Assembly (NCBI RefSeq): GCF_009363715.1
Contig: NZ_CP045404.1
Coordinates: forward strand, 3,130,001-3,194,000
Direction: 5' to 3'
Length of the DNA stretch: 64,000 nt
Source of the DNA: Roseovarius sp. THAF9
GTDB lineage: Bacteria; Pseudomonadota; Alphaproteobacteria; Rhodobacterales; Rhodobacteraceae
Made by a program: the position numbers and the translations under genes. Of the stretch, positions 1 to 64,000 are shown piece after piece (the stretch's first letter is position 1; each line of letters opens with the position of its first letter). The notes beneath the pieces are model-generated. The model saw only the letters and a list, made by a program, of their open reading frames with translations, was not told the origin of the DNA and ran no database searches.

Positions 1-344
1 GGCGAGGTCGCCATCGCCCCCATGATCAACCGCACGCCGGTCCCCGAATTGCCACAGTCGATCACCTGGCCCGGTTCGGCGAAACCGCCGACACCCACCC
101 CATGCACATGCCAAACACCGTCCGCGTCTCGTTCGACCTCGGCACCCATGGCCCGCATGGCCTTGGCCGTGTCCAGAACGTCCTCGCCCTCCAGCAGACC
201 GGTCACAACGGTCTCGCCAACGCTAAGCGCCCCCAGGATCAGGCTGCGATGCGAGATCGACTTGTCGCCGGGCACATGCGCCTCGCCTTTCAGGCCGGAG
301 GACAGGCTGGATTGCATCGGAACGGGCGCGCCATGACCAGACAT
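1..344 (-). CDS. aroA: 3-phosphoshikimate 1-carboxyvinyltransferase (EPSP synthase), N-terminal part
   Basis: The minus strand encodes the first 114 residues of EPSP synthase, which joins shikimate-3-phosphate and phosphoenolpyruvate in the cytoplasmic shikimate pathway. The family signature GDKSISHR occurs near residue 28, and a [11 protein letters not shown] segment near residue 95 matches the substrate-binding region. The ATG at 344 gives the usual short leader before the conserved core. The gene runs off the left edge, so its C-terminal three quarters are not in the window. The identification is firm, and only the exact start is uncertain. Confidence 0.93.
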
Positions 345-411
345 CGGACATCCTTCTTTCAATACTCGCTCCGCTGATAGCGCAGCCCCCGGTCAGCGTC
401 CATCATGCCTT

Positions 412-456
412 TCCTCTGGCCATAAATATCCCGGGGGTTTGGGGGCTGGCCCCCAA
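412..456. repeat. GC-rich intergenic repeat, copy 1 (AAATATCCCGGGGG motif)
   Basis: This stretch reads CCTCTGGCCATAAATATCCC followed by a G-run and a GGGGGCTGGCCCCC hairpin. A near-identical sequence occurs at 18446-18520. It lies between the 3' end of the RidA-family gene and aroA. Both copies lie beyond the end of a minus-strand gene, so the element may act as a transcription end or mRNA-stabilising hairpin. That role is inferred from position only. Confidence 0.6.
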
Positions 457-550
457 TCAAACCTGTGCTTGAGGGCTGACCCCGATTTAGACAAGCGTTT
501 CGAAACTGCGCCAATCAATCCAACCTGCGTGGCGCAGCCACTCCTTCAGG

Positions 551-916
551 TCACTTGCCCTCGCGCTTGCGCACCGCCGCCGTCACCAGCAGTTCCACCT
601 TCAGCTCGGGATGCGCCAGCTTCGCCTCGCCACAGGCCCGGGCGGGGGCGTGACCTTCAGGCACCCAAGAATCCCACATCTCGTTCATCTCGGCGAAATC
701 GGCCATGTCGGCCAGCCAGATCGTGCATTGCAATATCCGCGTCGCATCCGACCCGGCCTCGCCCAACAGCGCCTCGACCTTTTCAAGACAGGTGCGGGTC
801 TGGTCAGCCACGCTGTCGCCGCGATTGCCCACCTGCCCGGCCAGATAGATCGTGTCGCCGTGGATCACGATCTGGCTCATGCGGGCGGCGGTGTGATGGC
901 GGGTGATATCGGTCAT
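551..916 (-). CDS. RidA/YjgF-family protein
   Basis: The predicted 121-residue protein belongs to the RidA (YjgF/YER057c) family, small trimeric enzymes whose best known members hydrolyse reactive enamine/imine intermediates. Recognisable stretches are the IYLAGQVG segment near the N terminus and LQCTIWLADMADFAEMN in the middle. The reading frame stays open upstream to 1093. The ATG at 916 is chosen because GGAAGGGAG lies at ideal spacing before it and because family members begin a few residues before the TRHH.. block. Its substrate cannot be deduced. Confidence 0.85.
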   Translation of the reverse strand: MTDITRHHTAARMSQIVIHGDTIYLAGQVGNRGDSVADQTRTCLEKVEALLGEAGSDATRILQCTIWLADMADFAEMNEMWDSWVPEGHAPARACGEAKLAHPELKVELLVTAAVRKREGK

Positions 917-1122
917 GACGGGGCTCCCTTCCGAATGGTTCACGCCGTCATAACGCGGCCCGTCCTGCAGCACCAGATACGCGCTGTTCTCCGACATCCA
1001 CACGAGGTCGCTACGCGGGGTGGCCTTTGGTTTCGGCTTCGACTTGACGCGCGTCCACGCCGCGATGCCGGCGCCGAAACTTTCCGTGGTCATGTCGCCG
1101 AGAATCCCGCTGACAAACCGGC

Positions 1123-1581
1123 TCAGATACTACCGTCTTCCAGGTGCAGCTTCATATCGATCAGAACCTGCTGCAACGCGGTGGTTTCCTTCAGCAGGCG
1201 CTTGGCCTCGTTCACCGTGATCACCCCGTCCTCGATCGACTGGTGATACTCGGTCATCAGCATGGCAAACCGTTGCGACAACGCGATCACGTCCGAGTTC
1301 ACCCCGCCCGATCCGCCGTCATTCTGCCGCCGGTCGTCGAAACTCAGCTGCGTGCCATTCAGCTCCGCCAGCGCGGCCGTCACGTGCGGATAGGAGGCCG
1401 CCGCCTCCAGCGCCGCTACCGCGTCGACCGGCATGAACCGGTCGGCATGTTCGTCATGGTCGGAATAATACCGCCCCAGCGTCGCCTTGGACTTGCCGGT
1501 CAACTCGCATGCAGGCTCAACGCCGACATCCTTGACCAACGCCTCGGTGTGTTTCTTCAGGTATGATCCAGCGTTTGCCAT
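1123..1581 (-). CDS. Conserved hypothetical protein with HTH-like N-terminal region
   Basis: This codes for 152 residues. The N-terminal third contains ACELTGKSKATLGRYYSD, which resembles a helix-turn-helix, followed by an alanine-rich helix and a C-terminal helical tail (about residues 105-150) suited to coiled-coil pairing. The start at 1581 is preferred over the in-frame ATG at 1587 because AAAGGGA sits 8-9 nt upstream of it. The gene is divergent from tdk. A regulatory role is possible but unproven, and I do not recognise a named family. Confidence 0.6.
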   Translation of the reverse strand: MANAGSYLKKHTEALVKDVGVEPACELTGKSKATLGRYYSDHDEHADRFMPVDAVAALEAAASYPHVTAALAELNGTQLSFDDRRQNDGGSGGVNSDVIALSQRFAMLMTEYHQSIEDGVITVNEAKRLLKETTALQQVLIDMKLHLEDGSI

Positions 1582-1714
1582 GGCCATCGTCCCTTTGCTT
1601 GGGTCGTTATCCTGAATACCGGCCCATTGCGCAATGGTGGAAAACCATGCCGCAGGTCTCCGGTCACCGCGCGCGACGCTTGATCCCACGCACGTCATGC
1701 GGATAACTCCGCTC

Positions 1715-2320
1715 ATGGCCAAGCTCTACTTTCACTACTCAACGATGAATGCCGGCAAGTCGACCCTGCTGTTGCAAGCCAGCCACAATTACCGCGAACG
1801 TGGCATGAACACCCACCTGCTGACCGCCGCGCTCGATGATCGCGCCGGGCCCGCGCGCATCGGCTCGCGTATCGGCATTGGGGCCGAGGCCGACACCTTC
1901 ACCGCCGACGACGATCTGTTCGCCCGGCTCGACGCCCTCCTGGCTACAGGCCCGCTGGCCTGCATCTTCGTCGACGAGGCGCAGTTCCTGACCGAGACGC
2001 AGGTCTGGCAACTGGCCCGCGTGGTCGATGACCTGAACGTGCCGGTCATGTGCTACGGCCTGCGCGTCGATTTCCAGGGCCATCTCTTTCCCGGCTCTGC
2101 CACGCTTCTGGCGCTGGCCGACGAAATGCGCGAGGTGCGCACCATCTGCCATTGCGGCAAGAAGGCCACGATGGTCATCCGCCGCGACTCGCAGGGAAAC
2201 GTGGTGACCGACGGCGCCCAGATCCAGGTCGGCGGGAACGAGACCTACGAAAGCCTCTGCCGCCGCCACTGGTGCGAGGTCACGGGCGATGCCGTGCCCA
2301 CGTCAAGCCGATATGACTAA
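1715..2320 (+). CDS. tdk: Thymidine kinase
   Basis: This is a 201-residue type II thymidine kinase that phosphorylates thymidine in the pyrimidine salvage pathway. The phosphate-binding loop STMNAGKS lies near residue 10, and FVDEAQFL (Walker B-like) is mid-protein. Two zinc-ligand groups are visible, CHC near residue 146 and CRRHWC near residue 187. Length fits the family. The frame is open upstream to 1634, but the conserved N terminus AKLYFHYS fixes the start at 1715. The stop overlaps the start of the next gene by 8 bases, suggesting co-transcription. Confidence 0.95.
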   Translation: MAKLYFHYSTMNAGKSTLLLQASHNYRERGMNTHLLTAALDDRAGPARIGSRIGIGAEADTFTADDDLFARLDALLATGPLACIFVDEAQFLTETQVWQLARVVDDLNVPVMCYGLRVDFQGHLFPGSATLLALADEMREVRTICHCGKKATMVIRRDSQGNVVTDGAQIQVGGNETYESLCRRHWCEVTGDAVPTSSRYD

Positions 2321-2723
2321 GGTGCTGAAATACACCGTTCTCGGCCTCTTGCTGCTCGCGGCAGCACTAATCGCGGTTAATCTCTACGCAATCAACACAG
2401 TCGACTTTTCCTTCGACAAGGCCACCGCCGCCCACACCGAGGCGCGGCAGGCGTTCCTGGCCGACCTGCCCGACACCGACTGCCTGCGCGCCGCCGACAT
2501 CACCGGCGTCGCCCGCGCGCGCGGCTGGGACGCAATGCAACCGCCGCAATTCGACTGGTGCGTCACGCCCGACACCGTACAGACATGGCTGCGCGTGACG
2601 GTGGAGCCGCCCCTGCCCTTTTCGACCGAAGACGAGAACGCCCAGATTTTCGCTTTCGACGCGGCCGGCTGCGCCGTCGACTGGTCCTACGCCTCCGGTC
2701 CCGGCTCCACCTGCGCCGAGTGA
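2313..2723 (+). CDS. Hypothetical membrane-anchored protein
   Basis: The 136-residue product starts with a short basic segment and one hydrophobic helix (residues 6-24), followed by a soluble domain with four cysteines (near residues 50, 83, 119 and 134). The layout suggests a periplasmic domain tethered to the inner membrane, possibly with disulfides. It overlaps the tdk stop codon. No family was recognised. It could be a lineage-specific envelope protein. Confidence 0.65.
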   Translation: MTKVLKYTVLGLLLLAAALIAVNLYAINTVDFSFDKATAAHTEARQAFLADLPDTDCLRAADITGVARARGWDAMQPPQFDWCVTPDTVQTWLRVTVEPPLPFSTEDENAQIFAFDAAGCAVDWSYASGPGSTCAE

Positions 2724-2798
2724 CGCGCGCCGCGGTGCGCTCAAGGAACCCGGGCCTCCGCTCCTGCGTTTCACTTGCGTAATGGAAAGGAGACCGAC

Positions 2799-3053
2799 AT
2801 GGACCGCCTATCCCTCTACCTCACGCTGCTCAGCGGCAGCTTCATCACCGGCGCCATCGTGATCGCCGGGTTTACGCTGGGATATTATTCCGTCTGGACT
2901 GTCGTCATCGGCGCCGTCGCAGGCTTCCTGTTTGCTTGGCCCACCAGCTACATGATCTCGCAGCGGATCAAGCGGCAGGATCCCGAGTGGACGCCCGAGT
3001 CCGATCCTGACAAGCAGCCCGCCATTCAGCGGCCCAACGCGCCCGAGGTCTAG
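2799..3053 (+). CDS. Small membrane protein
   Basis: This is an 84-residue protein with two hydrophobic helices (about residues 8-28 and 33-53) and a polar, proline-rich C-terminal tail. AAGGAG lies 7-8 nt before the ATG at 2799, which decides the start over the upstream in-frame codon. The last four bases overlap the 3' end of the convergent fabH-like gene. No function is recognised. Confidence 0.7.
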   Translation: MDRLSLYLTLLSGSFITGAIVIAGFTLGYYSVWTVVIGAVAGFLFAWPTSYMISQRIKRQDPEWTPESDPDKQPAIQRPNAPEV

Positions 3054-4171
3054 GCCCGCTCCACCAGCACCGAGCCCACGGAGTAGCCGGCCCCGAAGGA
3101 ACAGATCAGCCCGGTATCGCCCGGCTGCAAGTCGTCCGAGTACTTTGAAAAGGCGATGATCGAACCCGCCGATGACGTGTTGGCATAATCCTGCAGGATA
3201 TTCGGCTGCTCGTCAGCCTCCGGCACCCGCCCCATCACCTTGCGCCCGATGAAATCGTTCATCGTCTTGTTGGCCTGATGCAGCCACAAACGCTTCAGCT
3301 TATCGGCCTCCACACCCTCATCCGCCATGTGCTGCGCGATATGCGAACTGACCAGCGGCAGCACTTCCTTGAACACTTTCCGGCCCTCCTGCACGAACTG
3401 CATGTCCCGCCGATCTTGCAGCTCCGGGTCCCGCGTCCGCCGCAGAAAGCCGTTGTTGTTGCGGATGTTGTTGGAAAACTGCGTCGCACAGCGCGTCGAA
3501 TGCACAATGAAGTGCGCGCCCTTGGCATCCTCCGCCCGCTCGATCACGAGCGCCGTGCACACGTCCCCGAAGATGAAGTGACAATCCCGGTCGCGCCACT
3601 CCAGGTGCCCCGAACAGATCTCGGGGCTCACCACGATGGCACAGCGCACGCTGCCCGACCGCACCATGTCGGCCGCCGCCTGAATGCCGAACGTGGCCGA
3701 GGAACACGCCACGTTCATGTCGAATGCGAACCCCCTCGCCCCCAGCAACTGCTGGATCTCGATCGCCACCGCCGGGTAGGGCCGCTCATGGTTGCTCGCG
3801 GCGCAAATTATCAGGTCGACCTCGCCCGCCTCGCGCCCCGCCTGCGCCAGCGCCTTGCCACACGCATCCAGCGCCATTTCCGCCATGACTCCCGGCTCCT
3901 CATTGGACCGTGCCCGCAGCCTCGGGTGCATGACCTCCGGGTCCAGAACGCCGGACTTGTCCATCACGTAGCGTTGCTCGATGCCCGATGCGTTGACGAT
4001 GAACTCTGACGAGGACTTCTCCTTGGCCGCAACCTCTCCCGCCGCGATGGCGTCCGCGTTCTCCGCGTTGAACCGCTCGGCATAGGCGTTGAAGGCCACA
4101 ACCAATTCGTCATTGGTGATGGTCTCTTTCGGCGTAAAAACACCCGTGCCGGTGATCGCAGGCTTGAACAT
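3050..4171 (-). CDS. Beta-ketoacyl-ACP synthase III-type enzyme
   Basis: This 373-residue thiolase-fold enzyme catalyses a decarboxylative Claisen condensation that starts or extends acyl chains. The catalytic triad is visible: Cys156 in NVACSSATFG, His298 in LWLHQAN and Asn331 in YANTSS. It is about 50 residues longer than housekeeping FabH, with an insert near residues 30-60. That matches the FabH-like class handling acyl-CoA primers rather than the canonical acetyl-CoA FabH. The start at 4171 has GGGAGAGAG upstream. It stands alone, convergent with the preceding gene. Substrate preference is inferred. Confidence 0.88.
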   Translation of the reverse strand: MFKPAITGTGVFTPKETITNDELVVAFNAYAERFNAENADAIAAGEVAAKEKSSSEFIVNASGIEQRYVMDKSGVLDPEVMHPRLRARSNEEPGVMAEMALDACGKALAQAGREAGEVDLIICAASNHERPYPAVAIEIQQLLGARGFAFDMNVACSSATFGIQAAADMVRSGSVRCAIVVSPEICSGHLEWRDRDCHFIFGDVCTALVIERAEDAKGAHFIVHSTRCATQFSNNIRNNNGFLRRTRDPELQDRRDMQFVQEGRKVFKEVLPLVSSHIAQHMADEGVEADKLKRLWLHQANKTMNDFIGRKVMGRVPEADEQPNILQDYANTSSAGSIIAFSKYSDDLQPGDTGLICSFGAGYSVGSVLVERA

Positions 4172-4340
4172 GTCTCTCTCCCTCGACGTGGCGGCCACCA
4201 CGCCAGAACCCTGCCCCGAGGTCAAGTGAAACGCGGCGGCAAACCCTGCGTCGCGGGGAACCGCTCTCAAGGTGGCGGCGTTCTACATCCTGACGCGCGG
4301 CGCGTGATCAAGGCCCCAAGATCAATCCGTGAAAGGCGAC

Positions 4341-4937
4341 ATGGCGCATCCCGACACCTCATCAAGACCCATCACGGCCATTATCGACCGGCTGGAGGAC
4401 ACCACGACACGGGATCAAGTGACCCTGCGCTGCATGATCGAGGCCTTCGGCAAAAGTTCTTTCACCACCGCGATGTGCGTGCCCGCGCTGCTGGTCACCT
4501 CGCCGCTCAGCGGAATCCCCCTGTTCTCCAGCGCCTGCGGTATCCTCATCGCCTCGATCGCCGCACAGATGCTGGTGGGCCGGGATCACCTCTGGCTGCC
4601 CTCCTTCGTGATGAACCGAAGCATTGGTAACGACAAGATGCTGGCCGCGCTCCGGCGCCTGCACCGGATAGGCGAAAGGATCGACGCCATCACCCGCCCC
4701 CGCCTCAGGCCCCTGATGACCGGACCCTTCCGCAAGCTCTACCAGGCGCTTTGCGTGCTCTGTGGCGTCCTGATGATCTTCCTCGAAATCGTGCCGTTTT
4801 CGTCCTCGGTCCTCGGCATGGCAACGATCTTGTTTGCCACGGCGATCATCGTGCGCGACGGGGTGCTGGCCTGCCTCGGGGTCGCCATCATGTGCATCGG
4901 CGCCAGCCTGCCGTTCTTCGCGCTTCAGGCGATGTAG
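4341..4937 (+). CDS. ExoD-family exopolysaccharide synthesis protein
   Basis: This 198-residue membrane protein resembles ExoD, a family linked to exopolysaccharide production and alkaline tolerance in rhizobia, with unknown biochemistry. Hydrophobic segments cluster near residues 45-80 and 140-195. The typical phrase PLSGIPLFSSACGILIA is present. The ATG at 4341 follows AAAGGCG at good spacing and is preferred over the GTG at 4329. The stop codon is followed within a few bases by a short GTGGGGT/ACCCCAC palindrome. Confidence 0.8.
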   Translation: MAHPDTSSRPITAIIDRLEDTTTRDQVTLRCMIEAFGKSSFTTAMCVPALLVTSPLSGIPLFSSACGILIASIAAQMLVGRDHLWLPSFVMNRSIGNDKMLAALRRLHRIGERIDAITRPRLRPLMTGPFRKLYQALCVLCGVLMIFLEIVPFSSSVLGMATILFATAIIVRDGVLACLGVAIMCIGASLPFFALQAM

Positions 4938-4938
4938 A

Positions 4939-4955
4939 GTGGGGTTTCACCCCAC
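4939..4955. repeat. Short palindromic repeat, copy 1 (GTGGGGT-ttc-ACCCCAC)
   Basis: A perfect 7-bp stem with a 3-base loop sits between the convergent exoD-like and dehydrogenase genes. Related copies occur at 8713, 18604, 22464, 23467 and 36719. Its position between convergent 3' ends suits a bidirectional transcription end, although there is no T-tract. Confidence 0.7.
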
Positions 4956-4967
4956 CGCCATGCCCCG

Positions 4968-5921
4968 TCAATTCACAAGGTTCGGCGGCGTCTCCCCGGC
5001 CAGGGCCGCGCGCAGGTTCTCGACCGCCACGCGCCCCATCTTCTCGCGGACCTCCAGCGTCGAGGTGCCCATATGCGGCAGCAACACCACGTTCTCCATC
5101 GCCTTCAGCGCGTCCGGCACCTCGGGCTCGTTCTCATAGACGTCCAGCCCCGCGCCCCGGATCCGCCCTTCCTGCAACGCGGCGATCAGCGCGGCCTCGT
5201 CCACGATGTCGCCCCGCGCGATGTTGATCAGGTGCGCGTGCCTCGGCATCAATGCAAGCGCATCCGCGTCGATCAGGTGCCGCGTCTCCGGGCTGACCGG
5301 CACCGCCACCACCGCGAAATCCGCTCGGGCCAACAGGTCTTCCAGTTCCACACGCTCGCATGGAAATCCCGGATCCTTGTCGCTCCGCGCGGTATAGATC
5401 ACGTCCATCCCGAACCCGTGGTGACAGCGCTTTGCAATCGCACCACCAATCCGGCCCATGCCGATGATCCCTACGGTCTTGCCCGTCACATGCGTGCCCA
5501 AGAGTTGCGTCGGGTTCCAGCCGGGCCACTTGCCCGCCCGCACCATGCGCTCGCCCTCGCCCGCACGGCGCGCGCTCATCATGATCAGCGTCATGCCGAT
5601 ATCCGCCGTGGCCTCAGTGACGGCGCCCGGCACGTTGGTCACATGCACCCCCGCCGACCGCGCTGCGGCCAGATCGATATGGTTGATCCCAACGCCATAA
5701 TTCGCCAGCACCTTGCACCGCGGATTCTGCGCCTCGCGGAACACCTCGGACGAAAAAGTGTCGCCGAACATCATCAGCACACCGTCATACAGGTTCAGCG
5801 CCGCGCGCATCTGCCCGATCTTCAACGGCGTGTTCTCCTCGCGCATCTCCACGTCGAAATGCTCGCGCGCCATGTCCGCCACGCTTTCGGGCAGGGGCCG
5901 CGTGAAATAGACCCGTTTCAA
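4968..5921 (-). CDS. D-2-hydroxyacid dehydrogenase (glyoxylate/hydroxypyruvate reductase type)
   Basis: This is a 317-residue NAD(P)-dependent dehydrogenase of the D-isomer 2-hydroxyacid family. The nucleotide loop GMGRIGGAIAKR lies near residue 152. The catalytic Arg (NIARGD), Glu (ENEPEV) and His (LLPHMGTST) are all present. It begins with TTG at 5921, forming a TTGA overlap with the stop codon of the tRNA-binding protein gene. The arrangement proC-csaA-dehydrogenase therefore reads as one operon. The exact substrate (glyoxylate, hydroxypyruvate or another 2-keto acid) is not certain. Confidence 0.88.
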   Translation of the reverse strand: MKRVYFTRPLPESVADMAREHFDVEMREENTPLKIGQMRAALNLYDGVLMMFGDTFSSEVFREAQNPRCKVLANYGVGINHIDLAAARSAGVHVTNVPGAVTEATADIGMTLIMMSARRAGEGERMVRAGKWPGWNPTQLLGTHVTGKTVGIIGMGRIGGAIAKRCHHGFGMDVIYTARSDKDPGFPCERVELEDLLARADFAVVAVPVSPETRHLIDADALALMPRHAHLINIARGDIVDEAALIAALQEGRIRGAGLDVYENEPEVPDALKAMENVVLLPHMGTSTLEVREKMGRVAVENLRAALAGETPPNLVN

Positions 5922-6259
5922 TGCATCCGCCCTCCGACAGGCACATCCAGATCCGGCGACAAAAGGACGATCCCGCCCTCCGCGTCGCTCACGCCCAGCA
6001 CCAGCACCTCGGACATTACCGGCCCGATCTGGCGCGGCGGAAAGTTCACCACCGCCATCACCTGCTTGCCGACCAGCGCTTCGGGCTCGTAGTGCTTGGT
6101 GATCTGCGCCGAGCTTTTCTTCTCGCCCAGCTCAATCCCGAAATCGACCCACAGCTTGATCGCAGGCTTCTTCGCCTCGGGAAACGGCTCGGCCCGCGTG
6201 ATCTTGCCCACCCGGATGTCCACCTTCAGGAAATCGTCGAACGTGATCTCGTCAGCCAC
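5918..6259 (-). CDS. csaA: CsaA-type tRNA-binding domain protein
   Basis: This is a 113-residue stand-alone OB-fold tRNA-binding domain of the CsaA type, homologous to the C terminus of methionyl-tRNA synthetase. FLKVDIRVGKI near the N terminus and the C-terminal LVLGVSDAEGGIVLLSPD segment are diagnostic. CsaA proteins are described as dimeric, chaperone-like factors. The start overlaps the end of proC by 8 bases, and the stop overlaps the next gene, so it is co-transcribed with both. Confidence 0.9.
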   Translation of the reverse strand: MADEITFDDFLKVDIRVGKITRAEPFPEAKKPAIKLWVDFGIELGEKKSSAQITKHYEPEALVGKQVMAVVNFPPRQIGPVMSEVLVLGVSDAEGGIVLLSPDLDVPVGGRMH

Positions 6260-7067
6260 GGCGCAACTCCTTCGAGCGGTCGGCGGCGGCCTTCACCGTC
6301 GCGGCCATCAACGGCGGCAGGCCGGTGTCCTCATCCATCAGCACCTCCAGCCCGGCTTGCGTGGTACCATTTGGGCTGGTGACGTTTTCGCGCAGCTGCG
6401 CCGGCGTCTCGTCCGCCGCCTCGGCCAGCGTCCCCGCGCCCGCCACCGTGGCCTGCGCCAGTTGCATCGCCAGCTCCGGTGCCAGCCCTTCGGCCTCGCC
6501 CGCCTTGGCCATGCATTCGATCATGTGAAACACGTAGGCCGGGCCCGACCCCGACACGCCCGTGACCGCGTCCATCTGGTGCTCGCCTTCCAGCCGCACA
6601 ACCTGCCCCACGGCTTTCAACAACGCCTCGGCCAGATCCATCTGGTCCGCGTTCACTTCGTCGTTGCCGACGATGGCGGTAATGCCCCGGCCCACGGCGG
6701 CTGGGGTATTGGGCATGGCGCGAATGATCGGGCTGTCACTGCCGAACGCCGCTTCGAACGCCTCGATTGGCGTGCCCGCGGCGACCGAAACAAACAGCGT
6801 CCCGCCCCCGCCCATGGCGGCAATCGTGGGCAGCGCCTCGCCCATCATCTGCGGTTTCACGGCGATAAGCACGATGGCCGGGCGCTCGGGCAGATCGGCG
6901 TTCAGATGCACACCCGTCTTTTTCAACCAGTCCGACGGCTTGGGGTCGATCACCCAGACCGAGGCAGGCGGCAGGTCGCGCTCCAGCCACCCGGCCAGCA
7001 TCGCCGACCCCATCTTGCCACAGCCCAGCAGGACCAGGCCCTTGTCGGCCACATGCTGCATATCCAT
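6252..7067 (-). CDS. proC: Pyrroline-5-carboxylate reductase
   Basis: This 271-residue enzyme performs the last step of proline synthesis, reducing 1-pyrroline-5-carboxylate with NAD(P)H. The Rossmann motif is LLGCGKMGSAML near residue 13. The family signature lies near residue 167 (VTGVSGSGPAY) and 225-235 (NVTSPNGTTQAG). Length is normal. It lies downstream of a YbjN-family gene, separated by a minus-strand terminator, and overlaps csaA. Confidence 0.95.
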   Translation of the reverse strand: MDMQHVADKGLVLLGCGKMGSAMLAGWLERDLPPASVWVIDPKPSDWLKKTGVHLNADLPERPAIVLIAVKPQMMGEALPTIAAMGGGGTLFVSVAAGTPIEAFEAAFGSDSPIIRAMPNTPAAVGRGITAIVGNDEVNADQMDLAEALLKAVGQVVRLEGEHQMDAVTGVSGSGPAYVFHMIECMAKAGEAEGLAPELAMQLAQATVAGAGTLAEAADETPAQLRENVTSPNGTTQAGLEVLMDEDTGLPPLMAATVKAAADRSKELRRG

Positions 7068-7164
7068 TCCGGTGCGCCCCTCTTTCCTTGTCTTTCACCC
7101 GGTTGATAGTGCCCGCATTACGCCGCTGCAATACGCCACCGCCCGCCTCGGCCACACCTCGCGC

Positions 7165-7196
7165 AAAAGAAAAAGGGCGCGCCACCCGGCACGCCC
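7165..7196 (-). terminator. Rho-independent terminator after ybjN-like gene
   Basis: Reading the minus strand, GGGCGTGCC, a GGGT loop and GGCGCGCCC form a 9-bp stem (one G-T pair) followed by TTTTTCTTTT. It sits 25 nt past the YbjN-family stop and before proC, so it ends or attenuates that transcript. Confidence 0.85.
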
Positions 7197-7220
7197 CGTT
7201 CGCCTTAAAATTGTGCGCCG

Positions 7221-7721
7221 TCAGGCCCGGCCATACGCCTCGCCGATGGCAATCTGCAGCGCCTCTTTCGGCTCCCGGTCGCCCCACACCACCAGTTGCA
7301 GCGCCGGATAGAACCGCTCGGCGCTCATCACCGCCGCGCCGATCAGCGTGTCGACCTGCTCGGGGCTGATCGCCTGCGCGCCCGTCATCACCAACCCGTA
7401 GCGATAGACCATCAACTGCTGCTCGGCCCAGAAGGTAAAGGCACCGGCCCAGCACTGGTCATTCACGTCGTTCAGCACGTGGTACAGCGCCGGCAGCTTG
7501 TCCTCGGGCGGCTCCATCTCGAAAGTACAGACCATGCGCAGCGTCTCGTCATAGGCCGACCAGGCCAGCGTGATCGAATAGGTCCGCCACTGTCCTTCCA
7601 CCGCCATCGCGATCTGGTCGTCGCCGATCCGGTCGAAATCCCAGTCGTGATGCTCGGCCAGGTGTTCGACGATGTCGATGGGATGAAGGTCTTCTGAAAA
7701 GTACTGCTCGGAAAGTGCCAT
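7221..7721 (-). CDS. YbjN-domain protein
   Basis: This is a 166-residue protein of the YbjN family (bacterial sensory transduction regulator-like fold, related to type III secretion chaperones). It contains the WRTYSITLAWSAYDETLRMVCTFEM core and a FTFWAEQQLMVYRYGL strand-helix. In alphaproteobacteria this gene commonly precedes proC, as here. Its biochemical function is unknown, and E. coli YbjN affects motility and stress responses. The start at 7721 is followed by a normal-length product. Confidence 0.82.
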   Translation of the reverse strand: MALSEQYFSEDLHPIDIVEHLAEHHDWDFDRIGDDQIAMAVEGQWRTYSITLAWSAYDETLRMVCTFEMEPPEDKLPALYHVLNDVNDQCWAGAFTFWAEQQLMVYRYGLVMTGAQAISPEQVDTLIGAAVMSAERFYPALQLVVWGDREPKEALQIAIGEAYGRA

Positions 7722-7950
7722 GGCGCCACCTCGTGTGTTGTAGCGGGGGCTGGCAGCGCCCCAAACGCTAGCTGCCTGCTCTAGGAAAGGGGTTCATTCC
7801 CGCTTTTCCTACAAGATATGGTGAGGGCGGATTTGCGGCCTGTAAAGCTATTTCTTGGGGATAACCGCAATAAGTTGTGGATGACATGAAAATTTCATCA
7901 AGGCTTGGCCCAAAGCGGCCAGTCGATTCAAACCACGCGATCCGAAATGA

Positions 7951-7976
7951 AAATGGCTGCCCGAAGGCAGCCATTT
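7951..7976 (-). terminator. Hairpin downstream of secreted protein gene
   Basis: A perfect 11-bp stem AAATGGCTGCC, loop CGAA and GGCAGCCATTT lies about 30 nt past the stop of the minus-strand gene ending at 8005. The arms supply short A/T runs, so it can act as a terminator. The rest of 7722-8004 holds nothing else recognisable. Confidence 0.75.
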
Positions 7977-8004
7977 CCGTGAATTCTTTACTGTATCGGT
8001 GGTC

Positions 8005-8517
8005 TTAGCCGCCCGACGTCGTGCTCGCCTGCGCCTTCAGCGCGGTCTCGAACTCGGCTTTGGTCATGTTGACGGTCACGCCGTTGTCACCGACCATCAT
8101 GGCGTTCAGCGGAATGCCAGCCCGTTCGACGGCCCGGTCATCTGCGCCTTCCATCTCGCCGTCCAGATCGACGACCGCGATGTTACCTTGCGAGTCTGCG
8201 TCGTTATACGTGCCGATCAGCTCACCGTCGGTGGTGTAAACCTCCGCGTCGCCGGTCAGCGCGGCGTCAAGTTCCGCCGAAACGTCACTTGCGGCGTCAT
8301 AAGCGTCTTCGGCCACGCCACCCACGGCATCGACCCCGGCCTGTGCCGTGTCGGTCGCGCTCTCACCGATCGCATAGACGGTGTCACCGGCTTGCTCCGT
8401 CACGCTTGCTTCGTTTTCGGTCTCGACCTTGCTGGCCTCGTCGCTCGCGGCGAAGGTCATGACAGGTGCGGTTGCCAAGGCAGCGATTGCCAGTGCGGAT
8501 GTGAACGTCGTCTTCAT
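8005..8517 (-). CDS. Secreted acidic protein, PRC-barrel-like C-terminal region
   Basis: The 170-residue product has a clear signal peptide (basic start, hydrophobic ALAIAALATAPVMTFAA, cleavage near residue 22). A very acidic, alanine-rich low-complexity stretch follows. The C-terminal part, with AEVYTTDGELIGTYNDADSQG, resembles a PRC-barrel strand pattern. AAGGAG before the ATG at 8517 decides the start, although the frame is open to 8634. A periplasmic or outer-surface location is expected. The function is unknown. Confidence 0.75.
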   Translation of the reverse strand: MKTTFTSALAIAALATAPVMTFAASDEASKVETENEASVTEQAGDTVYAIGESATDTAQAGVDAVGGVAEDAYDAASDVSAELDAALTGDAEVYTTDGELIGTYNDADSQGNIAVVDLDGEMEGADDRAVERAGIPLNAMMVGDNGVTVNMTKAEFETALKAQASTTSGG

Positions 8518-8712
8518 AAGGACTTCTCCTTCTTCCATCTTGCGGGCGTTTGGCCCGCGTGAATGTACCGGGGAAATGCAACCACCGCGCCACGTGTTCC
8601 ATATCGTTTTCCCGAAGACGCCGGACCATGCCACGTCAGCATCATCCTGCCGAAACCCTACCGTCGGAGGGGCGGAAACTTACCAGCAATCAAGTGTTCC
8701 GGAACCGCGTTG

Positions 8713-8730
8713 GGTGGGGGATAACCCACC
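8713..8730. repeat. Short palindromic repeat, copy 2 (GGTGGG/CCCACC)
   Basis: GGTGGG and CCCACC arms surround six bases, followed by TCTGCCC. The same ACCCACCTCTGCCC context recurs at 18619-18632. It lies just beyond the 3' end of the minus-strand VWA gene. Confidence 0.55.
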
Positions 8731-8737
8731 TCTGCCC

Positions 8738-9847
8738 CTACTCCGCGTCCAGCCGCATCTCTTCGCGATAGGCGTCCATCTTGGCATCCGCCTCTTCGCC
8801 CAAGGCCTTGAACCGCCCGATCAGGAAGCCGCCGTCGATCTCGATCTCAAGCGCATGCGCCGTCAGGATCTCCGCGCAGGCCGCCTCGGGCGTGGCATCA
8901 CGCTCAGCCTTGCGCGCCCGGTTGATCAGGGCCGACTTTCTCTTCATCGGATCGTTCCGCGCGTAGCATCCCGCCAGCGCGACCCGCGCGTTGTGATAGG
9001 GCACCGCGATCCGGCCCAGATTGGCATTCACGCAATTGCGGTACCGCGCCAGCGACGCCTCCGCCGCCTTGATCGCATCAAGCTGCCGGCGCAACGCGGC
9101 CACGTCGTCCGCCGGGTAATAGGTTCCGCCCGCCGCCTCGGCGATGGCCTCCAGCTGCGCCGCCGTCTCGGCATCCACATCGAACCCGATCGTGTTGACC
9201 GTCGTGCGCACGCCCGCCTCATAAAGCGCCGCCGCCTGCGCCGCCGGATCCCCGTCACAGGTCTCTTCCCCGTCGGAGATCAGGTAAACCACAGGCGCCA
9301 GATCACTCTCCTTGGGCGGCTCCAGCCCCGCGACCACCTCCGCCGAGTAAGCCAGCACACCGTCCAGGGGCGTCCAGCCCACCGGCTCCAACGCCCCGAT
9401 GCTCGCCTCTAGCGCCGCTCGCGGCGCATCGAACCCGTGCACCAACTCCGATGCCGCGCAAGACTCCGCCTTGCCGGACTCCTCGTTGTTCCCCTTGTGG
9501 CCATAGACCACCAGACCGACCGAAACCTCCTCGGGCATGTCGGACAGAAAGCCCAGCGCCTCGCGCTTGGCCGCCGCCATCTTGGTCTCGCCCCCGATGC
9601 GCCCCGCCATGGACCCCGAGGCGTCAACGGCCAAAAGGATATGGCTGCTGGGCCGTCCGCGTGCCGTCTGCGGTGCCTCGCACTGGCGCAGCTCGACCGG
9701 CACGATCTTTGCCACGCAGGATTGGTATTCCGTGGGACGGTCCGCCAGCACGTCGTTCAGCACCGCCTGGCAGTCGACGCTGCCCTCCTGCGCCAGCGCT
9801 GGCACTGCCATCGCGACACCCGCCGCCCAAACCACCAAACTGCGCAT
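8738..9847 (-). CDS. Secreted von Willebrand factor type A domain protein
   Basis: This is a 369-residue exported protein with a signal peptide (cleavage near ALAQEG, residue 20). The VWA domain spans about residues 65-250. The metal-ion site is intact: DASGSM near residue 72, a Thr in the GWTPLDG segment, and Asp in [12 protein letters not shown]-terminal helical region follows (about residues 255-369), with the conserved cysteines CVNANLG and CYARND. The start at 9847 has GGAG upstream. VWA proteins of this type mediate periplasmic or surface protein contacts, and the partner is unknown. Confidence 0.85.
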
Positions 9848-9927
9848 GACCCAAGCTCCCACAGCCTTCGCTCCGGACTTTTATACCCGGTTTCCCAACC
9901 GCGCGGCCAAGTTTTCCCATCCGCACG

Positions 9928-9956
9928 AAAAAGCGCGGCTCGTTGCCGAACCGCGC
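9928..9956 (-). terminator. Rho-independent terminator after ubiK
   Basis: On the minus strand GCGCGGTTCG, loop GCAA and CGAGCCGCGC form a 10-bp stem (one G-T pair) followed by TTTTT. It lies 26 nt past the ubiK stop. Confidence 0.85.
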
Positions 9957-9982
9957 CACATCTTCCAGCCACTCAAAGCGGC

Positions 9983-10228
9983 TTATTTCGCGCTTTTCTC
10001 CAGCGCGTCCAGCCGCGCCTTCAGCGCCTCGTTCTCCTCGCGGGCCTTCTGCGCCATGGCGCGCACCGCGTCGAATTCCTCGCGGGTGACGAAATCGCGG
10101 TCGGCCAGCCAGCGGTCCACCATCGAAGACATCGCCGTCTCGGCTTCTTGCCGGGCGCCCTGCGCCACGCCCATGGCGTTCGTCATCAGCTGGCTGATAT
10201 CGTCCAGAACCTTGTTGCGCGTCTGCAT
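9983..10228 (-). CDS. ubiK: UbiK-type (BMFP domain) accessory factor
   Basis: This is an 81-residue protein with an N-terminal amphipathic segment and a C-terminal coiled coil ([19 protein letters not shown]). It matches the membrane fusogenic BMFP/UbiK family, whose E. coli member assists ubiquinone synthesis by binding UbiJ and lipids. The RLDALE ending is characteristic. It is divergent from lgt and followed by a strong terminator. Confidence 0.82.
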
Positions 10229-10325
10229 ATCGCTCTACCTTCCGTTACACTTGACCTCTATATGGGCACCAAACCGCGTCGGGGCAAGGTTGACTTCGCC
10301 GCGACCCAACAGCAGAACGGCGCCC

Positions 10326-11234
10326 ATGAAAGCAGCGATCCCCTTCCCCGACATCTCGTCCGAGCTTTTCTCGTTCACCGTCTTCGGGTTCGAGATTGCG
10401 CTGCGCTGGTACGCCCTGTCCTACATCGCGGGCATCCTGATCGGCTGGCGGCTGGTCGTAATGGCCGTGAACCGCCCCCACCTGTGGAAGGACAACATCG
10501 CCCCCATGACCGTGAAGCAGGTCGAGGATCTGGCCACATGGGTCATCCTCGGCGTCATCCTCGGCGGGCGGCTGGGCTTCGTGCTCTTTTACCAGCCGAT
10601 GTATTACCTGCAGAACCCGGCCGAGATCCTGCTGATCTGGCAGGGCGGCATGTCCTTCCACGGCGGGCTTCTGGGGGTCATCATCGCCTGCATCACCTAT
10701 TCCAAGCTGCAGGGCATCCGCTGGCTGACCGTGGCCGATATCCTGTGTGCGGTGACGCCCGTGGGCTTGCTCCTGGGCCGCATCGCGAACTTCATCAACG
10801 CCGAGCTTTGGGGCCGTCCCACAGACCTGCCCTGGGGCGTGATCTTCCCCGGTGCGGCCGCGCAGGACTGCGCCGGTGTGGCCGTCGGCATCTGCGCCCG
10901 TCACCCCTCGCAGCTTTACGAGGCCGCCCTCGAAGGTCTGATCCTCGGCGCGATCCTCCTCTACCTCGTGTTCCGCAAGGGACTTTTGAAACGCGTCGGC
11001 GCGGCCACCGGCATCTTCTTTGCCGGCTACGGCATCGGGCGCTTCATCGTCGAATTCGTCCGCCAGCCCGACGCGCAGTTCATCAGCCCCGGCAATCCGC
11101 TGGGCCTGGCGTGGCACGTGAACGGGTATGGCCTGACCATGGGCCAGATCCTCTGCATCCCGATGATCGCGATGGGGCTCATCACGCTGGTGCTGGCCTA
11201 CCGCAAGCACGCCCGATCCACCGCCGCCGGATGA
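10326..11234 (+). CDS. lgt: Prolipoprotein diacylglyceryl transferase
   Basis: This 302-residue integral membrane enzyme transfers diacylglycerol from phosphatidylglycerol to the lipobox cysteine of prolipoproteins. It has several membrane helices and the conserved [10 protein letters not shown] segment near residue 103. The signature [20 protein letters not shown] carries the essential Arg and Asn, and the C-terminal FVRQPDAQF block is present. The ATG at 10326 matches the usual N terminus. Its stop overlaps the next gene's ATG (ATGA), opening the lgt-midA-pgeF operon. Confidence 0.96.
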
Positions 11235-12298
11235 CCGCGCTGGCGGACATCCTCCAAGCCGAAATCACGGCAAGCGGCCCCATGCGCCTCGACGCGTTCA
11301 TGGCCGCCTGCCTGATGCACCCCGAGCATGGATACTACGCCACCCGCGATCCGTTCGGTGAAAAGGGCGACTTCATCACAGCCCCCGAGATCAGCCAGAT
11401 GTTCGGCGAACTCACCGGCCTCTGTCTCGCGCAAACCTGGCTCGATCAGGGGGCCCCCAACCCCGTCGCCCTTGTCGAACTCGGCCCCGGCCGTGGCACC
11501 CTGATGGCCGACGCCCTGCGTGCAACGCGCGGCGTGCCCGGCTTTCACGACGCCCTGAAAGTGCATCTGGTGGAAACGTCCCCCGCCCTGCGCGCCCGCC
11601 AAGCCGACACCCTGTCCGCCCATGCCCCCACTTGGCACGACAGCGCCGACACCCTGCCCGCCCTGCCCACGCTCTCGATCGCCAACGAATTCTTCGACGC
11701 GCTGCCCATCCGCCAGTTCCAGCGGCAGGGCGACGGCTGGTGCGAGCGTGTCGTCGGGCTGGCCGAGGGCACCCTTTCCCTCGGCCTCAGCCCGAAACGC
11801 CATGAGCCCGCCCTCGCCCACAGGCTCGAAGACACGTCCCAAGGTGACATCGTCGAGACCTGCCCCGCCGCCGCCTCCGTCATCGACGCGCTGGCCCGCC
11901 GTATAGGGGCGCATGGCGGCGCGGCGCTCGTCATCGACTACGGCGACTGGCGCTCGCTCGGCGACACGATGCAAGCCGTGCAAGGCCACGACCGCGCCGA
12001 CATCCTCGCCGCGCCGGGCATGGCCGACCTCTCGGCCCATGTCGATTTCGAGGCGCTGGCCGACGCCGCCCGCGGCACCTGCAAGACCACACGCCTCGCG
12101 CCGCAGGCGTTGTTCCTGTCGCGCCTCGGCATTACCCAGCGGGCCGAGGCCCTTGCCGCGCAAATGAGCGGTCACACGCTAGACGCGCATCATGCTGCAT
12201 TTCATCGCTTGACCGGGCGGGATGAAATGGGGACGCTCTTCAAGGTGATGGCGCTCTATCCCGAGGGTGCCGCACCCCCACCCGGACTGGACCCATGA
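11231..12298 (+). CDS. MidA/NDUFAF7-family SAM-dependent methyltransferase
   Basis: This is a 355-residue protein of the MidA (DUF185) family. The mitochondrial homologue NDUFAF7 methylates an arginine of a complex I subunit. Visible motifs are [26 protein letters not shown] near the N terminus, [10 protein letters not shown] (SAM loop) near residue 80, and [13 protein letters not shown] near residue 155. It overlaps lgt and pgeF by ATGA junctions, a standard alphaproteobacterial arrangement. The bacterial target is not established, and complex I is the obvious candidate. Confidence 0.92.
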
Positions 12299-13050
12299 CG
12301 CTGGAAATCCTCACCGACGACAGCCTCGCACCTGTCACCCACGGCTTCTTCACCCGTAAGGGCGGGGCGTCTTCCGGCGTGTTCCACGGGCTGAACTGCG
12401 GCCAGGGCTCGTCCGACCAGTCCGAGATCGTGACGATCAACCGGGCCCGCGTCGCCTACGCGATGGGCGTACCCGAGGATCACCTCGTCACCGTCCACCA
12501 GACCCATTCCACAGATGTCCATGTCGCCACCGGCCCGTCCGGGACACGGCCCAAGGCCGACGCCATCGTCACCGCCACGCCGGGCCTCGCACTCGCCATC
12601 CTCACCGCCGATTGCCAGCCGGTGCTCTTTGCCGACCGCAAGGCCGGCGTGATCGGCGCGGCCCATGCCGGCTGGCGCGGGGCCTTCGACGGCATCCTCG
12701 AATCGACCCTCGACGCGATGGAAACCCTCGGCGCCGACCGCGCCGAAACCACCGCCGTCATCGGCCCCTCGATCAGCCAGCCCGCCTACGAGGTGGGCAC
12801 CGAATTCTTCGAACGCTTCGCCGACGACGACCCCGACAACACCCGCTTTTTCACCAACGGCAAGCCCGGCAAGTACCAGTTCGACCTGCCCGGCTTCGGC
12901 CTGCACCGCCTGCGGGCCGCAGGCGTGGGCGACGCCAGCTGGACACGGCACTGCACCTACAGCGACGCCGACCGCTTCTTTTCCTTTCGCCGTGCCACGC
13001 ATAAGGGCGAGGCCGACTATGGCCGTCTGATCTCCGCCATCCGCCTTTAG
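12295..13050 (+). CDS. pgeF: Peptidoglycan editing factor / YfiH-type multicopper-like oxidase
   Basis: This 251-residue protein is of the PgeF/YfiH (YlmD, laccase-domain) family. PgeF prevents wrong amino acids from staying in peptidoglycan precursors, and relatives show purine nucleoside phosphorylase activity. The active-site metal ligands are visible as VHQTHS (His), LTADCQPV (Cys) and AHAGWRG (His). It starts with the ATGA overlap at 12295 and is followed directly by a small hairpin, so it probably ends the lgt operon. Confidence 0.92.
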   Translation: MTLEILTDDSLAPVTHGFFTRKGGASSGVFHGLNCGQGSSDQSEIVTINRARVAYAMGVPEDHLVTVHQTHSTDVHVATGPSGTRPKADAIVTATPGLALAILTADCQPVLFADRKAGVIGAAHAGWRGAFDGILESTLDAMETLGADRAETTAVIGPSISQPAYEVGTEFFERFADDDPDNTRFFTNGKPGKYQFDLPGFGLHRLRAAGVGDASWTRHCTYSDADRFFSFRRATHKGEADYGRLISAIRL

Positions 13051-13070
13051 GCTCGGGTCATGCCCGAGCC
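13050..13070 (+). terminator. Hairpin immediately after pgeF
   Basis: GGCTCGGG, loop TCATG and CCCGAGCC form a perfect 8-bp stem starting at the last base of the stop codon. There is no T-tract, so termination efficiency is doubtful. Confidence 0.45.
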
Positions 13071-13361
13071 GGCCCAATTCTGTCGCGATCTGGGCAAGTG
13101 CGTCCACAAGATTGCCTCAATTTAGGAAACAATCACCCCGCCACACCCCGGATTGGTGATACGGACCGCGCGATTAACCTTGTTTTACTGAACTTCCACG
13201 ACTGGGACGGTTCCACCACATTCCAGCCAGCGCCACCCCAAAAATTTTCAAAATTTTTTTCGCGCCGCCCAACCATGGCCCAAAACCGGGGGGAATATAG
13301 GGGCATCAGAACAACACGCCCCAAAAGGCGGCGAGGCAGAAAAGAGTTGAGAGGAAAGACC
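13071..13361. other. Intergenic stretch without a gene, likely promoter of the small ORF
   Basis: No supported protein lies here. The segment includes an AT-rich patch (AAAAATTTTCAAAATTTTTT, about 13240-13260) unlike the GC-rich surroundings. Its position is suitable for a promoter region or small RNA for the downstream 42-codon gene. Confidence 0.4.
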
Positions 13362-13490
13362 ATGAAGAAGCGTTGGATGAGCTCCCTGATCGAAACAAGC
13401 CAGCAGGCCACCCCGGACCTGCCGTTCTCGCGCCGGGTGCGCTACGCCAACCGCGTTGCCCCCAAGCCGTCGGCACTTCGGATCGCCTGA
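13362..13490 (+). CDS. Small basic protein of 42 residues
   Basis: A 42-codon reading frame starts with MKKRWMSSLIETS and ends in a basic tail (RRVRYANRVAPKP). AGAGGAAAG lies at proper spacing before the ATG at 13362. Similar short basic proteins beginning MK.RWMKS.I are, to my recollection, found across Rhodobacteraceae, though I cannot check this. The codon use is like that of the neighbours. A ribosome- or nucleic acid-associated role would fit the charge. The frame is open upstream to 13098, but only this start has a ribosome site. Confidence 0.6.
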   Translation: MKKRWMSSLIETSQQATPDLPFSRRVRYANRVAPKPSALRIA

Positions 13491-13785
13491 TCCACTCCAC
13501 TCCCCGATCCCCGGACACCGTCGATGGCCGCCTCTTTGCTGGGGGTGGCCATCGCTGATTCTAACAAGCTCCTGACTTGAAATGTGGCGGGTCGGTCCCG
13601 CCTGCGCAGACAATATCCCGGCTTTTCGGGAAATTGTTCGGTCCCGTCGGACAATACTCCCCCAAATTTGACTACAATTCGCCCTTTCCGCCTTTATTGA
13701 GCCCATAACGCACATGACGGACCATCCCTCTGTCGTTGTCGGTGGGGGCCGACGCGGTTGTGATGACCCCAAAAAGGATCGCACC

Positions 13786-14568
13786 ATGGGCACCCCGACC
13801 TTTGCCACCCCTCTCTCGGTGGCGGGCAACACAGATGGCACACCCGGTCGCACCGGCACGGCGTACGTCCCTCCCGCCGCCCGATCGCCGCGCCCGATGC
13901 GCAAGTTCCAGATGGCCTACCTGCGCCCGGACGGAACGCCCTGTTGGACCGAACAGATCGCGCCAGCCGCTCCGATCTTCGACAGCGCGTTCTCCGCCTT
14001 TTCCCATGGCACGCTGCTGCAGACGCCTTCCGGGCAGGTCGCCGTGCAGGATCTCGAACCGGGAATGAGCGTGTCCACCGCCGATCACGGTCCCTCCCGC
14101 GTGCTCTGGATCGGGTCGATGACCCTTGTTCCCGCCGCGCTCGGCGTCGATCAGGCCGCCTGCCGCCTGACCCGAATCATGCCCGACACTTTCGGCCTGG
14201 GTCGGCCCGAGGCGGGCCTCACCGCCGGCCCCGGCGCCCGCATCCTCGCCCGTCCCCCCGGCCTGCGCGACAGCTTCGGCCACGAACGCGTGCTGACCCC
14301 GGCCAGCGACCTTGTGGACGGCATGAACGTGATCGAACTGGTGCCGCCGCGCCCCGTGACGGTCTATCACCTCTGCCTGCGCCGCCATGCCATCCTGCGC
14401 GCCTCGGGGATCGAGGTCGAAAGCTTCCATCCCGGCCCCGGATTCGAGCGCGCCATGGGCCCCAACATGCTGGCGCTTTTCCTGTCGCTCTTTCCGCATG
14501 TGAAAAAACCGTCGGATTTCGGCAGCACCAGCCACCCGCGCCTGCCGCTGCAGGGGCTGCCCGTCTGA
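13786..14568 (+). CDS. Hint-domain protein
   Basis: The 260-residue product carries a Hint (hedgehog/intein-type) domain. FSHGTLLQTPSGQVAVQDLEPGMSVSTAD near residues 72-100 is the N-terminal Hint block, and NVIELVPPRPVTVYHLCLRRHAIL the C-terminal one. Rhodobacterales carry many such proteins, some linked to secreted or autoprocessing proteins. The first Hint residue, where self-cleaving members have Cys or Ser, appears here as His-Gly-Thr, so self-splicing is doubtful. The start at 13786 has AAAAGGAT upstream; an upstream in-frame ATG at 13714 does not. Confidence 0.75.
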   Translation: MGTPTFATPLSVAGNTDGTPGRTGTAYVPPAARSPRPMRKFQMAYLRPDGTPCWTEQIAPAAPIFDSAFSAFSHGTLLQTPSGQVAVQDLEPGMSVSTADHGPSRVLWIGSMTLVPAALGVDQAACRLTRIMPDTFGLGRPEAGLTAGPGARILARPPGLRDSFGHERVLTPASDLVDGMNVIELVPPRPVTVYHLCLRRHAILRASGIEVESFHPGPGFERAMGPNMLALFLSLFPHVKKPSDFGSTSHPRLPLQGLPV

Positions 14569-14606
14569 CTTGGCCCGTTTAAGCTGGCCCGTCTTACCCG
14601 ACCCGC

Positions 14607-14807
14607 TCAGGACCGGCCCCAGCCGATTCCGGCCCAGACCCGCTCGTGCAGAAAGAAAGTGACGAAACCGATCGTCGCCGTGATCATCGCATAGGCGCCG
14701 CCCTCGGCCACAGATCCGGTCATGAAAAACCCGATCAACGTCATCACCATCAGGCCCAGCACCTGCCAGGTTGTCGCCTTGGCCAGCGTGCGCTTCTTCG
14801 TTTCCAT
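14607..14807 (-). CDS. DUF2061 small membrane protein
   Basis: This is a 66-residue protein with two hydrophobic helices and the motifs KATTWQVLG and GFVTFFLHERVWAGIGWG, which define the DUF2061 family. In some organisms such a gene is found next to or fused with sulfate-assimilation genes. Here it stands alone between the Hint gene and a divergent regulator. The function is unknown. Confidence 0.82.
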   Translation of the reverse strand: METKKRTLAKATTWQVLGLMVMTLIGFFMTGSVAEGGAYAMITATIGFVTFFLHERVWAGIGWGRS

Positions 14808-14937
14808 GTCCTATGCTCCCTTGCCGCGTCACGTTTTTCGTCTGCGCCTCAGCTAGCATCGCAGCGCCCTGTGGTATATTCTGTCTTTGCTTAACAAACC
14901 TGACGTATGTCCATAAAGCTGGACAAACAGCACCGAT

Positions 14938-15783
14938 ATGAACAAACAGGCCCGCGCCACGATCTTTCGCGACCGGCTCACCGGCGCCATGACGATGACC
15001 GGCACCAATCTCAGCGCGCTGGCGCGCCAGACCGGCGTCAGCCGCTCCACCGTGTCGCAACTGCTCGATACCGAGGCCGCCCGCATGCCCAACGCCCACC
15101 TTGCCGCCGGCTGCGCCGAGGCGCTCGGGGTCAGTTCCGACTGGCTCCTCGGCCTCACCGATCGTCCCGAACGCCCCGGCGACGTGATCGAAGCCGCGCT
15201 CAGCATGACGCAAGCCGACCGCACATCCGCCGACGCCCAGCTCCTGGACTGGCACCGCGAGGCCAGCGGCTACAAGATCCGCCACGTCCCCGCCACCCTG
15301 CCCGACATGCTCAAGACCGAGGCGGTCATGCGCTGGGAATACGCCGCCTTCCTCGGCAAGACACCGGGCCAGGCCGTGCGCGCCATGCAGGATAATATCG
15401 ACTGGCTGCGCAGCGAAGCCACCGAATACGAGATCGCCATGCCCCGCCACGAGCTCGAAGCCTTCGCGCGCGGCACCGGTTACTGGCAGGGGCTCGACCG
15501 CGATGCGCGTCGCCAACAGATCCTGCATCTCGCTGAACAGGCCGAAACGTTCTTTCCCTCGCTGCGCCTCAACCTCTTCGACGCGCACAACCTCTTTTCG
15601 GCGCCCGTCACCCTCTTCGGCCCGCTCATGGGCGTGATCTACGTGGGCCGCTTCTACCTCGCCTTCCGCGAACCCTCGCGCCTGAAACTGCTTTCAGGCC
15701 ACATGGACTGGCTGATCCGCGAGGCCGTGGTCGATGCCCGCGACGCCCCGGGCTGGATCGCCGGACTGACGAAACACCTCTGA
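14938..15783 (+). CDS. XRE-type helix-turn-helix transcriptional regulator
   Basis: This is a 281-residue DNA-binding protein. Residues 20-60 hold a helix-turn-helix (NLSALARQTGVSRSTVSQLLD). The remainder is an uncharacterised ligand- or partner-binding domain with a typical ending LFGPLMGVIYVGRFYLAFREPSRL. It is divergent from the DUF2061 gene with a short shared upstream region. Its targets are unknown. Confidence 0.82.
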   Translation: MNKQARATIFRDRLTGAMTMTGTNLSALARQTGVSRSTVSQLLDTEAARMPNAHLAAGCAEALGVSSDWLLGLTDRPERPGDVIEAALSMTQADRTSADAQLLDWHREASGYKIRHVPATLPDMLKTEAVMRWEYAAFLGKTPGQAVRAMQDNIDWLRSEATEYEIAMPRHELEAFARGTGYWQGLDRDARRQQILHLAEQAETFFPSLRLNLFDAHNLFSAPVTLFGPLMGVIYVGRFYLAFREPSRLKLLSGHMDWLIREAVVDARDAPGWIAGLTKHL

Positions 15784-15885
15784 CCCCGCGTCGGACGCGC
15801 ACCCGTTGCGCCGGGCCGCGCAACGCCGCTATCGTGACGGCACGCCCTAACTCCCCGGTCCATTTCCAAAAGAAAGCCTTTGCCC

Positions 15886-16341
15886 ATGCCCCGCCTTTTC
15901 GCGCTCAGCCTCGCCACCTGTCTCGCCCTGGTCGCCGCCCTGATCCTGACCTTCCCGGCCCAGGTTCAGGCCCAGGCCCAGGACAATCCCGTCATCGCCC
16001 GCATGAACGCCTTCGTCGTCACCTACAACGCGCAGGACGCCGAAAGCCTCGCCGGCTTCTACGCCCCCGACGCGGTCCTCCTGCCGCCCGGCCAGGCCTC
16101 GGTGCGGGGGCGCGAGTCCATCGCACAGCACTACGCCCAGGCCTTTGCCGCCGGTGCGCGCGACCTGCAATTCAAGACCTTCGACATCCGCGCCTTCGAC
16201 ACCAGCGCGGTCGAGATCGGCGAAACGGTCGTCATGGTGGGCGAACAGCGCATCGTCGGCCGCTACATGCACCTGTGGGAGGTGATCGACGGCCAGCTCC
16301 TGCTGACCCGCGACATGTATCACGTGCTCAAGATCGAGTAG
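15886..16341 (+). CDS. Exported SnoaL/NTF2-like (DUF4440) protein
   Basis: The 151-residue product has a signal peptide (hydrophobic residues 5-25, AQAQ cleavage region). A cone-shaped NTF2/SnoaL-like domain follows, recognisable from MNAFVVTYNAQDAESLAGFYAPDAVLLPPG and the later HLWEVIDGQLLLTRDMYHV. Family members include small isomerases, hydrolases and non-catalytic binding proteins. No catalytic assignment is possible, and the protein should act in the periplasm. Confidence 0.78.
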   Translation: MPRLFALSLATCLALVAALILTFPAQVQAQAQDNPVIARMNAFVVTYNAQDAESLAGFYAPDAVLLPPGQASVRGRESIAQHYAQAFAAGARDLQFKTFDIRAFDTSAVEIGETVVMVGEQRIVGRYMHLWEVIDGQLLLTRDMYHVLKIE

Positions 16342-16415
16342 ACGCGGGCCTGACCGCTTGCCGCGACAAGGCAAACGGCGCAAACTCCACTCATTGAGCC
16401 AAAACGGGGGTCCAC

Positions 16416-16712
16416 ATGCGCCATCTTCACCTGACCTGCCTTGCCATCCTCGTCCTTGCCCGGACCGCAGCTGCAAACGACCGCCCGCCGCCCCGCGAAA
16501 ACGATCCCGACGATTTCGTCCGCTACATTTTCGAGGTCAACGCCTGCGTCCTGACCGAGGCGCAACTGCTCAAAATCTATCAGGATGCCGGCTACGGCCT
16601 CATGGGCGCCAACAACGCCGTCATCGCCGTGTCGAACCGCGAGGATATCGAGGTGCTCGACCGCAACCCGTTCCGCTATCGCTATTACGGCTCGGATTAC
16701 TGCGGCTTCTGA
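16416..16712 (+). CDS. Small exported protein
   Basis: This codes for 98 residues with a short signal peptide (cleavage after ARTAAA, near residue 20). The small soluble domain carries two cysteines, in VNACVLTE and the C-terminal YCGF, likely a periplasmic disulfide. GGGGG precedes the ATG. It is convergent with the Lrp gene, 6 bases apart. No family recognised. Confidence 0.65.
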   Translation: MRHLHLTCLAILVLARTAAANDRPPPRENDPDDFVRYIFEVNACVLTEAQLLKIYQDAGYGLMGANNAVIAVSNREDIEVLDRNPFRYRYYGSDYCGF

Positions 16713-16718
16713 GCGCGC

Positions 16719-17219
16719 TCACGCCGACCGGCTCAACCGCTCCTCCAGGATCTCGAAGGGCACGCCCGGTTCGTCCTTGGCACAGCGAATGACCAGCGAG
16801 GTCTTCACCGACGCCACGTTCTCCGCCGCCGTCAATTCGCCGGTCAGGAAGCTCTGAAAGGTGCTCAGGTCCGGCGCCACGCATTTCAGGATGAAGTCCA
16901 CCTCGCCATTTAGCATGTGACACTCGCGCACCAGGGGCCACTCCCGGCACCGCGCCTCGAACGCGCTCAGATCCGCCTCCGCCTGGCTCACCAGCCCGAC
17001 ACTGGCAAAGACCTGCACCTCGAATCCCAACTCGCGCGCGTCCACGTCGGCGTGGTATCCCTTGATGTACCCTTGCTCCTCCAGCGTGCGCACCCGGCGC
17101 AGGCAGGGCGGCGCGGAAATCCCCACGCGGCGGGCCAATTCGACGTTGGTCATCCGCCCGTCCGCCTGCAATTCGGCCAGGATCATGCGGTCGATGTCGT
17201 CAAGGCGGGTCGCAGGCAT
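16719..17219 (-). CDS. Lrp/AsnC-family transcriptional regulator
   Basis: This is a 166-residue feast/famine regulator. The N-terminal helix-turn-helix contains [38 protein letters not shown], and the C-terminal RAM ligand domain spans about residues 70-150. GAGG upstream of the ATG at 17219 decides the start. It is divergent from trxB, and the shared region contains repeated GCGCAATAT elements spaced 21 bp, which may be its own operators. The effector amino acid is unknown. Confidence 0.9.
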
Positions 17220-17238
17220 CTCATCCTCCCGTGAGTTT

Positions 17239-17297
17239 CGCAATTGTTATAGCACCACTACCGGCACGCGCAATATTGTTTCACCTCAGCGCAATAT
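17239..17297. promoter_or_regulatory. Repeated GCGCAATAT elements between lrp and trxB
   Basis: GCGCAATAT occurs at 17268-17276 and 17289-17297, exactly 21 bp apart (two helical turns). A related CGCAATT starts at 17239. The palindromic core CAATATTG is of the kind bound by Lrp/AsnC proteins. The adjacent Lrp gene makes autoregulation and control of trxB plausible. This is inference from pattern and position. Confidence 0.55.
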
Positions 17298-17437
17298 CCT
17301 TTCGGGAAAGAAAATGTCGTCCCGATCCCCGCATACCGGGCTTGCGGGGCTACACACCCCCGCCCGGCCCCGTTATATCTGGCCAGACTCAGACGGGGCG
17401 TGTCATGCCCCGCTACACGGATCAAGGGGGATCGGAC

Positions 17438-18418
17438 ATGGCCGAGACACGTCACACCAGGGTTTTGATCATCGGCTCGGGGCCCGCGGGCTATACCGCC
17501 GGCGTCTATGCCAGCCGCGCCATGCTGGAACCCATCCTCGTGCAGGGCATCGAGCCCGGTGGCCAGCTGACCACCACCACCGAGGTCGAGAACTGGCCCG
17601 GCGACACCGAGGTGCAAGGCCCCGACCTGATGGTCCGCATGGAAGCGCATGCCAAGGCCATGGGCTGCGAGATCATCGGCGACATCATCTCATCGCTCGA
17701 CGTCGATGCCCGCCCCTTCGTGGCCAAGGGCGATTCCGGCGCAACCTATACCGCCGACGCCGTCATTCTCGCCACCGGCGCCCGCGCCAAGTGGCTCGGC
17801 CTGCCGTCCGAGGATGCGTTCAAGGGCTTCGGCGTCTCGGCCTGCGCCACCTGCGACGGCTTCTTCTACCGCGGTGACGAGATCGTCGTCGTGGGCGGCG
17901 GCAACACCGCTGTCGAAGAGGCGCTCTTCCTGACGAACTTCGCCTCCAAGGTCACGCTCATCCACCGCCGCGACGAGCTGCGCGCCGAAAAGATCCTGCA
18001 GGACCGCCTGCTCAAACACCCCAAGATCGAGCCCCTGTGGTTCCACGAACTCGACGAGGTGCTGGGCGACGACAATCCCAAGGGCGTCACCGGCGTGCGC
18101 GTCAAGCACACCAAGACCGGCGAGACGCAGGAAATCCCCTGCAAGGGCGTCTTCATCGCCATCGGCCACGCCCCGGCCAACGAGTTGGTCAAGGGCAAGG
18201 TCGAGATGCATCACGGCGAGTATGTCAAGGTCGAGGCCGGCTCCACCCGCACCTCGATCCCCGGCCTTTTCGCCGCCGGCGACCTGACGGACCACGTCTA
18301 CCGCCAGGCGGTCACTTCGGCTGGCATGGGCTGCATGGCCGCGCTCGACGCCGAGAAGTTCATCGCCGAGATGCCCGAGGACGCCCCCGCCCCCGAGGCC
18401 TACGTCCCGCAGGCCTGA
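17438..18418 (+). CDS. trxB: Thioredoxin-disulfide reductase
   Basis: This 326-residue FAD enzyme reduces thioredoxin with NADPH. The FAD motif [16 protein letters not shown] lies at residue 13, the redox-active CATC at 136-139, the NADPH motif [14 protein letters not shown] near 155, and the C-terminal FAD contact [16 protein letters not shown] near 280. The ATG at 17438 follows AAGGGGG. It is divergent from the Lrp gene, which may regulate it. Confidence 0.96.
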
Positions 18419-18445
18419 TCCGCATCGCCCTTCCGCCTCCGGTCT

Positions 18446-18520
18446 TCCTCTGGCCACAAATATCCCGGGGGTTTGGGCGCTGGCCCCCAATTGAACCTGC
18501 GTTTGGGGGCTGGCCCCCAA
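18446..18520. repeat. GC-rich intergenic repeat, copy 2, with duplicated CTGGCCCCCAA unit
   Basis: This matches the element at 412-456 (CCTCTGGCCACAAATATCCC then a G-run). Here the following GGG-CTGGCCCCCAA hairpin unit is duplicated in tandem (18474-18490 and 18503-18520). It fills much of the gap between trxB and the convergent metalloprotease-like gene. Confidence 0.6.
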
Positions 18521-18603
18521 TAAGGCCCGCACGTGCGAGATCGGTTGAAAACAAGGCATCGCCCGGACCTCGTCCGGGACCTCTCCAGGCAAGACACCAC
18601 GCC

Positions 18604-18630
18604 GCAGAGTGGGTGAAAACCCACCTCTGC
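18604..18630. repeat. Palindromic repeat, copy 3 (extended stem)
   Basis: GCAGAG-TGGGT, loop GAAA and ACCCA-c-CTCTGC form an 11-bp stem with one bulged base. It lies 9 bases past the stop of the minus-strand gene ending at 18639, so it can serve as a 3'-end hairpin. Confidence 0.65.
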
Positions 18631-18638
18631 CCGTCCCC

Positions 18639-19181
18639 TCAATCCGGGTGAATGTCCCGCGGCGTGCATCCCGCCTCCAACACCACCGCCACCCAGTTCA
18701 CATCCGGCTCCAGCCCTAGCGCATTCAGCCACGCCTGCTGCGCCCGGTAGGCCGGCAATTCCTGTGCGCCGGGGCAATACCAATGCCCATGCGCCGCCTG
18801 CCGGTGATGCATCAACTCGTGCAACAGCACGCTCACGTCATACGGGTTCTTCGCAGTCCAAGGCCGCACCAGCCAGATCGTCTCGGTGTCGGGATCATAG
18901 AGCCCCCGCGTGTGCGAGGATTCCGACGCCGCCCGCATCGGCGCCAGCCGCGCCACCTTGGCCTGCGACGTCAGGCGGATCTCCGGCATCGCGGCGCGTC
19001 TCGGCAAATCGGTGTTTTCATCCAGCCAGACCTCCATGTGCTCCACCAGCTCCGGCATCGCTTTCGCCTCGCGCCATGCCAGCAGATCAGCCGCCATCGC
19101 AGCACCAGAAAAGGCATTGAGAACAAGACAGAAAAGACCGCTACGCGCCGACCACAGGCCGGCTCGGGACAGGATGCGCAT
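18639..19181 (-). CDS. Exported protein with HELMHH zinc-protease-like motif (DUF6647 type)
   Basis: This is a 180-residue protein with a signal peptide (to about residue 31, GAAMAADLL). Mid-protein, VSVLLHELMHHRQAAHG gives HExxHH, the zinc-binding motif of metallopeptidases, and CPGAQELPAYRAQQAWL further on could supply a third ligand. The size is small for a protease. GGAGG precedes the ATG at 19181. Activity is inferred from the motif only. Confidence 0.75.
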   Translation of the reverse strand: MRILSRAGLWSARSGLFCLVLNAFSGAAMAADLLAWREAKAMPELVEHMEVWLDENTDLPRRAAMPEIRLTSQAKVARLAPMRAASESSHTRGLYDPDTETIWLVRPWTAKNPYDVSVLLHELMHHRQAAHGHWYCPGAQELPAYRAQQAWLNALGLEPDVNWVAVVLEAGCTPRDIHPD

Positions 19182-19290
19182 GGCAACCTCCTCTCGGGAT
19201 TTGGATTGATGTCCCTAAAATGCTAAGCTGCGGTCGCGCCCCGGCGCAAAAGGCCATTTTTCATGTGCCAATGAAGGAAATTCATCTGCC

Positions 19291-20202
19291 ATGGGACGGC
19301 ACCTGCCCCCCTTCGCCGCGGTCAAGGCGTTCGAGGCCGCCGCGCGCCACAAAAGCTTCAAGCACGCAGCCCAAGAGCTGTGCCTGTCGCCCTCTGCCGT
19401 CAGCCACCAGATCCGCGCGTTGGAAGAGTATCTCGACACCGCGCTGTTCGAACGCAGCGGCAACCGGATGGACCTGACGCTGACCGGTCGGGCCTATGCG
19501 GGCAAGCTGACCGGCCTTCTGGACCTGCTCGACGACAGCACCCGCTCGGTCCGCGAGGCCGGGGACAAACCGCTGCGTGTACTCTGCACGCCCGGCTTCG
19601 CCGCCCGCTGGCTGGTGCCACGGCTGGGCGGGCTGTCCTTCGGCGACCGGATCCGCCTGCGCGTCTCGACCGGCGCACCCGACATCGATTTCTCGTCCAA
19701 TGACAGCGACGTGGTGATCCAGTGGCGCGACACGCACCATCCCGGCGTGCATACCGAACCGCTGATGACCTCAAGCCGCTACCCTGTGATCTGCCCGGAC
19801 CTCAAGGAACAGGAAAACATCCGCTCCCCGCAAGATCTGCTGCGAATGCGCCTGATGTACGACGAAACCGACGACTCCTGGGACGAATGGTTCGCCGCGA
19901 CAGGCCTCCGCGCGCCCGACCTGCCGCCCGGCCCCACCTTTCCAAATTGCGAACTGGCCACCACCGCCGCCGAACAGGGGCACGGCGTGGCCATGGCCTT
20001 CGACGCGATGGTGCAGGGCACGCTGTCCTCGGGACGCCTCGTGCGGCTCTTCGACACCGACACCATGCCCGAGGTGATCTATTCCGTCGCCTGCGCCGAG
20101 GCCCGTACCGACGACCCGATGATCCGCGCCTTCCGCACCTGGCTGCACGACGAGGTTCGGCTGTCGCAGCCCGGATCCCCAAGGGTCTCCGCCGCCGAGT
20201 AG
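19291..20202 (+). CDS. LysR-family regulator (GcvA-like)
   Basis: This is a 303-residue LysR regulator. The winged helix spans residues 5-65 (FAAVKAFEAAARHKSFKHAAQELCLSPSAVSHQIRALEE), and the effector domain starts near residue 92. The wording ARWLVPRLGGL and the FEAAARH.SF..AA.EL pattern place it with the GcvA/AmpR-like subgroup. It is divergent from the metalloprotease-like gene. The target is unknown. Confidence 0.88.
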   Translation: MGRHLPPFAAVKAFEAAARHKSFKHAAQELCLSPSAVSHQIRALEEYLDTALFERSGNRMDLTLTGRAYAGKLTGLLDLLDDSTRSVREAGDKPLRVLCTPGFAARWLVPRLGGLSFGDRIRLRVSTGAPDIDFSSNDSDVVIQWRDTHHPGVHTEPLMTSSRYPVICPDLKEQENIRSPQDLLRMRLMYDETDDSWDEWFAATGLRAPDLPPGPTFPNCELATTAAEQGHGVAMAFDAMVQGTLSSGRLVRLFDTDTMPEVIYSVACAEARTDDPMIRAFRTWLHDEVRLSQPGSPRVSAAE

Positions 20203-20282
20203 CCGTGACTCATCGGCAACATCGGGCAAACCTCGAAGAATTTAGGCATCTCCCCCTTTGCCGCGGCTGCAAACTGTGACAT

Positions 20283-20300
20283 GTGTTCATGCGTGAACAC
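20283..20300. promoter_or_regulatory. Operator-like palindrome before the MarR-SAT fusion gene
   Basis: GTGTTCA, spacer TGCG and TGAACAC form a perfect 7-bp inverted repeat. It overlaps the two most upstream possible start codons of the following gene and ends 16 bases before the preferred ATG at 20316. A dimeric winged-helix protein, such as the MarR-like domain encoded next to it, could bind such a site. Confidence 0.6.
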
Positions 20301-20315
20301 ACTTTGAGTCGCCGC

Positions 20316-22391
20316 ATGACCGCGCATGATGCAAAACAAGGCCTTCCCGACCGGGACCTGCTCTTCCGCCTCCTGCGGCAGCTTGACCGGTCGTCCGAGG
20401 CCTCGCAGCGCTCACTCGCGGCGGCGCTCGACGTGTCCCTTGGCCGGCTCAACGCCCTGCTCCGGCAGGCGACCGAGGCCGGGTTCGTCAGCGTCGGCAA
20501 CCGGTCCGGCCCCGACAAGCGCCAGCGTTTCGCTTATGCGCTCACCTCCCGCGGCGCGGCAGAGATGCTGCGCCTCACCGACGACTTCCTCGCCCGGAAA
20601 TTCGCCGAATACGACGCGCTTCATGCCGAACTGACCGGCACGCGAAGCGGGCTCGACCCCCTCAAACACAGGACCAGACTAGTGCAGAACAACCTCGCCC
20701 CCATCCCCGAGCTTTACGTTTCCTACGAAAGCGCCCAGAAACTGAAGGTCGAAGCGGCCGATCTTGTCAGCTGGGATCTCTCCCCGCGCCAGATCTGCGA
20801 CCTCGAACTGCTGATGAACGGCGGCTTCAACCCGCTCAAGGGCTTTCTGTCCGAGGAAGATTACAACTCGGTCGTCGACACCATGCGCCTGGCCGACGGC
20901 ACGCTCTGGCCCATGCCCATCACGCTCGACGTCTCCCAGGATTTCGCCGACAGCATCGAGCCCGGCCAGGACATCGCCCTGCGCGACCAGGAAGGCGTGA
21001 TCCTCGCCACCATGACCATCACCGACCGCTGGACCCCGAACAAATCGCACGAGGCCGAAAAGGTCTTCGGCGCCGACGATTCGGCGCACCCTGCGGTGAA
21101 CTACCTGCACAACACCGCCGGCCCCGTCTATCTCGGCGGCCCCATCACCGGCATCCAGCAGCCGGTGCATTACGATTTCCGCGCCCGCCGCGACACGCCC
21201 AACGAGCTGCGCGCTTTCTTCCGCAAGCTGGGCTGGCGCAAGGTCGTCGCCTTCCAGACCCGCAACCCCCTGCACCGCGCGCACCAGGAATTGACCTTCC
21301 GCGCCGCGAAGGAGGCACAGGCCAACCTGCTCATCCACCCCATCGTCGGCATGACCAAGCCGGGTGACGTCGATCACTTCACCCGCGTCCGCTGCTACGA
21401 GGCGGTTCTGGACAAGTACCCCCAATCGACCACCACCATGAGCCTGCTGAACCTCGCCATGCGCATGGCCGGCCCGCGCGAAGCCGTCTGGCATGGCCTG
21501 ATCCGCAAGAACCACGGCTGCACCCATTTCATCGTCGGCCGCGACCACGCCGGCCCCGGCAAGAACTCGGCAGGCGAGGATTTCTACGGGCCTTATGATG
21601 CGCAGGACCTCTTCCGCGAACACCAGGACGAGATCGGCATCGAGATGGTCGACTTCAAACACATGGTCTACGTGCAGGAACGCGCCCAGTACGAGCCGAT
21701 GGACGAGATCGAGGACAAGGATAACGTCACCATCCTCAACATCTCGGGCACCGAACTGCGCCGCCGCCTGCAGGAAGGGCTGGAAATCCCCGAATGGTTC
21801 TCCTTCCCCGAAGTGGTCAAGGAACTGCGCCGCACCCGCCCGCCGCGGGCCAAGCAGGGCTTCACCGTGTTCTTCACCGGCTTCTCGGGCTCCGGCAAGT
21901 CCACCATCGCGAACGCGTTGATGGTCAAGCTGATGGAAATGGGCGGCCGCCCGGTGACGCTGCTGGACGGCGATATCGTCCGCAAGAACCTCAGCTCGGA
22001 ACTCGGCTTCTCGAAAGAGCACCGCGATCTCAACATCCGCCGCATCGGCTACGTGGCCTCCGAGATCACCAAGAACGGCGGCATCGCCATCTGCGCGCCC
22101 ATCGCGCCCTATGCCGCCACACGCCGCGCGGTGCGCGAAGACGTCGAAAACTTCGGTGCCTTCGTCGAGATCCACGTCGCCACCTCGATCGAGGAATGCG
22201 AGCGCCGCGACCGCAAGGGCCTCTACAAGCTGGCCCGCGAAGGCAAGATCAAGGAGTTCACCGGCATCTCCGACCCCTACGACGTGCCGGAAAACCCCGA
22301 ACTGCGCGTCGAGACCGAGAATGTCGATGTCGACAACTGCGCCCACCAGGTCGTGCTGAAGCTCGAACAGATGGGCCTGATCGCGGGCTGA
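20316..22391 (+). CDS. MarR-type winged-helix domain fused to sulfate adenylyltransferase / APS kinase
   Basis: This is a three-part protein of 691 residues. Residues 8-105 form a winged helix like EPS-associated MarR regulators (QRSLAAALDVSLGRLNALLRQATEAGFVSV, then KFAEYDALHAEL). From about residue 123 follows ATP sulfurylase, with QTRNPLHRAHQELTFRAA and VGRDHAGPGKN. From about 510 comes APS kinase, with the P-loop FSGSGKSTIANAL. The last two parts make PAPS from sulfate and ATP. An internal GTG at 20682, with AGGA upstream, would give exactly the 569 residues of the unfused bifunctional enzyme. The long form may therefore be a true fusion, or two products may arise. A strong terminator follows. 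Confidence 0.85.
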   Translation: MTAHDAKQGLPDRDLLFRLLRQLDRSSEASQRSLAAALDVSLGRLNALLRQATEAGFVSVGNRSGPDKRQRFAYALTSRGAAEMLRLTDDFLARKFAEYDALHAELTGTRSGLDPLKHRTRLVQNNLAPIPELYVSYESAQKLKVEAADLVSWDLSPRQICDLELLMNGGFNPLKGFLSEEDYNSVVDTMRLADGTLWPMPITLDVSQDFADSIEPGQDIALRDQEGVILATMTITDRWTPNKSHEAEKVFGADDSAHPAVNYLHNTAGPVYLGGPITGIQQPVHYDFRARRDTPNELRAFFRKLGWRKVVAFQTRNPLHRAHQELTFRAAKEAQANLLIHPIVGMTKPGDVDHFTRVRCYEAVLDKYPQSTTTMSLLNLAMRMAGPREAVWHGLIRKNHGCTHFIVGRDHAGPGKNSAGEDFYGPYDAQDLFREHQDEIGIEMVDFKHMVYVQERAQYEPMDEIEDKDNVTILNISGTELRRRLQEGLEIPEWFSFPEVVKELRRTRPPRAKQGFTVFFTGFSGSGKSTIANALMVKLMEMGGRPVTLLDGDIVRKNLSSELGFSKEHRDLNIRRIGYVASEITKNGGIAICAPIAPYAATRRAVREDVENFGAFVEIHVATSIEECERRDRKGLYKLAREGKIKEFTGISDPYDVPENPELRVETENVDVDNCAHQVVLKLEQMGLIAG

Positions 22392-22412
22392 ATTGCGCCT
22401 GGCAAATGACAA

Positions 22413-22440
22413 GGGCCGTCCCCACCGGGGCGGCCCTTTT
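22413..22440 (+). terminator. Rho-independent terminator after sulfate adenylyltransferase/APS kinase
   Basis: GGGCCG-t-CCCC, loop ACC and GGGG-CGGCCC form a 10-bp stem with one bulge, followed by TTTT. It lies 22 nt past the stop codon. Confidence 0.9.
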
Positions 22441-22463
22441 CCTATCGGTCGCGCACAGCGTAA

Positions 22464-22482
22464 GGTGGGGTTCCACCCCACC
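22464..22482. repeat. Short palindromic repeat, copy 4
   Basis: GGTGGGGT, TCC and ACCCCACC form a perfect 8-bp stem. It lies 12 bases beyond the 3' end of the minus-strand priA gene. Confidence 0.7.
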
Positions 22483-22493
22483 GCCCGCCCGGA

Positions 22494-24695
22494 TCACATG
22501 AAACTCTGCGGGTCGATATCCACCGCCAGCCGGAACTGGTTCGAGCCCTTCACCGGCGCGATCCATTGCGCCAGCGCCCCCTGCAAGGCCACGCCCTTCG
22601 GTGCCTTGACCAACAGCCGCACCCGGTGCCGCCCCCGCACCCGCGCAATCGGCGCCGGCGCAGGCCCGAACACCTGCGCCCCCACCGCCCGGATCTTGCC
22701 ATCGTTGCGCGCCAGCGCATTACCGATATCGAACGCCTCTTGCATATCGGTCGAGGACAGGATGATCCCCGCCATCCGTCCGAATGGCGGCACGCCCGCG
22801 TGCTGCCGCTCCCCGGCCTCGGCGCGCCAGAAGCCCTCTTCGTCACCGGTCAGGATCGCCCGGATCACCGGATGCTCGGGCTGGAACGTCTGCAACAGCG
22901 CCACCCCGGCCTTCTCGGCCCGCCCTGCGCGCCCAGCCACCTGACGCATCAGCTGAAACGTCCGCTCGGCGGCCCGCAAATCGGACCCCTGCAGCCCCAG
23001 ATCGGCGTCGATCACGCCGACCAATGTGAGGTTGGGGAAGTTATGCCCCTTCGCCACCAACTGCGTGCCGACGATGATATCGGCGCCCCCCGCCGCAATC
23101 TCCTCGATCTGCGCCTTTAGCGCCCGGGCCGAGCCGAACATGTCCGACGACAGCGTCGCCACCCGCGCCTCGGGGAACAGCGCCACGGCCTCTTCCGTCA
23201 TCCGCTCCACGCCGGGGCCCACGGCGGCCAGCTTGCCCTCCACCTCGCAAGCGGGGCAGGCTTCGGGCATCGGCTTGGTCTCGCCGCACTGATGGCACAT
23301 CAGCCGCTTCAGGAACCGATGCTCCACCATCCGCGCGTCGCAATGATCGCACCCCACCTGATGCCCGCAGGCCCGGCAGATCGTCACCGGCGCATAGCCC
23401 CGCCGATTGAGAAACAAGAGCGACTGCTCGCCCCGCGCCAGCCGCGCTTCCACCGCCGCCCGTAGGGTGGGTGAAACCCACGCGTTGCTAGGCAACCGCT
23501 CGTCGCGCATATCCACCGCGCGCAGCTCCGGCATCACCGCCGGCCCGAACCGCGCCGTCAGGTCCAGCCGCCGGTACTTGCCGGCCTCCGCATTGGCCCA
23601 TGTCTCCAGGCTGGGCGTGGCCGAGGCCAGCACCACCTGCGCCGCACACAGGCTCCCGCGCAGCACCGCCATGTCGCGGGCATTGTAGAGCACACCATCC
23701 TCCTGCTTGTAGGAGGTGTCATGCTCCTCATCGACGACGATCAGCCCCAGATCCTGAAACGGCAGGAACAGCGCCGACCGCGCGCCCACGACCAGCTGGC
23801 ACTGGCCCTGTCCCACCATCTTCCAGATGCGCCGCCGCTCGGTCATGGTGACTCCCGAGTGCCACTCGGCGGGCTTCACTCCGAACCGCGCCTGCACCCG
23901 CGTCAGGAATTCCGAGGTCAGCGCGATCTCCGGCAACAGCACCAGCGCCTGCCGCCCTTGCGCGATGCACTCCGCCACGGCCTCCAGGTAGACTTCCGTC
24001 TTGCCCGACCCGGTCACGCCGCGCAGCAGCGTCGTGCCGAATTCCCCGTCGCGCAGCCCGGCCCGCAGCGCCTCGGCCGCCACCGCCTGATCCTCGGTCA
24101 GCGCCGCGCCCGGCCGCGCCGGATCGAGCCGTGGGAACGGCGCATCCCGCGGCGTGTCCTCTTCGCGCACAACCCCCTGTTTCACCAACCCCTTCACCAC
24201 CGAGGACGTCACCCCGGCCATGTCACTCACTTCCTTTAGGGTGAACCCCAGCCCGCCATACTCTTCCAGCACGGCGATCACCTTGCGCCGCGCCTCGGTC
24301 TCGCGGTCGGGCCGCCCCTGCCCCAGACGATAGATCTTCTGCATCGACGGCGGATCGCCCAACCCCGGCGCGCGCGTCGCCAGCCGCAGCATCGCGGGCA
24401 GCGGCGTCAGCGTGTAATCGGCGGCCTTCTGGATAAACGCCTGCAACTCCTCGCGCATCGGCGCCGCGTCCAGCACCCGGATGACAGACCGCACCTTGCT
24501 GAGATCATAGTCTCCCTTGCCCGCCCCCCAGACCACGCCCAGCACCTTGCGCGGCCCCAGCGGCACCTCGACGAACGCCCCCAGATGGCACCCCCCCTCC
24601 GGTGCCTTGTAATCCAGCACACGGCCCAACGGCTGCGTCGTCAGAACGCCCACCAGCTGGCCGGTCTCGAAAAAACTTGCACCGGAATACGTCAA
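22494..24695 (-). CDS. priA: Primosomal protein N' (replication restart helicase PriA)
   Basis: This 733-residue superfamily 2 helicase reloads the replisome at stalled forks. The N-terminal DNA-binding domain spans about residues 1-180. The helicase P-loop is [11 protein letters not shown] near residue 210, with DEEH (Walker B) near 320. A zinc-binding insert has paired cysteines ([13 protein letters not shown] and [17 protein letters not shown]). At about residues 400-412 the code for [13 protein letters not shown] contains the palindromic repeat seen elsewhere between genes, so the element seems tolerated in the reading frame. Confidence 0.95.
23467..23496. repeat. Palindromic repeat copy 5, inside the priA coding sequence
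   Basis: GTGGGT, GAA and ACCCAC, directly followed by GTTGC, TAG and GCAAC, form two adjacent palindromes. The first, with its flank GTAGG, matches the intergenic repeat family at 36715-36737. It lies wholly in frame within priA without creating a stop codon on the coding strand. Confidence 0.65.
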
Positions 24696-24816
24696 AAACG
24701 GCGACCTTCGTCACGAGGTCCCGGATCAGGCCCGGGACAGGGGTTTCGGGCGCATACCTTATGAGGTAAAGCATCCGACAGGAAACCCCAACGCGGCCAA
24801 GAGAGGGCCTTTCGAG

Positions 24817-25470
24817 ATGAAATTCTTCGTAGACACCGCCGACGTCGACGCCATCAAGGAACTGAACGAGCTTGGCATGGTCGACGGCGTCACCACCAAC
24901 CCCTCGCTGATCCTCAAATCGGGCCGCGACATCCTCGAAGTGACCAAGGAAATCTGCGACATCGTCGAAGGCCCGGTCTCGGCAGAGGTCGTCGCCGTCG
25001 AGGCCGACCAGATGATCGAGGAAGGCCGCAAGCTTGCCAAGATCGCCGACAACATCGCCGTGAAGGTCCCGCTGACATGGGACGGGCTGAAGGCGTGCAA
25101 GGTACTGGCGGGCGAGGGCAACATGGTCAACGTCACGCTGTGCTTCTCGGCCAACCAGGCGCTCTTGGCGGCCAAGGCGGGGGCCACGTTCATCTCGCCC
25201 TTCATCGGGCGTCTTGATGACATCAACCTCGACGGGATGGACCTCATTGGCGACATCCGCACGATCTATGACAATTACGGGTATGAGACCCAGATCCTCG
25301 CCGCCTCGATCCGCACGGTCAACCATGCCACGCAGTCAGCGCTGATCGGCGCCGACGTGATGACCGCGCCGCCGGACGTGATCAAGAAAATGGCCGCCCA
25401 TCCGCTGACCGACAAAGGGCTGGACGCGTTCCTGGCGGACTGGGAAAAGACCGGGCAGAAGATCCTCTGA
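24817..25470 (+). CDS. tal: Transaldolase (small, fructose-6-phosphate aldolase-like type)
   Basis: This is a 217-residue transaldolase of the short subfamily, transferring dihydroxyacetone units in the pentose phosphate pathway. [16 protein letters not shown] at the start and VTTNPSLI near residue 25 are diagnostic. The Schiff-base lysine is in NIAVKVPLT near residue 85, and [16 protein letters not shown] follows. It is transcribed divergently from priA and stands as a single gene. Confidence 0.94.
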
Positions 25471-25485
25471 CGTCGCGGCCCCGCG

Positions 25486-27186
25486 TCAGTTCTGCTGCAT
25501 CTGCTGGCCGGTCTGGTTAAAGGCCTGCATCGGGTTGAAATTGGCATTGTTGGTCAGCACGATAGATCCGTTCTGCAACTGCCATGCGTGGTTGTAGTTT
25601 TGGTTCAGCATCACCGTGCTGCCTGACGGCGTCTTCCACGGCTGCACCTCCCAGATACCATTGACGGACGCGTAATGGCCCGCGTCCTTCATCCCCTCAC
25701 GCTTCTTCCAGCTTTCAAACATCATGTCCCCTATCGACGTCGTGTCCTTCACCACGCCGCCACTGCCGCCGCCGCTAGGCCTTGGCTGTTGCAGCTTTAC
25801 AGACCACCATTGCTGCTCCAGATGCTTCCACTGCGGATTGGCCCTCAGATTGTTGAGGACCGTCGCAAAGCCCGGATGCCCCTCGTCCAGCTTGCCAACC
25901 GGGGTAAAGATCCCGAGGATCAACGCCGTCCGCCCGTCGCGGATCTGAATACCGGAATAGGTGGCCTCAGCATGTTTGGAGATGACGACGAAATAGGCGT
26001 CATTCTCTCGCGTCTGGGTGCTTACCCGGGCGCGCACCAGCACGCCGTCCACCCAGACATTTGTACTGGACGGCCAGCCGGCGCGCCAGCCCTGACCGAT
26101 AAGCTGGACAATCGGCTCAAGTTCCGGCGCGCGCTGCACGTCTTCGATATTGACCCGCATCGCGCCCGAGATCGCCTGCAAATAGGTGCGCGCCACCATC
26201 TCGGCATCGGTCAGGTCCTGTCCCAGGCACATGTAGCGCACCGGACCTGTACTCGAAACGCCCCAGCTGATCGGGTCCATGAAGGCGATGCCATAGCCTT
26301 CGTCCTGCGTGCCCGTCCCCCACATCACCTGAGCACCGGTGAAACAGCCGCCCTGCCCGTCGGCGTTGCTCCACTTCACGCCGCCTTGGGTTTTCCATCC
26401 AGCAGGCACCAGCGTCTCATAGGCCACCACGGGTTGCCCTGCCGGACCGGCCTGATCCATGATCTGCACCTGGCGCACTTCCAGCGTCTCTTCGGGCCCG
26501 GACGCAGCGCCTTCCGCGACCTGCGCCGTGTGCTCTTCGGTCTGCGGCGCGGGCGCGTCGGACCGATCGCTGCCCGCCGTTTCGCTGAATGAGGTGAAAT
26601 AGGCCTGCACATCGCCCACGGCGGCAAGACCGACACCGCCGAAGCCGAAAAGATCACCGCCGACAGATCCCAGCGACGTGCCGTTCAGCAAATACGAAAT
26701 CTCATCACCATTTTCTTCGATGCTCAGCATGTTGGCCCCGCCTTGCTGAAACGCACTGCTGGATTGTTCCACCAGGGGCCGGAAGCCCTCACCATCACGG
26801 CGAAAGACACGCACCATGCCCTGCGCATCGAGCGTCACCATGTGGTAAAGATCGCGGGCATCACTCAGCCCATAAAGCAGCCCGGCAGACCCGGTGCTGT
26901 CAGGATGGATTTCAAGCACCGTACTGACCCGCCGCCGCCCTTCTGTCCCGGCTTCCGGGCCGATATAGAAATACTGGATCGCGTTCGGATCGCCGGTGTT
27001 CGTAATCTCGAAACTGGCGCCATCGTTGGAATAGCGCCAGATGTCGTCCTGTCCCGATGCAGGCAAATAGTCCGACAGACGCCCGAAACCCTCGCTGCCG
27101 GACTGCGCGGCAGCCGGGGTCACGTGCGCTACGCAGGTTAAGAATGCCGACAACATAACGGGAAGAAAAAATCGAAACGCTCGCAT
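25486..27186 (-). CDS. Large exported protein of unknown function
   Basis: This is a 566-residue protein with a signal peptide (cleavage near PAAAQSG, residue 28). Residues 35-200 look like a jelly-roll lectin/DUF1080-type fold (repeated short strands, then SLGSVGGDLFGFGGVGLAAVGDVQAYFTSF). A Ser/Pro/Glu-rich linker follows (about 205-245). The second half (250-566) is an uncharacterised domain rich in Trp and ending in a Gln/Asn-rich tail. AAGGAG lies before the ATG. It is convergent with tal. A periplasmic or secreted location is likely. No enzyme motif was seen. Confidence 0.7.
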   Translation of the reverse strand: MRAFRFFLPVMLSAFLTCVAHVTPAAAQSGSEGFGRLSDYLPASGQDDIWRYSNDGASFEITNTGDPNAIQYFYIGPEAGTEGRRRVSTVLEIHPDSTGSAGLLYGLSDARDLYHMVTLDAQGMVRVFRRDGEGFRPLVEQSSSAFQQGGANMLSIEENGDEISYLLNGTSLGSVGGDLFGFGGVGLAAVGDVQAYFTSFSETAGSDRSDAPAPQTEEHTAQVAEGAASGPEETLEVRQVQIMDQAGPAGQPVVAYETLVPAGWKTQGGVKWSNADGQGGCFTGAQVMWGTGTQDEGYGIAFMDPISWGVSSTGPVRYMCLGQDLTDAEMVARTYLQAISGAMRVNIEDVQRAPELEPIVQLIGQGWRAGWPSSTNVWVDGVLVRARVSTQTRENDAYFVVISKHAEATYSGIQIRDGRTALILGIFTPVGKLDEGHPGFATVLNNLRANPQWKHLEQQWWSVKLQQPRPSGGGSGGVVKDTTSIGDMMFESWKKREGMKDAGHYASVNGIWEVQPWKTPSGSTVMLNQNYNHAWQLQNGSIVLTNNANFNPMQAFNQTGQQMQQN

Positions 27187-27445
27187 GGCATCTCCTTGGA
27201 AATTTCTGATCGCAATAAATTATGGTGGTGACGGTAAGGGAGAATCGGGTCCGGACAAAGAAAATTAGCCGACGATCGGCGCAGTGACCCAAGGCCTGAA
27301 CCGCTCGATCCCTTTAGCCGCGATGATCGAACCCGCCACACAAAGCAGCCACGCAATTTGCAAAAATCCGACCGTTTCAAAGAAAATTATTGCGGCAAGC
27401 CTCCCTCGCATCTGATAAGCTTGCTAAAAATAATCAGAGGCAAAA

Positions 27446-28153
27446 ATGAGCAGCAAGCCCGAGATCAACGACCAGATGCGCGACCACATCATCGCGCAAC
27501 CCGATGTTATCCTTGAGGATCAAGACCTTATGCGCGCCCTCATCGCCGCGAACGAACGCGCGATGGGCAACAATATCGTCGACCTGCGCGGCATCGCAAT
27601 GGACCGGCTCGAGGCGCGGCTGGAGCGGCTGGAGGATACCCACCGCTCAGTCATCGCCGCCGCCTACGAAAACCTCGCCGGCACCAACCAGGTGCACCGC
27701 GCCATCCTGCGCATGCTCGACCCTGTCGAGTTCGAGGACTTTCTCAAGGATCTCGGCGGCGACGTCGCCACCATCCTGCGCGTCGATTGCGTCAAGCTGG
27801 TACTGGAATCCGTCCAGAACGACGACGACCCCGCCGTGAAGCGCCTGGGCGACGTGCTGTCCGTGGCCGAACCCGGTTTCATCGAGCAATATCTCGGCGC
27901 CCGCCACTCCGGCCCCGTGCGTCAGGTCACCCTGCGCCAGGTCCACGAGGGCGACGCCCGCATCTATGGCCGCGAGGCCGAGTTCATGCGCTCCGAGGCG
28001 TGCCTGCTGCTCGATTTCGGCGAAAACCGCCTGCCCGGCCTGCTGGTCTTAGGCTCCGAGGATCCGCACCAGTTCAGCCCGCAACAGGGCACCGACCTTC
28101 TGTCCTTCTTCGCGGGCATCTTCGAACGAGCCATGCGCCGCTGGCTGTCATGA
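27446..28153 (+). CDS. DUF484 family protein
   Basis: This is a 235-residue GAF-like protein of the DUF484 family, which is regularly encoded just before xerC. A heptad-like region with LEARLERLEDTHRSVIAAAYENLAG (about residues 48-75) precedes the GAF-like domain. The ending LLSFFAGIFERAMRRWL is typical. AGAGG lies before the ATG, and the stop overlaps the xerC start (ATGA). Its role is unknown; gene order suggests a link to chromosome dimer resolution or cell division. Confidence 0.86.
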   Translation: MSSKPEINDQMRDHIIAQPDVILEDQDLMRALIAANERAMGNNIVDLRGIAMDRLEARLERLEDTHRSVIAAAYENLAGTNQVHRAILRMLDPVEFEDFLKDLGGDVATILRVDCVKLVLESVQNDDDPAVKRLGDVLSVAEPGFIEQYLGARHSGPVRQVTLRQVHEGDARIYGREAEFMRSEACLLLDFGENRLPGLLVLGSEDPHQFSPQQGTDLLSFFAGIFERAMRRWLS

Positions 28154-29082
28154 TCTCGGCCGCGGCCCGCGACGCGCTTCAGGCCTGGCTCGATCACCAC
28201 AAGTCCCTGCGCGGTGCGTCCGATCACACGCTGGACGCTTACGCGCGCGACGTGTCCGGGTTTCTGGCCTTCATCACCCAGCATAAGGGCGAGTCTCAAG
28301 GCCTCGGCGCGCTGGCCAAGCTCACCGTCTCCGACATGCGCGCCTGGATGGCCTTCACACGGGGCCGCGACGTGGGCGCCCGCAGCCTTGCGCGCAAGCT
28401 CTCGGCGGTCAAAAGCTTCTTTCGCTGGCTGGCCGAGCGCGATGGGGTCGATCCGGCGGCAGTCCTTGCCGCCCGCGCGCCCAAGTTCCAGCGCAAGCTG
28501 CCTCGGCCCCTGTCGCCGGACGCCGCGCGCGAGGTGATCGAGACCACCGAGGCCCAGCACCCCACCACCTGGATCGCGGCTCGCGACCAGGCCGTGATTA
28601 CCCTCCTCTACGGCTGCGGGCTGCGTATCTCCGAGGCGCTTGGCCTCACGGGCCACGCCCTGCCCGTGGGCGACAGCCTGCGGATCATCGGCAAGGGCGG
28701 CAAGGAACGCATCGTACCGGTCATCGCCCCGGCCCGCGCGGCCCTCGCCCGCTACCTCGACCTCTGCCCATACCCGACCGAGCCCGACACGCCGCTCTTT
28801 CGCGGCGCGCGCGGCGGCGCGCTCTCGCCCCGCGCGGTGCAGAAACTCATGGCCAGCGTCCGGATGCAGCTTGGCCTGCCCGCCACGGCCACGCCCCACG
28901 CCATGCGCCACAGCTTCGCCACGCATCTGCTGAACGCCGGCGGCGACCTGCGCGCGATCCAGGAACTACTGGGCCACGCCTCCCTGTCGACCACCCAGGC
29001 CTACACCGCGGTCGACACAGCCCGCCTGATGGAGGTCTACAACCAGACCCACCCCAAGGCGCGCACCCCCCACAAGGCCTGA
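28150..29082 (+). CDS. xerC: Tyrosine recombinase XerC
   Basis: This is a 310-residue site-specific recombinase that resolves chromosome dimers at dif with XerD. The N-terminal SAM-like core-binding domain spans about 8-95. The catalytic residues appear in order: Arg in YGCGLRISEALGL, Lys in IGKGGKERIVP, His and Arg in HAMRHSFATHLL, His in LLGHASLSTTQ and the nucleophile Tyr in TQAYTAVD. It starts with an ATGA overlap at the end of the DUF484 gene. Confidence 0.94.
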   Translation: MISAAARDALQAWLDHHKSLRGASDHTLDAYARDVSGFLAFITQHKGESQGLGALAKLTVSDMRAWMAFTRGRDVGARSLARKLSAVKSFFRWLAERDGVDPAAVLAARAPKFQRKLPRPLSPDAAREVIETTEAQHPTTWIAARDQAVITLLYGCGLRISEALGLTGHALPVGDSLRIIGKGGKERIVPVIAPARAALARYLDLCPYPTEPDTPLFRGARGGALSPRAVQKLMASVRMQLGLPATATPHAMRHSFATHLLNAGGDLRAIQELLGHASLSTTQAYTAVDTARLMEVYNQTHPKARTPHKA

Positions 29083-29175
29083 CCCTGTCAGCCCAAAGCC
29101 ACAAAGCCCCCACCAGACGTCGCACGCATGGATTTGCAATTGCATCCCTCCGCCCGATCCCCCATCACGGGTGCC

Positions 29176-29871
29176 ATGACCCTGCGTATGAAAGCCCTCC
29201 TCGTGCACCTGCTGACCGCCACAGGTGCGGTCTTTGCCATGCTGGCGATGCTGGCCGCCATCCAGGAGAAATGGTCGCTGATGTTCCTCTGGCTCGTGGT
29301 GGCCTTCGCGGTGGACGGCATCGACGGTCCGCTGGCGCGCAAATACGATGTAAAGACCAACTTCCCGCTCTTCGACGGCGTGCTCCTGGACCTCATCATC
29401 GACTACCTGACCTACGTGTTCATCCCCGCCTTCGCGCTCTTTGAATTCGGCCTGCTGCCCGGCTGGACCGGCTGGGTCGCGATCATCATCATCACATACT
29501 CCTCGGCGCTCTATTTCGCCGACTCGCGAATGAAGACCAAGGACAACTCGTTTTCGGGCTTCCCCGGCTGCTGGAACATGCTGGCGATCGTGCTCTTCGC
29601 GATCGAGCCCAACTTCTGGGTCTCGCTCACCATCGTGACGCTGCTGGCGGTCTCGATGTTCCTGCCGCTGAAATTCATCCACCCCGTGCGCACCAAGCGC
29701 TGGCGCTGGATTTCCCTGCCGATGATCATCGCCTGGACCTTCTTCGCCGGATGGGCCGCCTGGGTCGATTTCCACCCCGAAAGCTGGGCGCATTGGGGCC
29801 TTGTGGTAACGTCCGTCTACCTCACCCTCGCAGGCGTTGCGCAACAGCTGATCCCCGAGCGCAACGCCTAG
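29176..29871 (+). CDS. pcs: Phosphatidylcholine synthase
   Basis: This is an integral membrane CDP-alcohol phosphatidyltransferase that condenses choline with CDP-diacylglycerol in the one-step bacterial pathway. The family motif D-G-x2-A-R...G-x3-D-x3-D is readable as VDGIDGPLARKYDV with LFDGVLLDLIIDY. Later blocks SSALYFADSRMKTKDN.FSGFPGCWNM and LPLKFIHPVRTKRWR match Pcs closely. Start choice is open: ATG at 29128 gives 247 residues, and 29176 gives 231 with a weak GGGTG site upstream. Six to eight membrane helices are expected. Confidence 0.9.
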   Translation: MTLRMKALLVHLLTATGAVFAMLAMLAAIQEKWSLMFLWLVVAFAVDGIDGPLARKYDVKTNFPLFDGVLLDLIIDYLTYVFIPAFALFEFGLLPGWTGWVAIIIITYSSALYFADSRMKTKDNSFSGFPGCWNMLAIVLFAIEPNFWVSLTIVTLLAVSMFLPLKFIHPVRTKRWRWISLPMIIAWTFFAGWAAWVDFHPESWAHWGLVVTSVYLTLAGVAQQLIPERNA

Positions 29872-30308
29872 ATAAGCAACCCCGCCGCGCCTTCGTGGCG
29901 CAGCAGCCAGACCTTGGTTTCGATCCCGCCCGCGCCGGAATAGCCGCCCAAGCCAGCGGCGCCCAAGACCCTGTGGCACGGGATGATCACCGGAATCGAA
30001 TTGCCGCCGCACGCCCCGCCCACCGCCTGCGCGGGCACGCCCAGCGCCCTCGCGATGTCGCCATATTCCCGCGTCTCGCCCCACGGAATCGCCAGCATCG
30101 CCGCACAAACCTCGCGCTGAAAGTCCGACCCTTCGGGCGCCAGCGGCAAATCGAACGCCTGCAAACGCCGCTCGAAATATGCCGCCAGCTGTGCGCAGGC
30201 CTCATCCAGTTCGGGCCGCGCCTCCGCAGCCCCGGCCTGCCCCCAGCCCAAACCGACAATCGACGCGCCGTCGCTCGTCACCCGTAAAGGTCCCACCGGG
30301 CTCTCCAT
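29868..30308 (-). CDS. ogt: Methylated-DNA--[protein]-cysteine S-methyltransferase
   Basis: This is a 146-residue suicide repair protein that takes O6-alkyl groups from guanine onto its own cysteine. The active-site motif IPCHRVLG is present with the upstream SDFQREVCAAMLAIPWGET helix. The frame is open to a TTG at 30356, but that extension runs through a sequence resembling the lineage's gene-end motif. The ATG at 30308, with GAGG before it, is preferred. It is convergent with pcs (4-base overlap) and downstream of the OmpA-type gene. Confidence 0.9.
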   Translation of the reverse strand: MESPVGPLRVTSDGASIVGLGWGQAGAAEARPELDEACAQLAAYFERRLQAFDLPLAPEGSDFQREVCAAMLAIPWGETREYGDIARALGVPAQAVGGACGGNSIPVIIPCHRVLGAAGLGGYSGAGGIETKVWLLRHEGAAGLLI

Positions 30309-30380
30309 CCCGGCCTCGAAAACCGCCCCCGGCTTTTTCTTGCCAAAAATACTCAAATCCCGCCCTCTCGGCTCCGCGCC

Positions 30381-31349
30381 TCACTCGGTATTGAGCAGCA
30401 CCGCCTCCACCCGCCGGTTGGCCTCGCGCCCCGTTTCCGTCAGGTTGGAGGCGACGGGCGCAAGATATCCCATCCCTTCCGCCTCCAGCTGGGTGCGCGG
30501 GATATCATACTCCGACACCAGCCGCTCCAGCACCGCCGCCGCGCGGCGGCGCGACAGCGCGGTGTTGTTCTCCAGCGTGCCCACCGTGTCGGTATGCCCG
30601 ACGAGGGCAACGCGGCGCTCGGGGTCCTCGCGCAGGAACGCCGCCAGCGCCTCCAACGACGGGTGCGGCCCGGGCCCCAAGGACACCGTGCCGGTCTCGA
30701 AATCCAGGTCCGACAGCACCGCGTGCCCGCTCTGCAACAACCGCTCTGCCAGCGGCCCTGTGACCACGTCCGGCATGGCACCGGTTGTCACCGTCTCCTG
30801 CGCTGCCGCGCCGTCCTCGGCGGTCAGGCTCCCGGTCGCGGCCTCGGACTGCGCCAGCCGGATCACCTGGATATAGCCGCTGCCCGACACTTGGCTGACC
30901 AGCACGGTCACGTAATCCGAAAGCCCGTCATCGCCCTCCTTGCGAGCCGACAGGAAGCGGTAATCTCGCAGGTCCACGAACATGTCCGGCGCCGGCAGAA
31001 CAGGCGTGTTGAACCGGAAATCAAAACCGCCGCATTCCCGCGCCGCGCAGTCCAGCATGATGGAATATCCCGCCTCGATGATCTGCCGCCGCAGGGGCCG
31101 CTGCAATTGCAGGCTGGTAAGCCCCGGCGCATCCAGCCGCCACGCCTGCTGCAGGAAAAACCCTTCGGCGTCGATCGCCGGGATCTGCCCGTCGGCAAAG
31201 ACATCCGTCGGCACAAGATAGGCTTCGGCAGCCCGGCGCACCTCCCGGATCATCGTGGCGCCCTGTGGCAAGGTCAGTTCCAGCGCCCCGACGCCACCTG
31301 CGGACCAAAGGCCCAGCGCAATCCCCACCGAAGTCGCCCGCCGCCCCAC
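30381..31349 (-). CDS. Exported OmpA-family protein
   Basis: This is a 322-residue envelope protein. A signal peptide covers about residues 1-23, an uncharacterised N-terminal domain (25-175) follows, and the C-terminal OmpA-like peptidoglycan-binding domain (about 205-320) contains ALVGHTDTVGTLENNTALSRRRAAAVLERL and NRRVEAVL. It begins with GTG three bases past the preceding stop, so it ends a four-gene operon. It probably anchors the outer membrane or an envelope complex to peptidoglycan. Confidence 0.85.
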   Translation of the reverse strand: MGRRATSVGIALGLWSAGGVGALELTLPQGATMIREVRRAAEAYLVPTDVFADGQIPAIDAEGFFLQQAWRLDAPGLTSLQLQRPLRRQIIEAGYSIMLDCAARECGGFDFRFNTPVLPAPDMFVDLRDYRFLSARKEGDDGLSDYVTVLVSQVSGSGYIQVIRLAQSEAATGSLTAEDGAAAQETVTTGAMPDVVTGPLAERLLQSGHAVLSDLDFETGTVSLGPGPHPSLEALAAFLREDPERRVALVGHTDTVGTLENNTALSRRRAAAVLERLVSEYDIPRTQLEAEGMGYLAPVASNLTETGREANRRVEAVLLNTE

Positions 31350-31352
31350 CGA

Positions 31353-31925
31353 TCAGCGGGCCTGGCCGTGATATTCGGGGTTGGGCTTCATGCCCACCGC
31401 ACTGGCCATCCGGTTCGACATGCTGAAAAAGCCCACGACGGCGGCGATATCCCAGATATCGCGCTCGGAAAAGCCCGCATCACGCAACGCCTGCCGGTCG
31501 GCCTCCACCGTCTCGGCGCTCGCCTTGGTGACCTTTTCGGCAAATTCCAGCATCGCCGTCTGCCGCGCGTCCAGATCGGCGGCCCGCCAGTTCATCACCA
31601 TCGCCTCGCCCAGGGCCGGGTCGCCCGACAGTGCCCGCACCGCGGCCCCGTGCGCCACCTGGCAATACCAGCACCGATTGATCGAGCTGACCACCACCGC
31701 GATCATCTCACGCTCCAGCTTGCTCAGGCCACTGTCACCCAGCATCAGCTCGTTATACATCGCCGTGAAGGAATTGAGCTTTTCTATATCGAACGCATAA
31801 GCCCTCAGCACGTTCGGGATCATGCCCAGTTTGTCCTGGCACACGTCGAAATATTTCCGCGTGTCCTCGGGCAGCGGGTCCGCCATCGGCAGGTTCAGGG
31901 CGGTGGGCAGATCATCCTGGCTCAT
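31353..31925 (-). CDS. Peroxidase-related / carboxymuconolactone decarboxylase-family protein
   Basis: This is a 190-residue AhpD-like all-helical protein of the CMD family. The redox motif is SSINRCWYCQVAHGAAVRAL (C-x2-C-x3-H) near residue 84, as in uncharacterised peroxidase-related enzymes. MGMIPNVLRAYA-type wording (LGMIPNVLRAYAFD) near residue 33 is typical. It starts with an ATGA overlap after the GNAT gene. Alkyl hydroperoxide reduction is the family's known chemistry; the substrate here is unknown. Confidence 0.88.
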   Translation of the reverse strand: MSQDDLPTALNLPMADPLPEDTRKYFDVCQDKLGMIPNVLRAYAFDIEKLNSFTAMYNELMLGDSGLSKLEREMIAVVVSSINRCWYCQVAHGAAVRALSGDPALGEAMVMNWRAADLDARQTAMLEFAEKVTKASAETVEADRQALRDAGFSERDIWDIAAVVGFFSMSNRMASAVGMKPNPEYHGQAR

Positions 31926-32671
31926 GTGGTCGTGCCGTCCTTCTTGATACGGTAATGGTACTGTCCCACAAGCGTCATGCCGAGGGAAGAGTAGAGCGCG
32001 TTGGCCGCGTCGTTCGCGATGGTGCACAGCACGCTCACATGCGTCGCCCCCTGCCCGGCAGCCCAATGCGCCGCGTGATGCGTCAGGTGCCGGCCCAGCC
32101 CGCCGCGCCGCTCGCCCTGCCGGACCTCCAGCGCGTGGATCATCGCCACCCCGTCCGAGATCGCGACAAACCCGGTGGCCGCGGGCCGGTTCGCGGTCCG
32201 CCCGAAGAGCGACGTCTTGGGCCCCTCGACCCGGCGCATCACGTCGATCCGCGCAGGCCCGATGCCGCCTTCCTTCCAGATATCCATCTGGATCGCCATC
32301 GGCTCCCACAGGTCAAAGGTCGTCACCGGCGGCGGGTCCTCGGCAGTCAGCGTATCGACAGGACATACATACATGTTCACCGGGTCGATCACGTCATACC
32401 CGGCGGCCCGCAGCATCGCATCGAGCGACTCGTCACCATGCCGGATCATGAAGAGCAGATCCTGCCCCATTTTCCGCATCTTTGCCTCGGCCTCGGGCAG
32501 CGCGTCGCGGCCGACCGGCGTGCCCGGCTCGCGCAGCGTCGCCGCCGACACCCGCTTGCCGCCGCCCTTACCGTCGCGCAGGGTCCACGGCCCCGCGTCA
32601 AACATCTCGGCGGCGGGCCACGTGGCCTCCGTCACGGCATAAAGCGTCTTGGCATCGGGCAGCCCGCTCAT
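31922..32671 (-). CDS. GNAT-family N-acetyltransferase
   Basis: This is a 249-residue acyl-CoA transferase. The acetyl-CoA segment is VRQGERRGGLGRHLTHHAAHWA near residue 192, followed by NDAANALYSSLGMTLVGQYHYR, the usual GNAT C terminus. Its start overlaps the end of the CinA-like gene, and its end overlaps the AhpD-like gene. The acceptor is unknown. Confidence 0.85.
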   Translation of the reverse strand: MSGLPDAKTLYAVTEATWPAAEMFDAGPWTLRDGKGGGKRVSAATLREPGTPVGRDALPEAEAKMRKMGQDLLFMIRHGDESLDAMLRAAGYDVIDPVNMYVCPVDTLTAEDPPPVTTFDLWEPMAIQMDIWKEGGIGPARIDVMRRVEGPKTSLFGRTANRPAATGFVAISDGVAMIHALEVRQGERRGGLGRHLTHHAAHWAAGQGATHVSVLCTIANDAANALYSSLGMTLVGQYHYRIKKDGTTT

Positions 32672-33390
32672 GCCGGAAACGCCTCTTCCAGTTCCTTCAT
32701 GGCGCGTGTCACCTCCGCCTCGTCCTGTCCCCGGATCACCACGTTAACCCCAAAGCGCCCGTTCACGATAAACGGATACGACCCGAAGGACAGCGCGTCA
32801 TACCGCTCCGCCAATGCGCCCAGCGGCCCCGCGATGTCGCCCTCGCCGCGTTCCACGCGCAAGGTCTGCGACACCACCGGCTGCCCGCCTGTCAGCGTCG
32901 GCAACAGCCCTTCGACCATCGCCTCGAATATCTTGGGCACGCCGGCCATCACATGCACGTTCTCCAACGTGAACCCCGGCGCCCCGCTCACCGGGTTGTC
33001 GATCAGCGTCGCGCCCTCCGGCACCCGCGCCATGCGCAGGCGCGCCTCGTTGATCTCCAGCCCCTGCTTCTCGTAATGCGCCTCCAGGATGGCCCGCGCA
33101 TCGTCGCGCACGCCAATAGACAACCCAAAAGCCGCCGCCACGTTCTCGGCGGTGATATCGTCATGCGTGGGCCCGATCCCGCCCGAGGTGAACAGTTGAT
33201 CATACGCCTCCGCCAGCGCCTTGACCGCCTCTTGGATGGCGCGCGGATCATCCGCCACCACGCGCACCTCTTTCAGGTCGATCCCATGCTCGGTCAGACG
33301 GCCCGCAAGATGATGCATGTTGGCATCGCGCGTGCGGCCCGACAGGATCTCGTCACCGATCACCAGCATCGCGGCGGTTGGGTTGGGCAT
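32668..33390 (-). CDS. CinA-type molybdopterin-binding domain protein
   Basis: This is a 240-residue protein equal to the N-terminal (MoeA/MogA-like) half of competence/damage-inducible protein A; the C-terminal nicotinamide-nucleotide amidase half is absent. AMLVIGDEILSGRTRDAN and LFTSGGIGPTHDDITAE are the signatures. CinA N-terminal domains hydrolyse ADP-ribose or related pyrophosphates. It is the first gene of a leftward operon (with GNAT, AhpD-like and OmpA-type genes) and divergent from sfsA. Confidence 0.88.
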   Translation of the reverse strand: MPNPTAAMLVIGDEILSGRTRDANMHHLAGRLTEHGIDLKEVRVVADDPRAIQEAVKALAEAYDQLFTSGGIGPTHDDITAENVAAAFGLSIGVRDDARAILEAHYEKQGLEINEARLRMARVPEGATLIDNPVSGAPGFTLENVHVMAGVPKIFEAMVEGLLPTLTGGQPVVSQTLRVERGEGDIAGPLGALAERYDALSFGSYPFIVNGRFGVNVVIRGQDEAEVTRAMKELEEAFPA

Positions 33391-33436
33391 GGCGGCTCTC
33401 CTTGCGGCAGGTCTTGCTCCGGTATAGGCATGGCTG

Positions 33437-34138
33437 ATGCGCTTTCAAACCCCTCTTGAGCCGGCCACGCTGATCCGCCGCTACAACCGCTTCCTCGCCG
33501 ATATCCGGCTCGAGGACGGGCGCGAGGTCACGGCCCATTGCGCCAATCCCGGCTCGATGATGGGGCTGGCGGACGAAGGAATGCGCATCTGGGTCGAACC
33601 CAACGACGACCCGAAGAAGAAGTTGAAATACGGCTGGCGGCTGGTCGATCACGGCGACGGCCATTTCACCGGCGTCGACACCGGCCTGCCGAACAAGGCC
33701 CTTAAGGCCGCGCTGACCGCCCGCGACATCCCCGAACTGGCGGCCTATGACACCGTCCTGCCCGAGCAGAAATACGGGCAGAACAGCCGGATCGACTTTC
33801 TTCTGCGCGGCGCGGACCTGCCCGACGCCTATGTCGAGGTCAAATCCGTCACCCTGTCACGCAAACAAGGCCTTGCCGAATTCCCCGACAGCGTCACCGC
33901 CCGCGGTGCCAAGCACCTGCGCGAACTGGCCGAGATGGCCAAATCGGGCCACCGCGCCGTGCTCTTCTACCTTGTCCAGCGTACCGACTGCACGCGGCTG
34001 ACCGTGGCCGCCGATATCGACCCCGCCTATGCCGAGGCACTGCTGATGGCCCGCCTCGCCGGGATCGAGGTTCTGGCCTATGATTGTGCAATTACCCCCG
34101 AAGAGGTCGAAATTCGCCGCACATTGCCCCTGCGATGA
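33437..34138 (+). CDS. sfsA: SfsA family DNA/RNA nuclease
   Basis: This is a 233-residue protein of the SfsA family with a restriction-endonuclease-like fold. NRFLADIRLEDG near residue 17 and AHCANPGSMMGL near 32 are conserved. The acidic active site lies in NSRIDFLL...YVEVKSVTL near residue 117-137. SfsA was first linked to maltose metabolism in E. coli and later shown to bind nucleic acid. It lies 46 bases from the divergent cinA-like gene and upstream of map. Confidence 0.9.
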   Translation: MRFQTPLEPATLIRRYNRFLADIRLEDGREVTAHCANPGSMMGLADEGMRIWVEPNDDPKKKLKYGWRLVDHGDGHFTGVDTGLPNKALKAALTARDIPELAAYDTVLPEQKYGQNSRIDFLLRGADLPDAYVEVKSVTLSRKQGLAEFPDSVTARGAKHLRELAEMAKSGHRAVLFYLVQRTDCTRLTVAADIDPAYAEALLMARLAGIEVLAYDCAITPEEVEIRRTLPLR

Positions 34139-34198
34139 CCTGCCCCTCTGGTTCTCGGGCCGAATTCGGCCTACATACACCTCAAAGAATTGACTCGC

Positions 34199-35026
34199 AT
34201 GGACCCAGACGTGAACGAACAGCACCGAGGCAGACTGACCCGCGACGGTATCCGCATCCACGAGGCCGCGGATTTCGCAGGCATGCACAAAGCCGGCGCA
34301 TTGGCGGCCGAAATCCTGGACGAGGTCGCCGACCTCGTAGAGGTGGGCCAGACCACCGCCGTTCTGGACAAGTTCATCGAGGACAAGGTCAACGAGGCCG
34401 GCGCGAAATCCGCCACCATCGGCTACAAGGGCTATCAGCACGCCAGCTGTATCAGCGTCAATCACGTGGTCTGCCACGGCATCCCCGGTGACAAGAAGCT
34501 GAAGGATGGCGATATCCTGAACATCGACGTCACCGTGATCGTCGACGGCTGGTATGGCGACACCTCTCGCATGTATGTCGCGGGCAAGCGCAATCGCAAG
34601 ATCGAGCGCCTGATCCAGATCACCCATGACAGCCTGATGAAGGGGATCGAGGCGGTAAAACCCGGCAACACCTTCGGCGATATCGGCCACGCCATCCAGA
34701 GCTTCGTCGAAGGCCAGCGCATGAGCGTGGTGCGCGATTTCTGCGGCCACGGTCTGGGCCGGGTGTTCCACGCGCCGCCCAACGTGCTGCATTACGGTCG
34801 CGCGGGCACGGGGCCAAAGCTCGAGGAAGGCATGTTCTTCACCATCGAGCCGATGGTGAACCTCGGCCGCCCCGAGACCAAGGTTCTTTCGGACGACTGG
34901 ACGGCCGTGACCCGCGACCGCTCGCTCTCGGCCCAGTTCGAACACTCCATCGGCGTCACAGCGGACGGCTGCGAGATCTTTACGCTGTCGCCCGGCAACC
35001 GCTTTCACCCGACGTGGAAGGACTAG
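34199..35026 (+). CDS. map: Methionine aminopeptidase (type I)
   Basis: This is a 275-residue metalloprotease removing the initiator methionine. The metal ligands appear in order: Asp in ILNIDVTVIVDGWYGD, a second Asp in GDTSRMY, His in CGHGLGRVFH, Glu in FTIEPMVN and Glu in SAQFEHSIGV. ASCISVNHVVCHGIP is also typical. A TTG at 34190 could add three residues. It lies 60 bases after sfsA on the same strand. Confidence 0.95.
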   Translation: MDPDVNEQHRGRLTRDGIRIHEAADFAGMHKAGALAAEILDEVADLVEVGQTTAVLDKFIEDKVNEAGAKSATIGYKGYQHASCISVNHVVCHGIPGDKKLKDGDILNIDVTVIVDGWYGDTSRMYVAGKRNRKIERLIQITHDSLMKGIEAVKPGNTFGDIGHAIQSFVEGQRMSVVRDFCGHGLGRVFHAPPNVLHYGRAGTGPKLEEGMFFTIEPMVNLGRPETKVLSDDWTAVTRDRSLSAQFEHSIGVTADGCEIFTLSPGNRFHPTWKD

Positions 35027-35103
35027 GCGAAGCGCAAGGCCCGCAAGGGCGGCTTTGATCCAAAAGTGCTGTTGTTGAACTGTTGACGCACGGAATCAAG
35101 GCC

Positions 35104-35254
35104 GCAGGCCGCCGCGCGATCGCCAGACCGCCCCCCGGGCTGGCGATTGGGTGCCGATGGTGTGTCGCTCTAAAGTTTATCGGAATTTGCGGGGATCAAG
35201 TGCGCTGAAGGTCTGTGGGCCGCCAGCCCGCGGTCTGGCAATCGCGCGGCTTGC
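35104..35254. repeat. Long imperfect inverted repeat downstream of map
   Basis: The arm at 35104-35145 and the reverse complement of 35221-35254 share about 34 aligned bases with a few gaps; both include GCGCGAT-GCCAGACCGC and GGGCTGGCG. The arms enclose about 75 bases. It occupies the gap between the convergent map and benE genes, so any readthrough RNA would fold into a long hairpin. It may be a terminator, a miniature mobile element or a decayed repeat. Nothing else is seen in 35027-35308. Confidence 0.6.
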
Positions 35255-35308
35255 GACACGAGAGTCGGCCTCGTCCGCAAAGCGGTCATGCGCACGTGTC
35301 GCCGTGCA

Positions 35309-36472
35309 CTAACGGTCGTGGCCCCTCTGCAAAACCTTCACGACCTGCACCAGCCCCCCGGCCAACAGCCCCCACACGGCCCCGCCCAGCCCGAACACCG
35401 TCACGCCCGACGCCGTGACCACAAAAGTGATCACCGCCGCCTCGCGATAGTCCGCATCGCCCAGCGCGGCAGCGGTCGAATTGGCAAACACGCTCAACAG
35501 CGCCACGCCGGCCACGCTGGCCATCACCATTGGCGGCGCAAGGCCGGCGAAGGCCGTGATCACACCGGCAAACACCCCCAACACGCAGTAAAACACCCCC
35601 GCCATCACTGCCGACCAATAGCGCAACCCTGCATCCGGGTGGCTGTCCTCGTCCGCGCACATCGCCGCCGTGATCGCCGCCAGACACGTCTGCGGCGCGC
35701 CCCCCGGCGCCGACAGCACGCTGAACCCGCCGACGACACTCAACAGCGGCCCCGGCTCCGGCGCGTATCCATGCGCCCGCATCACCGCCAGCCCCGGCAC
35801 GTTCTGCGTCGCCATCGTCACCACGTAAAGCGGCAGGCCGATCCCCACCACGGCAGCCAATGAGAATTCCGGCATCACGAACACCGGCGCCGTCACCCAG
35901 CCCCCAGCGTCGAAAGCACCCAGATCACCGTAAACCAGCACCGTGATCCCCGCCGCCACGACCGCGCCCGGCACCGCCAACAGCTTGTTGATCCGGCCCA
36001 GCACGAACCAGGTCGCCAGGATCGGCGCAATCACCACCGGCGTCTCGGCCACGGCCAGCACTGGCGTGATCACCAGCGGCAACAGTACACCGCCCAGCAT
36101 CGCCTGCGCCAGCGGCGCCGGTATCGCCGCCGCCAACCGCCCCAGGGGCCGCCAAAGCCCCGAGATCACTGTCAGCGCCCCTGCCACTAGAAACCCGGCG
36201 ACTGCGCCGGCGAAGCCGGCTTCTACCGGCGCGGTTACAGCCAACAGCGCTGCCCCCGGCGTCGACCACGCCACCGAGGCGGGCATCTTCGTCCACAGGC
36301 TCAGCACGATCCCCGCCAGCCCCATCGCCAGCGCCGCCGCCATCAGGCCGGATGCCGCCTGCGCGTCGCTCGCCCCCACGGCGGCCAGCCCCTGCAACAC
36401 GATGGGAAAGGAACTGAAAAAACCGACCATGGCCACCACGAACCCGGTCGAAATCGTCTGAAGGGGCGGCAT
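35309..36472 (-). CDS. benE: BenE-family benzoate/H+ symporter
   Basis: This is a 387-residue inner membrane transporter with about 11-12 helices of the BenE family. Features include VAWSTPGAALLA near residue 68, YVVTMATQNVPGLAVMRAHGY and GGFSVLSAPGGAPQTCLAAITAAMCA. The start at 36472 overlaps the stop of the DUF3253 gene (TGATG). Substrate assignment to benzoate rests on family membership, and no catabolic genes are nearby. Confidence 0.85.
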   Translation of the reverse strand: MPPLQTISTGFVVAMVGFFSSFPIVLQGLAAVGASDAQAASGLMAAALAMGLAGIVLSLWTKMPASVAWSTPGAALLAVTAPVEAGFAGAVAGFLVAGALTVISGLWRPLGRLAAAIPAPLAQAMLGGVLLPLVITPVLAVAETPVVIAPILATWFVLGRINKLLAVPGAVVAAGITVLVYGDLGAFDAGGWVTAPVFVMPEFSLAAVVGIGLPLYVVTMATQNVPGLAVMRAHGYAPEPGPLLSVVGGFSVLSAPGGAPQTCLAAITAAMCADEDSHPDAGLRYWSAVMAGVFYCVLGVFAGVITAFAGLAPPMVMASVAGVALLSVFANSTAAALGDADYREAAVITFVVTASGVTVFGLGGAVWGLLAGGLVQVVKVLQRGHDR

Positions 36473-36711
36473 CACGTCTCTCCTTCGGCCAAACCCAGCC
36501 GGATCGGCCCCTTGGCCTCCACCGGATCGACGGCCACGCCTTTCTGCGTCGCCACCAGCGGCAGTCCTGCCGCCACCTCGCGCACCCTTGGCATCAAATC
36601 CCGCCACTCTTCGGACAACACCCGCGCCGCCTCGGACGGGCAAAAGGTCTTGCCCGCCCAACGCACCCGCGCCGGCCGCATCAGTTCTTCGGCGATCTCG
36701 TCATCCGTCAT
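36472..36711 (-). CDS. DUF3253 protein
   Basis: This 79-residue protein has the DUF3253 pattern: MTDDEIAEELMRPARVRWAGKTFCPSEAARVL, then RDLMPRVREVAAGLPLVATQKGVAVDP. A winged-helix-like fold is likely from the helix pattern. It sits between ileS and benE, overlapping the latter. The function is unknown. Confidence 0.8.
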   Translation of the reverse strand: MTDDEIAEELMRPARVRWAGKTFCPSEAARVLSEEWRDLMPRVREVAAGLPLVATQKGVAVDPVEAKGPIRLGLAEGET

Positions 36712-36718
36712 GTCGTAG

Positions 36719-36737
36719 GGTGGGGTTTCACCCCACC
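36719..36737. repeat. Short palindromic repeat, copy 6
   Basis: GGTGGGGT, TTC and ACCCCACC form a perfect 8-bp stem ending two bases before the ileS stop codon on the minus strand. It lies between ileS and the DUF3253 gene. Confidence 0.7.
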
Positions 36738-36738
36738 G

Positions 36739-39645
36739 TCACCCCAACGCCTCGTTACACCGCGCGCAGGTCCCGTGATGACTGTGCGTGCCCACATCCG
36801 GCAGGATCTTCCAGCAGCGCTGGCATTTCTCGCCTGCCGCACGCTCGAACACCACGGTCACACCGTCCACCTCGGGCAGCCGGTACGCCTCCGCCGGGCT
36901 GGGATCATCGGTCAGCCGGATATCGGACGTGATGCAGATATCGTCGAAATTGACACTCTTCAGCACCTCCAGAGCGTCGGCATCCCGCACATGCACCACC
37001 GGCGCCGCCTCCAGCGACGCCCCGATCACCTTGTCGGTCCGCTGCACCTCCAGCGCCGCCGTCACCACGCGCCGCGCCTGCCGCACCGTGGCCCATTTCG
37101 CCGCCAGCGGCTCGTTCAGCCATTCCTTCGGCGTCTCCGGGATATCCACCAGATGCACGGAACTCTCATCCCCCGGGAACCGCTCCAGCCAGACCTCTTC
37201 CATGGTGAACACCAGCACCGGCGCCAGCCATGTCGTCAGGCGATGGAACAGGATATCCATCACCGTCCGCGCCGCCCGCCGCCGGGCCGTGTCGCCGTCG
37301 CAATAGAGCGCGTCCTTGCGTATATCGAAGTAGAAGGCGCTCAGCTCCACCGTGGCGAAGTTGAAGAGCGCCTGAAACACACCCTGGAAATCATAGGCGG
37401 CGTAGCCCGTACGCACCCGGTGATCCAGCTCGGCCAACCGGTGCAGCACCCAGCGCTCCAGCTCCGGCATGTCGGCGGGCGCCACCCGGTCCGCGTCGCT
37501 GAAATGGCTCAGCGCCCCCAGCATGAAGCGCATCGTGTTGCGCAGCCGGCGATAGCTGTCGGCGGTCCCTTTCAGGATCTCCGGCCCGATCCGCTGGTCG
37601 TTGGTGTAATCCGTCTGCGCCACCCAAAGCCGCAGGATATCCGCGCCATACTGCTTGACCACTTCCTCGGGCACGATAGTATTGCCGAGCGACTTGGACA
37701 TCTTGTTGCCCTTCTCGTCCAGCGTGAACCCGTGGGTCAGCACGCCCCGGTACGGCGCGTGCCCCGTGGTGCCGCAGGATTGCAGCATCGATGAATGGAA
37801 CCACCCCCGGTGCTGGTCCGTGCCTTCCAGGTACAGATCCGCCATCCCGTCCTCGGATCCGTCCTCGCGGTCGCGCAGCACGAAGGCATGAGTCGAGCCG
37901 GAATCGAACCAGACGTCGAGAATATCGTCGACCTTCTCCCACTCTCCGGGGTCATAGTCATTCCCCAGGAACCGTTCTTTGGCACCGTCCTTGTACCACG
38001 CATCCGCGCCCTCGGCCTCGAACGCCTCCAGGATGCGGGCATTCACGGTCTCGTCGCGCAGCAGAAAGCCTTCATCCGTCGGCATCGCGCCTTTCTTCAC
38101 GAAGCAGGTCAGCGGCACGCCCCAGGCGCGCTGCCGGCTCAACACCCAGTCGGGCCGCGATTCCATCATGGAATACAGGCGGTTGCGCCCGGTCTTCGGC
38201 GTCCACTGAACCTTGTCGATCTCGGTCAGCGCGCGCTGCCGGATGGTCGTGCCGCTGTCGTCCTGCCCGTCGCCAACTTCCTTGTCGATGGCAGCGAACC
38301 ACTGTGGCGTGTTGCGGTAGATCACCGGCGCCTTCGACCGCCAGCTATGGGGATAGGAGTGCTTGATCTTGCCCCGCGCCAGCAGGCCACCGACCTCAAC
38401 CAGCTTGTCGATGATCACCTTGTTGGCGTTGCCCTCCTTGCCCTTGCGATCAAGGATATAGGTGCCGCCAAAGAACGGCAGATCGGCGCGAAAACCGCCA
38501 TCGTCCATCACGTTATAGGTGATCACCTGGTCCAGCATCCCGAGACCACGATAAAGCTCGTATTCCTCCATCCCGTGGGACGGCGCGCAATGCACGAACC
38601 CGGTGCCTTCCTCGTCGGTCACGAAATCGGCGGCGCGGAAATCGCGCAGGTCGTCCCACTCGCCGTTCGATCCTTCGGCACCATGCAGCGGGTGCTTCAG
38701 GCTGAGGCCCTTCAACTCATCGGCACTCACGTCCCGCACCCGAGTCCACTGATCGTCGTTCAACCGTGCGCGGCCCATGACATCCCCGGCCAGCTTGTCG
38801 GCGAGGATGAACCTGTCGCCCACATTGGCCCAGCACTCGTCCGGCGTGCCCGTGACCTCGTAGAGGCCATAGGCGATGTCCTCGCCATAAACGACCGCCT
38901 TGTTCGACGGCATGGTCCAGGGCGTGGTGGTCCAGATGACCACATGCGCGCCTTCAAGACCGCCTTCGGCCACGGCGAACTTCACCCAAACCGTAAAGCT
39001 TTCCTTGTCGTGGTACTCCACCTCCGCCTCGGCCAGCGCGGTCTTCTCCACCGGCGACCACATCACCGGCTTCGAGCCTTGATACAGCGTCCCGTTCATC
39101 AGGAACTTCTGGAACTCCTCCGCGATGATCCGCTCGGCGCGGAAATCCATCGTCAGATAGGGCTTTTCCCACTTTCCGGTCACGCCCAGCCGCTTGAACT
39201 CGTCGCGCTGGATGTCGATCCAGCCTTCGGCGAACTTGCGGCACTCGGCGCGGAAATCGACGATATCCACCGCGTCCTTGTTCTGGCCCTTCTTGCGGTA
39301 CTGCTCCTCGATCTTCCACTCGATCGGCAGGCCGTGACAGTCCCAGCCGGGGATATAGCGCGCATCGCGCCCCATCATCTGCTGGGACCGCACAACCATG
39401 TCCTTCAGGATCTTGTTCAGCGCGTGGCCGATATGCAGGTGCCCGTTGGCATAGGGCGGTCCATCATGCAGCGTAAACGGCTGGCGCGTCTCCGCTGTCG
39501 CCTTCTCGCGCAGGCGGTCGTAAACCCCCAGCCCGTTCCACCGCTCCAGCCACTCGGGCTCGCGCTTGGGCAGGCCCGCGCGCATCGGAAAATCGGTCTG
39601 GGGCAGGTTCAGCGTATCTTTGTAATCGGGTGTGTCAGAACACAT
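36739..39645 (-). CDS. ileS: Isoleucyl-tRNA synthetase
   Basis: This is a 968-residue class Ia aminoacyl-tRNA synthetase. The HIGH motif reads GHLHIGHALNK near residue 70, and KMSKS reads GNKMSKSLGN near residue 640. An editing domain lies between (TTTPWTMPSN near 240). The C-terminal zinc finger is present as CQRCWKILP...CARCNEALG, so this is the bacterial (zinc-containing) type. It stands first in a leftward run followed by the DUF3253 gene and benE. Confidence 0.97.
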   Translation of the reverse strand: MCSDTPDYKDTLNLPQTDFPMRAGLPKREPEWLERWNGLGVYDRLREKATAETRQPFTLHDGPPYANGHLHIGHALNKILKDMVVRSQQMMGRDARYIPGWDCHGLPIEWKIEEQYRKKGQNKDAVDIVDFRAECRKFAEGWIDIQRDEFKRLGVTGKWEKPYLTMDFRAERIIAEEFQKFLMNGTLYQGSKPVMWSPVEKTALAEAEVEYHDKESFTVWVKFAVAEGGLEGAHVVIWTTTPWTMPSNKAVVYGEDIAYGLYEVTGTPDECWANVGDRFILADKLAGDVMGRARLNDDQWTRVRDVSADELKGLSLKHPLHGAEGSNGEWDDLRDFRAADFVTDEEGTGFVHCAPSHGMEEYELYRGLGMLDQVITYNVMDDGGFRADLPFFGGTYILDRKGKEGNANKVIIDKLVEVGGLLARGKIKHSYPHSWRSKAPVIYRNTPQWFAAIDKEVGDGQDDSGTTIRQRALTEIDKVQWTPKTGRNRLYSMMESRPDWVLSRQRAWGVPLTCFVKKGAMPTDEGFLLRDETVNARILEAFEAEGADAWYKDGAKERFLGNDYDPGEWEKVDDILDVWFDSGSTHAFVLRDREDGSEDGMADLYLEGTDQHRGWFHSSMLQSCGTTGHAPYRGVLTHGFTLDEKGNKMSKSLGNTIVPEEVVKQYGADILRLWVAQTDYTNDQRIGPEILKGTADSYRRLRNTMRFMLGALSHFSDADRVAPADMPELERWVLHRLAELDHRVRTGYAAYDFQGVFQALFNFATVELSAFYFDIRKDALYCDGDTARRRAARTVMDILFHRLTTWLAPVLVFTMEEVWLERFPGDESSVHLVDIPETPKEWLNEPLAAKWATVRQARRVVTAALEVQRTDKVIGASLEAAPVVHVRDADALEVLKSVNFDDICITSDIRLTDDPSPAEAYRLPEVDGVTVVFERAAGEKCQRCWKILPDVGTHSHHGTCARCNEALG

Positions 39646-40070
39646 CTGTGACGTCCTTTGTCACTGGCATTTCAATCCCTGGGTGGGGGCGGCGCGGTGG
39701 TCCTATACGCCTATGATCCCGGCGGCTCGTCTGTTTCAGAGCGCCGGGCATGTAATTCGAATGATGATCGCAAAGCGGGTCATGATGGGGGGCGTTATAT
39801 GTGTCAGCGTTCCAAGGGGCAAGCCGTAGAACCCGACCCCGCCATCCGCGCCAAGACTTTTCAGAAAAGTCTTGGCAAAAGCCTTCTCAAGGCTTTTGCA
39901 ACGCCCGCCCCGTTAACCGACCGGATCGGCAAAATCCGCACCGTCGGCGGACCACCCAAATACCGACGCGATACCGACGTGCCGATTTCCGGCAATCCGG
40001 CGGCGTTAACCATTTTCCCGAATCGCGTTTCCCATTGCATCCCGCCCATCCAACGGCCAGATTCCAGGCC
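39646..40070. other. Intergenic region with tandem hairpins, no supported gene
   Basis: The 425 bases between ileS and the globin gene have open frames without family resemblance. The only clear structure is the pair of perfect hairpins at 39851-39899. The ileS promoter should lie near 39660-39760. Confidence 0.5.
39851..39899. repeat. Tandem perfect hairpins
   Basis: CCAAGACTTTT, CAG and AAAAGTCTTGG form an 11-bp stem. GCAAAAGCCTT, CTC and AAGGCTTTTGC form a second 11-bp stem, sharing one base with the first. Both are perfect and AT-rich in a GC-rich setting. I recall similar double hairpins as recurrent in Roseobacter genomes but cannot verify this here. Confidence 0.7.
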
Positions 40071-40490
40071 ATGACACCGGTCCTGCCCCCCCGTTTCGAG
40101 ATCACCCGCGCCGAGATCGAGCGCGTGGTCTCGGCCTTCTACGCGTCATGCCGCGCGCATCCTGGGCTGGCCCCGGTCTTTGCCGCGCATGTCACCGACT
40201 GGCCCGCGCATGAGGCCCGCGTCAGCGATTTCTGGGCCAACACGATCCTGCACGAGCGGTGCTACGTGGGCAATGCCATGCAGGCCCATGTGCAGGCGGG
40301 TAACGTCAAGCCGGGCATGTTCTCGATGTGGCTCGACCTCTTCGACAGCACCCTGCAGTCCGAACTTCCCCCGGCAAAGGCCGCCGCCTGGTCGGCGCTC
40401 GCCCACCGCATCGGTCAGACCCTGCGCGCGGGCGTCGTGAACCGTGAGACACATACCGGCGGCATTCCAAAACTGGGCAACCCGTTCTGA
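40071..40490 (+). CDS. Group III truncated hemoglobin
   Basis: This is a 139-residue heme protein. FYASCRAHPGLAPVFAAHVTDWPAHEARVSDFW is the group III signature, and the proximal His lies in the later HVQAGNVKPGMF region. The ending NRETHTGGIPKLG is typical. The start at 40071 gives the normal length. Group III globins are implicated in oxygen or nitric oxide handling, and the physiological role here is unknown. Confidence 0.86.
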   Translation: MTPVLPPRFEITRAEIERVVSAFYASCRAHPGLAPVFAAHVTDWPAHEARVSDFWANTILHERCYVGNAMQAHVQAGNVKPGMFSMWLDLFDSTLQSELPPAKAAAWSALAHRIGQTLRAGVVNRETHTGGIPKLGNPF

Positions 40491-40604
40491 CGCGCGCACC
40501 GGCGACCGGACGTTAAGGTTTTTCTGTCAGATTGGACACAATCGCGAGGTCTATCCGGCCTTCCGGCAAGAATACCGACCCACCGACCGAAAACCATCGC
40601 TCGT

Positions 40605-41612
40605 TTACCCTTTGTTAACCCCGCCGAAGAGGCCCGTCAGCGCCCTTTGCACCATCCGCGTCACCGACGGCCGCTTACCCGCCCGGAACGGCAAGGGCCG
40701 GCACACTTCCATCGCCGCCACGCCCACCCGCGCGGTCAGCGCGCCATTGACGATCCCCTCGCCGAACCGGCGCGACACCTTGGACAAAAGGCTTCCCCCG
40801 GCGACCGAGCCAATGAGGTCGTCGCCCACCGCCACGGCCCCCGTGGCCACCAGATGCGTCATCACCGCCCGCGCCAGCCGCCAGCTGCCCAGCGTGCCCG
40901 AACGTCCGCCATAAATCTCGGCAATCCTCCGGATCATCCGCAGGTTCGACGTCAGCGCCGCGATCACGTCGGCAAAGGCCAGCGGCACCACCGCCGTCAC
41001 CGTCGCCACCTGTCGTGCGGCCGCCTCGATCTCCTTCGCCGCCGCCCGGTCCAGCGGCGCAAGAAGCTCGGTTTCCGCCAGCCCCAGCAGGCTGCCCGCG
41101 TCCATCTGCTCGGGGCCATACTCGCGCAGACGATCCCGGCCCCAGCTGGTATCCTCGCGCCCCGCATAAAGCTGCGTCAGGTCCTGCACCACGCCCCGCG
41201 CCTGTTTCAGGTCCGCCCCCGCCAATGCCGCATCCGCCGCCCGGTGCAGCTTGTCGATCCGTGCCAGCCGGGAAAACGCCGCCATCTCGCGGATCACGAT
41301 GATCAGGCAAACCAGGGCAAACGCCGCGATCAGCGCGGTGACGGCGTAGCCCAGCACCACGTTCCGCGCCAGCAGCGCCATGACGAAGTCCCACGCGGCA
41401 AAGGAAATCACCGCCCCCAGGATCGACAGCAGCAGCCCCCAGAACCATCGTGCCAGGCGCGAGGGTTTCTTCGCCGCCAGGGTCGCCACGGTCTGCATCG
41501 CCCGCCCCTCGGGATGGCCTTCCACAACGGGGTCCGGCACCGGCGGCACCATGTCGGGACGCGGGCTGTCATCCCCGTCTTCGATGTCGATCAGAACCGG
41601 CCGCTTGCTCAT
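40605..41612 (-). CDS. YcjF-family (TIGR01620/DUF697) membrane protein
   Basis: This is a 335-residue protein with two close transmembrane helices near residues 55-105. A helical DUF697 domain includes LADFDRLI-type wording (here IAALTSNLRMIRRIAEIYGG) and a C-terminal region rich in small residues. The start overlaps the upstream GNAT gene (ATGA). In many proteobacteria YcjF accompanies YcjX, with which it shares this operon. The function is unknown but linked to envelope stress. Confidence 0.86.
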   Translation of the reverse strand: MSKRPVLIDIEDGDDSPRPDMVPPVPDPVVEGHPEGRAMQTVATLAAKKPSRLARWFWGLLLSILGAVISFAAWDFVMALLARNVVLGYAVTALIAAFALVCLIIVIREMAAFSRLARIDKLHRAADAALAGADLKQARGVVQDLTQLYAGREDTSWGRDRLREYGPEQMDAGSLLGLAETELLAPLDRAAAKEIEAAARQVATVTAVVPLAFADVIAALTSNLRMIRRIAEIYGGRSGTLGSWRLARAVMTHLVATGAVAVGDDLIGSVAGGSLLSKVSRRFGEGIVNGALTARVGVAAMEVCRPLPFRAGKRPSVTRMVQRALTGLFGGVNKG

Positions 41613-42046
41613 GTCTCTACCCTTGGCTCCACCCTGCGCTCCGGGGGCCAGACCATCAGGATCTCGGGCCGCCCCTCGTCATTTCCCGCACCGTCAGCAC
41701 GTGTCTTCTCGGCAAAGCCATGCCGGCAATAGAACCGCCGCCCTCCAGCGTTTTCCTGGGCAACCCAAAGGTTTAGCCGATCCCGCTCTCGCTTGGCATC
41801 CAGCAACAACAGGCGGCCCACCCCTTTGCCCTGCGCCTTTGGATGCACGTAAAGCGCATGTAGTTCGGGCCCCGTGCAAAGAATGAAACCGGCCAGTCGC
41901 GTATCGTCGCGCACCGCCCGGACACAGCCGCGCCGGGTCATCCTGACCATGATTTTCACGTCATCCCACCAATGCCCGGTGCGATGCTGCCACAAGACGG
42001 CCAATAGGCCCGGCACATGCTTAAGACGTGCGTCGAAAGGGGTCAT
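41609..42046 (-). CDS. GNAT-family N-acetyltransferase
   Basis: This is a 145-residue acetyltransferase. The acetyl-CoA pyrophosphate loop reads HPKAQGKGVGRLLL near residue 72, followed by LWVAQENAGGRRFYCRHGF. It lies between ycjX and the ycjF-type gene, overlapping both by ATGA. Its presence in this operon suggests co-function, but the acceptor is unknown. Confidence 0.85.
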   Translation of the reverse strand: MTPFDARLKHVPGLLAVLWQHRTGHWWDDVKIMVRMTRRGCVRAVRDDTRLAGFILCTGPELHALYVHPKAQGKGVGRLLLLDAKRERDRLNLWVAQENAGGRRFYCRHGFAEKTRADGAGNDEGRPEILMVWPPERRVEPRVET

Positions 42047-43467
42047 AACCGATCCCCGATCAGAAACTGCGCCGCCCGATCCAGCCGGATATGCGGTGGG
42101 CCTTCGCCGCGTTTCAGCGTCAGGCGCGCGGGCGCGAAATTCATCACCTCGTACTCGGCCTCCAGCCACGCTTCGGCTCCGTCCCGCGCCGGCCCCAGCA
42201 AACGCGCCGGGTCCTCCGGCAAGGCACCGGGATAAAACGCCGCCTGCTTGCCGCGCCCGCCTTCGGGGCCCATCAGCGTGCCGCGCACACAGTCCAGCGT
42301 CTGGCCCCCATGCTGCCGCGTTTCCTCGGTCGTGGCCCGCAAGGCGGCAATCGCCATGCCTGCCGTCTCCGCCCCGGCGAAATCCGCCCGGTTCCGGGCA
42401 TCCCGCATCAGCGCCTCGATGATCCCCGTAAGGCGCCCATGTTGCGTATGGTGCAAATGGTCGGCCTTGGTCGCCGCGAACAGGATTTTCTCCACTCGTT
42501 GCCCGATTAGAAGCCTGGACAAAAAGGCGTTCCGCCCGGGACGGAACGCCCCAAGGATATCGGCCATCGCGCGGCGCATGTCCTCGACCGCCTGCGGGCC
42601 GTTGTGAATGGCACCCAGCGCATCCACCAGCACGACCTGCCGGTCGATCCTCGAGAAATGATCACGGAAGAAGGGTTTGACGACCTTGGATTTATAGGCC
42701 TCGAACCGCCGCTCCATCTCGCGCCACAGCGACCGGCGCGGCGGACTGTCGGGCGCGGGCAACGGCGTGAAAGTCAGCACCGGAGAGCCGGCAAGATCGC
42801 CCGGCAGCAAGAACCGCCCCGGCGTGCAATCCGACAGTCCCGCCGCGCGCGCGGCGTTCAGATAGGCGGTAAACGCCTCGGCCAGCGACTGCGCCACGGG
42901 CTCCTCCAGCTTGGCCGTCGCATCCACCTCACGGGCCTTTGCCAGAAAATCCTGCGCCTGCTCGCGGCTTTCTAACCGGCCCAGTGTTTCCTCGGACCAT
43001 TCGGCATAGCTCTTGTCCATCAGTCCCAAGTCCAGCAGCCATTCGCCGGGGTAATCCACGATATCCAGATGCACGGTTCGCGGCCCCTGCAGGCCCGCCA
43101 GCAGGCCCGAGGCACGCACCCTCAGCGACAGGCGCAGCTCCGACACCGAGCGTGTGCTGTCGGGCCAATGCGGCGTCTCGGCGGTCAGCGCGCCCAGGTG
43201 TTTTTCATACTCGAACCGGGGCAGCGTATCGTCGGGCTGCGGCTGCAAGTAGGCGGCCGAAATGCGCCCCTCGGCGGCGGCGACAAGCCCCGGCATCCGC
43301 CCGCGATCCATCAGGTTGGCCACCAGTGACGTGATGAACACCGTCTTGCCCGCGCGGCTCAGCCCAGTGACACCCAGCCGGATCACCGGCTCCATGAACG
43401 CGCCCGACAGCGTGTCGCCCACGCGCTCCATCCCGCGTGTCAGCCCATCTGCGATATCCGAAAGCAC
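42043..43467 (-). CDS. YcjX-family P-loop GTPase-like protein
   Basis: This is a 474-residue protein of the YcjX/DUF463 family. The P-loop GVTGLSRAGKTVF lies near residue 26, DIVDYPGEW (Walker B-like) near 140, and AATKADHLHHTQHG (guanine-specificity-like) near 350. GTG at 43467 is selected, with AAGGGG 7 nt upstream; an alternative TTG lies at 43470, and the longer frame to 43560 lacks a ribosome site. It heads the ycjX-GNAT-ycjF operon and is divergent from truA. Related genes are often stress-induced. Confidence 0.88.
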   Translation of the reverse strand: MLSDIADGLTRGMERVGDTLSGAFMEPVIRLGVTGLSRAGKTVFITSLVANLMDRGRMPGLVAAAEGRISAAYLQPQPDDTLPRFEYEKHLGALTAETPHWPDSTRSVSELRLSLRVRASGLLAGLQGPRTVHLDIVDYPGEWLLDLGLMDKSYAEWSEETLGRLESREQAQDFLAKAREVDATAKLEEPVAQSLAEAFTAYLNAARAAGLSDCTPGRFLLPGDLAGSPVLTFTPLPAPDSPPRRSLWREMERRFEAYKSKVVKPFFRDHFSRIDRQVVLVDALGAIHNGPQAVEDMRRAMADILGAFRPGRNAFLSRLLIGQRVEKILFAATKADHLHHTQHGRLTGIIEALMRDARNRADFAGAETAGMAIAALRATTEETRQHGGQTLDCVRGTLMGPEGGRGKQAAFYPGALPEDPARLLGPARDGAEAWLEAEYEVMNFAPARLTLKRGEGPPHIRLDRAAQFLIGDRL

Positions 43468-43574
43468 CAAACTGCCCCTTCTCTTTGCGCTCAAGATAGG
43501 CCGCACGCCCGCCATGTGCCAGAGGGGAGCGTTGGGGGATTGTTCCCCGCCGCCGGCCACGCTAAGGGCTTTTC

Positions 43575-44342
43575 ATGCCTCGGTTTGCATTGAAAGTCGA
43601 ATATCACGGCGCGCCCTTCGTCGGCTGGCAGCGACAGGCCGATCAGCCCTCGGTGCAAGGCGCAATCGAGGATGCGCTGGCGCGGCTTGAACCGGGCCCG
43701 CACACCATTGCGGCGGCGGGCCGGACGGATGCGGGCGTGCATGGGCTGGCGCAGGTCGCACAGTGTGACATGGCCAAGGATTGGGACCCCTTTCGCCTGT
43801 CCGAGGCATTGAACTACCACCTCAAACCCTTGCCCGTCGCGATCCTCGACTGTGCGCAGGTCGCAGACGATTGGCACGCCCGGTTCTCGGCGGTCGAGCG
43901 CCGTTACCTTTTTCGTCTGCTGACCCGCCGCGCACCGGCCACCCATGGCAAGGGGCTGGTCTGGCGGGTGCAGAATCCACTGGATATCGAGGCCATGCGC
44001 GAAGGCGCGGCGCATCTCGTGGGTCATCACGATTTCACCACCTTCCGATCGACCATTTGCCAGGCGAAAAGCCCGGTGAAAACACTGGATGACATCGTCA
44101 TTTCGAAGATCGAAGGCCTCAGCGGGCCGGAGATCCAGTTCCGTCTGCGCGCCCGGTCTTTCCTGCACAACCAGGTACGCAGCATCGTCGGCACGCTGGA
44201 ACGCGTCGGCGCCGGAGCCTGGTCACCGGACCAGGTCAAAACGGCGCTCGACGCCCGCGACCGCGCCGCCTGCGGCCCGGTCTGCCCGCCGCAAGGGCTC
44301 TATCTGGCCGGCGTGGGGTATCCCGAAGACCCTTTCGCGTGA
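43575..44342 (+). CDS. truA: tRNA pseudouridine synthase A
   Basis: This is a 255-residue enzyme making pseudouridine at positions 38-40 of the tRNA anticodon arm. The catalytic Asp is in [11 protein letters not shown] near residue 52. [18 protein letters not shown] at the N terminus and [21 protein letters not shown] near residue 195 are conserved. It is divergent from ycjX and lies just upstream of the tRNA-Arg gene. Confidence 0.95.
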
Positions 44343-44390
44343 TTTCGCCTTTGAATTCGCAACCGCGCTTGGGTAAGGCTTTTGCCAAGC

Positions 44391-44467
44391 GGTCCCGTAG
44401 CTCAACTGGATAGAGCAGCTGACTTCTAATCAGCAGGTTCGGGGTTCGAGTCCTCGCGGGATCGCCA
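44391..44467 (+). tRNA. tRNA-Arg (anticodon UCU)
   Basis: The sequence folds as a cloverleaf: a 7-bp acceptor (GGTCCCG with CGGGATC), a D-arm with CTCAACTGGATAGAG, an anticodon arm CTGAC/TCAG type with TCT at 44425-44427, and a T-arm GGTTCGAGTCC. CCA is encoded at 44465-44467. The TCT anticodon reads AGA. A tyrosine integrase gene begins 16 bases downstream and points toward it, so this tRNA is the likely attachment site of an integrative element. Confidence 0.95.
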
Positions 44468-44483
44468 ACCTCTGAAATTATGC

Positions 44484-45590
44484 TTATTTTTTCAGTGGCT
44501 TAGAGAGGTTTTTGGCGAACTTTCTCGGAAGGTTCGCCGCATTTCGTTCACCATTTGGCCTTGCGATCAGTTTGTCGAATGCAGAATCCGCCATACATTC
44601 GCGTTCCACTTCTTCGGTATATCGCTGCACCTCTGCGAGTGTCCTGTGGCCAGTAACGGACATAATTTCGTGTGCGGATGCCTTTGCCTCGGCCAGACGT
44701 CGCGCACAGGCTTTGCGCAGTCCGTGGGAGGAGCAAGTCGCAAGCCCGGCTTGGTCGCACCATTCGCGCATCATGTTGCCAAGTCCATCTGGCGAACGAG
44801 GCTTCCCGTAGGCAGTAGCCAAAAATGGCTGATCCTTCGACAGGTCAGCCAGAACAGCAGCCAAGTCAGGGTGTAGGGGGATACTTACCTTTACGCCATT
44901 GCTACGGATCGTTTTTTGACGACGGTATTCTATCCGGTGATCCTTGATATTCCATGGCCCCAACTTCACTGCGTCCGCTCGCGCCGCGCCGGTGTAGAGC
45001 ATCAAGGTCACGGCACGATGCGCCATGGTGCCGCTTTGGTGAACTTCAAAGAATCGCGCGATCTCACCCTCTTCCCAAGTGTGATGCCCGCCGAGGTCAA
45101 GGCGATAGGGTTTTGTCGTGCTGACCGGGTTATCGTCCCGCCACTCTAGCGACACGGCATGATCCAGCAAGGTCATTAAACGTTTGCGAAGGTTGTTCGC
45201 CGCTGCTGGTGTCTCGGCTTTCTCGGCAAGGATGTTCTGCACGTGCCTGCGCTTCATAAGCTTGACTGGCTTGTCGCCGTGTTTCTCGCGAAAGCGCTCA
45301 ATGATGCTGCGGTAGTTACGTTTGGTGCCGTCGGATAGACCTAGAAACTCCGGCGAACGGTAATAGGAAGCGATCAGTGCGGAGACGGAGCCCGGACGTG
45401 TGCGCTCTACACCCACGAGCCCGCGCGTCCTGTGGCCTTCGACTGCCGCTTCATAGCGACGCTGAAAGACTTCTGATCCATAGTCTGTGCCGAGTTCTGC
45501 TGAAAAGGCACCCTTACGGAACCGCCAGCGTCTACGGCCGTGGCGGTCTGTATAAGGTGATGCGCCGGGGTATTGCCTACGATGCTTCAT
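44484..45590 (-). CDS. Tyrosine-type site-specific integrase
   Basis: This is a 368-residue phage/island integrase. The N-terminal arm-binding region spans about 1-75 and the core-binding domain 75-180. The catalytic residues are Arg in LYTGAARADAVKL, Lys in RRQKTIRSNG, His-x2-Arg in SSHGLRKACARRL, His in VTGHRTLAEVQ and the nucleophile Tyr in VQRYTEEVER. The start at 45590 overlaps the stop of a small upstream gene (ATGA), which supports it over the ATG at 45602. It reads toward tRNA-Arg, marking the left end of an integrative element. Confidence 0.93.
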   Translation of the reverse strand: MKHRRQYPGASPYTDRHGRRRWRFRKGAFSAELGTDYGSEVFQRRYEAAVEGHRTRGLVGVERTRPGSVSALIASYYRSPEFLGLSDGTKRNYRSIIERFREKHGDKPVKLMKRRHVQNILAEKAETPAAANNLRKRLMTLLDHAVSLEWRDDNPVSTTKPYRLDLGGHHTWEEGEIARFFEVHQSGTMAHRAVTLMLYTGAARADAVKLGPWNIKDHRIEYRRQKTIRSNGVKVSIPLHPDLAAVLADLSKDQPFLATAYGKPRSPDGLGNMMREWCDQAGLATCSSHGLRKACARRLAEAKASAHEIMSVTGHRTLAEVQRYTEEVERECMADSAFDKLIARPNGERNAANLPRKFAKNLSKPLKK

Positions 45591-45793
45591 GCTGCATCCC
45601 ATGGGTTTGGTTCTTCGACAGCAGCGCTATCGAATGTGTGGATTGTTACCTTGCCATCACGCCCGATTTCAGTTCGCGCCACCGGAATACCTGCATCCCG
45701 ATACGCTTTAAGATATCGGGTAAGCTCTGCTTGGGTGACAGTTGCGCGGCGGCTCGGGCGCGAATTAGTTATATCATTGGTTTCTATTTGCAT
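45587..45793 (-). CDS. Small protein co-transcribed with integrase
   Basis: This 68-residue protein contains RRATVTQAELTRYLKAYRDAGIPVARTEIGRDGKVTIHT, a helix followed by two strands. Similar short genes commonly precede integrases in alphaproteobacterial prophages and islands, as I recall. The stop overlaps the integrase ATG. It may be a recombination-direction or DNA-binding accessory factor, but no excisionase motif is evident. Confidence 0.7.
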   Translation of the reverse strand: MQIETNDITNSRPSRRATVTQAELTRYLKAYRDAGIPVARTEIGRDGKVTIHTFDSAAVEEPNPWDAA

Positions 45794-46156
45794 GTCCCGA
45801 AAGCCTTACCAAATGACAGGTTTCAGGAAGGTTTAAGAGACCGTTTACCTCTATTTTTCTTCGTTCACCTCTCTTAAGCTCTTGTTTGCATCCGCGAGTA
45901 TGTCTTTCTACTCGCGTTTCGATACCCTCCAGAATTTAGAATTTGGACGTTGCGACTCCGCACACGACAAATTGTTTGGCAATATTAAACCCAGCCTAAG
46001 AGCCGTCAGTATCAAGTCAAAAGAAACTCAAACGGCTCCAGGCAATCATGCCAATCTGTCCTGTCGATGTATGATCAGTGGGTCGTGGACCTATCCCACT
46101 CCTCTTGTTTCGGAAGTCGCTCAAACGTATGCTCCGGCGGTGGTGATGGCAACGTC
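45794..46156. other. AT-rich intergenic stretch between integrase unit and IS3 element
   Basis: No supported gene lies here; a 93-codon frame (45882-46163) resembles nothing and runs into the IS end. Base composition is visibly more AT-rich than the rest of the window. The first 85 bases carry the repeats listed at 45833-45877. Confidence 0.55.
45833..45877. promoter_or_regulatory. Direct and inverted repeats upstream of the integrase unit
   Basis: GTTTACCTCT (45843-45852) and GTTCACCTCT (45863-45872) are direct repeats 20 bp apart. They are enclosed by a perfect inverted repeat TTAAGAGA (45833-45840) and TCTCTTAA (45870-45877). They lie 40 bases before the small gene preceding the integrase. 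Integrase arm sites or repressor operators are possible readings. Confidence 0.45.
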
Positions 46157-46241
46157 TGTCTAACGTCAGCACCTACCGGACAGATTTAGGTGTTTGAGGA
46201 ACGGAGGATTTCTGGTTCATCGAAGCCATAATGGAGCGAAG

Positions 46242-46616
46242 ATGAACAAGAGATCCGGAACATCCAAGGATGCTGCTGACAAGCTTGTTAGGGGTATCAA
46301 GCGTAAGACCCGCAAGCACTACTCGGCGGAGGAGAAGATCCGCATCGTGCTTGCCGGGATGCGGGGCGAAGAAAGCATAGCGGCCCTGTGCCGTCGTGAA
46401 GGGATCGCTGAGAGCCTTTATTACAGCTGGTCGAAGGAGTTTCTTGAGGCTGGGAAGAACCGGCTGGCGGGTGACACAGCCCGTCAGGCGACAGCTCCCG
46501 AGGTCAAGGAACTGCGCTCTGAGGCAGCCGCGCTGAAAGAAGTGGTCGCGGAGCTGACACTGGAGAACAGGCTGCTCAAAAAAAGCACGTTCGGGGATGG
46601 GGAGGACGACGCATGA
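46242..46616 (+). CDS. IS3-family transposase, OrfA
   Basis: This is a 124-residue DNA-binding subunit. A helix-turn-helix (YSAEEKIRIVLAGMRGEESIAALCRREGIAESLYYSWSKEF) is followed by a leucine-zipper-like helix (ELRSEAAALKEVVAELTLENRLLKK). AAAAAAAG at 46578-46585 is a typical slippery site. Slipping one base back there joins OrfA in an open frame to OrfB. The ATG at 46242 follows GGAGCG. Confidence 0.9.
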   Translation: MNKRSGTSKDAADKLVRGIKRKTRKHYSAEEKIRIVLAGMRGEESIAALCRREGIAESLYYSWSKEFLEAGKNRLAGDTARQATAPEVKELRSEAAALKEVVAELTLENRLLKKSTFGDGEDDA

Positions 46617-47593
46617 GATACCCAGCCTCGGAGAAGCTCGAGATCATTCGGACAGTCGAAGCCTCGCATTTGCCGGTCAGGCGGACCCTGACCATGCTCG
46701 GCATTCCCAGCAGCACCTATTACCAGTGGTATGCGCGGTGGGCCGATGGCGGCGTTGACGCTTTGCGTGACACGTCCCCGCGGCCTCGGGCGGTGTGGAA
46801 CCGCATCCCGGACGAGATCCGCGACGCCTTCGTTGAGTTCGCGCTGGATCATGAGGATCTGACGCCACGGGAATTGGCGGTCAAATACACCGATGAGAAA
46901 CGGTATTTTGTATCTGAGTCCTCGGCATACCGCATTCTCAAGGCCCAGGACCTGATCACGGCTCCGGCCCATGTGGTGATCCGTGCCGCCGATGAGTTCC
47001 GGGACAAGACAACTCGGCCCAACGAACTCTGGCAAACCGACTTCACCTATCTCAAGGTCATCGGTTGGGGCTGGTTCTATCTCAGCACGATCCTCGACGA
47101 TTACAGCCGCTACATCATCGCGTGGAAGCTCTGCACGACAATGAAGGCCGTGGATGTGACGGACACGCTGGATCTGGCGCTGGAGGCCTCGGGCTGTGCT
47201 CATGCGACAGTCGTTCACAAGCCCCGGCTGCTCAGCGACAACGGCTCGTCCTACGTTGCGGCCGACCTGGCCGACTACCTCGATACCAAAGGTATGGATC
47301 ACGTCCGCGGAGCGCCGCACCACCCACAGACCCAGGGCAAGATCGAACGCTGGCACCAGACCATGAAGAACCGGGTTCTGCTGGAGAACTACTATCTGCC
47401 GGGGGATCTTGAACGCCAGATCGGCGACTTCGTCGGATACTACAACACTCGGCGATACCACGAGAGCCTGGATAACCTGACGCCGGCTGACGTCTACCAC
47501 GGTCGGGGTCGGACGATCCTGAAAATGAGAGAGGAGATCAAGAAACAGACAATCCGAAAGCGCCGGTTGCAGCACAAAGCCGCGGTCGCCTAA
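46613..47593 (+). CDS. IS3-family transposase, OrfB (DDE integrase)
   Basis: This is a 326-residue catalytic subunit with the rve/DDE fold. The acidic triad is readable as Asp in LWQTDFTYLK, Asp in LLSDNGSSY and Glu in QGKIERWHQTMK, with the K/R that follows. The C-terminal YYNTRRYHESLDNLTPADVYHGR is typical. It lies in the minus-one frame relative to OrfA and overlaps it by ATGA. It can therefore be made alone or as an OrfAB fusion. Confidence 0.93.
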   Translation: MRYPASEKLEIIRTVEASHLPVRRTLTMLGIPSSTYYQWYARWADGGVDALRDTSPRPRAVWNRIPDEIRDAFVEFALDHEDLTPRELAVKYTDEKRYFVSESSAYRILKAQDLITAPAHVVIRAADEFRDKTTRPNELWQTDFTYLKVIGWGWFYLSTILDDYSRYIIAWKLCTTMKAVDVTDTLDLALEASGCAHATVVHKPRLLSDNGSSYVAADLADYLDTKGMDHVRGAPHHPQTQGKIERWHQTMKNRVLLENYYLPGDLERQIGDFVGYYNTRRYHESLDNLTPADVYHGRGRTILKMREEIKKQTIRKRRLQHKAAVA

Positions 47594-47796
47594 ACTCAAA
47601 CAGAAACCGAACCAGAGCCTCCGTTACCAAAACAAACGACTTGTCCGAAAAACTCTGAAGACGGACACCACCTCCGGTATCACCCTCCGGTCACATAAAG
47701 GTGCTCCGGAGCCGCACTTCACGAATGGCGTTTGCGCCATCGTCTAGCATGCGGATATCTGGAGCGAACTTACAGACCCAGCGATGGGTCGCCACT

Positions 47797-49101
47797 TTAG
47801 AAATTCAATGTAAGCGTGACAGTCTGCCCACGCTCAGGTCCCTTAAAAAACTCAATACTGCCGCCAAGGCGCTCCATCGCGCTTGCAACGATGGACAGGC
47901 CCAGCCCGCTTCCATTGGCTTCTTGACCACGTCCCCGGGTAAATCGCGTTTGCATGCGATCCAGAAGCTCCGGCGGTATTCCATTTCCTTCGTCACTAAT
48001 GATGAACGAACGATCTCTAAGCGCCACGCTCACTCCCTCCCCAACGGGCGACGCATTGATTGCATTCTCGATCACGTTGCGCAACGCCGCTTGCAGAAGA
48101 AACGGGTTGGTACGGACATACGAAGTTCTTCTAGGCGCGTCGACTTTAAGCGTGACTTCCCGCTCCGCAGCAAAAGCCCGAAGGTCCGTTACAGTCTCGC
48201 GCATCAGCTCTGATAGATCGACTTCCTCCATTCCTTCCTCGGATCGTTCTACGGCGGCTAATTCAAGCAGTTGACGCACCATACGGTCGGTCCGATCCAC
48301 AGACCTCTCGATTGCCGCCAACGCTTTTTCGCGCACCTTCGGATCATCGGTTAGGCGCATCACCTGCGCGTTCGTGCGGAGGCCGGACAAAGGTGTTTTC
48401 AGCTCATGCGCCGCATAGGTGGTAAAGTCTCGCTCAACGTCCCGCGCCGAGGCCACCCGTTCGAACAAGCTGTTAAGAGCAGAGCGCACTGGTTTGATCT
48501 CGCGTGGGTCGGTCCCTCCGAGCAAAGGACTCAGGTCCGACGGCGAGCGGTTCCGGAGCGCGTTCGCCAAATGATCGAGCGGCGCAAGCCCCCTCGCCAC
48601 ACTGATCCACAAGATCACAGCCAAGATCGGTAAAACGAGTGCGCCCGGTAACAACAGCCCTTCCAGCACGTCCCGAGCCAGGTTGTCACGTACGGCCAAG
48701 CTATCACCTACCATAACCTTGACGCCAAGCTCCTGATTAATCAGCGTGTAGACCCTCCACGGCTCTCCATCGATGACTGAGCGGGTATAGCCTTCGACCG
48801 CAGCGTTGGTCAGTTCGACATCGGGCGCCCCGTCCGACCGACCAACCATGCTGCCATCCAGCGACCAGATTTGGCACGACAGTTGTTTCGAGTATGTCGC
48901 ATCTCGCGGGGTCGGAATCGGCAATGTCTGGTTTCCCGCCCGGGCGACTTCGATCCGGTGATCCGAAATCAGCGACGACACCATCTTGGCTGCCTCTGCG
49001 AGTCTGGCGTCTAGCACCTGCTCCACCTCGGACCGGGTCGAAGTCTGAATCCAAAGTGCGGCGGACAGCCAGACCGCGCCCGTGGCCAGAGCAAGGATCA
49101 C
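47797..49101 (-). CDS. Sensor histidine kinase
   Basis: This is a 434-residue membrane kinase. Helix 1 is at residues 1-20 and helix 2 at about 148-170, enclosing a periplasmic sensor of about 125 residues. A HAMP-like linker is followed by the phospho-acceptor His232 in YAAHELKTPLSGLR. The ATP-binding domain carries NVIENAIN, DEGNGIPPEL and GSGLGLSI. Layout and partner fit the QseC/PmrB/TctE group. It starts with GTG 9 bases after the response regulator; a CTG overlapping the upstream stop could add three residues. The stimulus is unknown; metal, oxidative and envelope stress are candidates. Confidence 0.9.
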   Translation of the reverse strand: MILALATGAVWLSAALWIQTSTRSEVEQVLDARLAEAAKMVSSLISDHRIEVARAGNQTLPIPTPRDATYSKQLSCQIWSLDGSMVGRSDGAPDVELTNAAVEGYTRSVIDGEPWRVYTLINQELGVKVMVGDSLAVRDNLARDVLEGLLLPGALVLPILAVILWISVARGLAPLDHLANALRNRSPSDLSPLLGGTDPREIKPVRSALNSLFERVASARDVERDFTTYAAHELKTPLSGLRTNAQVMRLTDDPKVREKALAAIERSVDRTDRMVRQLLELAAVERSEEGMEEVDLSELMRETVTDLRAFAAEREVTLKVDAPRRTSYVRTNPFLLQAALRNVIENAINASPVGEGVSVALRDRSFIISDEGNGIPPELLDRMQTRFTRGRGQEANGSGLGLSIVASAMERLGGSIEFFKGPERGQTVTLTLNF

Positions 49102-49109
49102 GAAAAGTT

Positions 49110-49793
49110 TCAGACGGATCGAGATGATGCGTCCTCCTCTTCGGCAAGTCGATAACCGAGACCTCGCACAGTCTCGATGAAGTTACGCCCAACTTTAGTA
49201 CGCAGCTTGTGAATATGAACTTCCACTGCGTTGCTCTCGACCTCTTCCTGCCAGCCGTAAAGCCGCTCTTCCAGCGTATCGCGACAGGTCACGCGGCGGG
49301 GATGCTCCATTAACGCACAGAGGATCGCGCACTCCCGGCGCGAAAATTTCAGGCTTTGCTCTCGGAAGCGGCCGCTCAGCGTGGCCGGATCAACCGTCAG
49401 TCCATTGTGGCTCAGGGCATTCGAGGCACGCCCCTCCCGCCGTCTCATCATAGCACGCAACCGAGCCGCCAGTTCGTCCAAATCGAATGGCTTGCCAAGG
49501 TAGTCATCCGCCCCCGTGTCCAATCCGCGAATCCTATCTCGCACCTGATCGCGCGCGGTCAGTAGCAGCACTGGCAGGTTCGATCCTTGCGCACGCAGCT
49601 CTGTCAGCAAGTCCAACCCAAGGCCATCGGGCAACATGATATCCAACACGACCCCGTCGAAATCAGACACCTCCAGCGCCGCACGGGCATCGCCAAGCGT
49701 CTCGACGGTATCCGGCGTAAAGCCGGACAGCCGAAGACCGGCAGACAAGCCTTCGGAAAGGACATCGTCATCTTCCACGATCAATATGCGCAT
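49110..49793 (-). CDS. OmpR-family response regulator (QseB/PmrA type)
   Basis: This is a 227-residue regulator. The receiver domain has Asp8/Asp9, phospho-acceptor Asp51 (VVLDIMLPD), Thr in LLLTARD and Lys in YLGKPFDLDEL. The C-terminal winged helix ends in SNAVEVHIHKLRTKVG.NFIETVRGLGYRL, the PmrA/QseB-like recognition helix. It is first in the operon with the kinase and divergent from dsbD. A CTTAAG-N5-CTTAAG box lies between the two start codons. Confidence 0.93.
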   Translation of the reverse strand: MRILIVEDDDVLSEGLSAGLRLSGFTPDTVETLGDARAALEVSDFDGVVLDIMLPDGLGLDLLTELRAQGSNLPVLLLTARDQVRDRIRGLDTGADDYLGKPFDLDELAARLRAMMRRREGRASNALSHNGLTVDPATLSGRFREQSLKFSRRECAILCALMEHPRRVTCRDTLEERLYGWQEEVESNAVEVHIHKLRTKVGRNFIETVRGLGYRLAEEEDASSRSV

Positions 49794-49826
49794 CTCGCCT
49801 CCAGTTCGCCGGGGCTATCACTCAAG

Positions 49827-49849
49827 AACCTTAAGGCCTGCTTAAGGTT
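49827..49849. promoter_or_regulatory. PmrA/QseB-type box in the divergent rr / dsbD promoter region
   Basis: CTTAAG at 49830-49835 and CTTAAG at 49841-49846 are direct repeats separated by GCCTG (5 bases). The whole is also a 9-bp inverted repeat AACCTTAAG / CTTAAGGTT. PmrA boxes have the form CTTAAT-N5-CTTAAT. It lies 37 bases before the regulator start and 24 before dsbD, so it could serve autoregulation and dsbD control. Confidence 0.75.
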
Positions 49850-49869
49850 TCCGAGCCATTCGGCGCAAC

Positions 49870-51621
49870 ATGATGATGATCCGTACTTTTCTGGCCACGC
49901 TGGCGGCCCTTGCGATTTTGGCGCCAACAGATGCTTTTGCGCAAACCTCCTCCGACCCGCTTCTGGCTGAGCAGGCATTCGACCTTAGGGTCGACCATGA
50001 TGACAGCGCCATGACCCTTACCTGGGACATCGCCGAAGGCTATTATCTCTATCGGGACAACTTAAGAGCGGAGGGGCCTGATGGATCTTCATTAGCGCTT
50101 CAAACGCCGGATGGTGAAATCAAGGAAGACCCGAACTTCGGCACGGTCGAAGTCTTCTACAATCAGGTAATCGCACGCCTCGATGCTACCGCCGGACCCG
50201 TCACGCTGACTTGGCAGGGCTGCAAAGATGCCAGCATTTGCTATCCACCGCAGACACGGGTTATCGACATCGTTGGCGACAAGGGGTCAAGCGCCACGGG
50301 CAACGCGTCTGATGTGGATGCCGAACCCGCAGGCTTCAGCTTGGCCGATGAACCTGGCCTCTTGGCCGACATGTCGGATCGCGGCGGTGCAACGCTCGTG
50401 GTAGCTAGCTTCTTTGGCCTGGGCCTGCTTCTGGCCTTTACACCCTGCGTTTTCCCGATGTTTCCAATCGTGGCCGGTATGGTCATGGGGTCTCAGTCTT
50501 CACCAGGCCCGCGCCGCGGGCTGACCCTTGCGGCAGTCTATGTGCTGGCTATGGCGTCCGCCTTTGCCGGGCTGGGCATCGTCGCCGCATGGTCTGGACA
50601 GAACCTTCAAATCGCCCTGCAGTCGCCCATTGCCATCGGTGTGGCCGCTACGATCTTCGTATTTCTCGCGCTCTCAATGTTCGGCCTCTTCACCTTACAA
50701 ATACCCCAAGTCATCACCGCACGCCTCAAAAGGGTCGAGGGTCGACGCGGCTCGGTCGGAGGCGCTGCGTTGCTAGGCTTCACCTCTGCGCTAATCGTCG
50801 GTCCGTGTGTGACTGCGCCGCTGGCCGGGGCACTACTCTATATAGCGCAGACCGGCGACGTGGCTTTGGGCGCACTTGCACTCTTCGCCCTAGGTCTCGG
50901 TCAGGGCATACCTTTGTTGGCCATTGGTGCATTCGGACCGCGCATCCTGCCGAAATCAGGGTCGTGGATGGACACGACGGAATGGCTTTTCGGAGTTATC
51001 TTCCTTGGCGTCGCAATCTGGCTTGTCGGGCGCGTTCTACCAGGTCCGCTGACACTTGGATTGTGGGCAGTACTACTAATTGGTGTTGGTGTGGTCCTGG
51101 CTGATGCGCCAATTCCGGGTATGAAGGGCAGGCTGGGCCGCGCCGCAGGCGTGATTGTCCTAATTGCGGGCGCGCTCCAGGGAATCGGCGCAGCGGTCGG
51201 TGCAGTCGACCCCACGCGTCCGCTCGCCCCTTTCACGGCGCGTGGCCATGAATCGACGGCCCCTGACGATGGATTCGCCGACATACGCACGCACGACGGG
51301 CTGAGATCCGCTTTGGCCGAAACCAACCGCCCAACCCTCGCCTACGTCACAGCTGACTGGTGCACCACCTGCCGCAGCATCGAGCGTGGCCCGATGTCTG
51401 ACGCAAAGGTGCGCGCTGCGCTTGATCCGCTTACCCTACTAAAAGTCGATGTCACCGACTTCGGCCCCGAAAGCCAAGCGATGCTGGACCTGCTGGGCGC
51501 AGCGGGACCACCCACCATGGTTTTCTTCAACGCCAACGCGGCCGAAGCTACTGGCAGCCGGATCGTCGGCGATACCGGAAATGAGGAGATGTTGCGCTCG
51601 CTGCGGATGGTCTCGCGATGA
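49870..51621 (+). CDS. dsbD: Protein-disulfide reductase DsbD
   Basis: This is a 583-residue inner membrane electron carrier that moves reducing power from cytoplasmic thioredoxin to the periplasm. After a signal peptide (to about residue 24) comes the alpha domain with Cys118 and Cys124. The transmembrane core follows, with its redox cysteines in AFTPCVFPMFP and IVGPCVTAPLAG. The C-terminal thioredoxin-like domain carries ADWCTTCRS. All three cysteine pairs of a full DsbD are present. It overlaps the next gene (ATGA) and starts the operon. Confidence 0.95.
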   Translation: MMMIRTFLATLAALAILAPTDAFAQTSSDPLLAEQAFDLRVDHDDSAMTLTWDIAEGYYLYRDNLRAEGPDGSSLALQTPDGEIKEDPNFGTVEVFYNQVIARLDATAGPVTLTWQGCKDASICYPPQTRVIDIVGDKGSSATGNASDVDAEPAGFSLADEPGLLADMSDRGGATLVVASFFGLGLLLAFTPCVFPMFPIVAGMVMGSQSSPGPRRGLTLAAVYVLAMASAFAGLGIVAAWSGQNLQIALQSPIAIGVAATIFVFLALSMFGLFTLQIPQVITARLKRVEGRRGSVGGAALLGFTSALIVGPCVTAPLAGALLYIAQTGDVALGALALFALGLGQGIPLLAIGAFGPRILPKSGSWMDTTEWLFGVIFLGVAIWLVGRVLPGPLTLGLWAVLLIGVGVVLADAPIPGMKGRLGRAAGVIVLIAGALQGIGAAVGAVDPTRPLAPFTARGHESTAPDDGFADIRTHDGLRSALAETNRPTLAYVTADWCTTCRSIERGPMSDAKVRAALDPLTLLKVDVTDFGPESQAMLDLLGAAGPPTMVFFNANAAEATGSRIVGDTGNEEMLRSLRMVSR

Positions 51622-52490
51622 ACGCCATCGAACTTGGTCCGTTCGTTTTTGCAACCGAACGCTTCGCCTTCCTACTTGCTGCGGTGACCTTTTTTGGGTC
51701 GTTCCACTTGCTAACGTTGTGGCATATCGCAGGAGTCAGGGAAGATGTGCGCGCTTGGGCTTTTCCAGCGGCGATGATCTGGCTTCTGGGGGCTCGCACG
51801 GGATACGTGATGCAGCAATGGGATGTGTTCTCACAACATCCCCTCGACATCCCAAAAGTTTGGCAGGGCGGCGTTTCGGTCTGGACGGGGTTCGCCGGGC
51901 TGGCGGCTTTCGCCATCCTGGCCTACGCACGGCGTCGGGCCGCAGTAGCTCCTTTGCTCGCCGCAGCCTTCGCCGGCGGGCTGGTAAATCTGGGCTTGCT
52001 GAGCCTCAAGGAAACTGACGAAACCGCAGCCCTACCCACAACCGCCTTTCCTACCATGGCCGGCGACTTCACTCAGTTGAACGAGCGCGATGGTGCACCA
52101 CTGATCCTCAACCTCTGGGCCAGCTGGTGCCCGCCGTGCCGACGCGAGATGCCGATGATGATGGATGTGGCCAATACCATCCAAGGCGCCGACCTGGTCT
52201 TCGCCAATCAAGGCGAGACGCCAGCGCAAGTGACCGATTTCCTAGACACGCTTGGTCTCGGCGACCGCCATTTATTGCTCGACCCGACCTCTAGCCTCAT
52301 GGCTCGCTTTGACGCAGTTGGACTGCCGACGACGCTGTTCTTCGACGCCTCCGGCACCCTGCAAAACGTACATTTCGGCGAAATCTCACGCACCGAGCTG
52401 TTGTCGCAGATTGCGACAATCGACACCGCCGCGTCCAACTTGGGCGACGGTGACATACCAGATTCCGACCAGACAGGAGACCCCCAATGA
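51618..52490 (+). CDS. TlpA-type thioredoxin with an Lgt-like N-terminal membrane region
   Basis: This is a 290-residue two-part protein. Residues 1-130 form three to four membrane helices resembling the N-terminal half of Lgt: ELGPFVFATERFAFLLA, GARTGYVMQQWDVFSQHPLDIPKVWQGGVSVWTG parallels Lgt's [16 protein letters not shown]. The catalytic Arg/Asn half of Lgt is missing. Residues 140-285 form a TlpA-like thioredoxin with WASWCPPCRREMP (Cys171, Cys174) and a cis-Pro loop VGLPTTLFF. The enzyme half is thus membrane-tethered in the periplasm, where DsbD would reduce it. It overlaps its neighbours on both sides. Confidence 0.88.
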   Translation: MNAIELGPFVFATERFAFLLAAVTFFGSFHLLTLWHIAGVREDVRAWAFPAAMIWLLGARTGYVMQQWDVFSQHPLDIPKVWQGGVSVWTGFAGLAAFAILAYARRRAAVAPLLAAAFAGGLVNLGLLSLKETDETAALPTTAFPTMAGDFTQLNERDGAPLILNLWASWCPPCRREMPMMMDVANTIQGADLVFANQGETPAQVTDFLDTLGLGDRHLLLDPTSSLMARFDAVGLPTTLFFDASGTLQNVHFGEISRTELLSQIATIDTAASNLGDGDIPDSDQTGDPQ

Positions 52491-53113
52491 TCCTTACAAG
52501 ACGAAACCTCATCGCAACCGGCGCCGGCGGCCTGCTTTTGGGCGCCGGGGCGGTCTCCCTTTGGCCCGAAACCGGTCAGGCGCAACAACTGACCATCGAC
52601 GCCGTGCTTAACGATCCTGACGCGCCTGTGCAGGGCAACCCTGACGGCGATGTAACTCTGGTCGAGTATTTCGACTATCAGTGCCCGTTCTGCAAACGGA
52701 TGCATCCGATGTTGAAGGACGTGGTAGCCGAGGACGGCAAGGTGCGTCTCGTGATGAAGGACTGGCCAATTTTCGGCGCGGCCTCGATCCGGGCCAGCCA
52801 ACTCACTCTCGGCGCGGTGTCGCTCTGGGCATACGAGCAGGTGCACGACGCGCTCATGGCGACTGAGGCGCGCCTCAGCATCAAGGACGTGGAAGCCACC
52901 ATTGCCGAAGTCGTCGCAGTGGAGAAGGCCGAAGCTGCCTACCACGCTAACCGCGACACTTGGGCCGGCCTGCTGACTCGCAACGACCACCAGGCCGTAG
53001 CTCTCGGTTTTCGCGGCACGCCGGCTTTCGCCATTGGAACGACACTCTACACCGGCGCACAGAAGCGCAAGAACCTTGTCGACGCTATCGCGAAGGCCCG
53101 TGCCGAAGCTTAA
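52487..53113 (+). CDS. DsbA-family thiol:disulfide protein, exported
   Basis: This is a 208-residue protein. The N terminus TRRNLIATGAGGLLLGAGA resembles a Tat or Sec signal. The DsbA-like thioredoxin fold carries CPFC (Cys66, Cys69) in YFDYQCPFCKRMHPML and a cis-Pro loop RGTPAFAIG. The CPFC motif and the position behind dsbD and the TlpA-like gene suit a reductase or isomerase of the DsbG/ScsC sort rather than a pure oxidase. Its stop codon overlaps a second CTTAAG box. Confidence 0.88.
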   Translation: MILTRRNLIATGAGGLLLGAGAVSLWPETGQAQQLTIDAVLNDPDAPVQGNPDGDVTLVEYFDYQCPFCKRMHPMLKDVVAEDGKVRLVMKDWPIFGAASIRASQLTLGAVSLWAYEQVHDALMATEARLSIKDVEATIAEVVAVEKAEAAYHANRDTWAGLLTRNDHQAVALGFRGTPAFAIGTTLYTGAQKRKNLVDAIAKARAEA

Positions 53114-53125
53114 GCCCCACTTAAG
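53109..53125. promoter_or_regulatory. Second PmrA/QseB-type box, before the L,D-transpeptidase genes
   Basis: CTTAAG at 53109-53114 and CTTAAG at 53120-53125 are separated by CCCCA (5 bases), the same geometry as the box at 49830. It lies 62 bases upstream of the first transpeptidase ATG, a good place for an activator site next to a promoter. Confidence 0.72.
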
Positions 53126-53187
53126 CTGCGGCTGCGACTTGAAATAAGTTCACAATAAAACAAAGGGCTGACAAAAAGGAAATCCCG

Positions 53188-53742
53188 ATGAAACATCTCC
53201 TGACACGTCGCGCGGCCATTGCACTCGGCCTCGCCACCGGGGCTGGCCTTGCCGCGCCATCATTGGCTATCGCCCAAACAACCAGCCGCAATACGTCAAG
53301 CTTCACCATGCAGGATTGGCGCGACCACTTCGAAAATCTCGGCAAGGCGTCCATCGTAGCGGACACCACTTCGCGCGCGCTACATTTCTGGAATCATGAC
53401 GGCACCGACTACCGGATCTACCCAACATCCGTGCCGATGTCGGAAGAGCTGACCAAGCGCGGTTACACAAGAATCGTGCGAAAGAAAGTGGGGCCGGACT
53501 GGACGCCGACTCAATCCATGTTGGAGCGCAATCCCGACCTTCAATACATGCCACCGGGCCCCGACAATCCACTTGGCACTCATGCGATGTACCTGTCTTG
53601 GCCCGCCTACATCATTCATGGCACCCATGACACGCGCAAGATCGGGCGCAAGTCCTCGGATGGCTGCATCGGTCTCTATAACTCGATGATCGAGGAACTC
53701 TATGGCCTCTGCCCCGTCGGCACTCAAGTGCACGTGATCTGA
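53188..53742 (+). CDS. L,D-transpeptidase (YkuD domain), first copy
   Basis: This is a 184-residue exported enzyme. A twin-arginine-like signal (LTRRAAIALGLATGAGLAAP) leads to a YkuD domain. The catalytic stretch reads YIIHGTHDTRKIGRKSSDGCIGLYN, with the nucleophile Cys in DGC and the essential His in HGT. Such enzymes make 3-3 cross-links in peptidoglycan or attach proteins to it. AAAAGGA lies before the ATG. The upstream CTTAAG box suggests control by the nearby response regulator. Confidence 0.9.
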   Translation: MKHLLTRRAAIALGLATGAGLAAPSLAIAQTTSRNTSSFTMQDWRDHFENLGKASIVADTTSRALHFWNHDGTDYRIYPTSVPMSEELTKRGYTRIVRKKVGPDWTPTQSMLERNPDLQYMPPGPDNPLGTHAMYLSWPAYIIHGTHDTRKIGRKSSDGCIGLYNSMIEELYGLCPVGTQVHVI

Positions 53743-53750
53743 GGGCAGGT

Positions 53751-54338
53751 ATGAAACGCAGAACCTTTATCCTAAGCGGGGTCGCCCTCGGGGGCCTTCC
53801 GACTACCGGACAGGCCGTTGCAGAAGATGCATCCCCGCTGATGGTGCCTCATATCGTCCAGATGGCGTCGCCCGCCCCGCCGCCGGGCGAGGTACATGTT
53901 GTGCCGGGTCCTTTCCGGCTCTACTGGACGCTGCCTAAACGGCGCGCCATCGTCTATCCTGTGCGCATTGGACGTGCTGAGCTCTACGAGGCCGGGGAAT
54001 ATTATGTTGGTGCGAAGAAAGAGTGGCCGTCCTGGATGCCAACGCCGGGAATGATCGCACGAGAGCCCGAGCGTTATGCCAAATACGCGGACAGTGGTTT
54101 GCCGGGCGGGCCAGGGAATCCGCTAGGGGCTCGAGCGCTCTATCTTTTTACCAAAGAGCGCGGCGATACCTTTCTGCGAATTCACGGCACAGATGATCCA
54201 AGCACTATCGGGCGTGCAGTATCTAACGGCTGCGCGGGGCTGATAAACGCGCACATGATCGACCTGTACGAAAGGGTTCCCATGAATGCGCGTGTGATCC
54301 TGCACCCGAAGCCGATAGGCGGCGGATTTTCCGATTGA
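53751..54338 (+). CDS. L,D-transpeptidase (YkuD domain), second copy
   Basis: This is a 195-residue exported enzyme. A signal peptide (MKRRTFILSGVALGGL) is followed by a YkuD domain with FLRIHGTDDPSTIGRAVSNGCAGLIN, including the catalytic Cys and His. The preceding GPGNPLGARALYLF is the standard lead-in. It starts 8 bases after the first copy. The two share fold but differ in sequence, so they may use different acceptors rather than being a recent duplication. Confidence 0.9.
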   Translation: MKRRTFILSGVALGGLPTTGQAVAEDASPLMVPHIVQMASPAPPPGEVHVVPGPFRLYWTLPKRRAIVYPVRIGRAELYEAGEYYVGAKKEWPSWMPTPGMIAREPERYAKYADSGLPGGPGNPLGARALYLFTKERGDTFLRIHGTDDPSTIGRAVSNGCAGLINAHMIDLYERVPMNARVILHPKPIGGGFSD

Positions 54339-54440
54339 AGGCAAGCAACTCATCCCTCTTCCGATACCAAGATGATCTGCGGCATGTTGCAGGTACAGTT
54401 GTAGAGATAATATCAACGTTTAGTTGCGGGAAGCCGGTTT

Positions 54441-55259
54441 ATGATGAGACGACGCAAGTTCCTATCCTGTTCCATGGCGGTATTTGTTCCCGGCACGACG
54501 CTCGGGAGTGACACGCTTCCACCTGCCCGCTCAATACACGACCGTGAAGGCGAAAGCACACTGCTTCCGGCGCATGGCGCGGGTCCGTTGGTCTACGTTT
54601 CCCACAGGCTCGGCGGCGTTCCGGCGAAGGGCCGCCAGCGGGAAGCGCCGTGGGTAATGTTCGACGCGATGCGGCGTGCTGGCTGGCATCTCGTGCGAAG
54701 TGCCGATGCCGGTCCCGACACGTACGGAAACGACCTTGCTCTGAGCTATTGCGCACGTATGTGTAGCAAAGCAATCCAACGGGTCGAGTGGAACGGACAA
54801 TTGTTTGCGCTTGGAATCTCTATGGGCGCGTTGCCAGCGCTTCAGATGACGTGGAAAGGGTTGTTTCCCCAGCCAGTTGTTGCCGTGGCGACAATTGACG
54901 GGGCGATGAATCTGCAGGCCATCCATAGCAGCCCGCCAGAGCGCCGTAAGAGGATCGAAGCGGCATACGCAGAAGAGGAAGAAGGTTCCTTCAGAAAAGC
55001 CAGCCGGGGCCATGACCCCTTGAATGATTTTCACGATTTCTCGTATAGAGGCATCCCTCTGCTAGCGCTAGCCAGTTCAGACGACGCTGTACTTCCTATA
55101 GCAGAGCATTCTAAGCTGATGGTGGCTGCTAGCCGATCAATTGGCGGAAAGTCTGAAATTGTGCGAACAAAAGGTCCGCATCTTGCTGATAGCCATTTTT
55201 CCGAAGACGCCTCTAGGCTCATAATCGAATTTTTCTCAAAGCATGCGCACGGGTTGTAG
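54441..55259 (+). CDS. Exported alpha/beta-hydrolase-like protein
   Basis: This is a 272-residue protein. A signal peptide with MMRRRKFLSCSMAVFVPG is followed by an alpha/beta-hydrolase-type core. The nucleophile elbow is LGISMGALPA (G-x-S-x-G), the likely acid is in LALASSDDAVLP, and the His lies in KGPHLADSHF. It follows the transpeptidases on the same strand after 100 bases. The substrate is unknown; an envelope ester or peptide linkage would fit the context. Confidence 0.72.
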   Translation: MMRRRKFLSCSMAVFVPGTTLGSDTLPPARSIHDREGESTLLPAHGAGPLVYVSHRLGGVPAKGRQREAPWVMFDAMRRAGWHLVRSADAGPDTYGNDLALSYCARMCSKAIQRVEWNGQLFALGISMGALPALQMTWKGLFPQPVVAVATIDGAMNLQAIHSSPPERRKRIEAAYAEEEEGSFRKASRGHDPLNDFHDFSYRGIPLLALASSDDAVLPIAEHSKLMVAASRSIGGKSEIVRTKGPHLADSHFSEDASRLIIEFFSKHAHGL

Positions 55260-55686
55260 AAGCGGTAGCAGCCATTGGAGGTCTCTTGAGCAGGAGCAAC
55301 CCTTTGCAGTGAATGATGCATATGAGAACCGGGAGTCACCTTGGAGCAAAATGATCGCTTCAAGTCCTTCTTGACCGCGACAAGGAACAGAGTTCTCTCA
55401 GTTCCAGCACGAACGGCCGGGGTGTGAACAGCCCATTGCCGACGTCCGGCGATCTAAAGAAAAACGCGTGCGCAATCCGCGTTGCCAAAATTCGCTTCAA
55501 GCGCAAGCTTGTTAAGCTTGTTGTAGTCTTCAGCGCGTGGCAAAGCCGCAATATGCTTCTTAGCGCTTCGTTGGCGTCGTCGGCAGATTTCAACCCTTGC
55601 ACTTAAGTGAACCTAATGCGCCAGCACAGCTTACGGATCTGTACAATTCTCCGTCGCATTTTCCATTGAGGTACCGCCCCAGCCAG
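55260..55686. other. Intergenic region, no supported gene
   Basis: These 427 bases separate the convergent hydrolase and sulP genes. Short open frames on both strands (about 60-80 codons) resemble no family and lack ribosome sites. CAAGCTT, GTT and AAGCTTG at 55504-55520 form a small perfect hairpin without a T-run. Confidence 0.5.
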
Positions 55687-57417
55687 CTATTCCGACGCAG
55701 ACCTAGGCGATTTTGCTAGCTGCCTCCAAGCATCGAACTGAGACAAGAATACCTCGCCGTTTAGCTCGTCCAGAAAATGGGAACGACTGAGTCGATCCAT
55801 CACCGGTCCTTTTACTTCTGACAGGTGCAAACCAACCTGCATATCTCTTAAACGGAGATTGATCGCTTCAAGGCTTTCGAGGGCCGAATAGTCGACTTCG
55901 TTCACCGCCGAAAACATCAAGACCACGTTCATGACGTCACAGCCGTTGGTCACCCGCTTCTGGATCAGGTCCTCCAGAAAGCGGGCATTTACGAAGTAGA
56001 GGCTTTCATCAACACGCAGCGTCACAAGGGTTGGATCGGTTTTGACCTTGTGCCGATGAATGTTACGGAAGTGTTGGGTCTCAGGGACCAGACCGACTTC
56101 GGCCACATGTGGTCGCGAAGTTTTGTAGAGGTGCAAGAGAACAGACACTGCGACACCGGATGCTACGCCGACCTCCACGCCCAGACTAAGAGTAAGGATA
56201 ATCGTCGCGGCAACGGCCGTGAAGTCGGCACGGCTGTAGCCCCATGTCTTTTTGAGGATCGAAAGGTCCACAAGGCTGAGCACAGCGACTATGATAGTAG
56301 CGGCAAGCGTTGCGTTCGGCAAAAAGTAGACCAGCGGCGTAAGAAAAAGTGCCGCGATAGCGAGCCCAAGTGCAGTGTAAGCTCCAGCTGCGGGGGTCTC
56401 GGCACCAGCGTCGAAGTTGACGACTGAGCGCGAAAAGCCACCCGTTACCGGAAAGCCGCCTGTAAACGCAGCACCAAGGTTTGCGGCACCGAGACCGATC
56501 AACTCTTGGTCAGGATCAATACGCTGACGCTTCTTCGCCGCAAGTGTCTGCGCAACAGAAACGGATTCGACGAAGCCGATGATCGAAATCAGAATGCCTG
56601 GGACCAGAAGAGTACTGAGCAGGTCCGGCGAAAACCCAGGGAGCGTAAGTGGCGGCAGACTTTGCGGCACCTCGCCGACGATCTTGACACCACGGTCGGC
56701 AAGCCCGAATGCCCAAACCGCAACAGTGGTGGCCACGACCGCGGCCACCGGCCCCGCCTTTGTCAAAATGTCGGCCACCAGACGCGACGCGCCCAGTTTT
56801 AGCAAAGACGCCTTTAGGTTCTTGCGCACCCAGAAAAGAAACGCTGTTGCGGTCGTTCCGATCATGAGCGTGATCCAGTTCACCGCATTCAGATGCGCAA
56901 AGATCGAAGCAATCATCTCGGGAAGCGTATGGCCATGCGCGCTCACTCCGAGGATGTGTTTCAATTGGCTAGTGGCGATAAGAATACCCGACGCCGTGAT
57001 GAACCCCGCAATCACCGGGTGGCTCAGGAAATTTGCTAGAAAGCCCAGTCGAAACACGCCCATCAGCACAAGAAAGCCACCAGACAGGAGTGCAAGCGTC
57101 AGGGCTGCGACAGCATAGCCCGCTGTCCCTTGTTCCGCGACTTGGCCAAGCGCGGAGGCGGTCAAGAGCGAAACGACTGCTACCGGACCGACCGCCAATG
57201 CCCGGCTCGTGCCGAAGATCGTGTAGAGCAGGATCGGGGCAATCGACGCATAGATACCCGCCTCGGGTGGTAGGCCAGCAAGAAGCGCATATGCCAGCGA
57301 CTGAGGGATCAGCATAATCGTTACAATCACCGCAGCGATTAGGTCGTTCGATAGGGCCAGCCTATTGTAGGTCCGGCCCCAATCGAGAATTGGAAAGTAT
57401 TGTCGCAGGCTGGGCAT
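55687..57417 (-). CDS. SulP-family anion permease with STAS domain
   Basis: This is a 576-residue inner membrane transporter. The helical core has the SulP signature PQSLAYALLAGLPPEAGIYAS near residue 38, plus GGFPVTGGFSRSVVNFDAGAETP. A cytoplasmic STAS domain occupies about residues 445-570 (LRVDESLYFVNARFLEDLI...VNEVDYSALESLEAIN). The start at 57417 is the conserved N terminus. It is last in the leftward sulfide-related set. Sulfate, sulfite or bicarbonate are possible substrates; the neighbours favour a sulfur oxyanion. Confidence 0.9.
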   Translation of the reverse strand: MPSLRQYFPILDWGRTYNRLALSNDLIAAVIVTIMLIPQSLAYALLAGLPPEAGIYASIAPILLYTIFGTSRALAVGPVAVVSLLTASALGQVAEQGTAGYAVAALTLALLSGGFLVLMGVFRLGFLANFLSHPVIAGFITASGILIATSQLKHILGVSAHGHTLPEMIASIFAHLNAVNWITLMIGTTATAFLFWVRKNLKASLLKLGASRLVADILTKAGPVAAVVATTVAVWAFGLADRGVKIVGEVPQSLPPLTLPGFSPDLLSTLLVPGILISIIGFVESVSVAQTLAAKKRQRIDPDQELIGLGAANLGAAFTGGFPVTGGFSRSVVNFDAGAETPAAGAYTALGLAIAALFLTPLVYFLPNATLAATIIVAVLSLVDLSILKKTWGYSRADFTAVAATIILTLSLGVEVGVASGVAVSVLLHLYKTSRPHVAEVGLVPETQHFRNIHRHKVKTDPTLVTLRVDESLYFVNARFLEDLIQKRVTNGCDVMNVVLMFSAVNEVDYSALESLEAINLRLRDMQVGLHLSEVKGPVMDRLSRSHFLDELNGEVFLSQFDAWRQLAKSPRSASE

Positions 57418-57548
57418 TGTCGTTTCGCAATCAAGAAGGGCGGTGTGAGGCGCGACGCCGCCAACCACCGAATTTCAGGCCAGACCGAAAGGTTCTGATC
57501 GTGCTTTTTGAGACGGACGCATCCGCCTCAAAGTGGCCTCTAGTTGAA

Positions 57549-59228
57549 CTACTCGGCTGCGACCTTTAGCTGCTCAGGTTTTGCCATCCATTCCTTACCC
57601 CTCAGCATGGCTTGCCAATAGATTGGAGGAAGCATCTTTTCCTTAAGGAACCAGGCGGCACGGGTAGGCTTAGTGCCATCGACCAGCCAGGCTGGGAAGG
57701 ATGGCTTCAGGGCCCCGCCATATCCGAACTCTGCCAGCACAATCTTACCGCGCTCGACAGTGAGCGGGCACGAGCCGTAGCCGTCGTATTGGGCAACGGC
57801 CGACCGACCACGTATGTCCGCGACAATATTTTCGGCTACGGTCGGAGCCTGCTTGCGCGCCGCCGCAGCCGTCTTGGCGTTCGGGGCATTCATCACATCG
57901 CCGAGCGACCATATGTTGTCGAATGATTTGTGACGCAGAGTGGCCTGATCCACGTCGACCCACCCAGTGGCATCGGCCAGGGGCGAAACACGGATGAAGT
58001 CCGGCGCAGTCTGTGGCGGACAAACATGCATCATGTCGAACTCGACGGTGACCTCGGTTGGATCCGTATCGGGTTTCGCCACCCTGAACGTGGCCGTCTT
58101 GGCCGGACCATCGACAGAGATGAGGTTATGGAAAAAGTTCAGCGTCGCGTCGTACTTTTCGACGTATTCCATGAGAGCCGGCACGTAGTCCTTCACGCCG
58201 AACAGTACGCCCCCGGCATTCATGAACTGGATATCGATGTTCTTCAGAACGCCGCGCCGAAACCATGCGTCACCAGACAAATACATCGCTTTCTGCGGTG
58301 CGCCCGCACATTTGATCGGCATCGGCGGCTGCGTAAAGAGCGCTCGGCCCTGCTTCGTCTCCTGCACAAGCTGCCAAGTATAGGGCGCGAGATCGTAGCG
58401 ATAGTTAGAAGTCACGCCGTTGCGCCCAAGCGTTTCTTCCAGACCTTCGACGCAACTCCAGTCCAGCTTCAGGCCCGGGCAGACGACAAGGCGGTCGTAC
58501 TTCACGACCCGGCAGCCATCGAGGATAACGGCATTGTTCTGCGGCTCGAAGGCGGCGACAGCAGCCTTGATCCATTTGACACCGCTAGGTATCAGGCTGC
58601 CCATTGTCTTTGCGGTCTGGCTTGCCTCGAAGATGCCGCCGCCGACCATGGTCCAACCGGGCTGGTAATAATGGATATCGGCAGGATCGATCACAGCGAT
58701 ACTGAGGCCGGATTTCCGAGACTTCAGGCTGGCAGCAACCGAGATACCGCCGGCGCCCGCCCCAACGATCACAACATCATATTTGGCATCGCCAGTATCT
58801 GTCGGCGTCTTGCCGCCGTTGGCGATACGCCGTGCAACGCCGTTCATGTCGTAGCCAGCGTCCTTGGTCGCTGCCAGGATGTCCGGCATCGAACGCGTCT
58901 TGGCTTCACTTAAGGACCAGAGCGTGGCGGACCGAGTGCCCGTGCGGCAATACGCCAGAACCGGACGCGGCAAGTCTTCGAGAGACGCACCGAAAGCCGC
59001 CACATCTTCATCGTTGACCATTCCGGACTCCACCGGAACATAACGCGCGTCGATTCCGACGGCTTTCGCTGCAGCTTCAACTTCCTCAAAGCTTGGCTGG
59101 TCCGCTCCTTCGCCGTCCGGGCGGTTGCAGATGATAGCGCGGAAACCCGCAGCCTTGATCTCCGCAATATCGTTGACTGTAATCTGTGGTGAGACCGATA
59201 CTTTCTCGGTGATTTTTTTGATGTCCAT
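57549..59228 (-). CDS. Fusion of a phosphatase-like/sulfurtransferase (TIGR01244) domain and a sulfide:quinone oxidoreductase-like flavoprotein
   Basis: This is a 559-residue fusion. Residues 1-135 form a DSP-like TIGR01244 domain with the loop YCRTGTRS (Cys94, Arg99; C-x4-R), as in Blh proteins. Residues 148-555 are an SQR-like flavoprotein: the FAD motif VVIVGAGAGGISVAASL at 152, HYYQPGWTMVGGG near 186, and cysteines in LVVCPGLKLDW and IKCAGAPQKAMYL that correspond to the redox cysteines. AAAAGG lies before the ATG at 59228. It probably oxidises sulfide to persulfide at the membrane and may pass sulfur on. Confidence 0.9.
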   Translation of the reverse strand: MDIKKITEKVSVSPQITVNDIAEIKAAGFRAIICNRPDGEGADQPSFEEVEAAAKAVGIDARYVPVESGMVNDEDVAAFGASLEDLPRPVLAYCRTGTRSATLWSLSEAKTRSMPDILAATKDAGYDMNGVARRIANGGKTPTDTGDAKYDVVIVGAGAGGISVAASLKSRKSGLSIAVIDPADIHYYQPGWTMVGGGIFEASQTAKTMGSLIPSGVKWIKAAVAAFEPQNNAVILDGCRVVKYDRLVVCPGLKLDWSCVEGLEETLGRNGVTSNYRYDLAPYTWQLVQETKQGRALFTQPPMPIKCAGAPQKAMYLSGDAWFRRGVLKNIDIQFMNAGGVLFGVKDYVPALMEYVEKYDATLNFFHNLISVDGPAKTATFRVAKPDTDPTEVTVEFDMMHVCPPQTAPDFIRVSPLADATGWVDVDQATLRHKSFDNIWSLGDVMNAPNAKTAAAARKQAPTVAENIVADIRGRSAVAQYDGYGSCPLTVERGKIVLAEFGYGGALKPSFPAWLVDGTKPTRAAWFLKEKMLPPIYWQAMLRGKEWMAKPEQLKVAAE

Positions 59229-59294
59229 GTCATGCACCTTTTCGCGTTTCAGAAGTGCGGCGCAGAGGCGCCGTCAGACCAATTTATGGTGCCG

Positions 59295-59786
59295 TTACAC
59301 GGCCGGGGCCTCTTCCTGAGTCACCGAAACCAGCTTCGCACTATACGCTTGCTCACCGATCCGCTCGATAAGATCGATTTGCAGCTCAAGCCATGACTTG
59401 TGACCTTCCTCATCAAGCGCAATTGTCTCGAAGAGCGTGCGCGAACCGATGTCATTCGCCTCGAATGCTTCTCGCGCAGCACGCGTATAGAATGCGATTG
59501 CGTCTTCTTCATCGGCAAGGTCAGCTTTGAACATTTCGTTCAACGTCTCGGCGCGTTCTGGAAGCTTCGCAAAGGAGATCTCTGGGGTACCCTTCAGAAA
59601 TAAGATGCGCTCGATGAAGAGATCGGAGTGCCCGATTTCCTCGGCCTGCTCTTCACGCATCTTGGCTGCAAGAAGGTTGAGGCCCCAATCGTCAAGCACA
59701 TGCGCATGCAATTGATATTGGTGCGCGGCGCTCATTTCCATCTGAAGCGCACGGTTCAAGTTTTCTACCGTCTTGTTATTAGACAT
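59295..59786 (-). CDS. bfr: Bacterioferritin-like protein lacking the heme methionine
   Basis: This is a 163-residue four-helix iron-storage protein. The di-iron ferroxidase ligands are in place: Glu17, Glu50, His53, Glu93, Glu126 and His129. The heme ligand of E. coli bacterioferritin (Met52) corresponds to Ile51 here in EEIGHSD, so heme binding in the usual way is not expected. It lies 42 bases downstream of the metallo-hydrolase gene and 66 before the SQR-like fusion, within one leftward set. It may protect against iron-driven damage under sulfide stress. Confidence 0.9.
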   Translation of the reverse strand: MSNNKTVENLNRALQMEMSAAHQYQLHAHVLDDWGLNLLAAKMREEQAEEIGHSDLFIERILFLKGTPEISFAKLPERAETLNEMFKADLADEEDAIAFYTRAAREAFEANDIGSRTLFETIALDEEGHKSWLELQIDLIERIGEQAYSAKLVSVTQEEAPAV

Positions 59787-59828
59787 AAGTTATTTCCTTT
59801 CGAAGGGATGAGTGACGCAATTCTCGTT

Positions 59829-60713
59829 TCAGAGACCGTTCACCGGCACCTTGAGCATCGGGTTGCCGTCCTTGTCCTTCGGCACCTCGCCCGCGCGCAT
59901 GTTCACCTGAAGGGACGGGATGATCAGCTTGGGCATCGCCAGGGTCGCGTCCCGCTCGGTGCGGAACTTGACGAAATCCTCTTTCGTCTTGCCACCGCCG
60001 ACATGGATGTTGTGCGCCTTTTCGTCGCCCACGCTGGTCTCCCACGCGATATCCCGGCCATTCGGCCCATAGTCATGACACATGAACAGCCGCATCTCGT
60101 CGGGCAGGGCCAGCACTTTCTGGATACTGTCATAAAGCTGCCCCGCATCCCCGCCCGGAAAATCCGCCCGCGCCGAGCCGCCATCGGGCATGAACAGCGT
60201 ATCGCCCACGAAGGCCGCGTCGCCCATTACATGCACCATGCAGGCCGGCGTATGACCGGGCGTGTACATGGCGAAACATTCCATCTCGCCCACGCGGTAC
60301 GTATCGCCATCCTCGAACAGCGCGTCGAACTGCGACCCGTCGCGCTGAAACTCCGTGCCTTCGTTGAACACCTTGCCGAACGTGTCCTGCACGATCATGA
60401 TCTTGGATCCGATCCCGATCTTGCCGCCCAGCTTTTTTTGGATATAGGGCGCGGCGGACAGGTGGTCGGCATGGACATGCGTCTCGATGATCCACTCCAG
60501 CCGCAGGCCCTGATCCTCGATCTGCCGGATCAATTCGTCAGCATGATCATAGGTGATCCGCCCGGCGGCATAGTCGATGTCCATCACGCTGTCGACAATG
60601 GCGCAGGCGTCGCTGGCGGGGTCTTTCACGATGTAGCTAATCGTATTCGTCGCATCGTCGAAGAATGCCTGAACCTCTGGTTTGATATTCATGGTCACGG
60701 GATAGTTTGTCAT
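59829..60713 (-). CDS. ETHE1/Blh-type metallo-beta-lactamase-fold hydrolase (persulfide dioxygenase-like)
   Basis: This is a 294-residue protein. The metal motif is ETHVHADHLSA (H-x-H-x-D-H) near residue 77. Further ligands lie in YTPGHTPACMVH and FVGDTLFMPDGGSARADFPGGDA, the last matching the persulfide dioxygenase pattern. GAGGAG before the ATG at 60713 decides the start. In Blh and ETHE1 systems such enzymes oxidise glutathione persulfide to sulfite. It is first of the leftward set, ahead of bfr, the SQR fusion and sulP. Confidence 0.9.
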   Translation of the reverse strand: MTNYPVTMNIKPEVQAFFDDATNTISYIVKDPASDACAIVDSVMDIDYAAGRITYDHADELIRQIEDQGLRLEWIIETHVHADHLSAAPYIQKKLGGKIGIGSKIMIVQDTFGKVFNEGTEFQRDGSQFDALFEDGDTYRVGEMECFAMYTPGHTPACMVHVMGDAAFVGDTLFMPDGGSARADFPGGDAGQLYDSIQKVLALPDEMRLFMCHDYGPNGRDIAWETSVGDEKAHNIHVGGGKTKEDFVKFRTERDATLAMPKLIIPSLQVNMRAGEVPKDKDGNPMLKVPVNGL

Positions 60714-60987
60714 ATCATCTCCTCCGAAAGAGCTCATGCAGCAGCGCGTGCCGCGGTATTTCGAGGCAACTTTTGCAGTAAGACCCCGCGGCAGTCGCCA
60801 GTGGTAAAACAGCGATGCCCGCCACCTATACCCAGGACCGGGATCGCCGCATCGTATGTGGTGACCGGCACGCAAAGCGAAGCAGGCCGCCCAAGAAGAC
60901 TGGGTGAAGATGCCCGGCGCCAAGCACTACATACCTACCGCGAACGATGGCGCCGATTTCGGTCGCCGCAGCCTCCTCCACACGAAT

Positions 60988-61010
60988 AAGTTCTATTCTG
61001 AGTAGAAGTT
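60988..61010. promoter_or_regulatory. 23-bp near-palindrome upstream of the ETHE1/Blh-like gene
   Basis: AAGTTCTATTC, T and GAGTAGAAGTT match in 9 of 11 paired positions. It is AT-rich, lies next to AAAAAA, and sits 14 bases from the shared operator. It is a candidate site for a dimeric repressor. Confidence 0.5.
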
Positions 61011-61023
61011 AAAAAATTCCGCG

Positions 61024-61043
61024 TCAGTGATATTGTCACCGAA
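61024..61043 (-). promoter_or_regulatory. Shared operator-like sequence, copy 1
   Basis: On the minus strand this reads TTCGGTGACAATATCACTGA. It matches 18 of 20 bases of the plus-strand copy at 62246-62265. The core GTGAC-AAT-ATCAC is nearly palindromic. It lies upstream of the leftward metallo-hydrolase/bfr/SQR/sulP set. Confidence 0.7.
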
Positions 61044-61064
61044 GCTTCAGTTTAAGCCACCGCG

Positions 61065-61730
61065 CTACGTGCTCTCGGCCAGTGCGCGCAGCGCCGGCTT
61101 GTCGACAATGGCGATCCGACCGCGCGACTGCGCGATGTAGCGACGCTTCTGGAAGTCATTCAAAACACGACTGATCACCTCGCGCGCGGTCCCAAGCTCA
61201 CTGGCGATCTGGGCATGGGTTGCGGAAATTTCCTTGTCACCGCCGACCAGCGTCAGCAGGCGCTCCGCAAGACGCACATCGATGCGGCCGAAGGCTACAT
61301 CGTCAACCACGCGCAGCAGGTCGATCAATCGCCTGGAATATGCGCTGAAGACGAATTTCCTGAACGTTTCTTCTTCAGCCACGAGGCCGTCGAACGCGGC
61401 TTGCGGAAGGACGATGACCGTAATGTCTGTCTCGGCCACCCCCTCTGCGTTGTAGGCTTCCTCGGCAAGCATGCAGGCCGTCGTCAGAACACAGCTCTCT
61501 CCCGCGTCCACGCGGTAAAGCACGATGTCCCGACCGTTTTCCGAGGTCTGCGAAACCCGAATCGTACCTTCGAAGAGAAACAGCAGGCTGTCGGGAACAT
61601 TGCGGGGCCCGAAAACCTCGTGACCTTTGGAGTACCTGCTGACCTTTGCGACCTTGATCAACCGATCTCGCACAGACCGCGGCAGCGCCCGCGTTCCCTG
61701 AAATTTCTCCGTCCAGTCCCCGATATTCAT
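61065..61730 (-). CDS. Crp/Fnr-family transcriptional regulator
   Basis: This is a 221-residue regulator. A cyclic-nucleotide-binding-like domain (about 20-130) is followed by a winged helix with THAQIASELGTAREVISRVLNDFQKRRYI near residue 175. The N-terminal Fe-S cysteines of FNR are absent. Instead Cys80 and Cys86 (GESCVLTTACML) could form a thiol switch. Its start overlaps the Rrf2 gene stop (ATGA), so both regulators are made together. It may bind the shared operator near its gene; this is inference. Confidence 0.9.
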   Translation of the reverse strand: MNIGDWTEKFQGTRALPRSVRDRLIKVAKVSRYSKGHEVFGPRNVPDSLLFLFEGTIRVSQTSENGRDIVLYRVDAGESCVLTTACMLAEEAYNAEGVAETDITVIVLPQAAFDGLVAEEETFRKFVFSAYSRRLIDLLRVVDDVAFGRIDVRLAERLLTLVGGDKEISATHAQIASELGTAREVISRVLNDFQKRRYIAQSRGRIAIVDKPALRALAEST

Positions 61731-62197
61731 TGCGCCCTCCGCATTGGTGCAACGATGCCATCCTGAAGGGGGGCAATTCGCTCCAGCAATTCGTCCTTGT
61801 TCGAGGCAATGTCTGCCAGCGTCAGGTCATCAAGGACGGCCATGAAGGCTTTGGTCGCCGTCTGCAGGGCACGGGAAAGCTTGCATATACCGATCAGCGG
61901 GCATGTGTTTCGTTCAGGATTGAAACACTCGACCAGATCTAGGGGCCCTTCAGTAAGGCGGATGACATCGCCGATGATGATCTCGCCGGTCGGACGCGCC
62001 AAGCGGAAGCCCCCGCCCCGCCCCCGCAGGGTCTCAAGGTATCCCGCGCGCCCAAGCTCGTGAACGATCTTGACGATATGCGGGCGCGCCAACCCGTGAA
62101 TGCGCACCACGTCATCCACCTTGATCCGATCCGGGGCCTTGAGCGCCGCAAGTTGAAGCGACCGCAGTGCATAATTCGAATAAGCCGTGAGTTTCAT
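61727..62197 (-). CDS. Rrf2-family regulator, NsrR-like
   Basis: This is a 156-residue winged-helix repressor. SNYALRSLQLAALK starts the Rrf2 fold. Three cysteines, Cys91, Cys99 and Cys105, in CFNPERNTCPLIGIC give the C-x7-C-x5-C cluster ligand pattern of NsrR-type [Fe-S] sensors of nitric oxide. GGAGG lies before the ATG. A perfect 11-bp inverted repeat lies 16 bases upstream of the start, suggesting autoregulation. It shares an operon with the Crp/Fnr gene and is divergent from the peroxiredoxin gene. Confidence 0.92.
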   Translation of the reverse strand: MKLTAYSNYALRSLQLAALKAPDRIKVDDVVRIHGLARPHIVKIVHELGRAGYLETLRGRGGGFRLARPTGEIIIGDVIRLTEGPLDLVECFNPERNTCPLIGICKLSRALQTATKAFMAVLDDLTLADIASNKDELLERIAPLQDGIVAPMRRAQ

Positions 62198-62212
62198 TCT
62201 GTCCTCCACTCT

Positions 62213-62239
62213 AAAACTTATATTGCTGATATAAGTTTT
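62213..62239. promoter_or_regulatory. Perfect inverted repeat before the Rrf2 gene
   Basis: AAAACTTATAT, spacer TGCTG and ATATAAGTTTT form an 11-bp perfect inverted repeat. AT-rich dyads of about this length are usual for Rrf2/NsrR operators. It lies between the divergent Rrf2 and peroxiredoxin genes. Confidence 0.78.
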
Positions 62240-62245
62240 TGCAAG

Positions 62246-62265
62246 TTCGGTGACGATGTCACTGA
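62246..62265 (+). promoter_or_regulatory. Shared operator-like sequence, copy 2
   Basis: This reads TTCGGTGACGATGTCACTGA, differing at two positions from the copy at 61024-61043. The core GTGAC-GAT-GTCAC is a perfect palindrome. It lies 55 bases before the peroxiredoxin start codon and next to the NsrR-like dyad. Confidence 0.72.
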
Positions 62266-62320
62266 ACACCTGGTCGAGAAAGCGCACAGTCCCTGTCATA
62301 CATATCGAAAGGACCGAACA

Positions 62321-62959
62321 ATGACGCTGCTCCTTGGGGATACCGTTCCCGACTTCACGGCGAACACGACCACGGGACCGATCTCTTTCCACGACTGGAT
62401 CGGCAATGACTGGGCTTTCTTCTTCAGCCATCCGGCCGATTTCACGCCGGTGTGCACGACAGAGATGGGACGCACCTCGCAATTGAGCGATGAGTTCACA
62501 AAACGCGGCGTAAAACCTATCGGCCTAAGCACCGATACCGTCGAAGAGCATCTGAACTGGACCGAAGACGTGAACGACACTCAGAACACCACGCTGCGCT
62601 TCCCAATCGTCGCGGATCCGGATTTCCAGATCGCCAAGCTCTTCGAGATGATCCATCCCGGCGAGTCGGAAACCGCCGCCGTGCGCTCTGTTTTCATCAT
62701 CGACCCTGACAAGAAACTGCGTCTTTCGATGACATACCCGATGAGCGTTGGCCGGAACTTTGACGAAATCCTTCGCGTGATCGACGCGCTGCAAACCGGC
62801 GATGCCCACGGCGTGGCCCTGCCCGCCGATTGGCGACCGGGCGACCGTGCCATCATTCCTCCATCCCTTTCGGACGAAGGTGCAAAAGCCAAGTTCCCAC
62901 AAGGCTTCGACACGATCCGTCCGTATTTGCGCACCGTCGAAATCGACTTGGTCAAATAG
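62321..62959 (+). CDS. 1-Cys peroxiredoxin (Prx6/AhpC-TSA type)
   Basis: This is a 212-residue peroxidase. The peroxidatic Cys45 lies in HPADFTPVCTTEMG, and the C-terminal Prx6-type domain (ADWRPGDRAIIPPSLSDEGAKAKFPQGF) is present. No resolving cysteine is evident. AAAGGA lies before the ATG at 62321; the frame is open further upstream through the operator sites, which is not coding. It heads the rightward set with the DsrE-like and cytochrome bd genes. Peroxide or peroxynitrite reduction is expected. Confidence 0.93.
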   Translation: MTLLLGDTVPDFTANTTTGPISFHDWIGNDWAFFFSHPADFTPVCTTEMGRTSQLSDEFTKRGVKPIGLSTDTVEEHLNWTEDVNDTQNTTLRFPIVADPDFQIAKLFEMIHPGESETAAVRSVFIIDPDKKLRLSMTYPMSVGRNFDEILRVIDALQTGDAHGVALPADWRPGDRAIIPPSLSDEGAKAKFPQGFDTIRPYLRTVEIDLVK

Positions 62960-62980
62960 TTCAAAACAAAGGAACTCCTG

Positions 62981-63412
62981 ATGAAAAAGACACTCCTTTC
63001 ATGTGCCGCAGCCCTGGGGCTGGCGGGTGCGGCCCACGCCGATGAGACACCGAATCTGGTGACGATCCTCGCCTCGGGCGAGCCACAGACCCAATTGATG
63101 AGCATGGTGCTGTCCATGCAATCCATGCAGCAAGGCGCAGAGACGCGTATCCTGCTATGCGGTCCGGCGGGAGACCTGGCCCTGAAGGACCCACCGGTCT
63201 CCGCCACCGCGCCGCAAGAGCCTCGTGGAATGAGCCCGCAGGGATTGATGCAAAAGATAATGGCAGGCGGCGCCACGGTCGAGGTTTGCGCGATTTACCT
63301 TCCTAACAAAGGGGTTGAAGCAGACGCATTGCTGGATGGTATCGTTGCCGCTGCGCCTCCGGACATGGCCGCGCGCCTCTTGGCTCCGAATACGCGCATC
63401 ATGTCTTTCTGA
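62981..63412 (+). CDS. Exported DsrE-like protein
   Basis: This is a 143-residue protein with a signal peptide (cleavage near GAAHADE, residue 21). A DsrE/F-like fold follows: LVTILASGEPQTQLMSMVLSMQSMQQGAETRILLCGPAGDLAL, then MQKIMAGGATVEVCAIYLPNKG. The two cysteines (ILLCG and VEVCAIY) occupy positions where DsrE proteins hold active persulfide sulfur. Location in the periplasm is expected. Sulfur trafficking is a reasonable inference from the family and neighbours. Confidence 0.8.
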   Translation: MKKTLLSCAAALGLAGAAHADETPNLVTILASGEPQTQLMSMVLSMQSMQQGAETRILLCGPAGDLALKDPPVSATAPQEPRGMSPQGLMQKIMAGGATVEVCAIYLPNKGVEADALLDGIVAAAPPDMAARLLAPNTRIMSF

Positions 63413-63490
63413 AACGCTGTTCTTACGCTTATCCCGCCGGTCTGATACGGCGCCCCAAGGGCGGCGCGCTTGGCCCGGAGGCAAATACAG

Positions 63491-63526
63491 ATCTCCCACT
63501 TCATCTGCGACGATCTTGTGGGAGAT
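63491..63526. promoter_or_regulatory. Inverted repeat before the cytochrome bd gene
   Basis: ATCTCCCAC at 63491-63499 and GTGGGAGAT at 63518-63526 are perfect 9-bp arms around 18 bases. It ends 8 bases before the ribosome site of the oxidase gene, so it can be a 5' leader hairpin or an operator. Confidence 0.55.
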
Positions 63527-63547
63527 TTATCTTAAAGGTGGCTCAAC

Positions 63548-64000
63548 ATGTTCGACAGTTTCAGTGCAGAAATGCTTGCCAGGGTCCAGTTCGCCTTCAC
63601 GGTCTCGTTCCACATCGTCTTCCCGGCTTTCTCCATAGGCCTTGCCAGTTATCTCGCCGTCCTGAACGGGTTGTGGCTGAGAACGAGAGACAAGACCTAT
63701 CTGGCACTCTTCAACTACTGGAAGAAGATCTTTGCGGTTGCCTTCGGTATGGGCGTGGTTTCGGGCATCGTGATGTCCTACCAGTTCGGAACCAACTGGT
63801 CGGTCTTCTCCGACAAGGCTGGCCCCGTGGTTGGCCCGCTCATGGCCTACGAAGTCCTGTCGGCCTTTTTCCTCGAAGCGGGGTTTCTGGGCATCATGCT
63901 TTTCGGCCGTGAGCGCGTGGGCGACAAACTGCACATGTTCGCGACTGCGATGGTGGCCTTTGGGACGCTAATGTCGGCAACCTGGATCCTGTCCGTGAAC
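63548..64000 (+). CDS. cydA: Cytochrome bd-type quinol oxidase subunit I, N-terminal part
   Basis: The first 151 codons of a cytochrome bd subunit I are present; the gene runs off the window. The sequence begins MFDSFSAEMLARVQFAFTVS, with His22 in SFHIVFPAFSIGLAS matching the heme b595 ligand position. YQFGTNWS, YEVLSAFFLEAGFLGIMLFG and ATWILSVN are family blocks. The wording is closest to the cyanide-insensitive (CioA) subgroup. Such oxidases keep respiring in the presence of sulfide, nitric oxide and cyanide, which fits the island. AAAGGTGG lies before the ATG. Confidence 0.93.
   Translation, partial: MFDSFSAEMLARVQFAFTVSFHIVFPAFSIGLASYLAVLNGLWLRTRDKTYLALFNYWKKIFAVAFGMGVVSGIVMSYQFGTNWSVFSDKAGPVVGPLMAYEVLSAFFLEAGFLGIMLFGRERVGDKLHMFATAMVAFGTLMSATWILSVN

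Follow-up and report, generated by a model that had tools for sequence, protein, structure and literature searches.

In the window, by which we mean the whole 64,000-nucleotide stretch of Roseovarius sp. THAF9 DNA analysed here, the genes of a two-component system diverge from those of a thiol relay and two L,D-transpeptidases. The relay begins with dsbD (49870..51621, + strand), encoding a membrane thiol reductase that scores 485.6 bits against the curated model NF001419 (cut-off 330) and contains all three Pfam domains (DsbD_N, DsbD_TM and thioredoxin). It continues with a tlpA-like gene (51618..52490, +) for a thiol oxidoreductase with a WCPPC motif and an N-terminal LGT-like membrane stretch (Pfam scores of 48.8 bits for AhpC-TSA and 33.8 bits for LGT), and with a gene for a DsbA/ScsC-like protein (52487..53113, +) that has a CPFC motif, a GTP taken as Thr-cis-Pro and, as read by eye, a Tat-type signal; the best solved chains of this last protein (3gyk, 7rgv, 6nen, 4xvw, 6mhh and 4gxz) are DsbA/ScsC-like. 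Further downstream, ldtA (53188..53742, +; motif HGT...SDGCIGLYN; best solved chain 4lzh) and ldtB (53751..54338, +; motif SNGCAGLIN) encode YkuD proteins that score 73.6 and 57.3 bits against PF03734, above its gathering score of 23.4, and carry the catalytic His (HGT) and Cys (GC) motifs. ldtB lies 8 bp past ldtA and is presumably on the ldtA transcript.

Regulator and kinase

The opposite strand encodes an OmpR-type response regulator (49110..49793, −) and a sensor histidine kinase with 2CSK_N, HisKA and HATPase_c domains (47797..49101, −; start codon uncertain). The earlier note had assigned the regulator to the PmrA/QseB class. Its best curated model is that of PmrA, at 222.1 bits under a cut-off of 330, with QseB at 213.3 bits under 345, and the kinase likewise falls below the cut-offs of PmrB (145.2 bits, 314) and QseC (258.4 bits, 475). 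We call the regulator PmrA-like and not PmrA because its score lies below these cut-offs, so that identity with PmrA or QseB proper does not hold, whereas a PmrA-like recognition helix is borne out by the DNA-contact residues. The closest solved relatives are the BasR/PmrA chains 8jo2 and 4s04; the PmrA-contact residues N188, E191, V192, H193, H195, R198 and R210 are identical in all 29 window-type regulators compared, and S187 and R153 are similar to PmrA contacts in the same 29, Ser replacing T187. These contacts derive from a docking model (PMC3973317), and their comparison with paralogues covered four of the ten OmpR-type regulators of the genome, the window's own included.

Cys76 is the sole cysteine of the window kinase, lies within its presumed periplasmic part and is invariant in 29 of 29 kinase orthologues (rows from fetched loci kept at ≥250 bits and 90% coverage). 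In the paralogous 2CSK_N kinases, taken as the 30 best-scoring PF08521 loci, the position is Tyr in 29 of 30 rows; the exception is Ala in row L186, where the reading frame was chosen in error and contains 30 cysteines. On this sequence pattern, we regard it as an even question whether the kinase would sense stress through Cys76.

Boxes and their distribution

Two boxes of identical geometry, CTTAAG-N5-CTTAAG, stand exactly where the earlier note had placed them. Box 1 (CTTAAGGCCTGCTTAAG, 49830..49846, spacer GCCTG, palindromic half-sites) lies in the 76 bp that separate dsbD from the divergently read regulator gene; box 2 (CTTAAGCCCCACTTAAG, 53109..53125, spacer CCCCA) overlaps the dsbA stop codon TAA (53111-53113), again as claimed, and ldtA starts 62 bp further on. 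CTTAAG is its own reverse complement, and each box can be read as a repeat on either strand. The PmrA motif needs correction from the CTTAAT-N5-CTTAAT given earlier: for S. Typhimurium, PMC3973317 has CTTAAG and XTTAAT with 5 bp between them. Across the 4,560,251 bases of the genome, the exact pattern occurs at these two places only, 3.3 kb apart, and relaxing it to YTTAAK-N5-YTTAAK yields one more site (G000:C1:1278835); with respect to lipid A genes as PmrA-type targets, exact boxes are found at this locus only, alongside that single looser match. Allowing up to two mismatches, the window contains three matches, whereas 100 shuffled versions average 0.31 and never exceed 2; for the single half-site the count is 11, compared with a shuffle mean of 3.85 and a highest value of 9. 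Genome-wide search for the box had been proposed as a way to define further members; because the genome is without another exact box, the regulon does not appear, at this stringency, to extend beyond the locus.

Among 149 family genomes, the 8 that carry exact boxes are also the 8 that carry close regulator relatives (Fisher 2e-13), and the control pattern, read backwards, is found in 3 of those 8 genomes and in 33 of the 149 overall. This sharing of the same genomes makes a real operator very probable, and we regard CTTAAG-N5-CTTAAG, on sequence grounds, as almost certainly the operator of the window's regulator. In a 394-genome sample, the exact box is present in 18 of 20 regulator-bearing genomes versus 7 of 374 others (Fisher 1.6e-23); the 245 genomes new to that sample, taken alone, give 10 of 12 with the regulator versus 7 of 233 without. 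The two regulator genomes lacking an exact box carry a version near the regulator with one (G205) or two mismatches (G272), and the seven other genomes with an exact box have no regulator at E 1e-60 among the best seven candidates scored per genome. Co-occurrence does not stem from linkage, because box and regulator are far apart in some genomes: they are separated by 387 kb in G051 and lie on different contigs in G088, the box preceding ldtA in both. In these two genomes and in G138, the regulator itself has no adjoining box at up to one mismatch, and autoregulation is therefore not general. The class-wide sample was searched for the regulator, the box co-occurrence figures coming from the other samples; it is present in 2 of 260 genomes, the window's own among them, and in the new one (G405) a one-mismatch box lies between the regulator and tlpA-dsbA relatives. 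The box-bearing unit also occurs on plasmids (9 of 72 records fetched), in Rhodobacterales and in some Hyphomicrobiales.

Boxes stand before dsbD, the regulator and ldtA in the window; in other genomes they are also found upstream of a DsbA gene, of an Ldt-dsbG pair and of a cbb3-like oxidase, with dsbD and ldtA recurring across loci. The dsbD operon is preceded by a box in all 14 alphaproteobacterial dsbD loci compared, 11 of them exact and three with one mismatch; 65 other dsbD loci, spanning 879,295 bases, hold only three boxes with at most one mismatch. Boxes are not marks of dsbD only, an option ruled out by G051 and G088, in which ldtA is box-preceded and no dsbD relative is found at E 1e-80; indeed, ldtA relatives of other genera are box-preceded even when far from dsbD or when dsbD falls below threshold. 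On a Rhizobium rosettiformans plasmid, a second exact box stands upstream of an L,D-transpeptidase gene followed by an annotated dsbG, and G262 has three half-sites, shared in the manner allowed in BqsR-type sites. A CcoN-like gene is box-preceded in three loci (L004, L132 and L133), in the first of which a box also precedes a c-type cytochrome gene; care of the transpeptidases, the function proposed below, leaves the cbb3-like oxidase and c-type cytochrome of some regulons unexplained.

The window's genome contains four ldtA relatives and has exact boxes at this locus only; additional ldtA copies in G091 and G026 are boxless, as is the Limimaricola ldtA (L009, best match six mismatches), and that of Citreimonas (L003) has a two-mismatch site. 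For the comparison behind these last two results the intergenic gaps were picked manually, and it excluded one-way sites upstream of the second DsbA, of ccoN, of the cytochrome gene and of most ldtA loci located by their box; within it, L160 and L212 share one two-mismatch box, and L140 belongs to a genome already known to carry a box. ldtA relatives occur in 137 genomes, and of the 30 loci fetched, the 23 from regulator-free genomes are all boxless, with best matches of three to five mismatches. The Arg after GC[IV] in 4lzh (SHGCVRL) is replaced by Gly in the two YkuD proteins of the window, as well as in the ldtA rows scoring at least 193 bits; as a mark of box-linked ldtA this change was ruled out, since boxless relatives have it too.

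Taken together, three computational results strongly support the earlier proposal of one regulon comprising kinase, regulator, dsbD-tlpA-dsbA and both transpeptidases: box and regulator co-occur almost perfectly in different genera, relatives of differing gene order have boxes upstream of the same genes, and the DNA-contact residues are PmrA-like. The −10-like signal, the invariant kinase cysteine and the sulfide-type neighbours are additions to what the earlier note described.

Promoter-like signals beyond the boxes

Box positions are conserved across relatives and their spacers are variable. Beyond the box, an A at offset 11, the twelfth base, is present in 50 of 57 flanks (1.35 bits versus a 99% shuffle maximum of 0.24), with weaker signals at C9, G15 and T1. 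The flanks are phylogenetically non-independent and two-way boxes count twice among them. The conserved A, read as the second base of a −10 element, falls at 49858 (+) for dsbD (14 of 14 dsbD flanks), at 49818 (−) for the regulator (15 of 19) and at 53137 (+) for ldtA (13 of 14). A consensus TANNNT −10 had been expected to stand out and is absent as a signal. Only a single base of the −10-like signal is strong, and a 17-bp spacer would put the −35 on the box spacer and the upstream half-site; in the bqs promoter, the −35 is overlapped by the downstream half-site (PMC4682146).

Because the A is conserved at the twelfth base beyond the box, these patterns suggest that the regulator activates from the boxes, in both directions from one palindromic box, and we hold activation to be considerably more probable than repression.

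A possible thiol-stress regulon and its alternatives

The most likely reading of the locus is a thiol-stress two-component system that induces both the L,D-transpeptidases and a DsbD relay guarding their active-site cysteine. In the full model, the kinase, probably detecting thiol-damaging stress via Cys76, would phosphorylate the regulator, which would bind CTTAAG-N5-CTTAAG at the −35 region as a head-to-tail dimer and activate transcription. From box 1, with its palindromic half-sites, activation would proceed in two directions, towards regulator and kinase (positive autoregulation) and towards dsbD-tlpA-dsbA; box 2 would drive ldtA-ldtB. DsbD would supply the TlpA-like and the DsbA/ScsC-like protein with electrons from the cytoplasm, and these two would rid the transpeptidases' catalytic cysteine of oxidation or persulfide adducts, so that cell-wall cross-linking could continue. 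We find this model as a whole, with the boxes as operators of the PmrA-like regulator and an activated relay protecting the co-induced transpeptidases, reasonably probable. The service of the relay to the transpeptidases, towards which we lean slightly, is proposed by analogy with E. coli, in which DsbG, reduced by DsbD, protects single-cysteine transpeptidases (PMC3526765). As to the main signal, reactive sulfur in place of copper or oxidants is a doubtful candidate. The scanned neighbours of the window's unit are sulfide-oxidation-type and redox-type genes, and sulfide-gene relatives occur in 9 of 33 alphaproteobacterial loci (of these 33, seven are without dsbD, namely L132, L133, L135, L136, L137, L138 and L141, and many end before the neighbours); we lowered our estimate slightly because close relatives (≥62% identity) are found in only four of the nine. 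The combined proposal, in which the invariant cysteine in the sensor part of the kinase would respond to damaged thiols, with reactive sulfur derived from sulfide as the likeliest agent, and in which bidirectional palindromic PmrA-type boxes would induce the cysteine-dependent cell-wall enzymes along with their repair relay, is more tentative still.

No paper on this regulon was found among the open-licence papers searched, judged from listings, and each known system resembles it in part. RExxE, the iron motif of BqsS-type kinases, was not found by eye in the window kinase, which separates it from BqsR/BqsS (CarRS) of Pseudomonas aeruginosa. BqsR, moreover, responds to ferrous iron, and yet its operator TTAAG-N6-TTAAG has the same sequence and spacing as the boxes; spacers of 5 or 7 reduce expression from the BqsR site to below 10%, and half-sites can be shared (PMC4682146). 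PmrA/PmrB (BasRS) shares two direct CTTAAG-type half-sites 5 bp apart (PMC3973317) and the contact residues and solved chains described above; it differs in its curated scores, as does QseB/QseC, and the window's system further differs from PmrA/PmrB in its targets, a thiol relay and transpeptidases, and in palindromic half-sites apparently used both ways. E. coli DsbD-DsbG likewise has DsbD, a reductase of the thioredoxin fold and transpeptidases with a single cysteine (PMC3526765), but in the window such genes seem to be controlled through a single operator type by a single two-component system, and their reductase is DsbA/ScsC-like, not DsbG. The Scs trio is similar in make-up to the DsbD-like, TlpA-like and ScsC-like proteins of the window, where the unit comes with a regulator of its own and with L,D-transpeptidases, the operon showed no ScsA-like gene and the first protein, compared with the DsbD model, exceeds its curated cut-off. 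Cpx-LdtD in E. coli is not known to have a thiol relay in the same unit. It too is an envelope stress two-component system governing an L,D-transpeptidase (PMC12729407), with a regulator and operator different from the window's.

Several alternatives can be weighed against this model. That the boxes are sites of another DNA-binding protein, or chance palindromes, could account for exact boxes in regulator-free genomes, but is very improbable given the regulator co-occurrence, the conserved positions with variable spacers, the recognition helix and the scarcity of boxes at the other dsbD loci. The regulator could instead be a repressor that blocks RNA polymerase by occupying the −35 until relieved by phosphorylation. 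Although the boxes do cover the expected −35 region, the weak −10-like signal is as expected for activator-dependent promoters, and PmrA activates from PmrA-box-type sites. BqsR also activates from such a site (PMC4682146), and we judge repression distinctly improbable.

Two further alternatives keep operator and regulator and change the purpose. TlpA and DsbD relatives are known from the assembly of cytochrome c and copper centres, and the relay could serve in maturing or repairing an alternative oxidase and cytochromes of the c type, with the transpeptidases as a parallel envelope adjustment. The box-preceded CcoN-like and cytochrome genes fit this, but CcoN-like relatives occur in 3 of 21 scanned loci and 0 of 9 further ones (many short), the proteins scanned around the window's unit include no recognised CcoN-like one, the recurrent targets are dsbD and ldtA, and the DsbA-like protein's best solved relatives are DsbA/ScsC-like; we consider a cytochrome function quite unlikely. 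An Scs-kind copper-stress response, in which copper attacks periplasmic thiols and transpeptidases and both sets of genes are induced to cope, is unlikely, if somewhat less so. It gains from the scsBDC-like make-up of dsbD-tlpA-dsbA, from copper resistance and suppression of copper sensitivity proteins among the best chains (6nen, 4gxz), from a multicopper-oxidase gene close to one relative (L213), from copper binding by Caulobacter ScsC (PMC8900818) and from inhibition of L,D-transpeptidases by copper, as stated in a title cited in PMC12729407. Conversely, the sulfide- and redox-type neighbours argue against it, and no copper exporter was recognised among the neighbours scanned, which are part of the window's genes.

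If the thiol-stress model is true, one chemical group would be common to sensor, target and repair. In E. coli, a DsbD-fed reductase protects a lone transpeptidase cysteine; here the protecting and the protected proteins seem to come under a single type of operator. The link between operator and regulator is sharp enough for this regulon to be read in other genomes, and the locus would offer a natural system for asking when periplasmic cysteines need protection and how cells sense that need.

The box and its probable regulator in Rhodobacteraceae

Both CTTAAG-N5-CTTAAG boxes are exact and lie where the earlier note had placed them, at 49830-49846 in the gap between the regulator gene and dsbD and at 53109-53125 before the first transpeptidase gene (ldtA). 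A genome search for further boxes, proposed in that note, found the exact 17-mer pattern nowhere else in the whole genome, and a looser PmrA-style pattern added one place. The minus strand encodes a histidine kinase at 47797-49101 and, at 49110-49793, an OmpR-type regulator; divergently from them (49870-54338) lie dsbD, genes for TlpA-like and DsbA/ScsC-like proteins, and two YkuD L,D-transpeptidase genes. DsbD passes its curated cut-off. The proposed PmrA/QseB class of the regulator holds as a ranking, PmrA being the best model and QseB the next, but both scores fall below the curated cut-offs, as do those of the kinase's top models (QseC, then PmrB).

Among 149 family genomes, each from a different genus, eight contain the exact box, and regulator relatives (E 1e-70, a threshold fixed beforehand) occur in the same eight, whereas the control pattern, read backwards, occurs in 33 genomes, three of them among the eight. 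DsbD relatives (E 1e-80) were found in five genomes, all within the eight. In an enlarged sample of 394 genomes, the 149 included (regulator threshold E 1e-60), the regulator is present in 20, always at E 2.3e-78 or better, the exact box in 25 and both in 18; for the 245 added genomes, the box accompanies 10 of 12 regulators, versus 7 of 233 genomes lacking one. The two regulator genomes without an exact box carry one- and two-mismatch versions near the regulator. Regulator and box are 387 kb apart in genome G051 and on separate contigs in G088, so the association goes beyond neighbourhood. Against a background in which 7 of 374 regulator-free family genomes carry an exact box, a chance pair 3.3 kb apart is most unlikely. 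The predicted regulon of kinase, regulator, dsbD-tlpA-dsbA and both transpeptidases has all the support that sequence alone can give.

Genes behind the boxes

The box precedes the dsbD operon in all 14 alphaproteobacterial dsbD relatives (11 exact, 3 with one mismatch; spacers vary) and adjoins all 12 regulators new in the 394-genome search, nine times exact, twice with one mismatch and once with two. Relatives of ldtA stand behind boxes in several gene orders, a Paracoccus box precedes a second DsbA-like gene, and boxes also precede a CcoN-like gene at three loci and, at one, a cytochrome gene. By contrast, the 879,295 bases from 65 other dsbD loci, mostly gammaproteobacterial as judged by title, contain three boxes with at most one mismatch, and the 102,483 bases from 30 paralogous kinase loci contain no such box; the 23 ldtA loci taken from genomes without the regulator lack the box, their best matches carrying 3 to 5 mismatches. 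Counting against this reading, no box with at most one mismatch lies beside the regulator itself in G051, G088 and G138, the Limimaricola ldtA (L009) and the additional ldtA copies of G091 and G026 lack a box, and the Citreimonas ldtA (L003) has a two-mismatch box.

The CcoN-like genes (L004:11570-13117, L132:15360-16904 and L133:15684-17225) have an exact box in front; that of L004 scores 280.5 bits against a ccoN cut-off of 583 and so perhaps encodes an unusual oxidase. SoxA/TsdA-like cytochromes lie near these genes. Elsewhere, three consecutive CTTAAG half-sites in 11-bp steps form two overlapping boxes (G262, L153:2228-2255), and dsbD is apparently in two pieces in Sulfitobacter brevis (L071:7001-8673) and annotated as two genes on a Roseovarius indicus plasmid (L212:8881-10704).

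Relatives of dsbD occur in 72 plasmid records; in eight of the nine that were read, a box with at most one mismatch precedes the dsbD operon, the ninth having a two-mismatch box. A Rhizobium rosettiformans plasmid carries another exact box, in front of an L,D-transpeptidase gene that is followed by an annotated dsbG. Together with a tyrosine recombinase-like gene and an IS3/IS481-type transposase beside the kinase gene (44484-47593), the plasmid relatives suggest that the unit may be mobile. The protein at 54441-55259, of unknown family and with a Tat-like start by eye, has no match in Pfam or NCBIfam; on a Pseudosulfitobacter plasmid (L213), a 59% relative neighbours the kinase.

Recognition and orientation of the box

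The regulator aligns with PmrA without gaps. Of the PmrA DNA-contact residues, as named from a docking model in a structural paper (PMC3973317), all 29 relatives share N188, E191, V192, H193, H195, R198 and R210, and all have Ser for T187 and Arg for K153; at position 171, 7 have Arg and 22 have Lys. Three other OmpR-type regulators of the genome, those that were parsed, have different residues at 188, 191 and 195. BqsR of Pseudomonas has an operator of the same geometry, in which one spacer base more or less lowers expression below 10% (PMC4682146).

Across 57 box-aligned flanks, the single strong base is an A at offset 11, the twelfth base past the box (50/57; 1.35 bits, where the 99% maximum of shuffles is 0.24), found in 14/14 flanks before dsbD, 15/19 before the regulator, 13/14 before ldtA and 8/10 before other genes; a T at offset 1 is also marked (39/57). 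Read as the second base of a -10 element, this A would put the box end 10 bp before the -10 and the box over the -35 region. PhoB-type activators likewise have their box over the -35 region. With a promoter spacer of 17 bp, the -35 would coincide with the spacer of the box and its upstream half-site; in the bqs promoter the downstream half-site overlaps the -35, so the register may differ. In 14 of 15 rows the box is followed after 22-23 nt by a dsbD start codon, suggesting a leaderless or nearly leaderless message.

Of 26 boxes in hand-chosen gaps that separate the regulator from a divergent gene, 24 are exact, compared with 7 of 19 boxes serving one side (17 of 19 with at most one mismatch; Fisher 0.00016). 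This exactness is consistent with a palindromic site read both ways, although stronger autoregulation sites would give the same excess.

Possible sensing and function

The sole cysteine of the window kinase, Cys76, lies in its presumed periplasmic part and is conserved in 29 of 29 relatives, and in nine of these it is the only cysteine of the aligned part; among the 30 best-scoring paralogous kinase rows, 29 have Tyr there and one is an artefact. These patterns make a thiol-based sensing step plausible.

The unit adjoins a run of sulfide- and redox-type genes (55687-64000) encoding a SulP (sulfate permease family) protein, a BLH-phosphatase/SQR-like fusion (TIGR01244 sulfur-transferase domain over its cut-off; sulfide-quinone-reductase-like part at 203.6 bits, cut-off 525), a ferritin-like protein, a metallo-hydrolase resembling Blh dioxygenase (366.2 bits against a cut-off of 625), regulators of the Crp/Fnr and Rrf2 families, a 1-Cys peroxiredoxin and cytochrome bd subunit I. 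The permease, fusion or dioxygenase has relatives at 9 of 33 alphaproteobacterial loci versus 0 of 65 controls; four of the nine are close (at least 62% identity), and the other five, 25-38% identical, may be other genes. These neighbours and their relatives elsewhere make reactive sulfur our first guess for the signal. Copper, favoured by the Scs-like trio in the unit, is a close rival, as are oxidants.

Both YkuD proteins (53188-54338) have Gly after the catalytic GC where 4lzh-like enzymes have Arg, as do close ldtA relatives, whether or not a box precedes them.

The operator type is already known; what sets this system apart is its use for a thiol relay and transpeptidases, together with a box that apparently works in both directions and an invariant cysteine in the kinase. 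In Escherichia coli, DsbD-fed DsbG protects the single cysteine of L,D-transpeptidases (PMC3526765, citing Depuydt et al. 2009). The window similarly combines DsbD, two thioredoxin-fold proteins and two L,D-transpeptidases, with the same box type in front; the simplest reading is that the cysteine enzymes and their repair system would be induced together.
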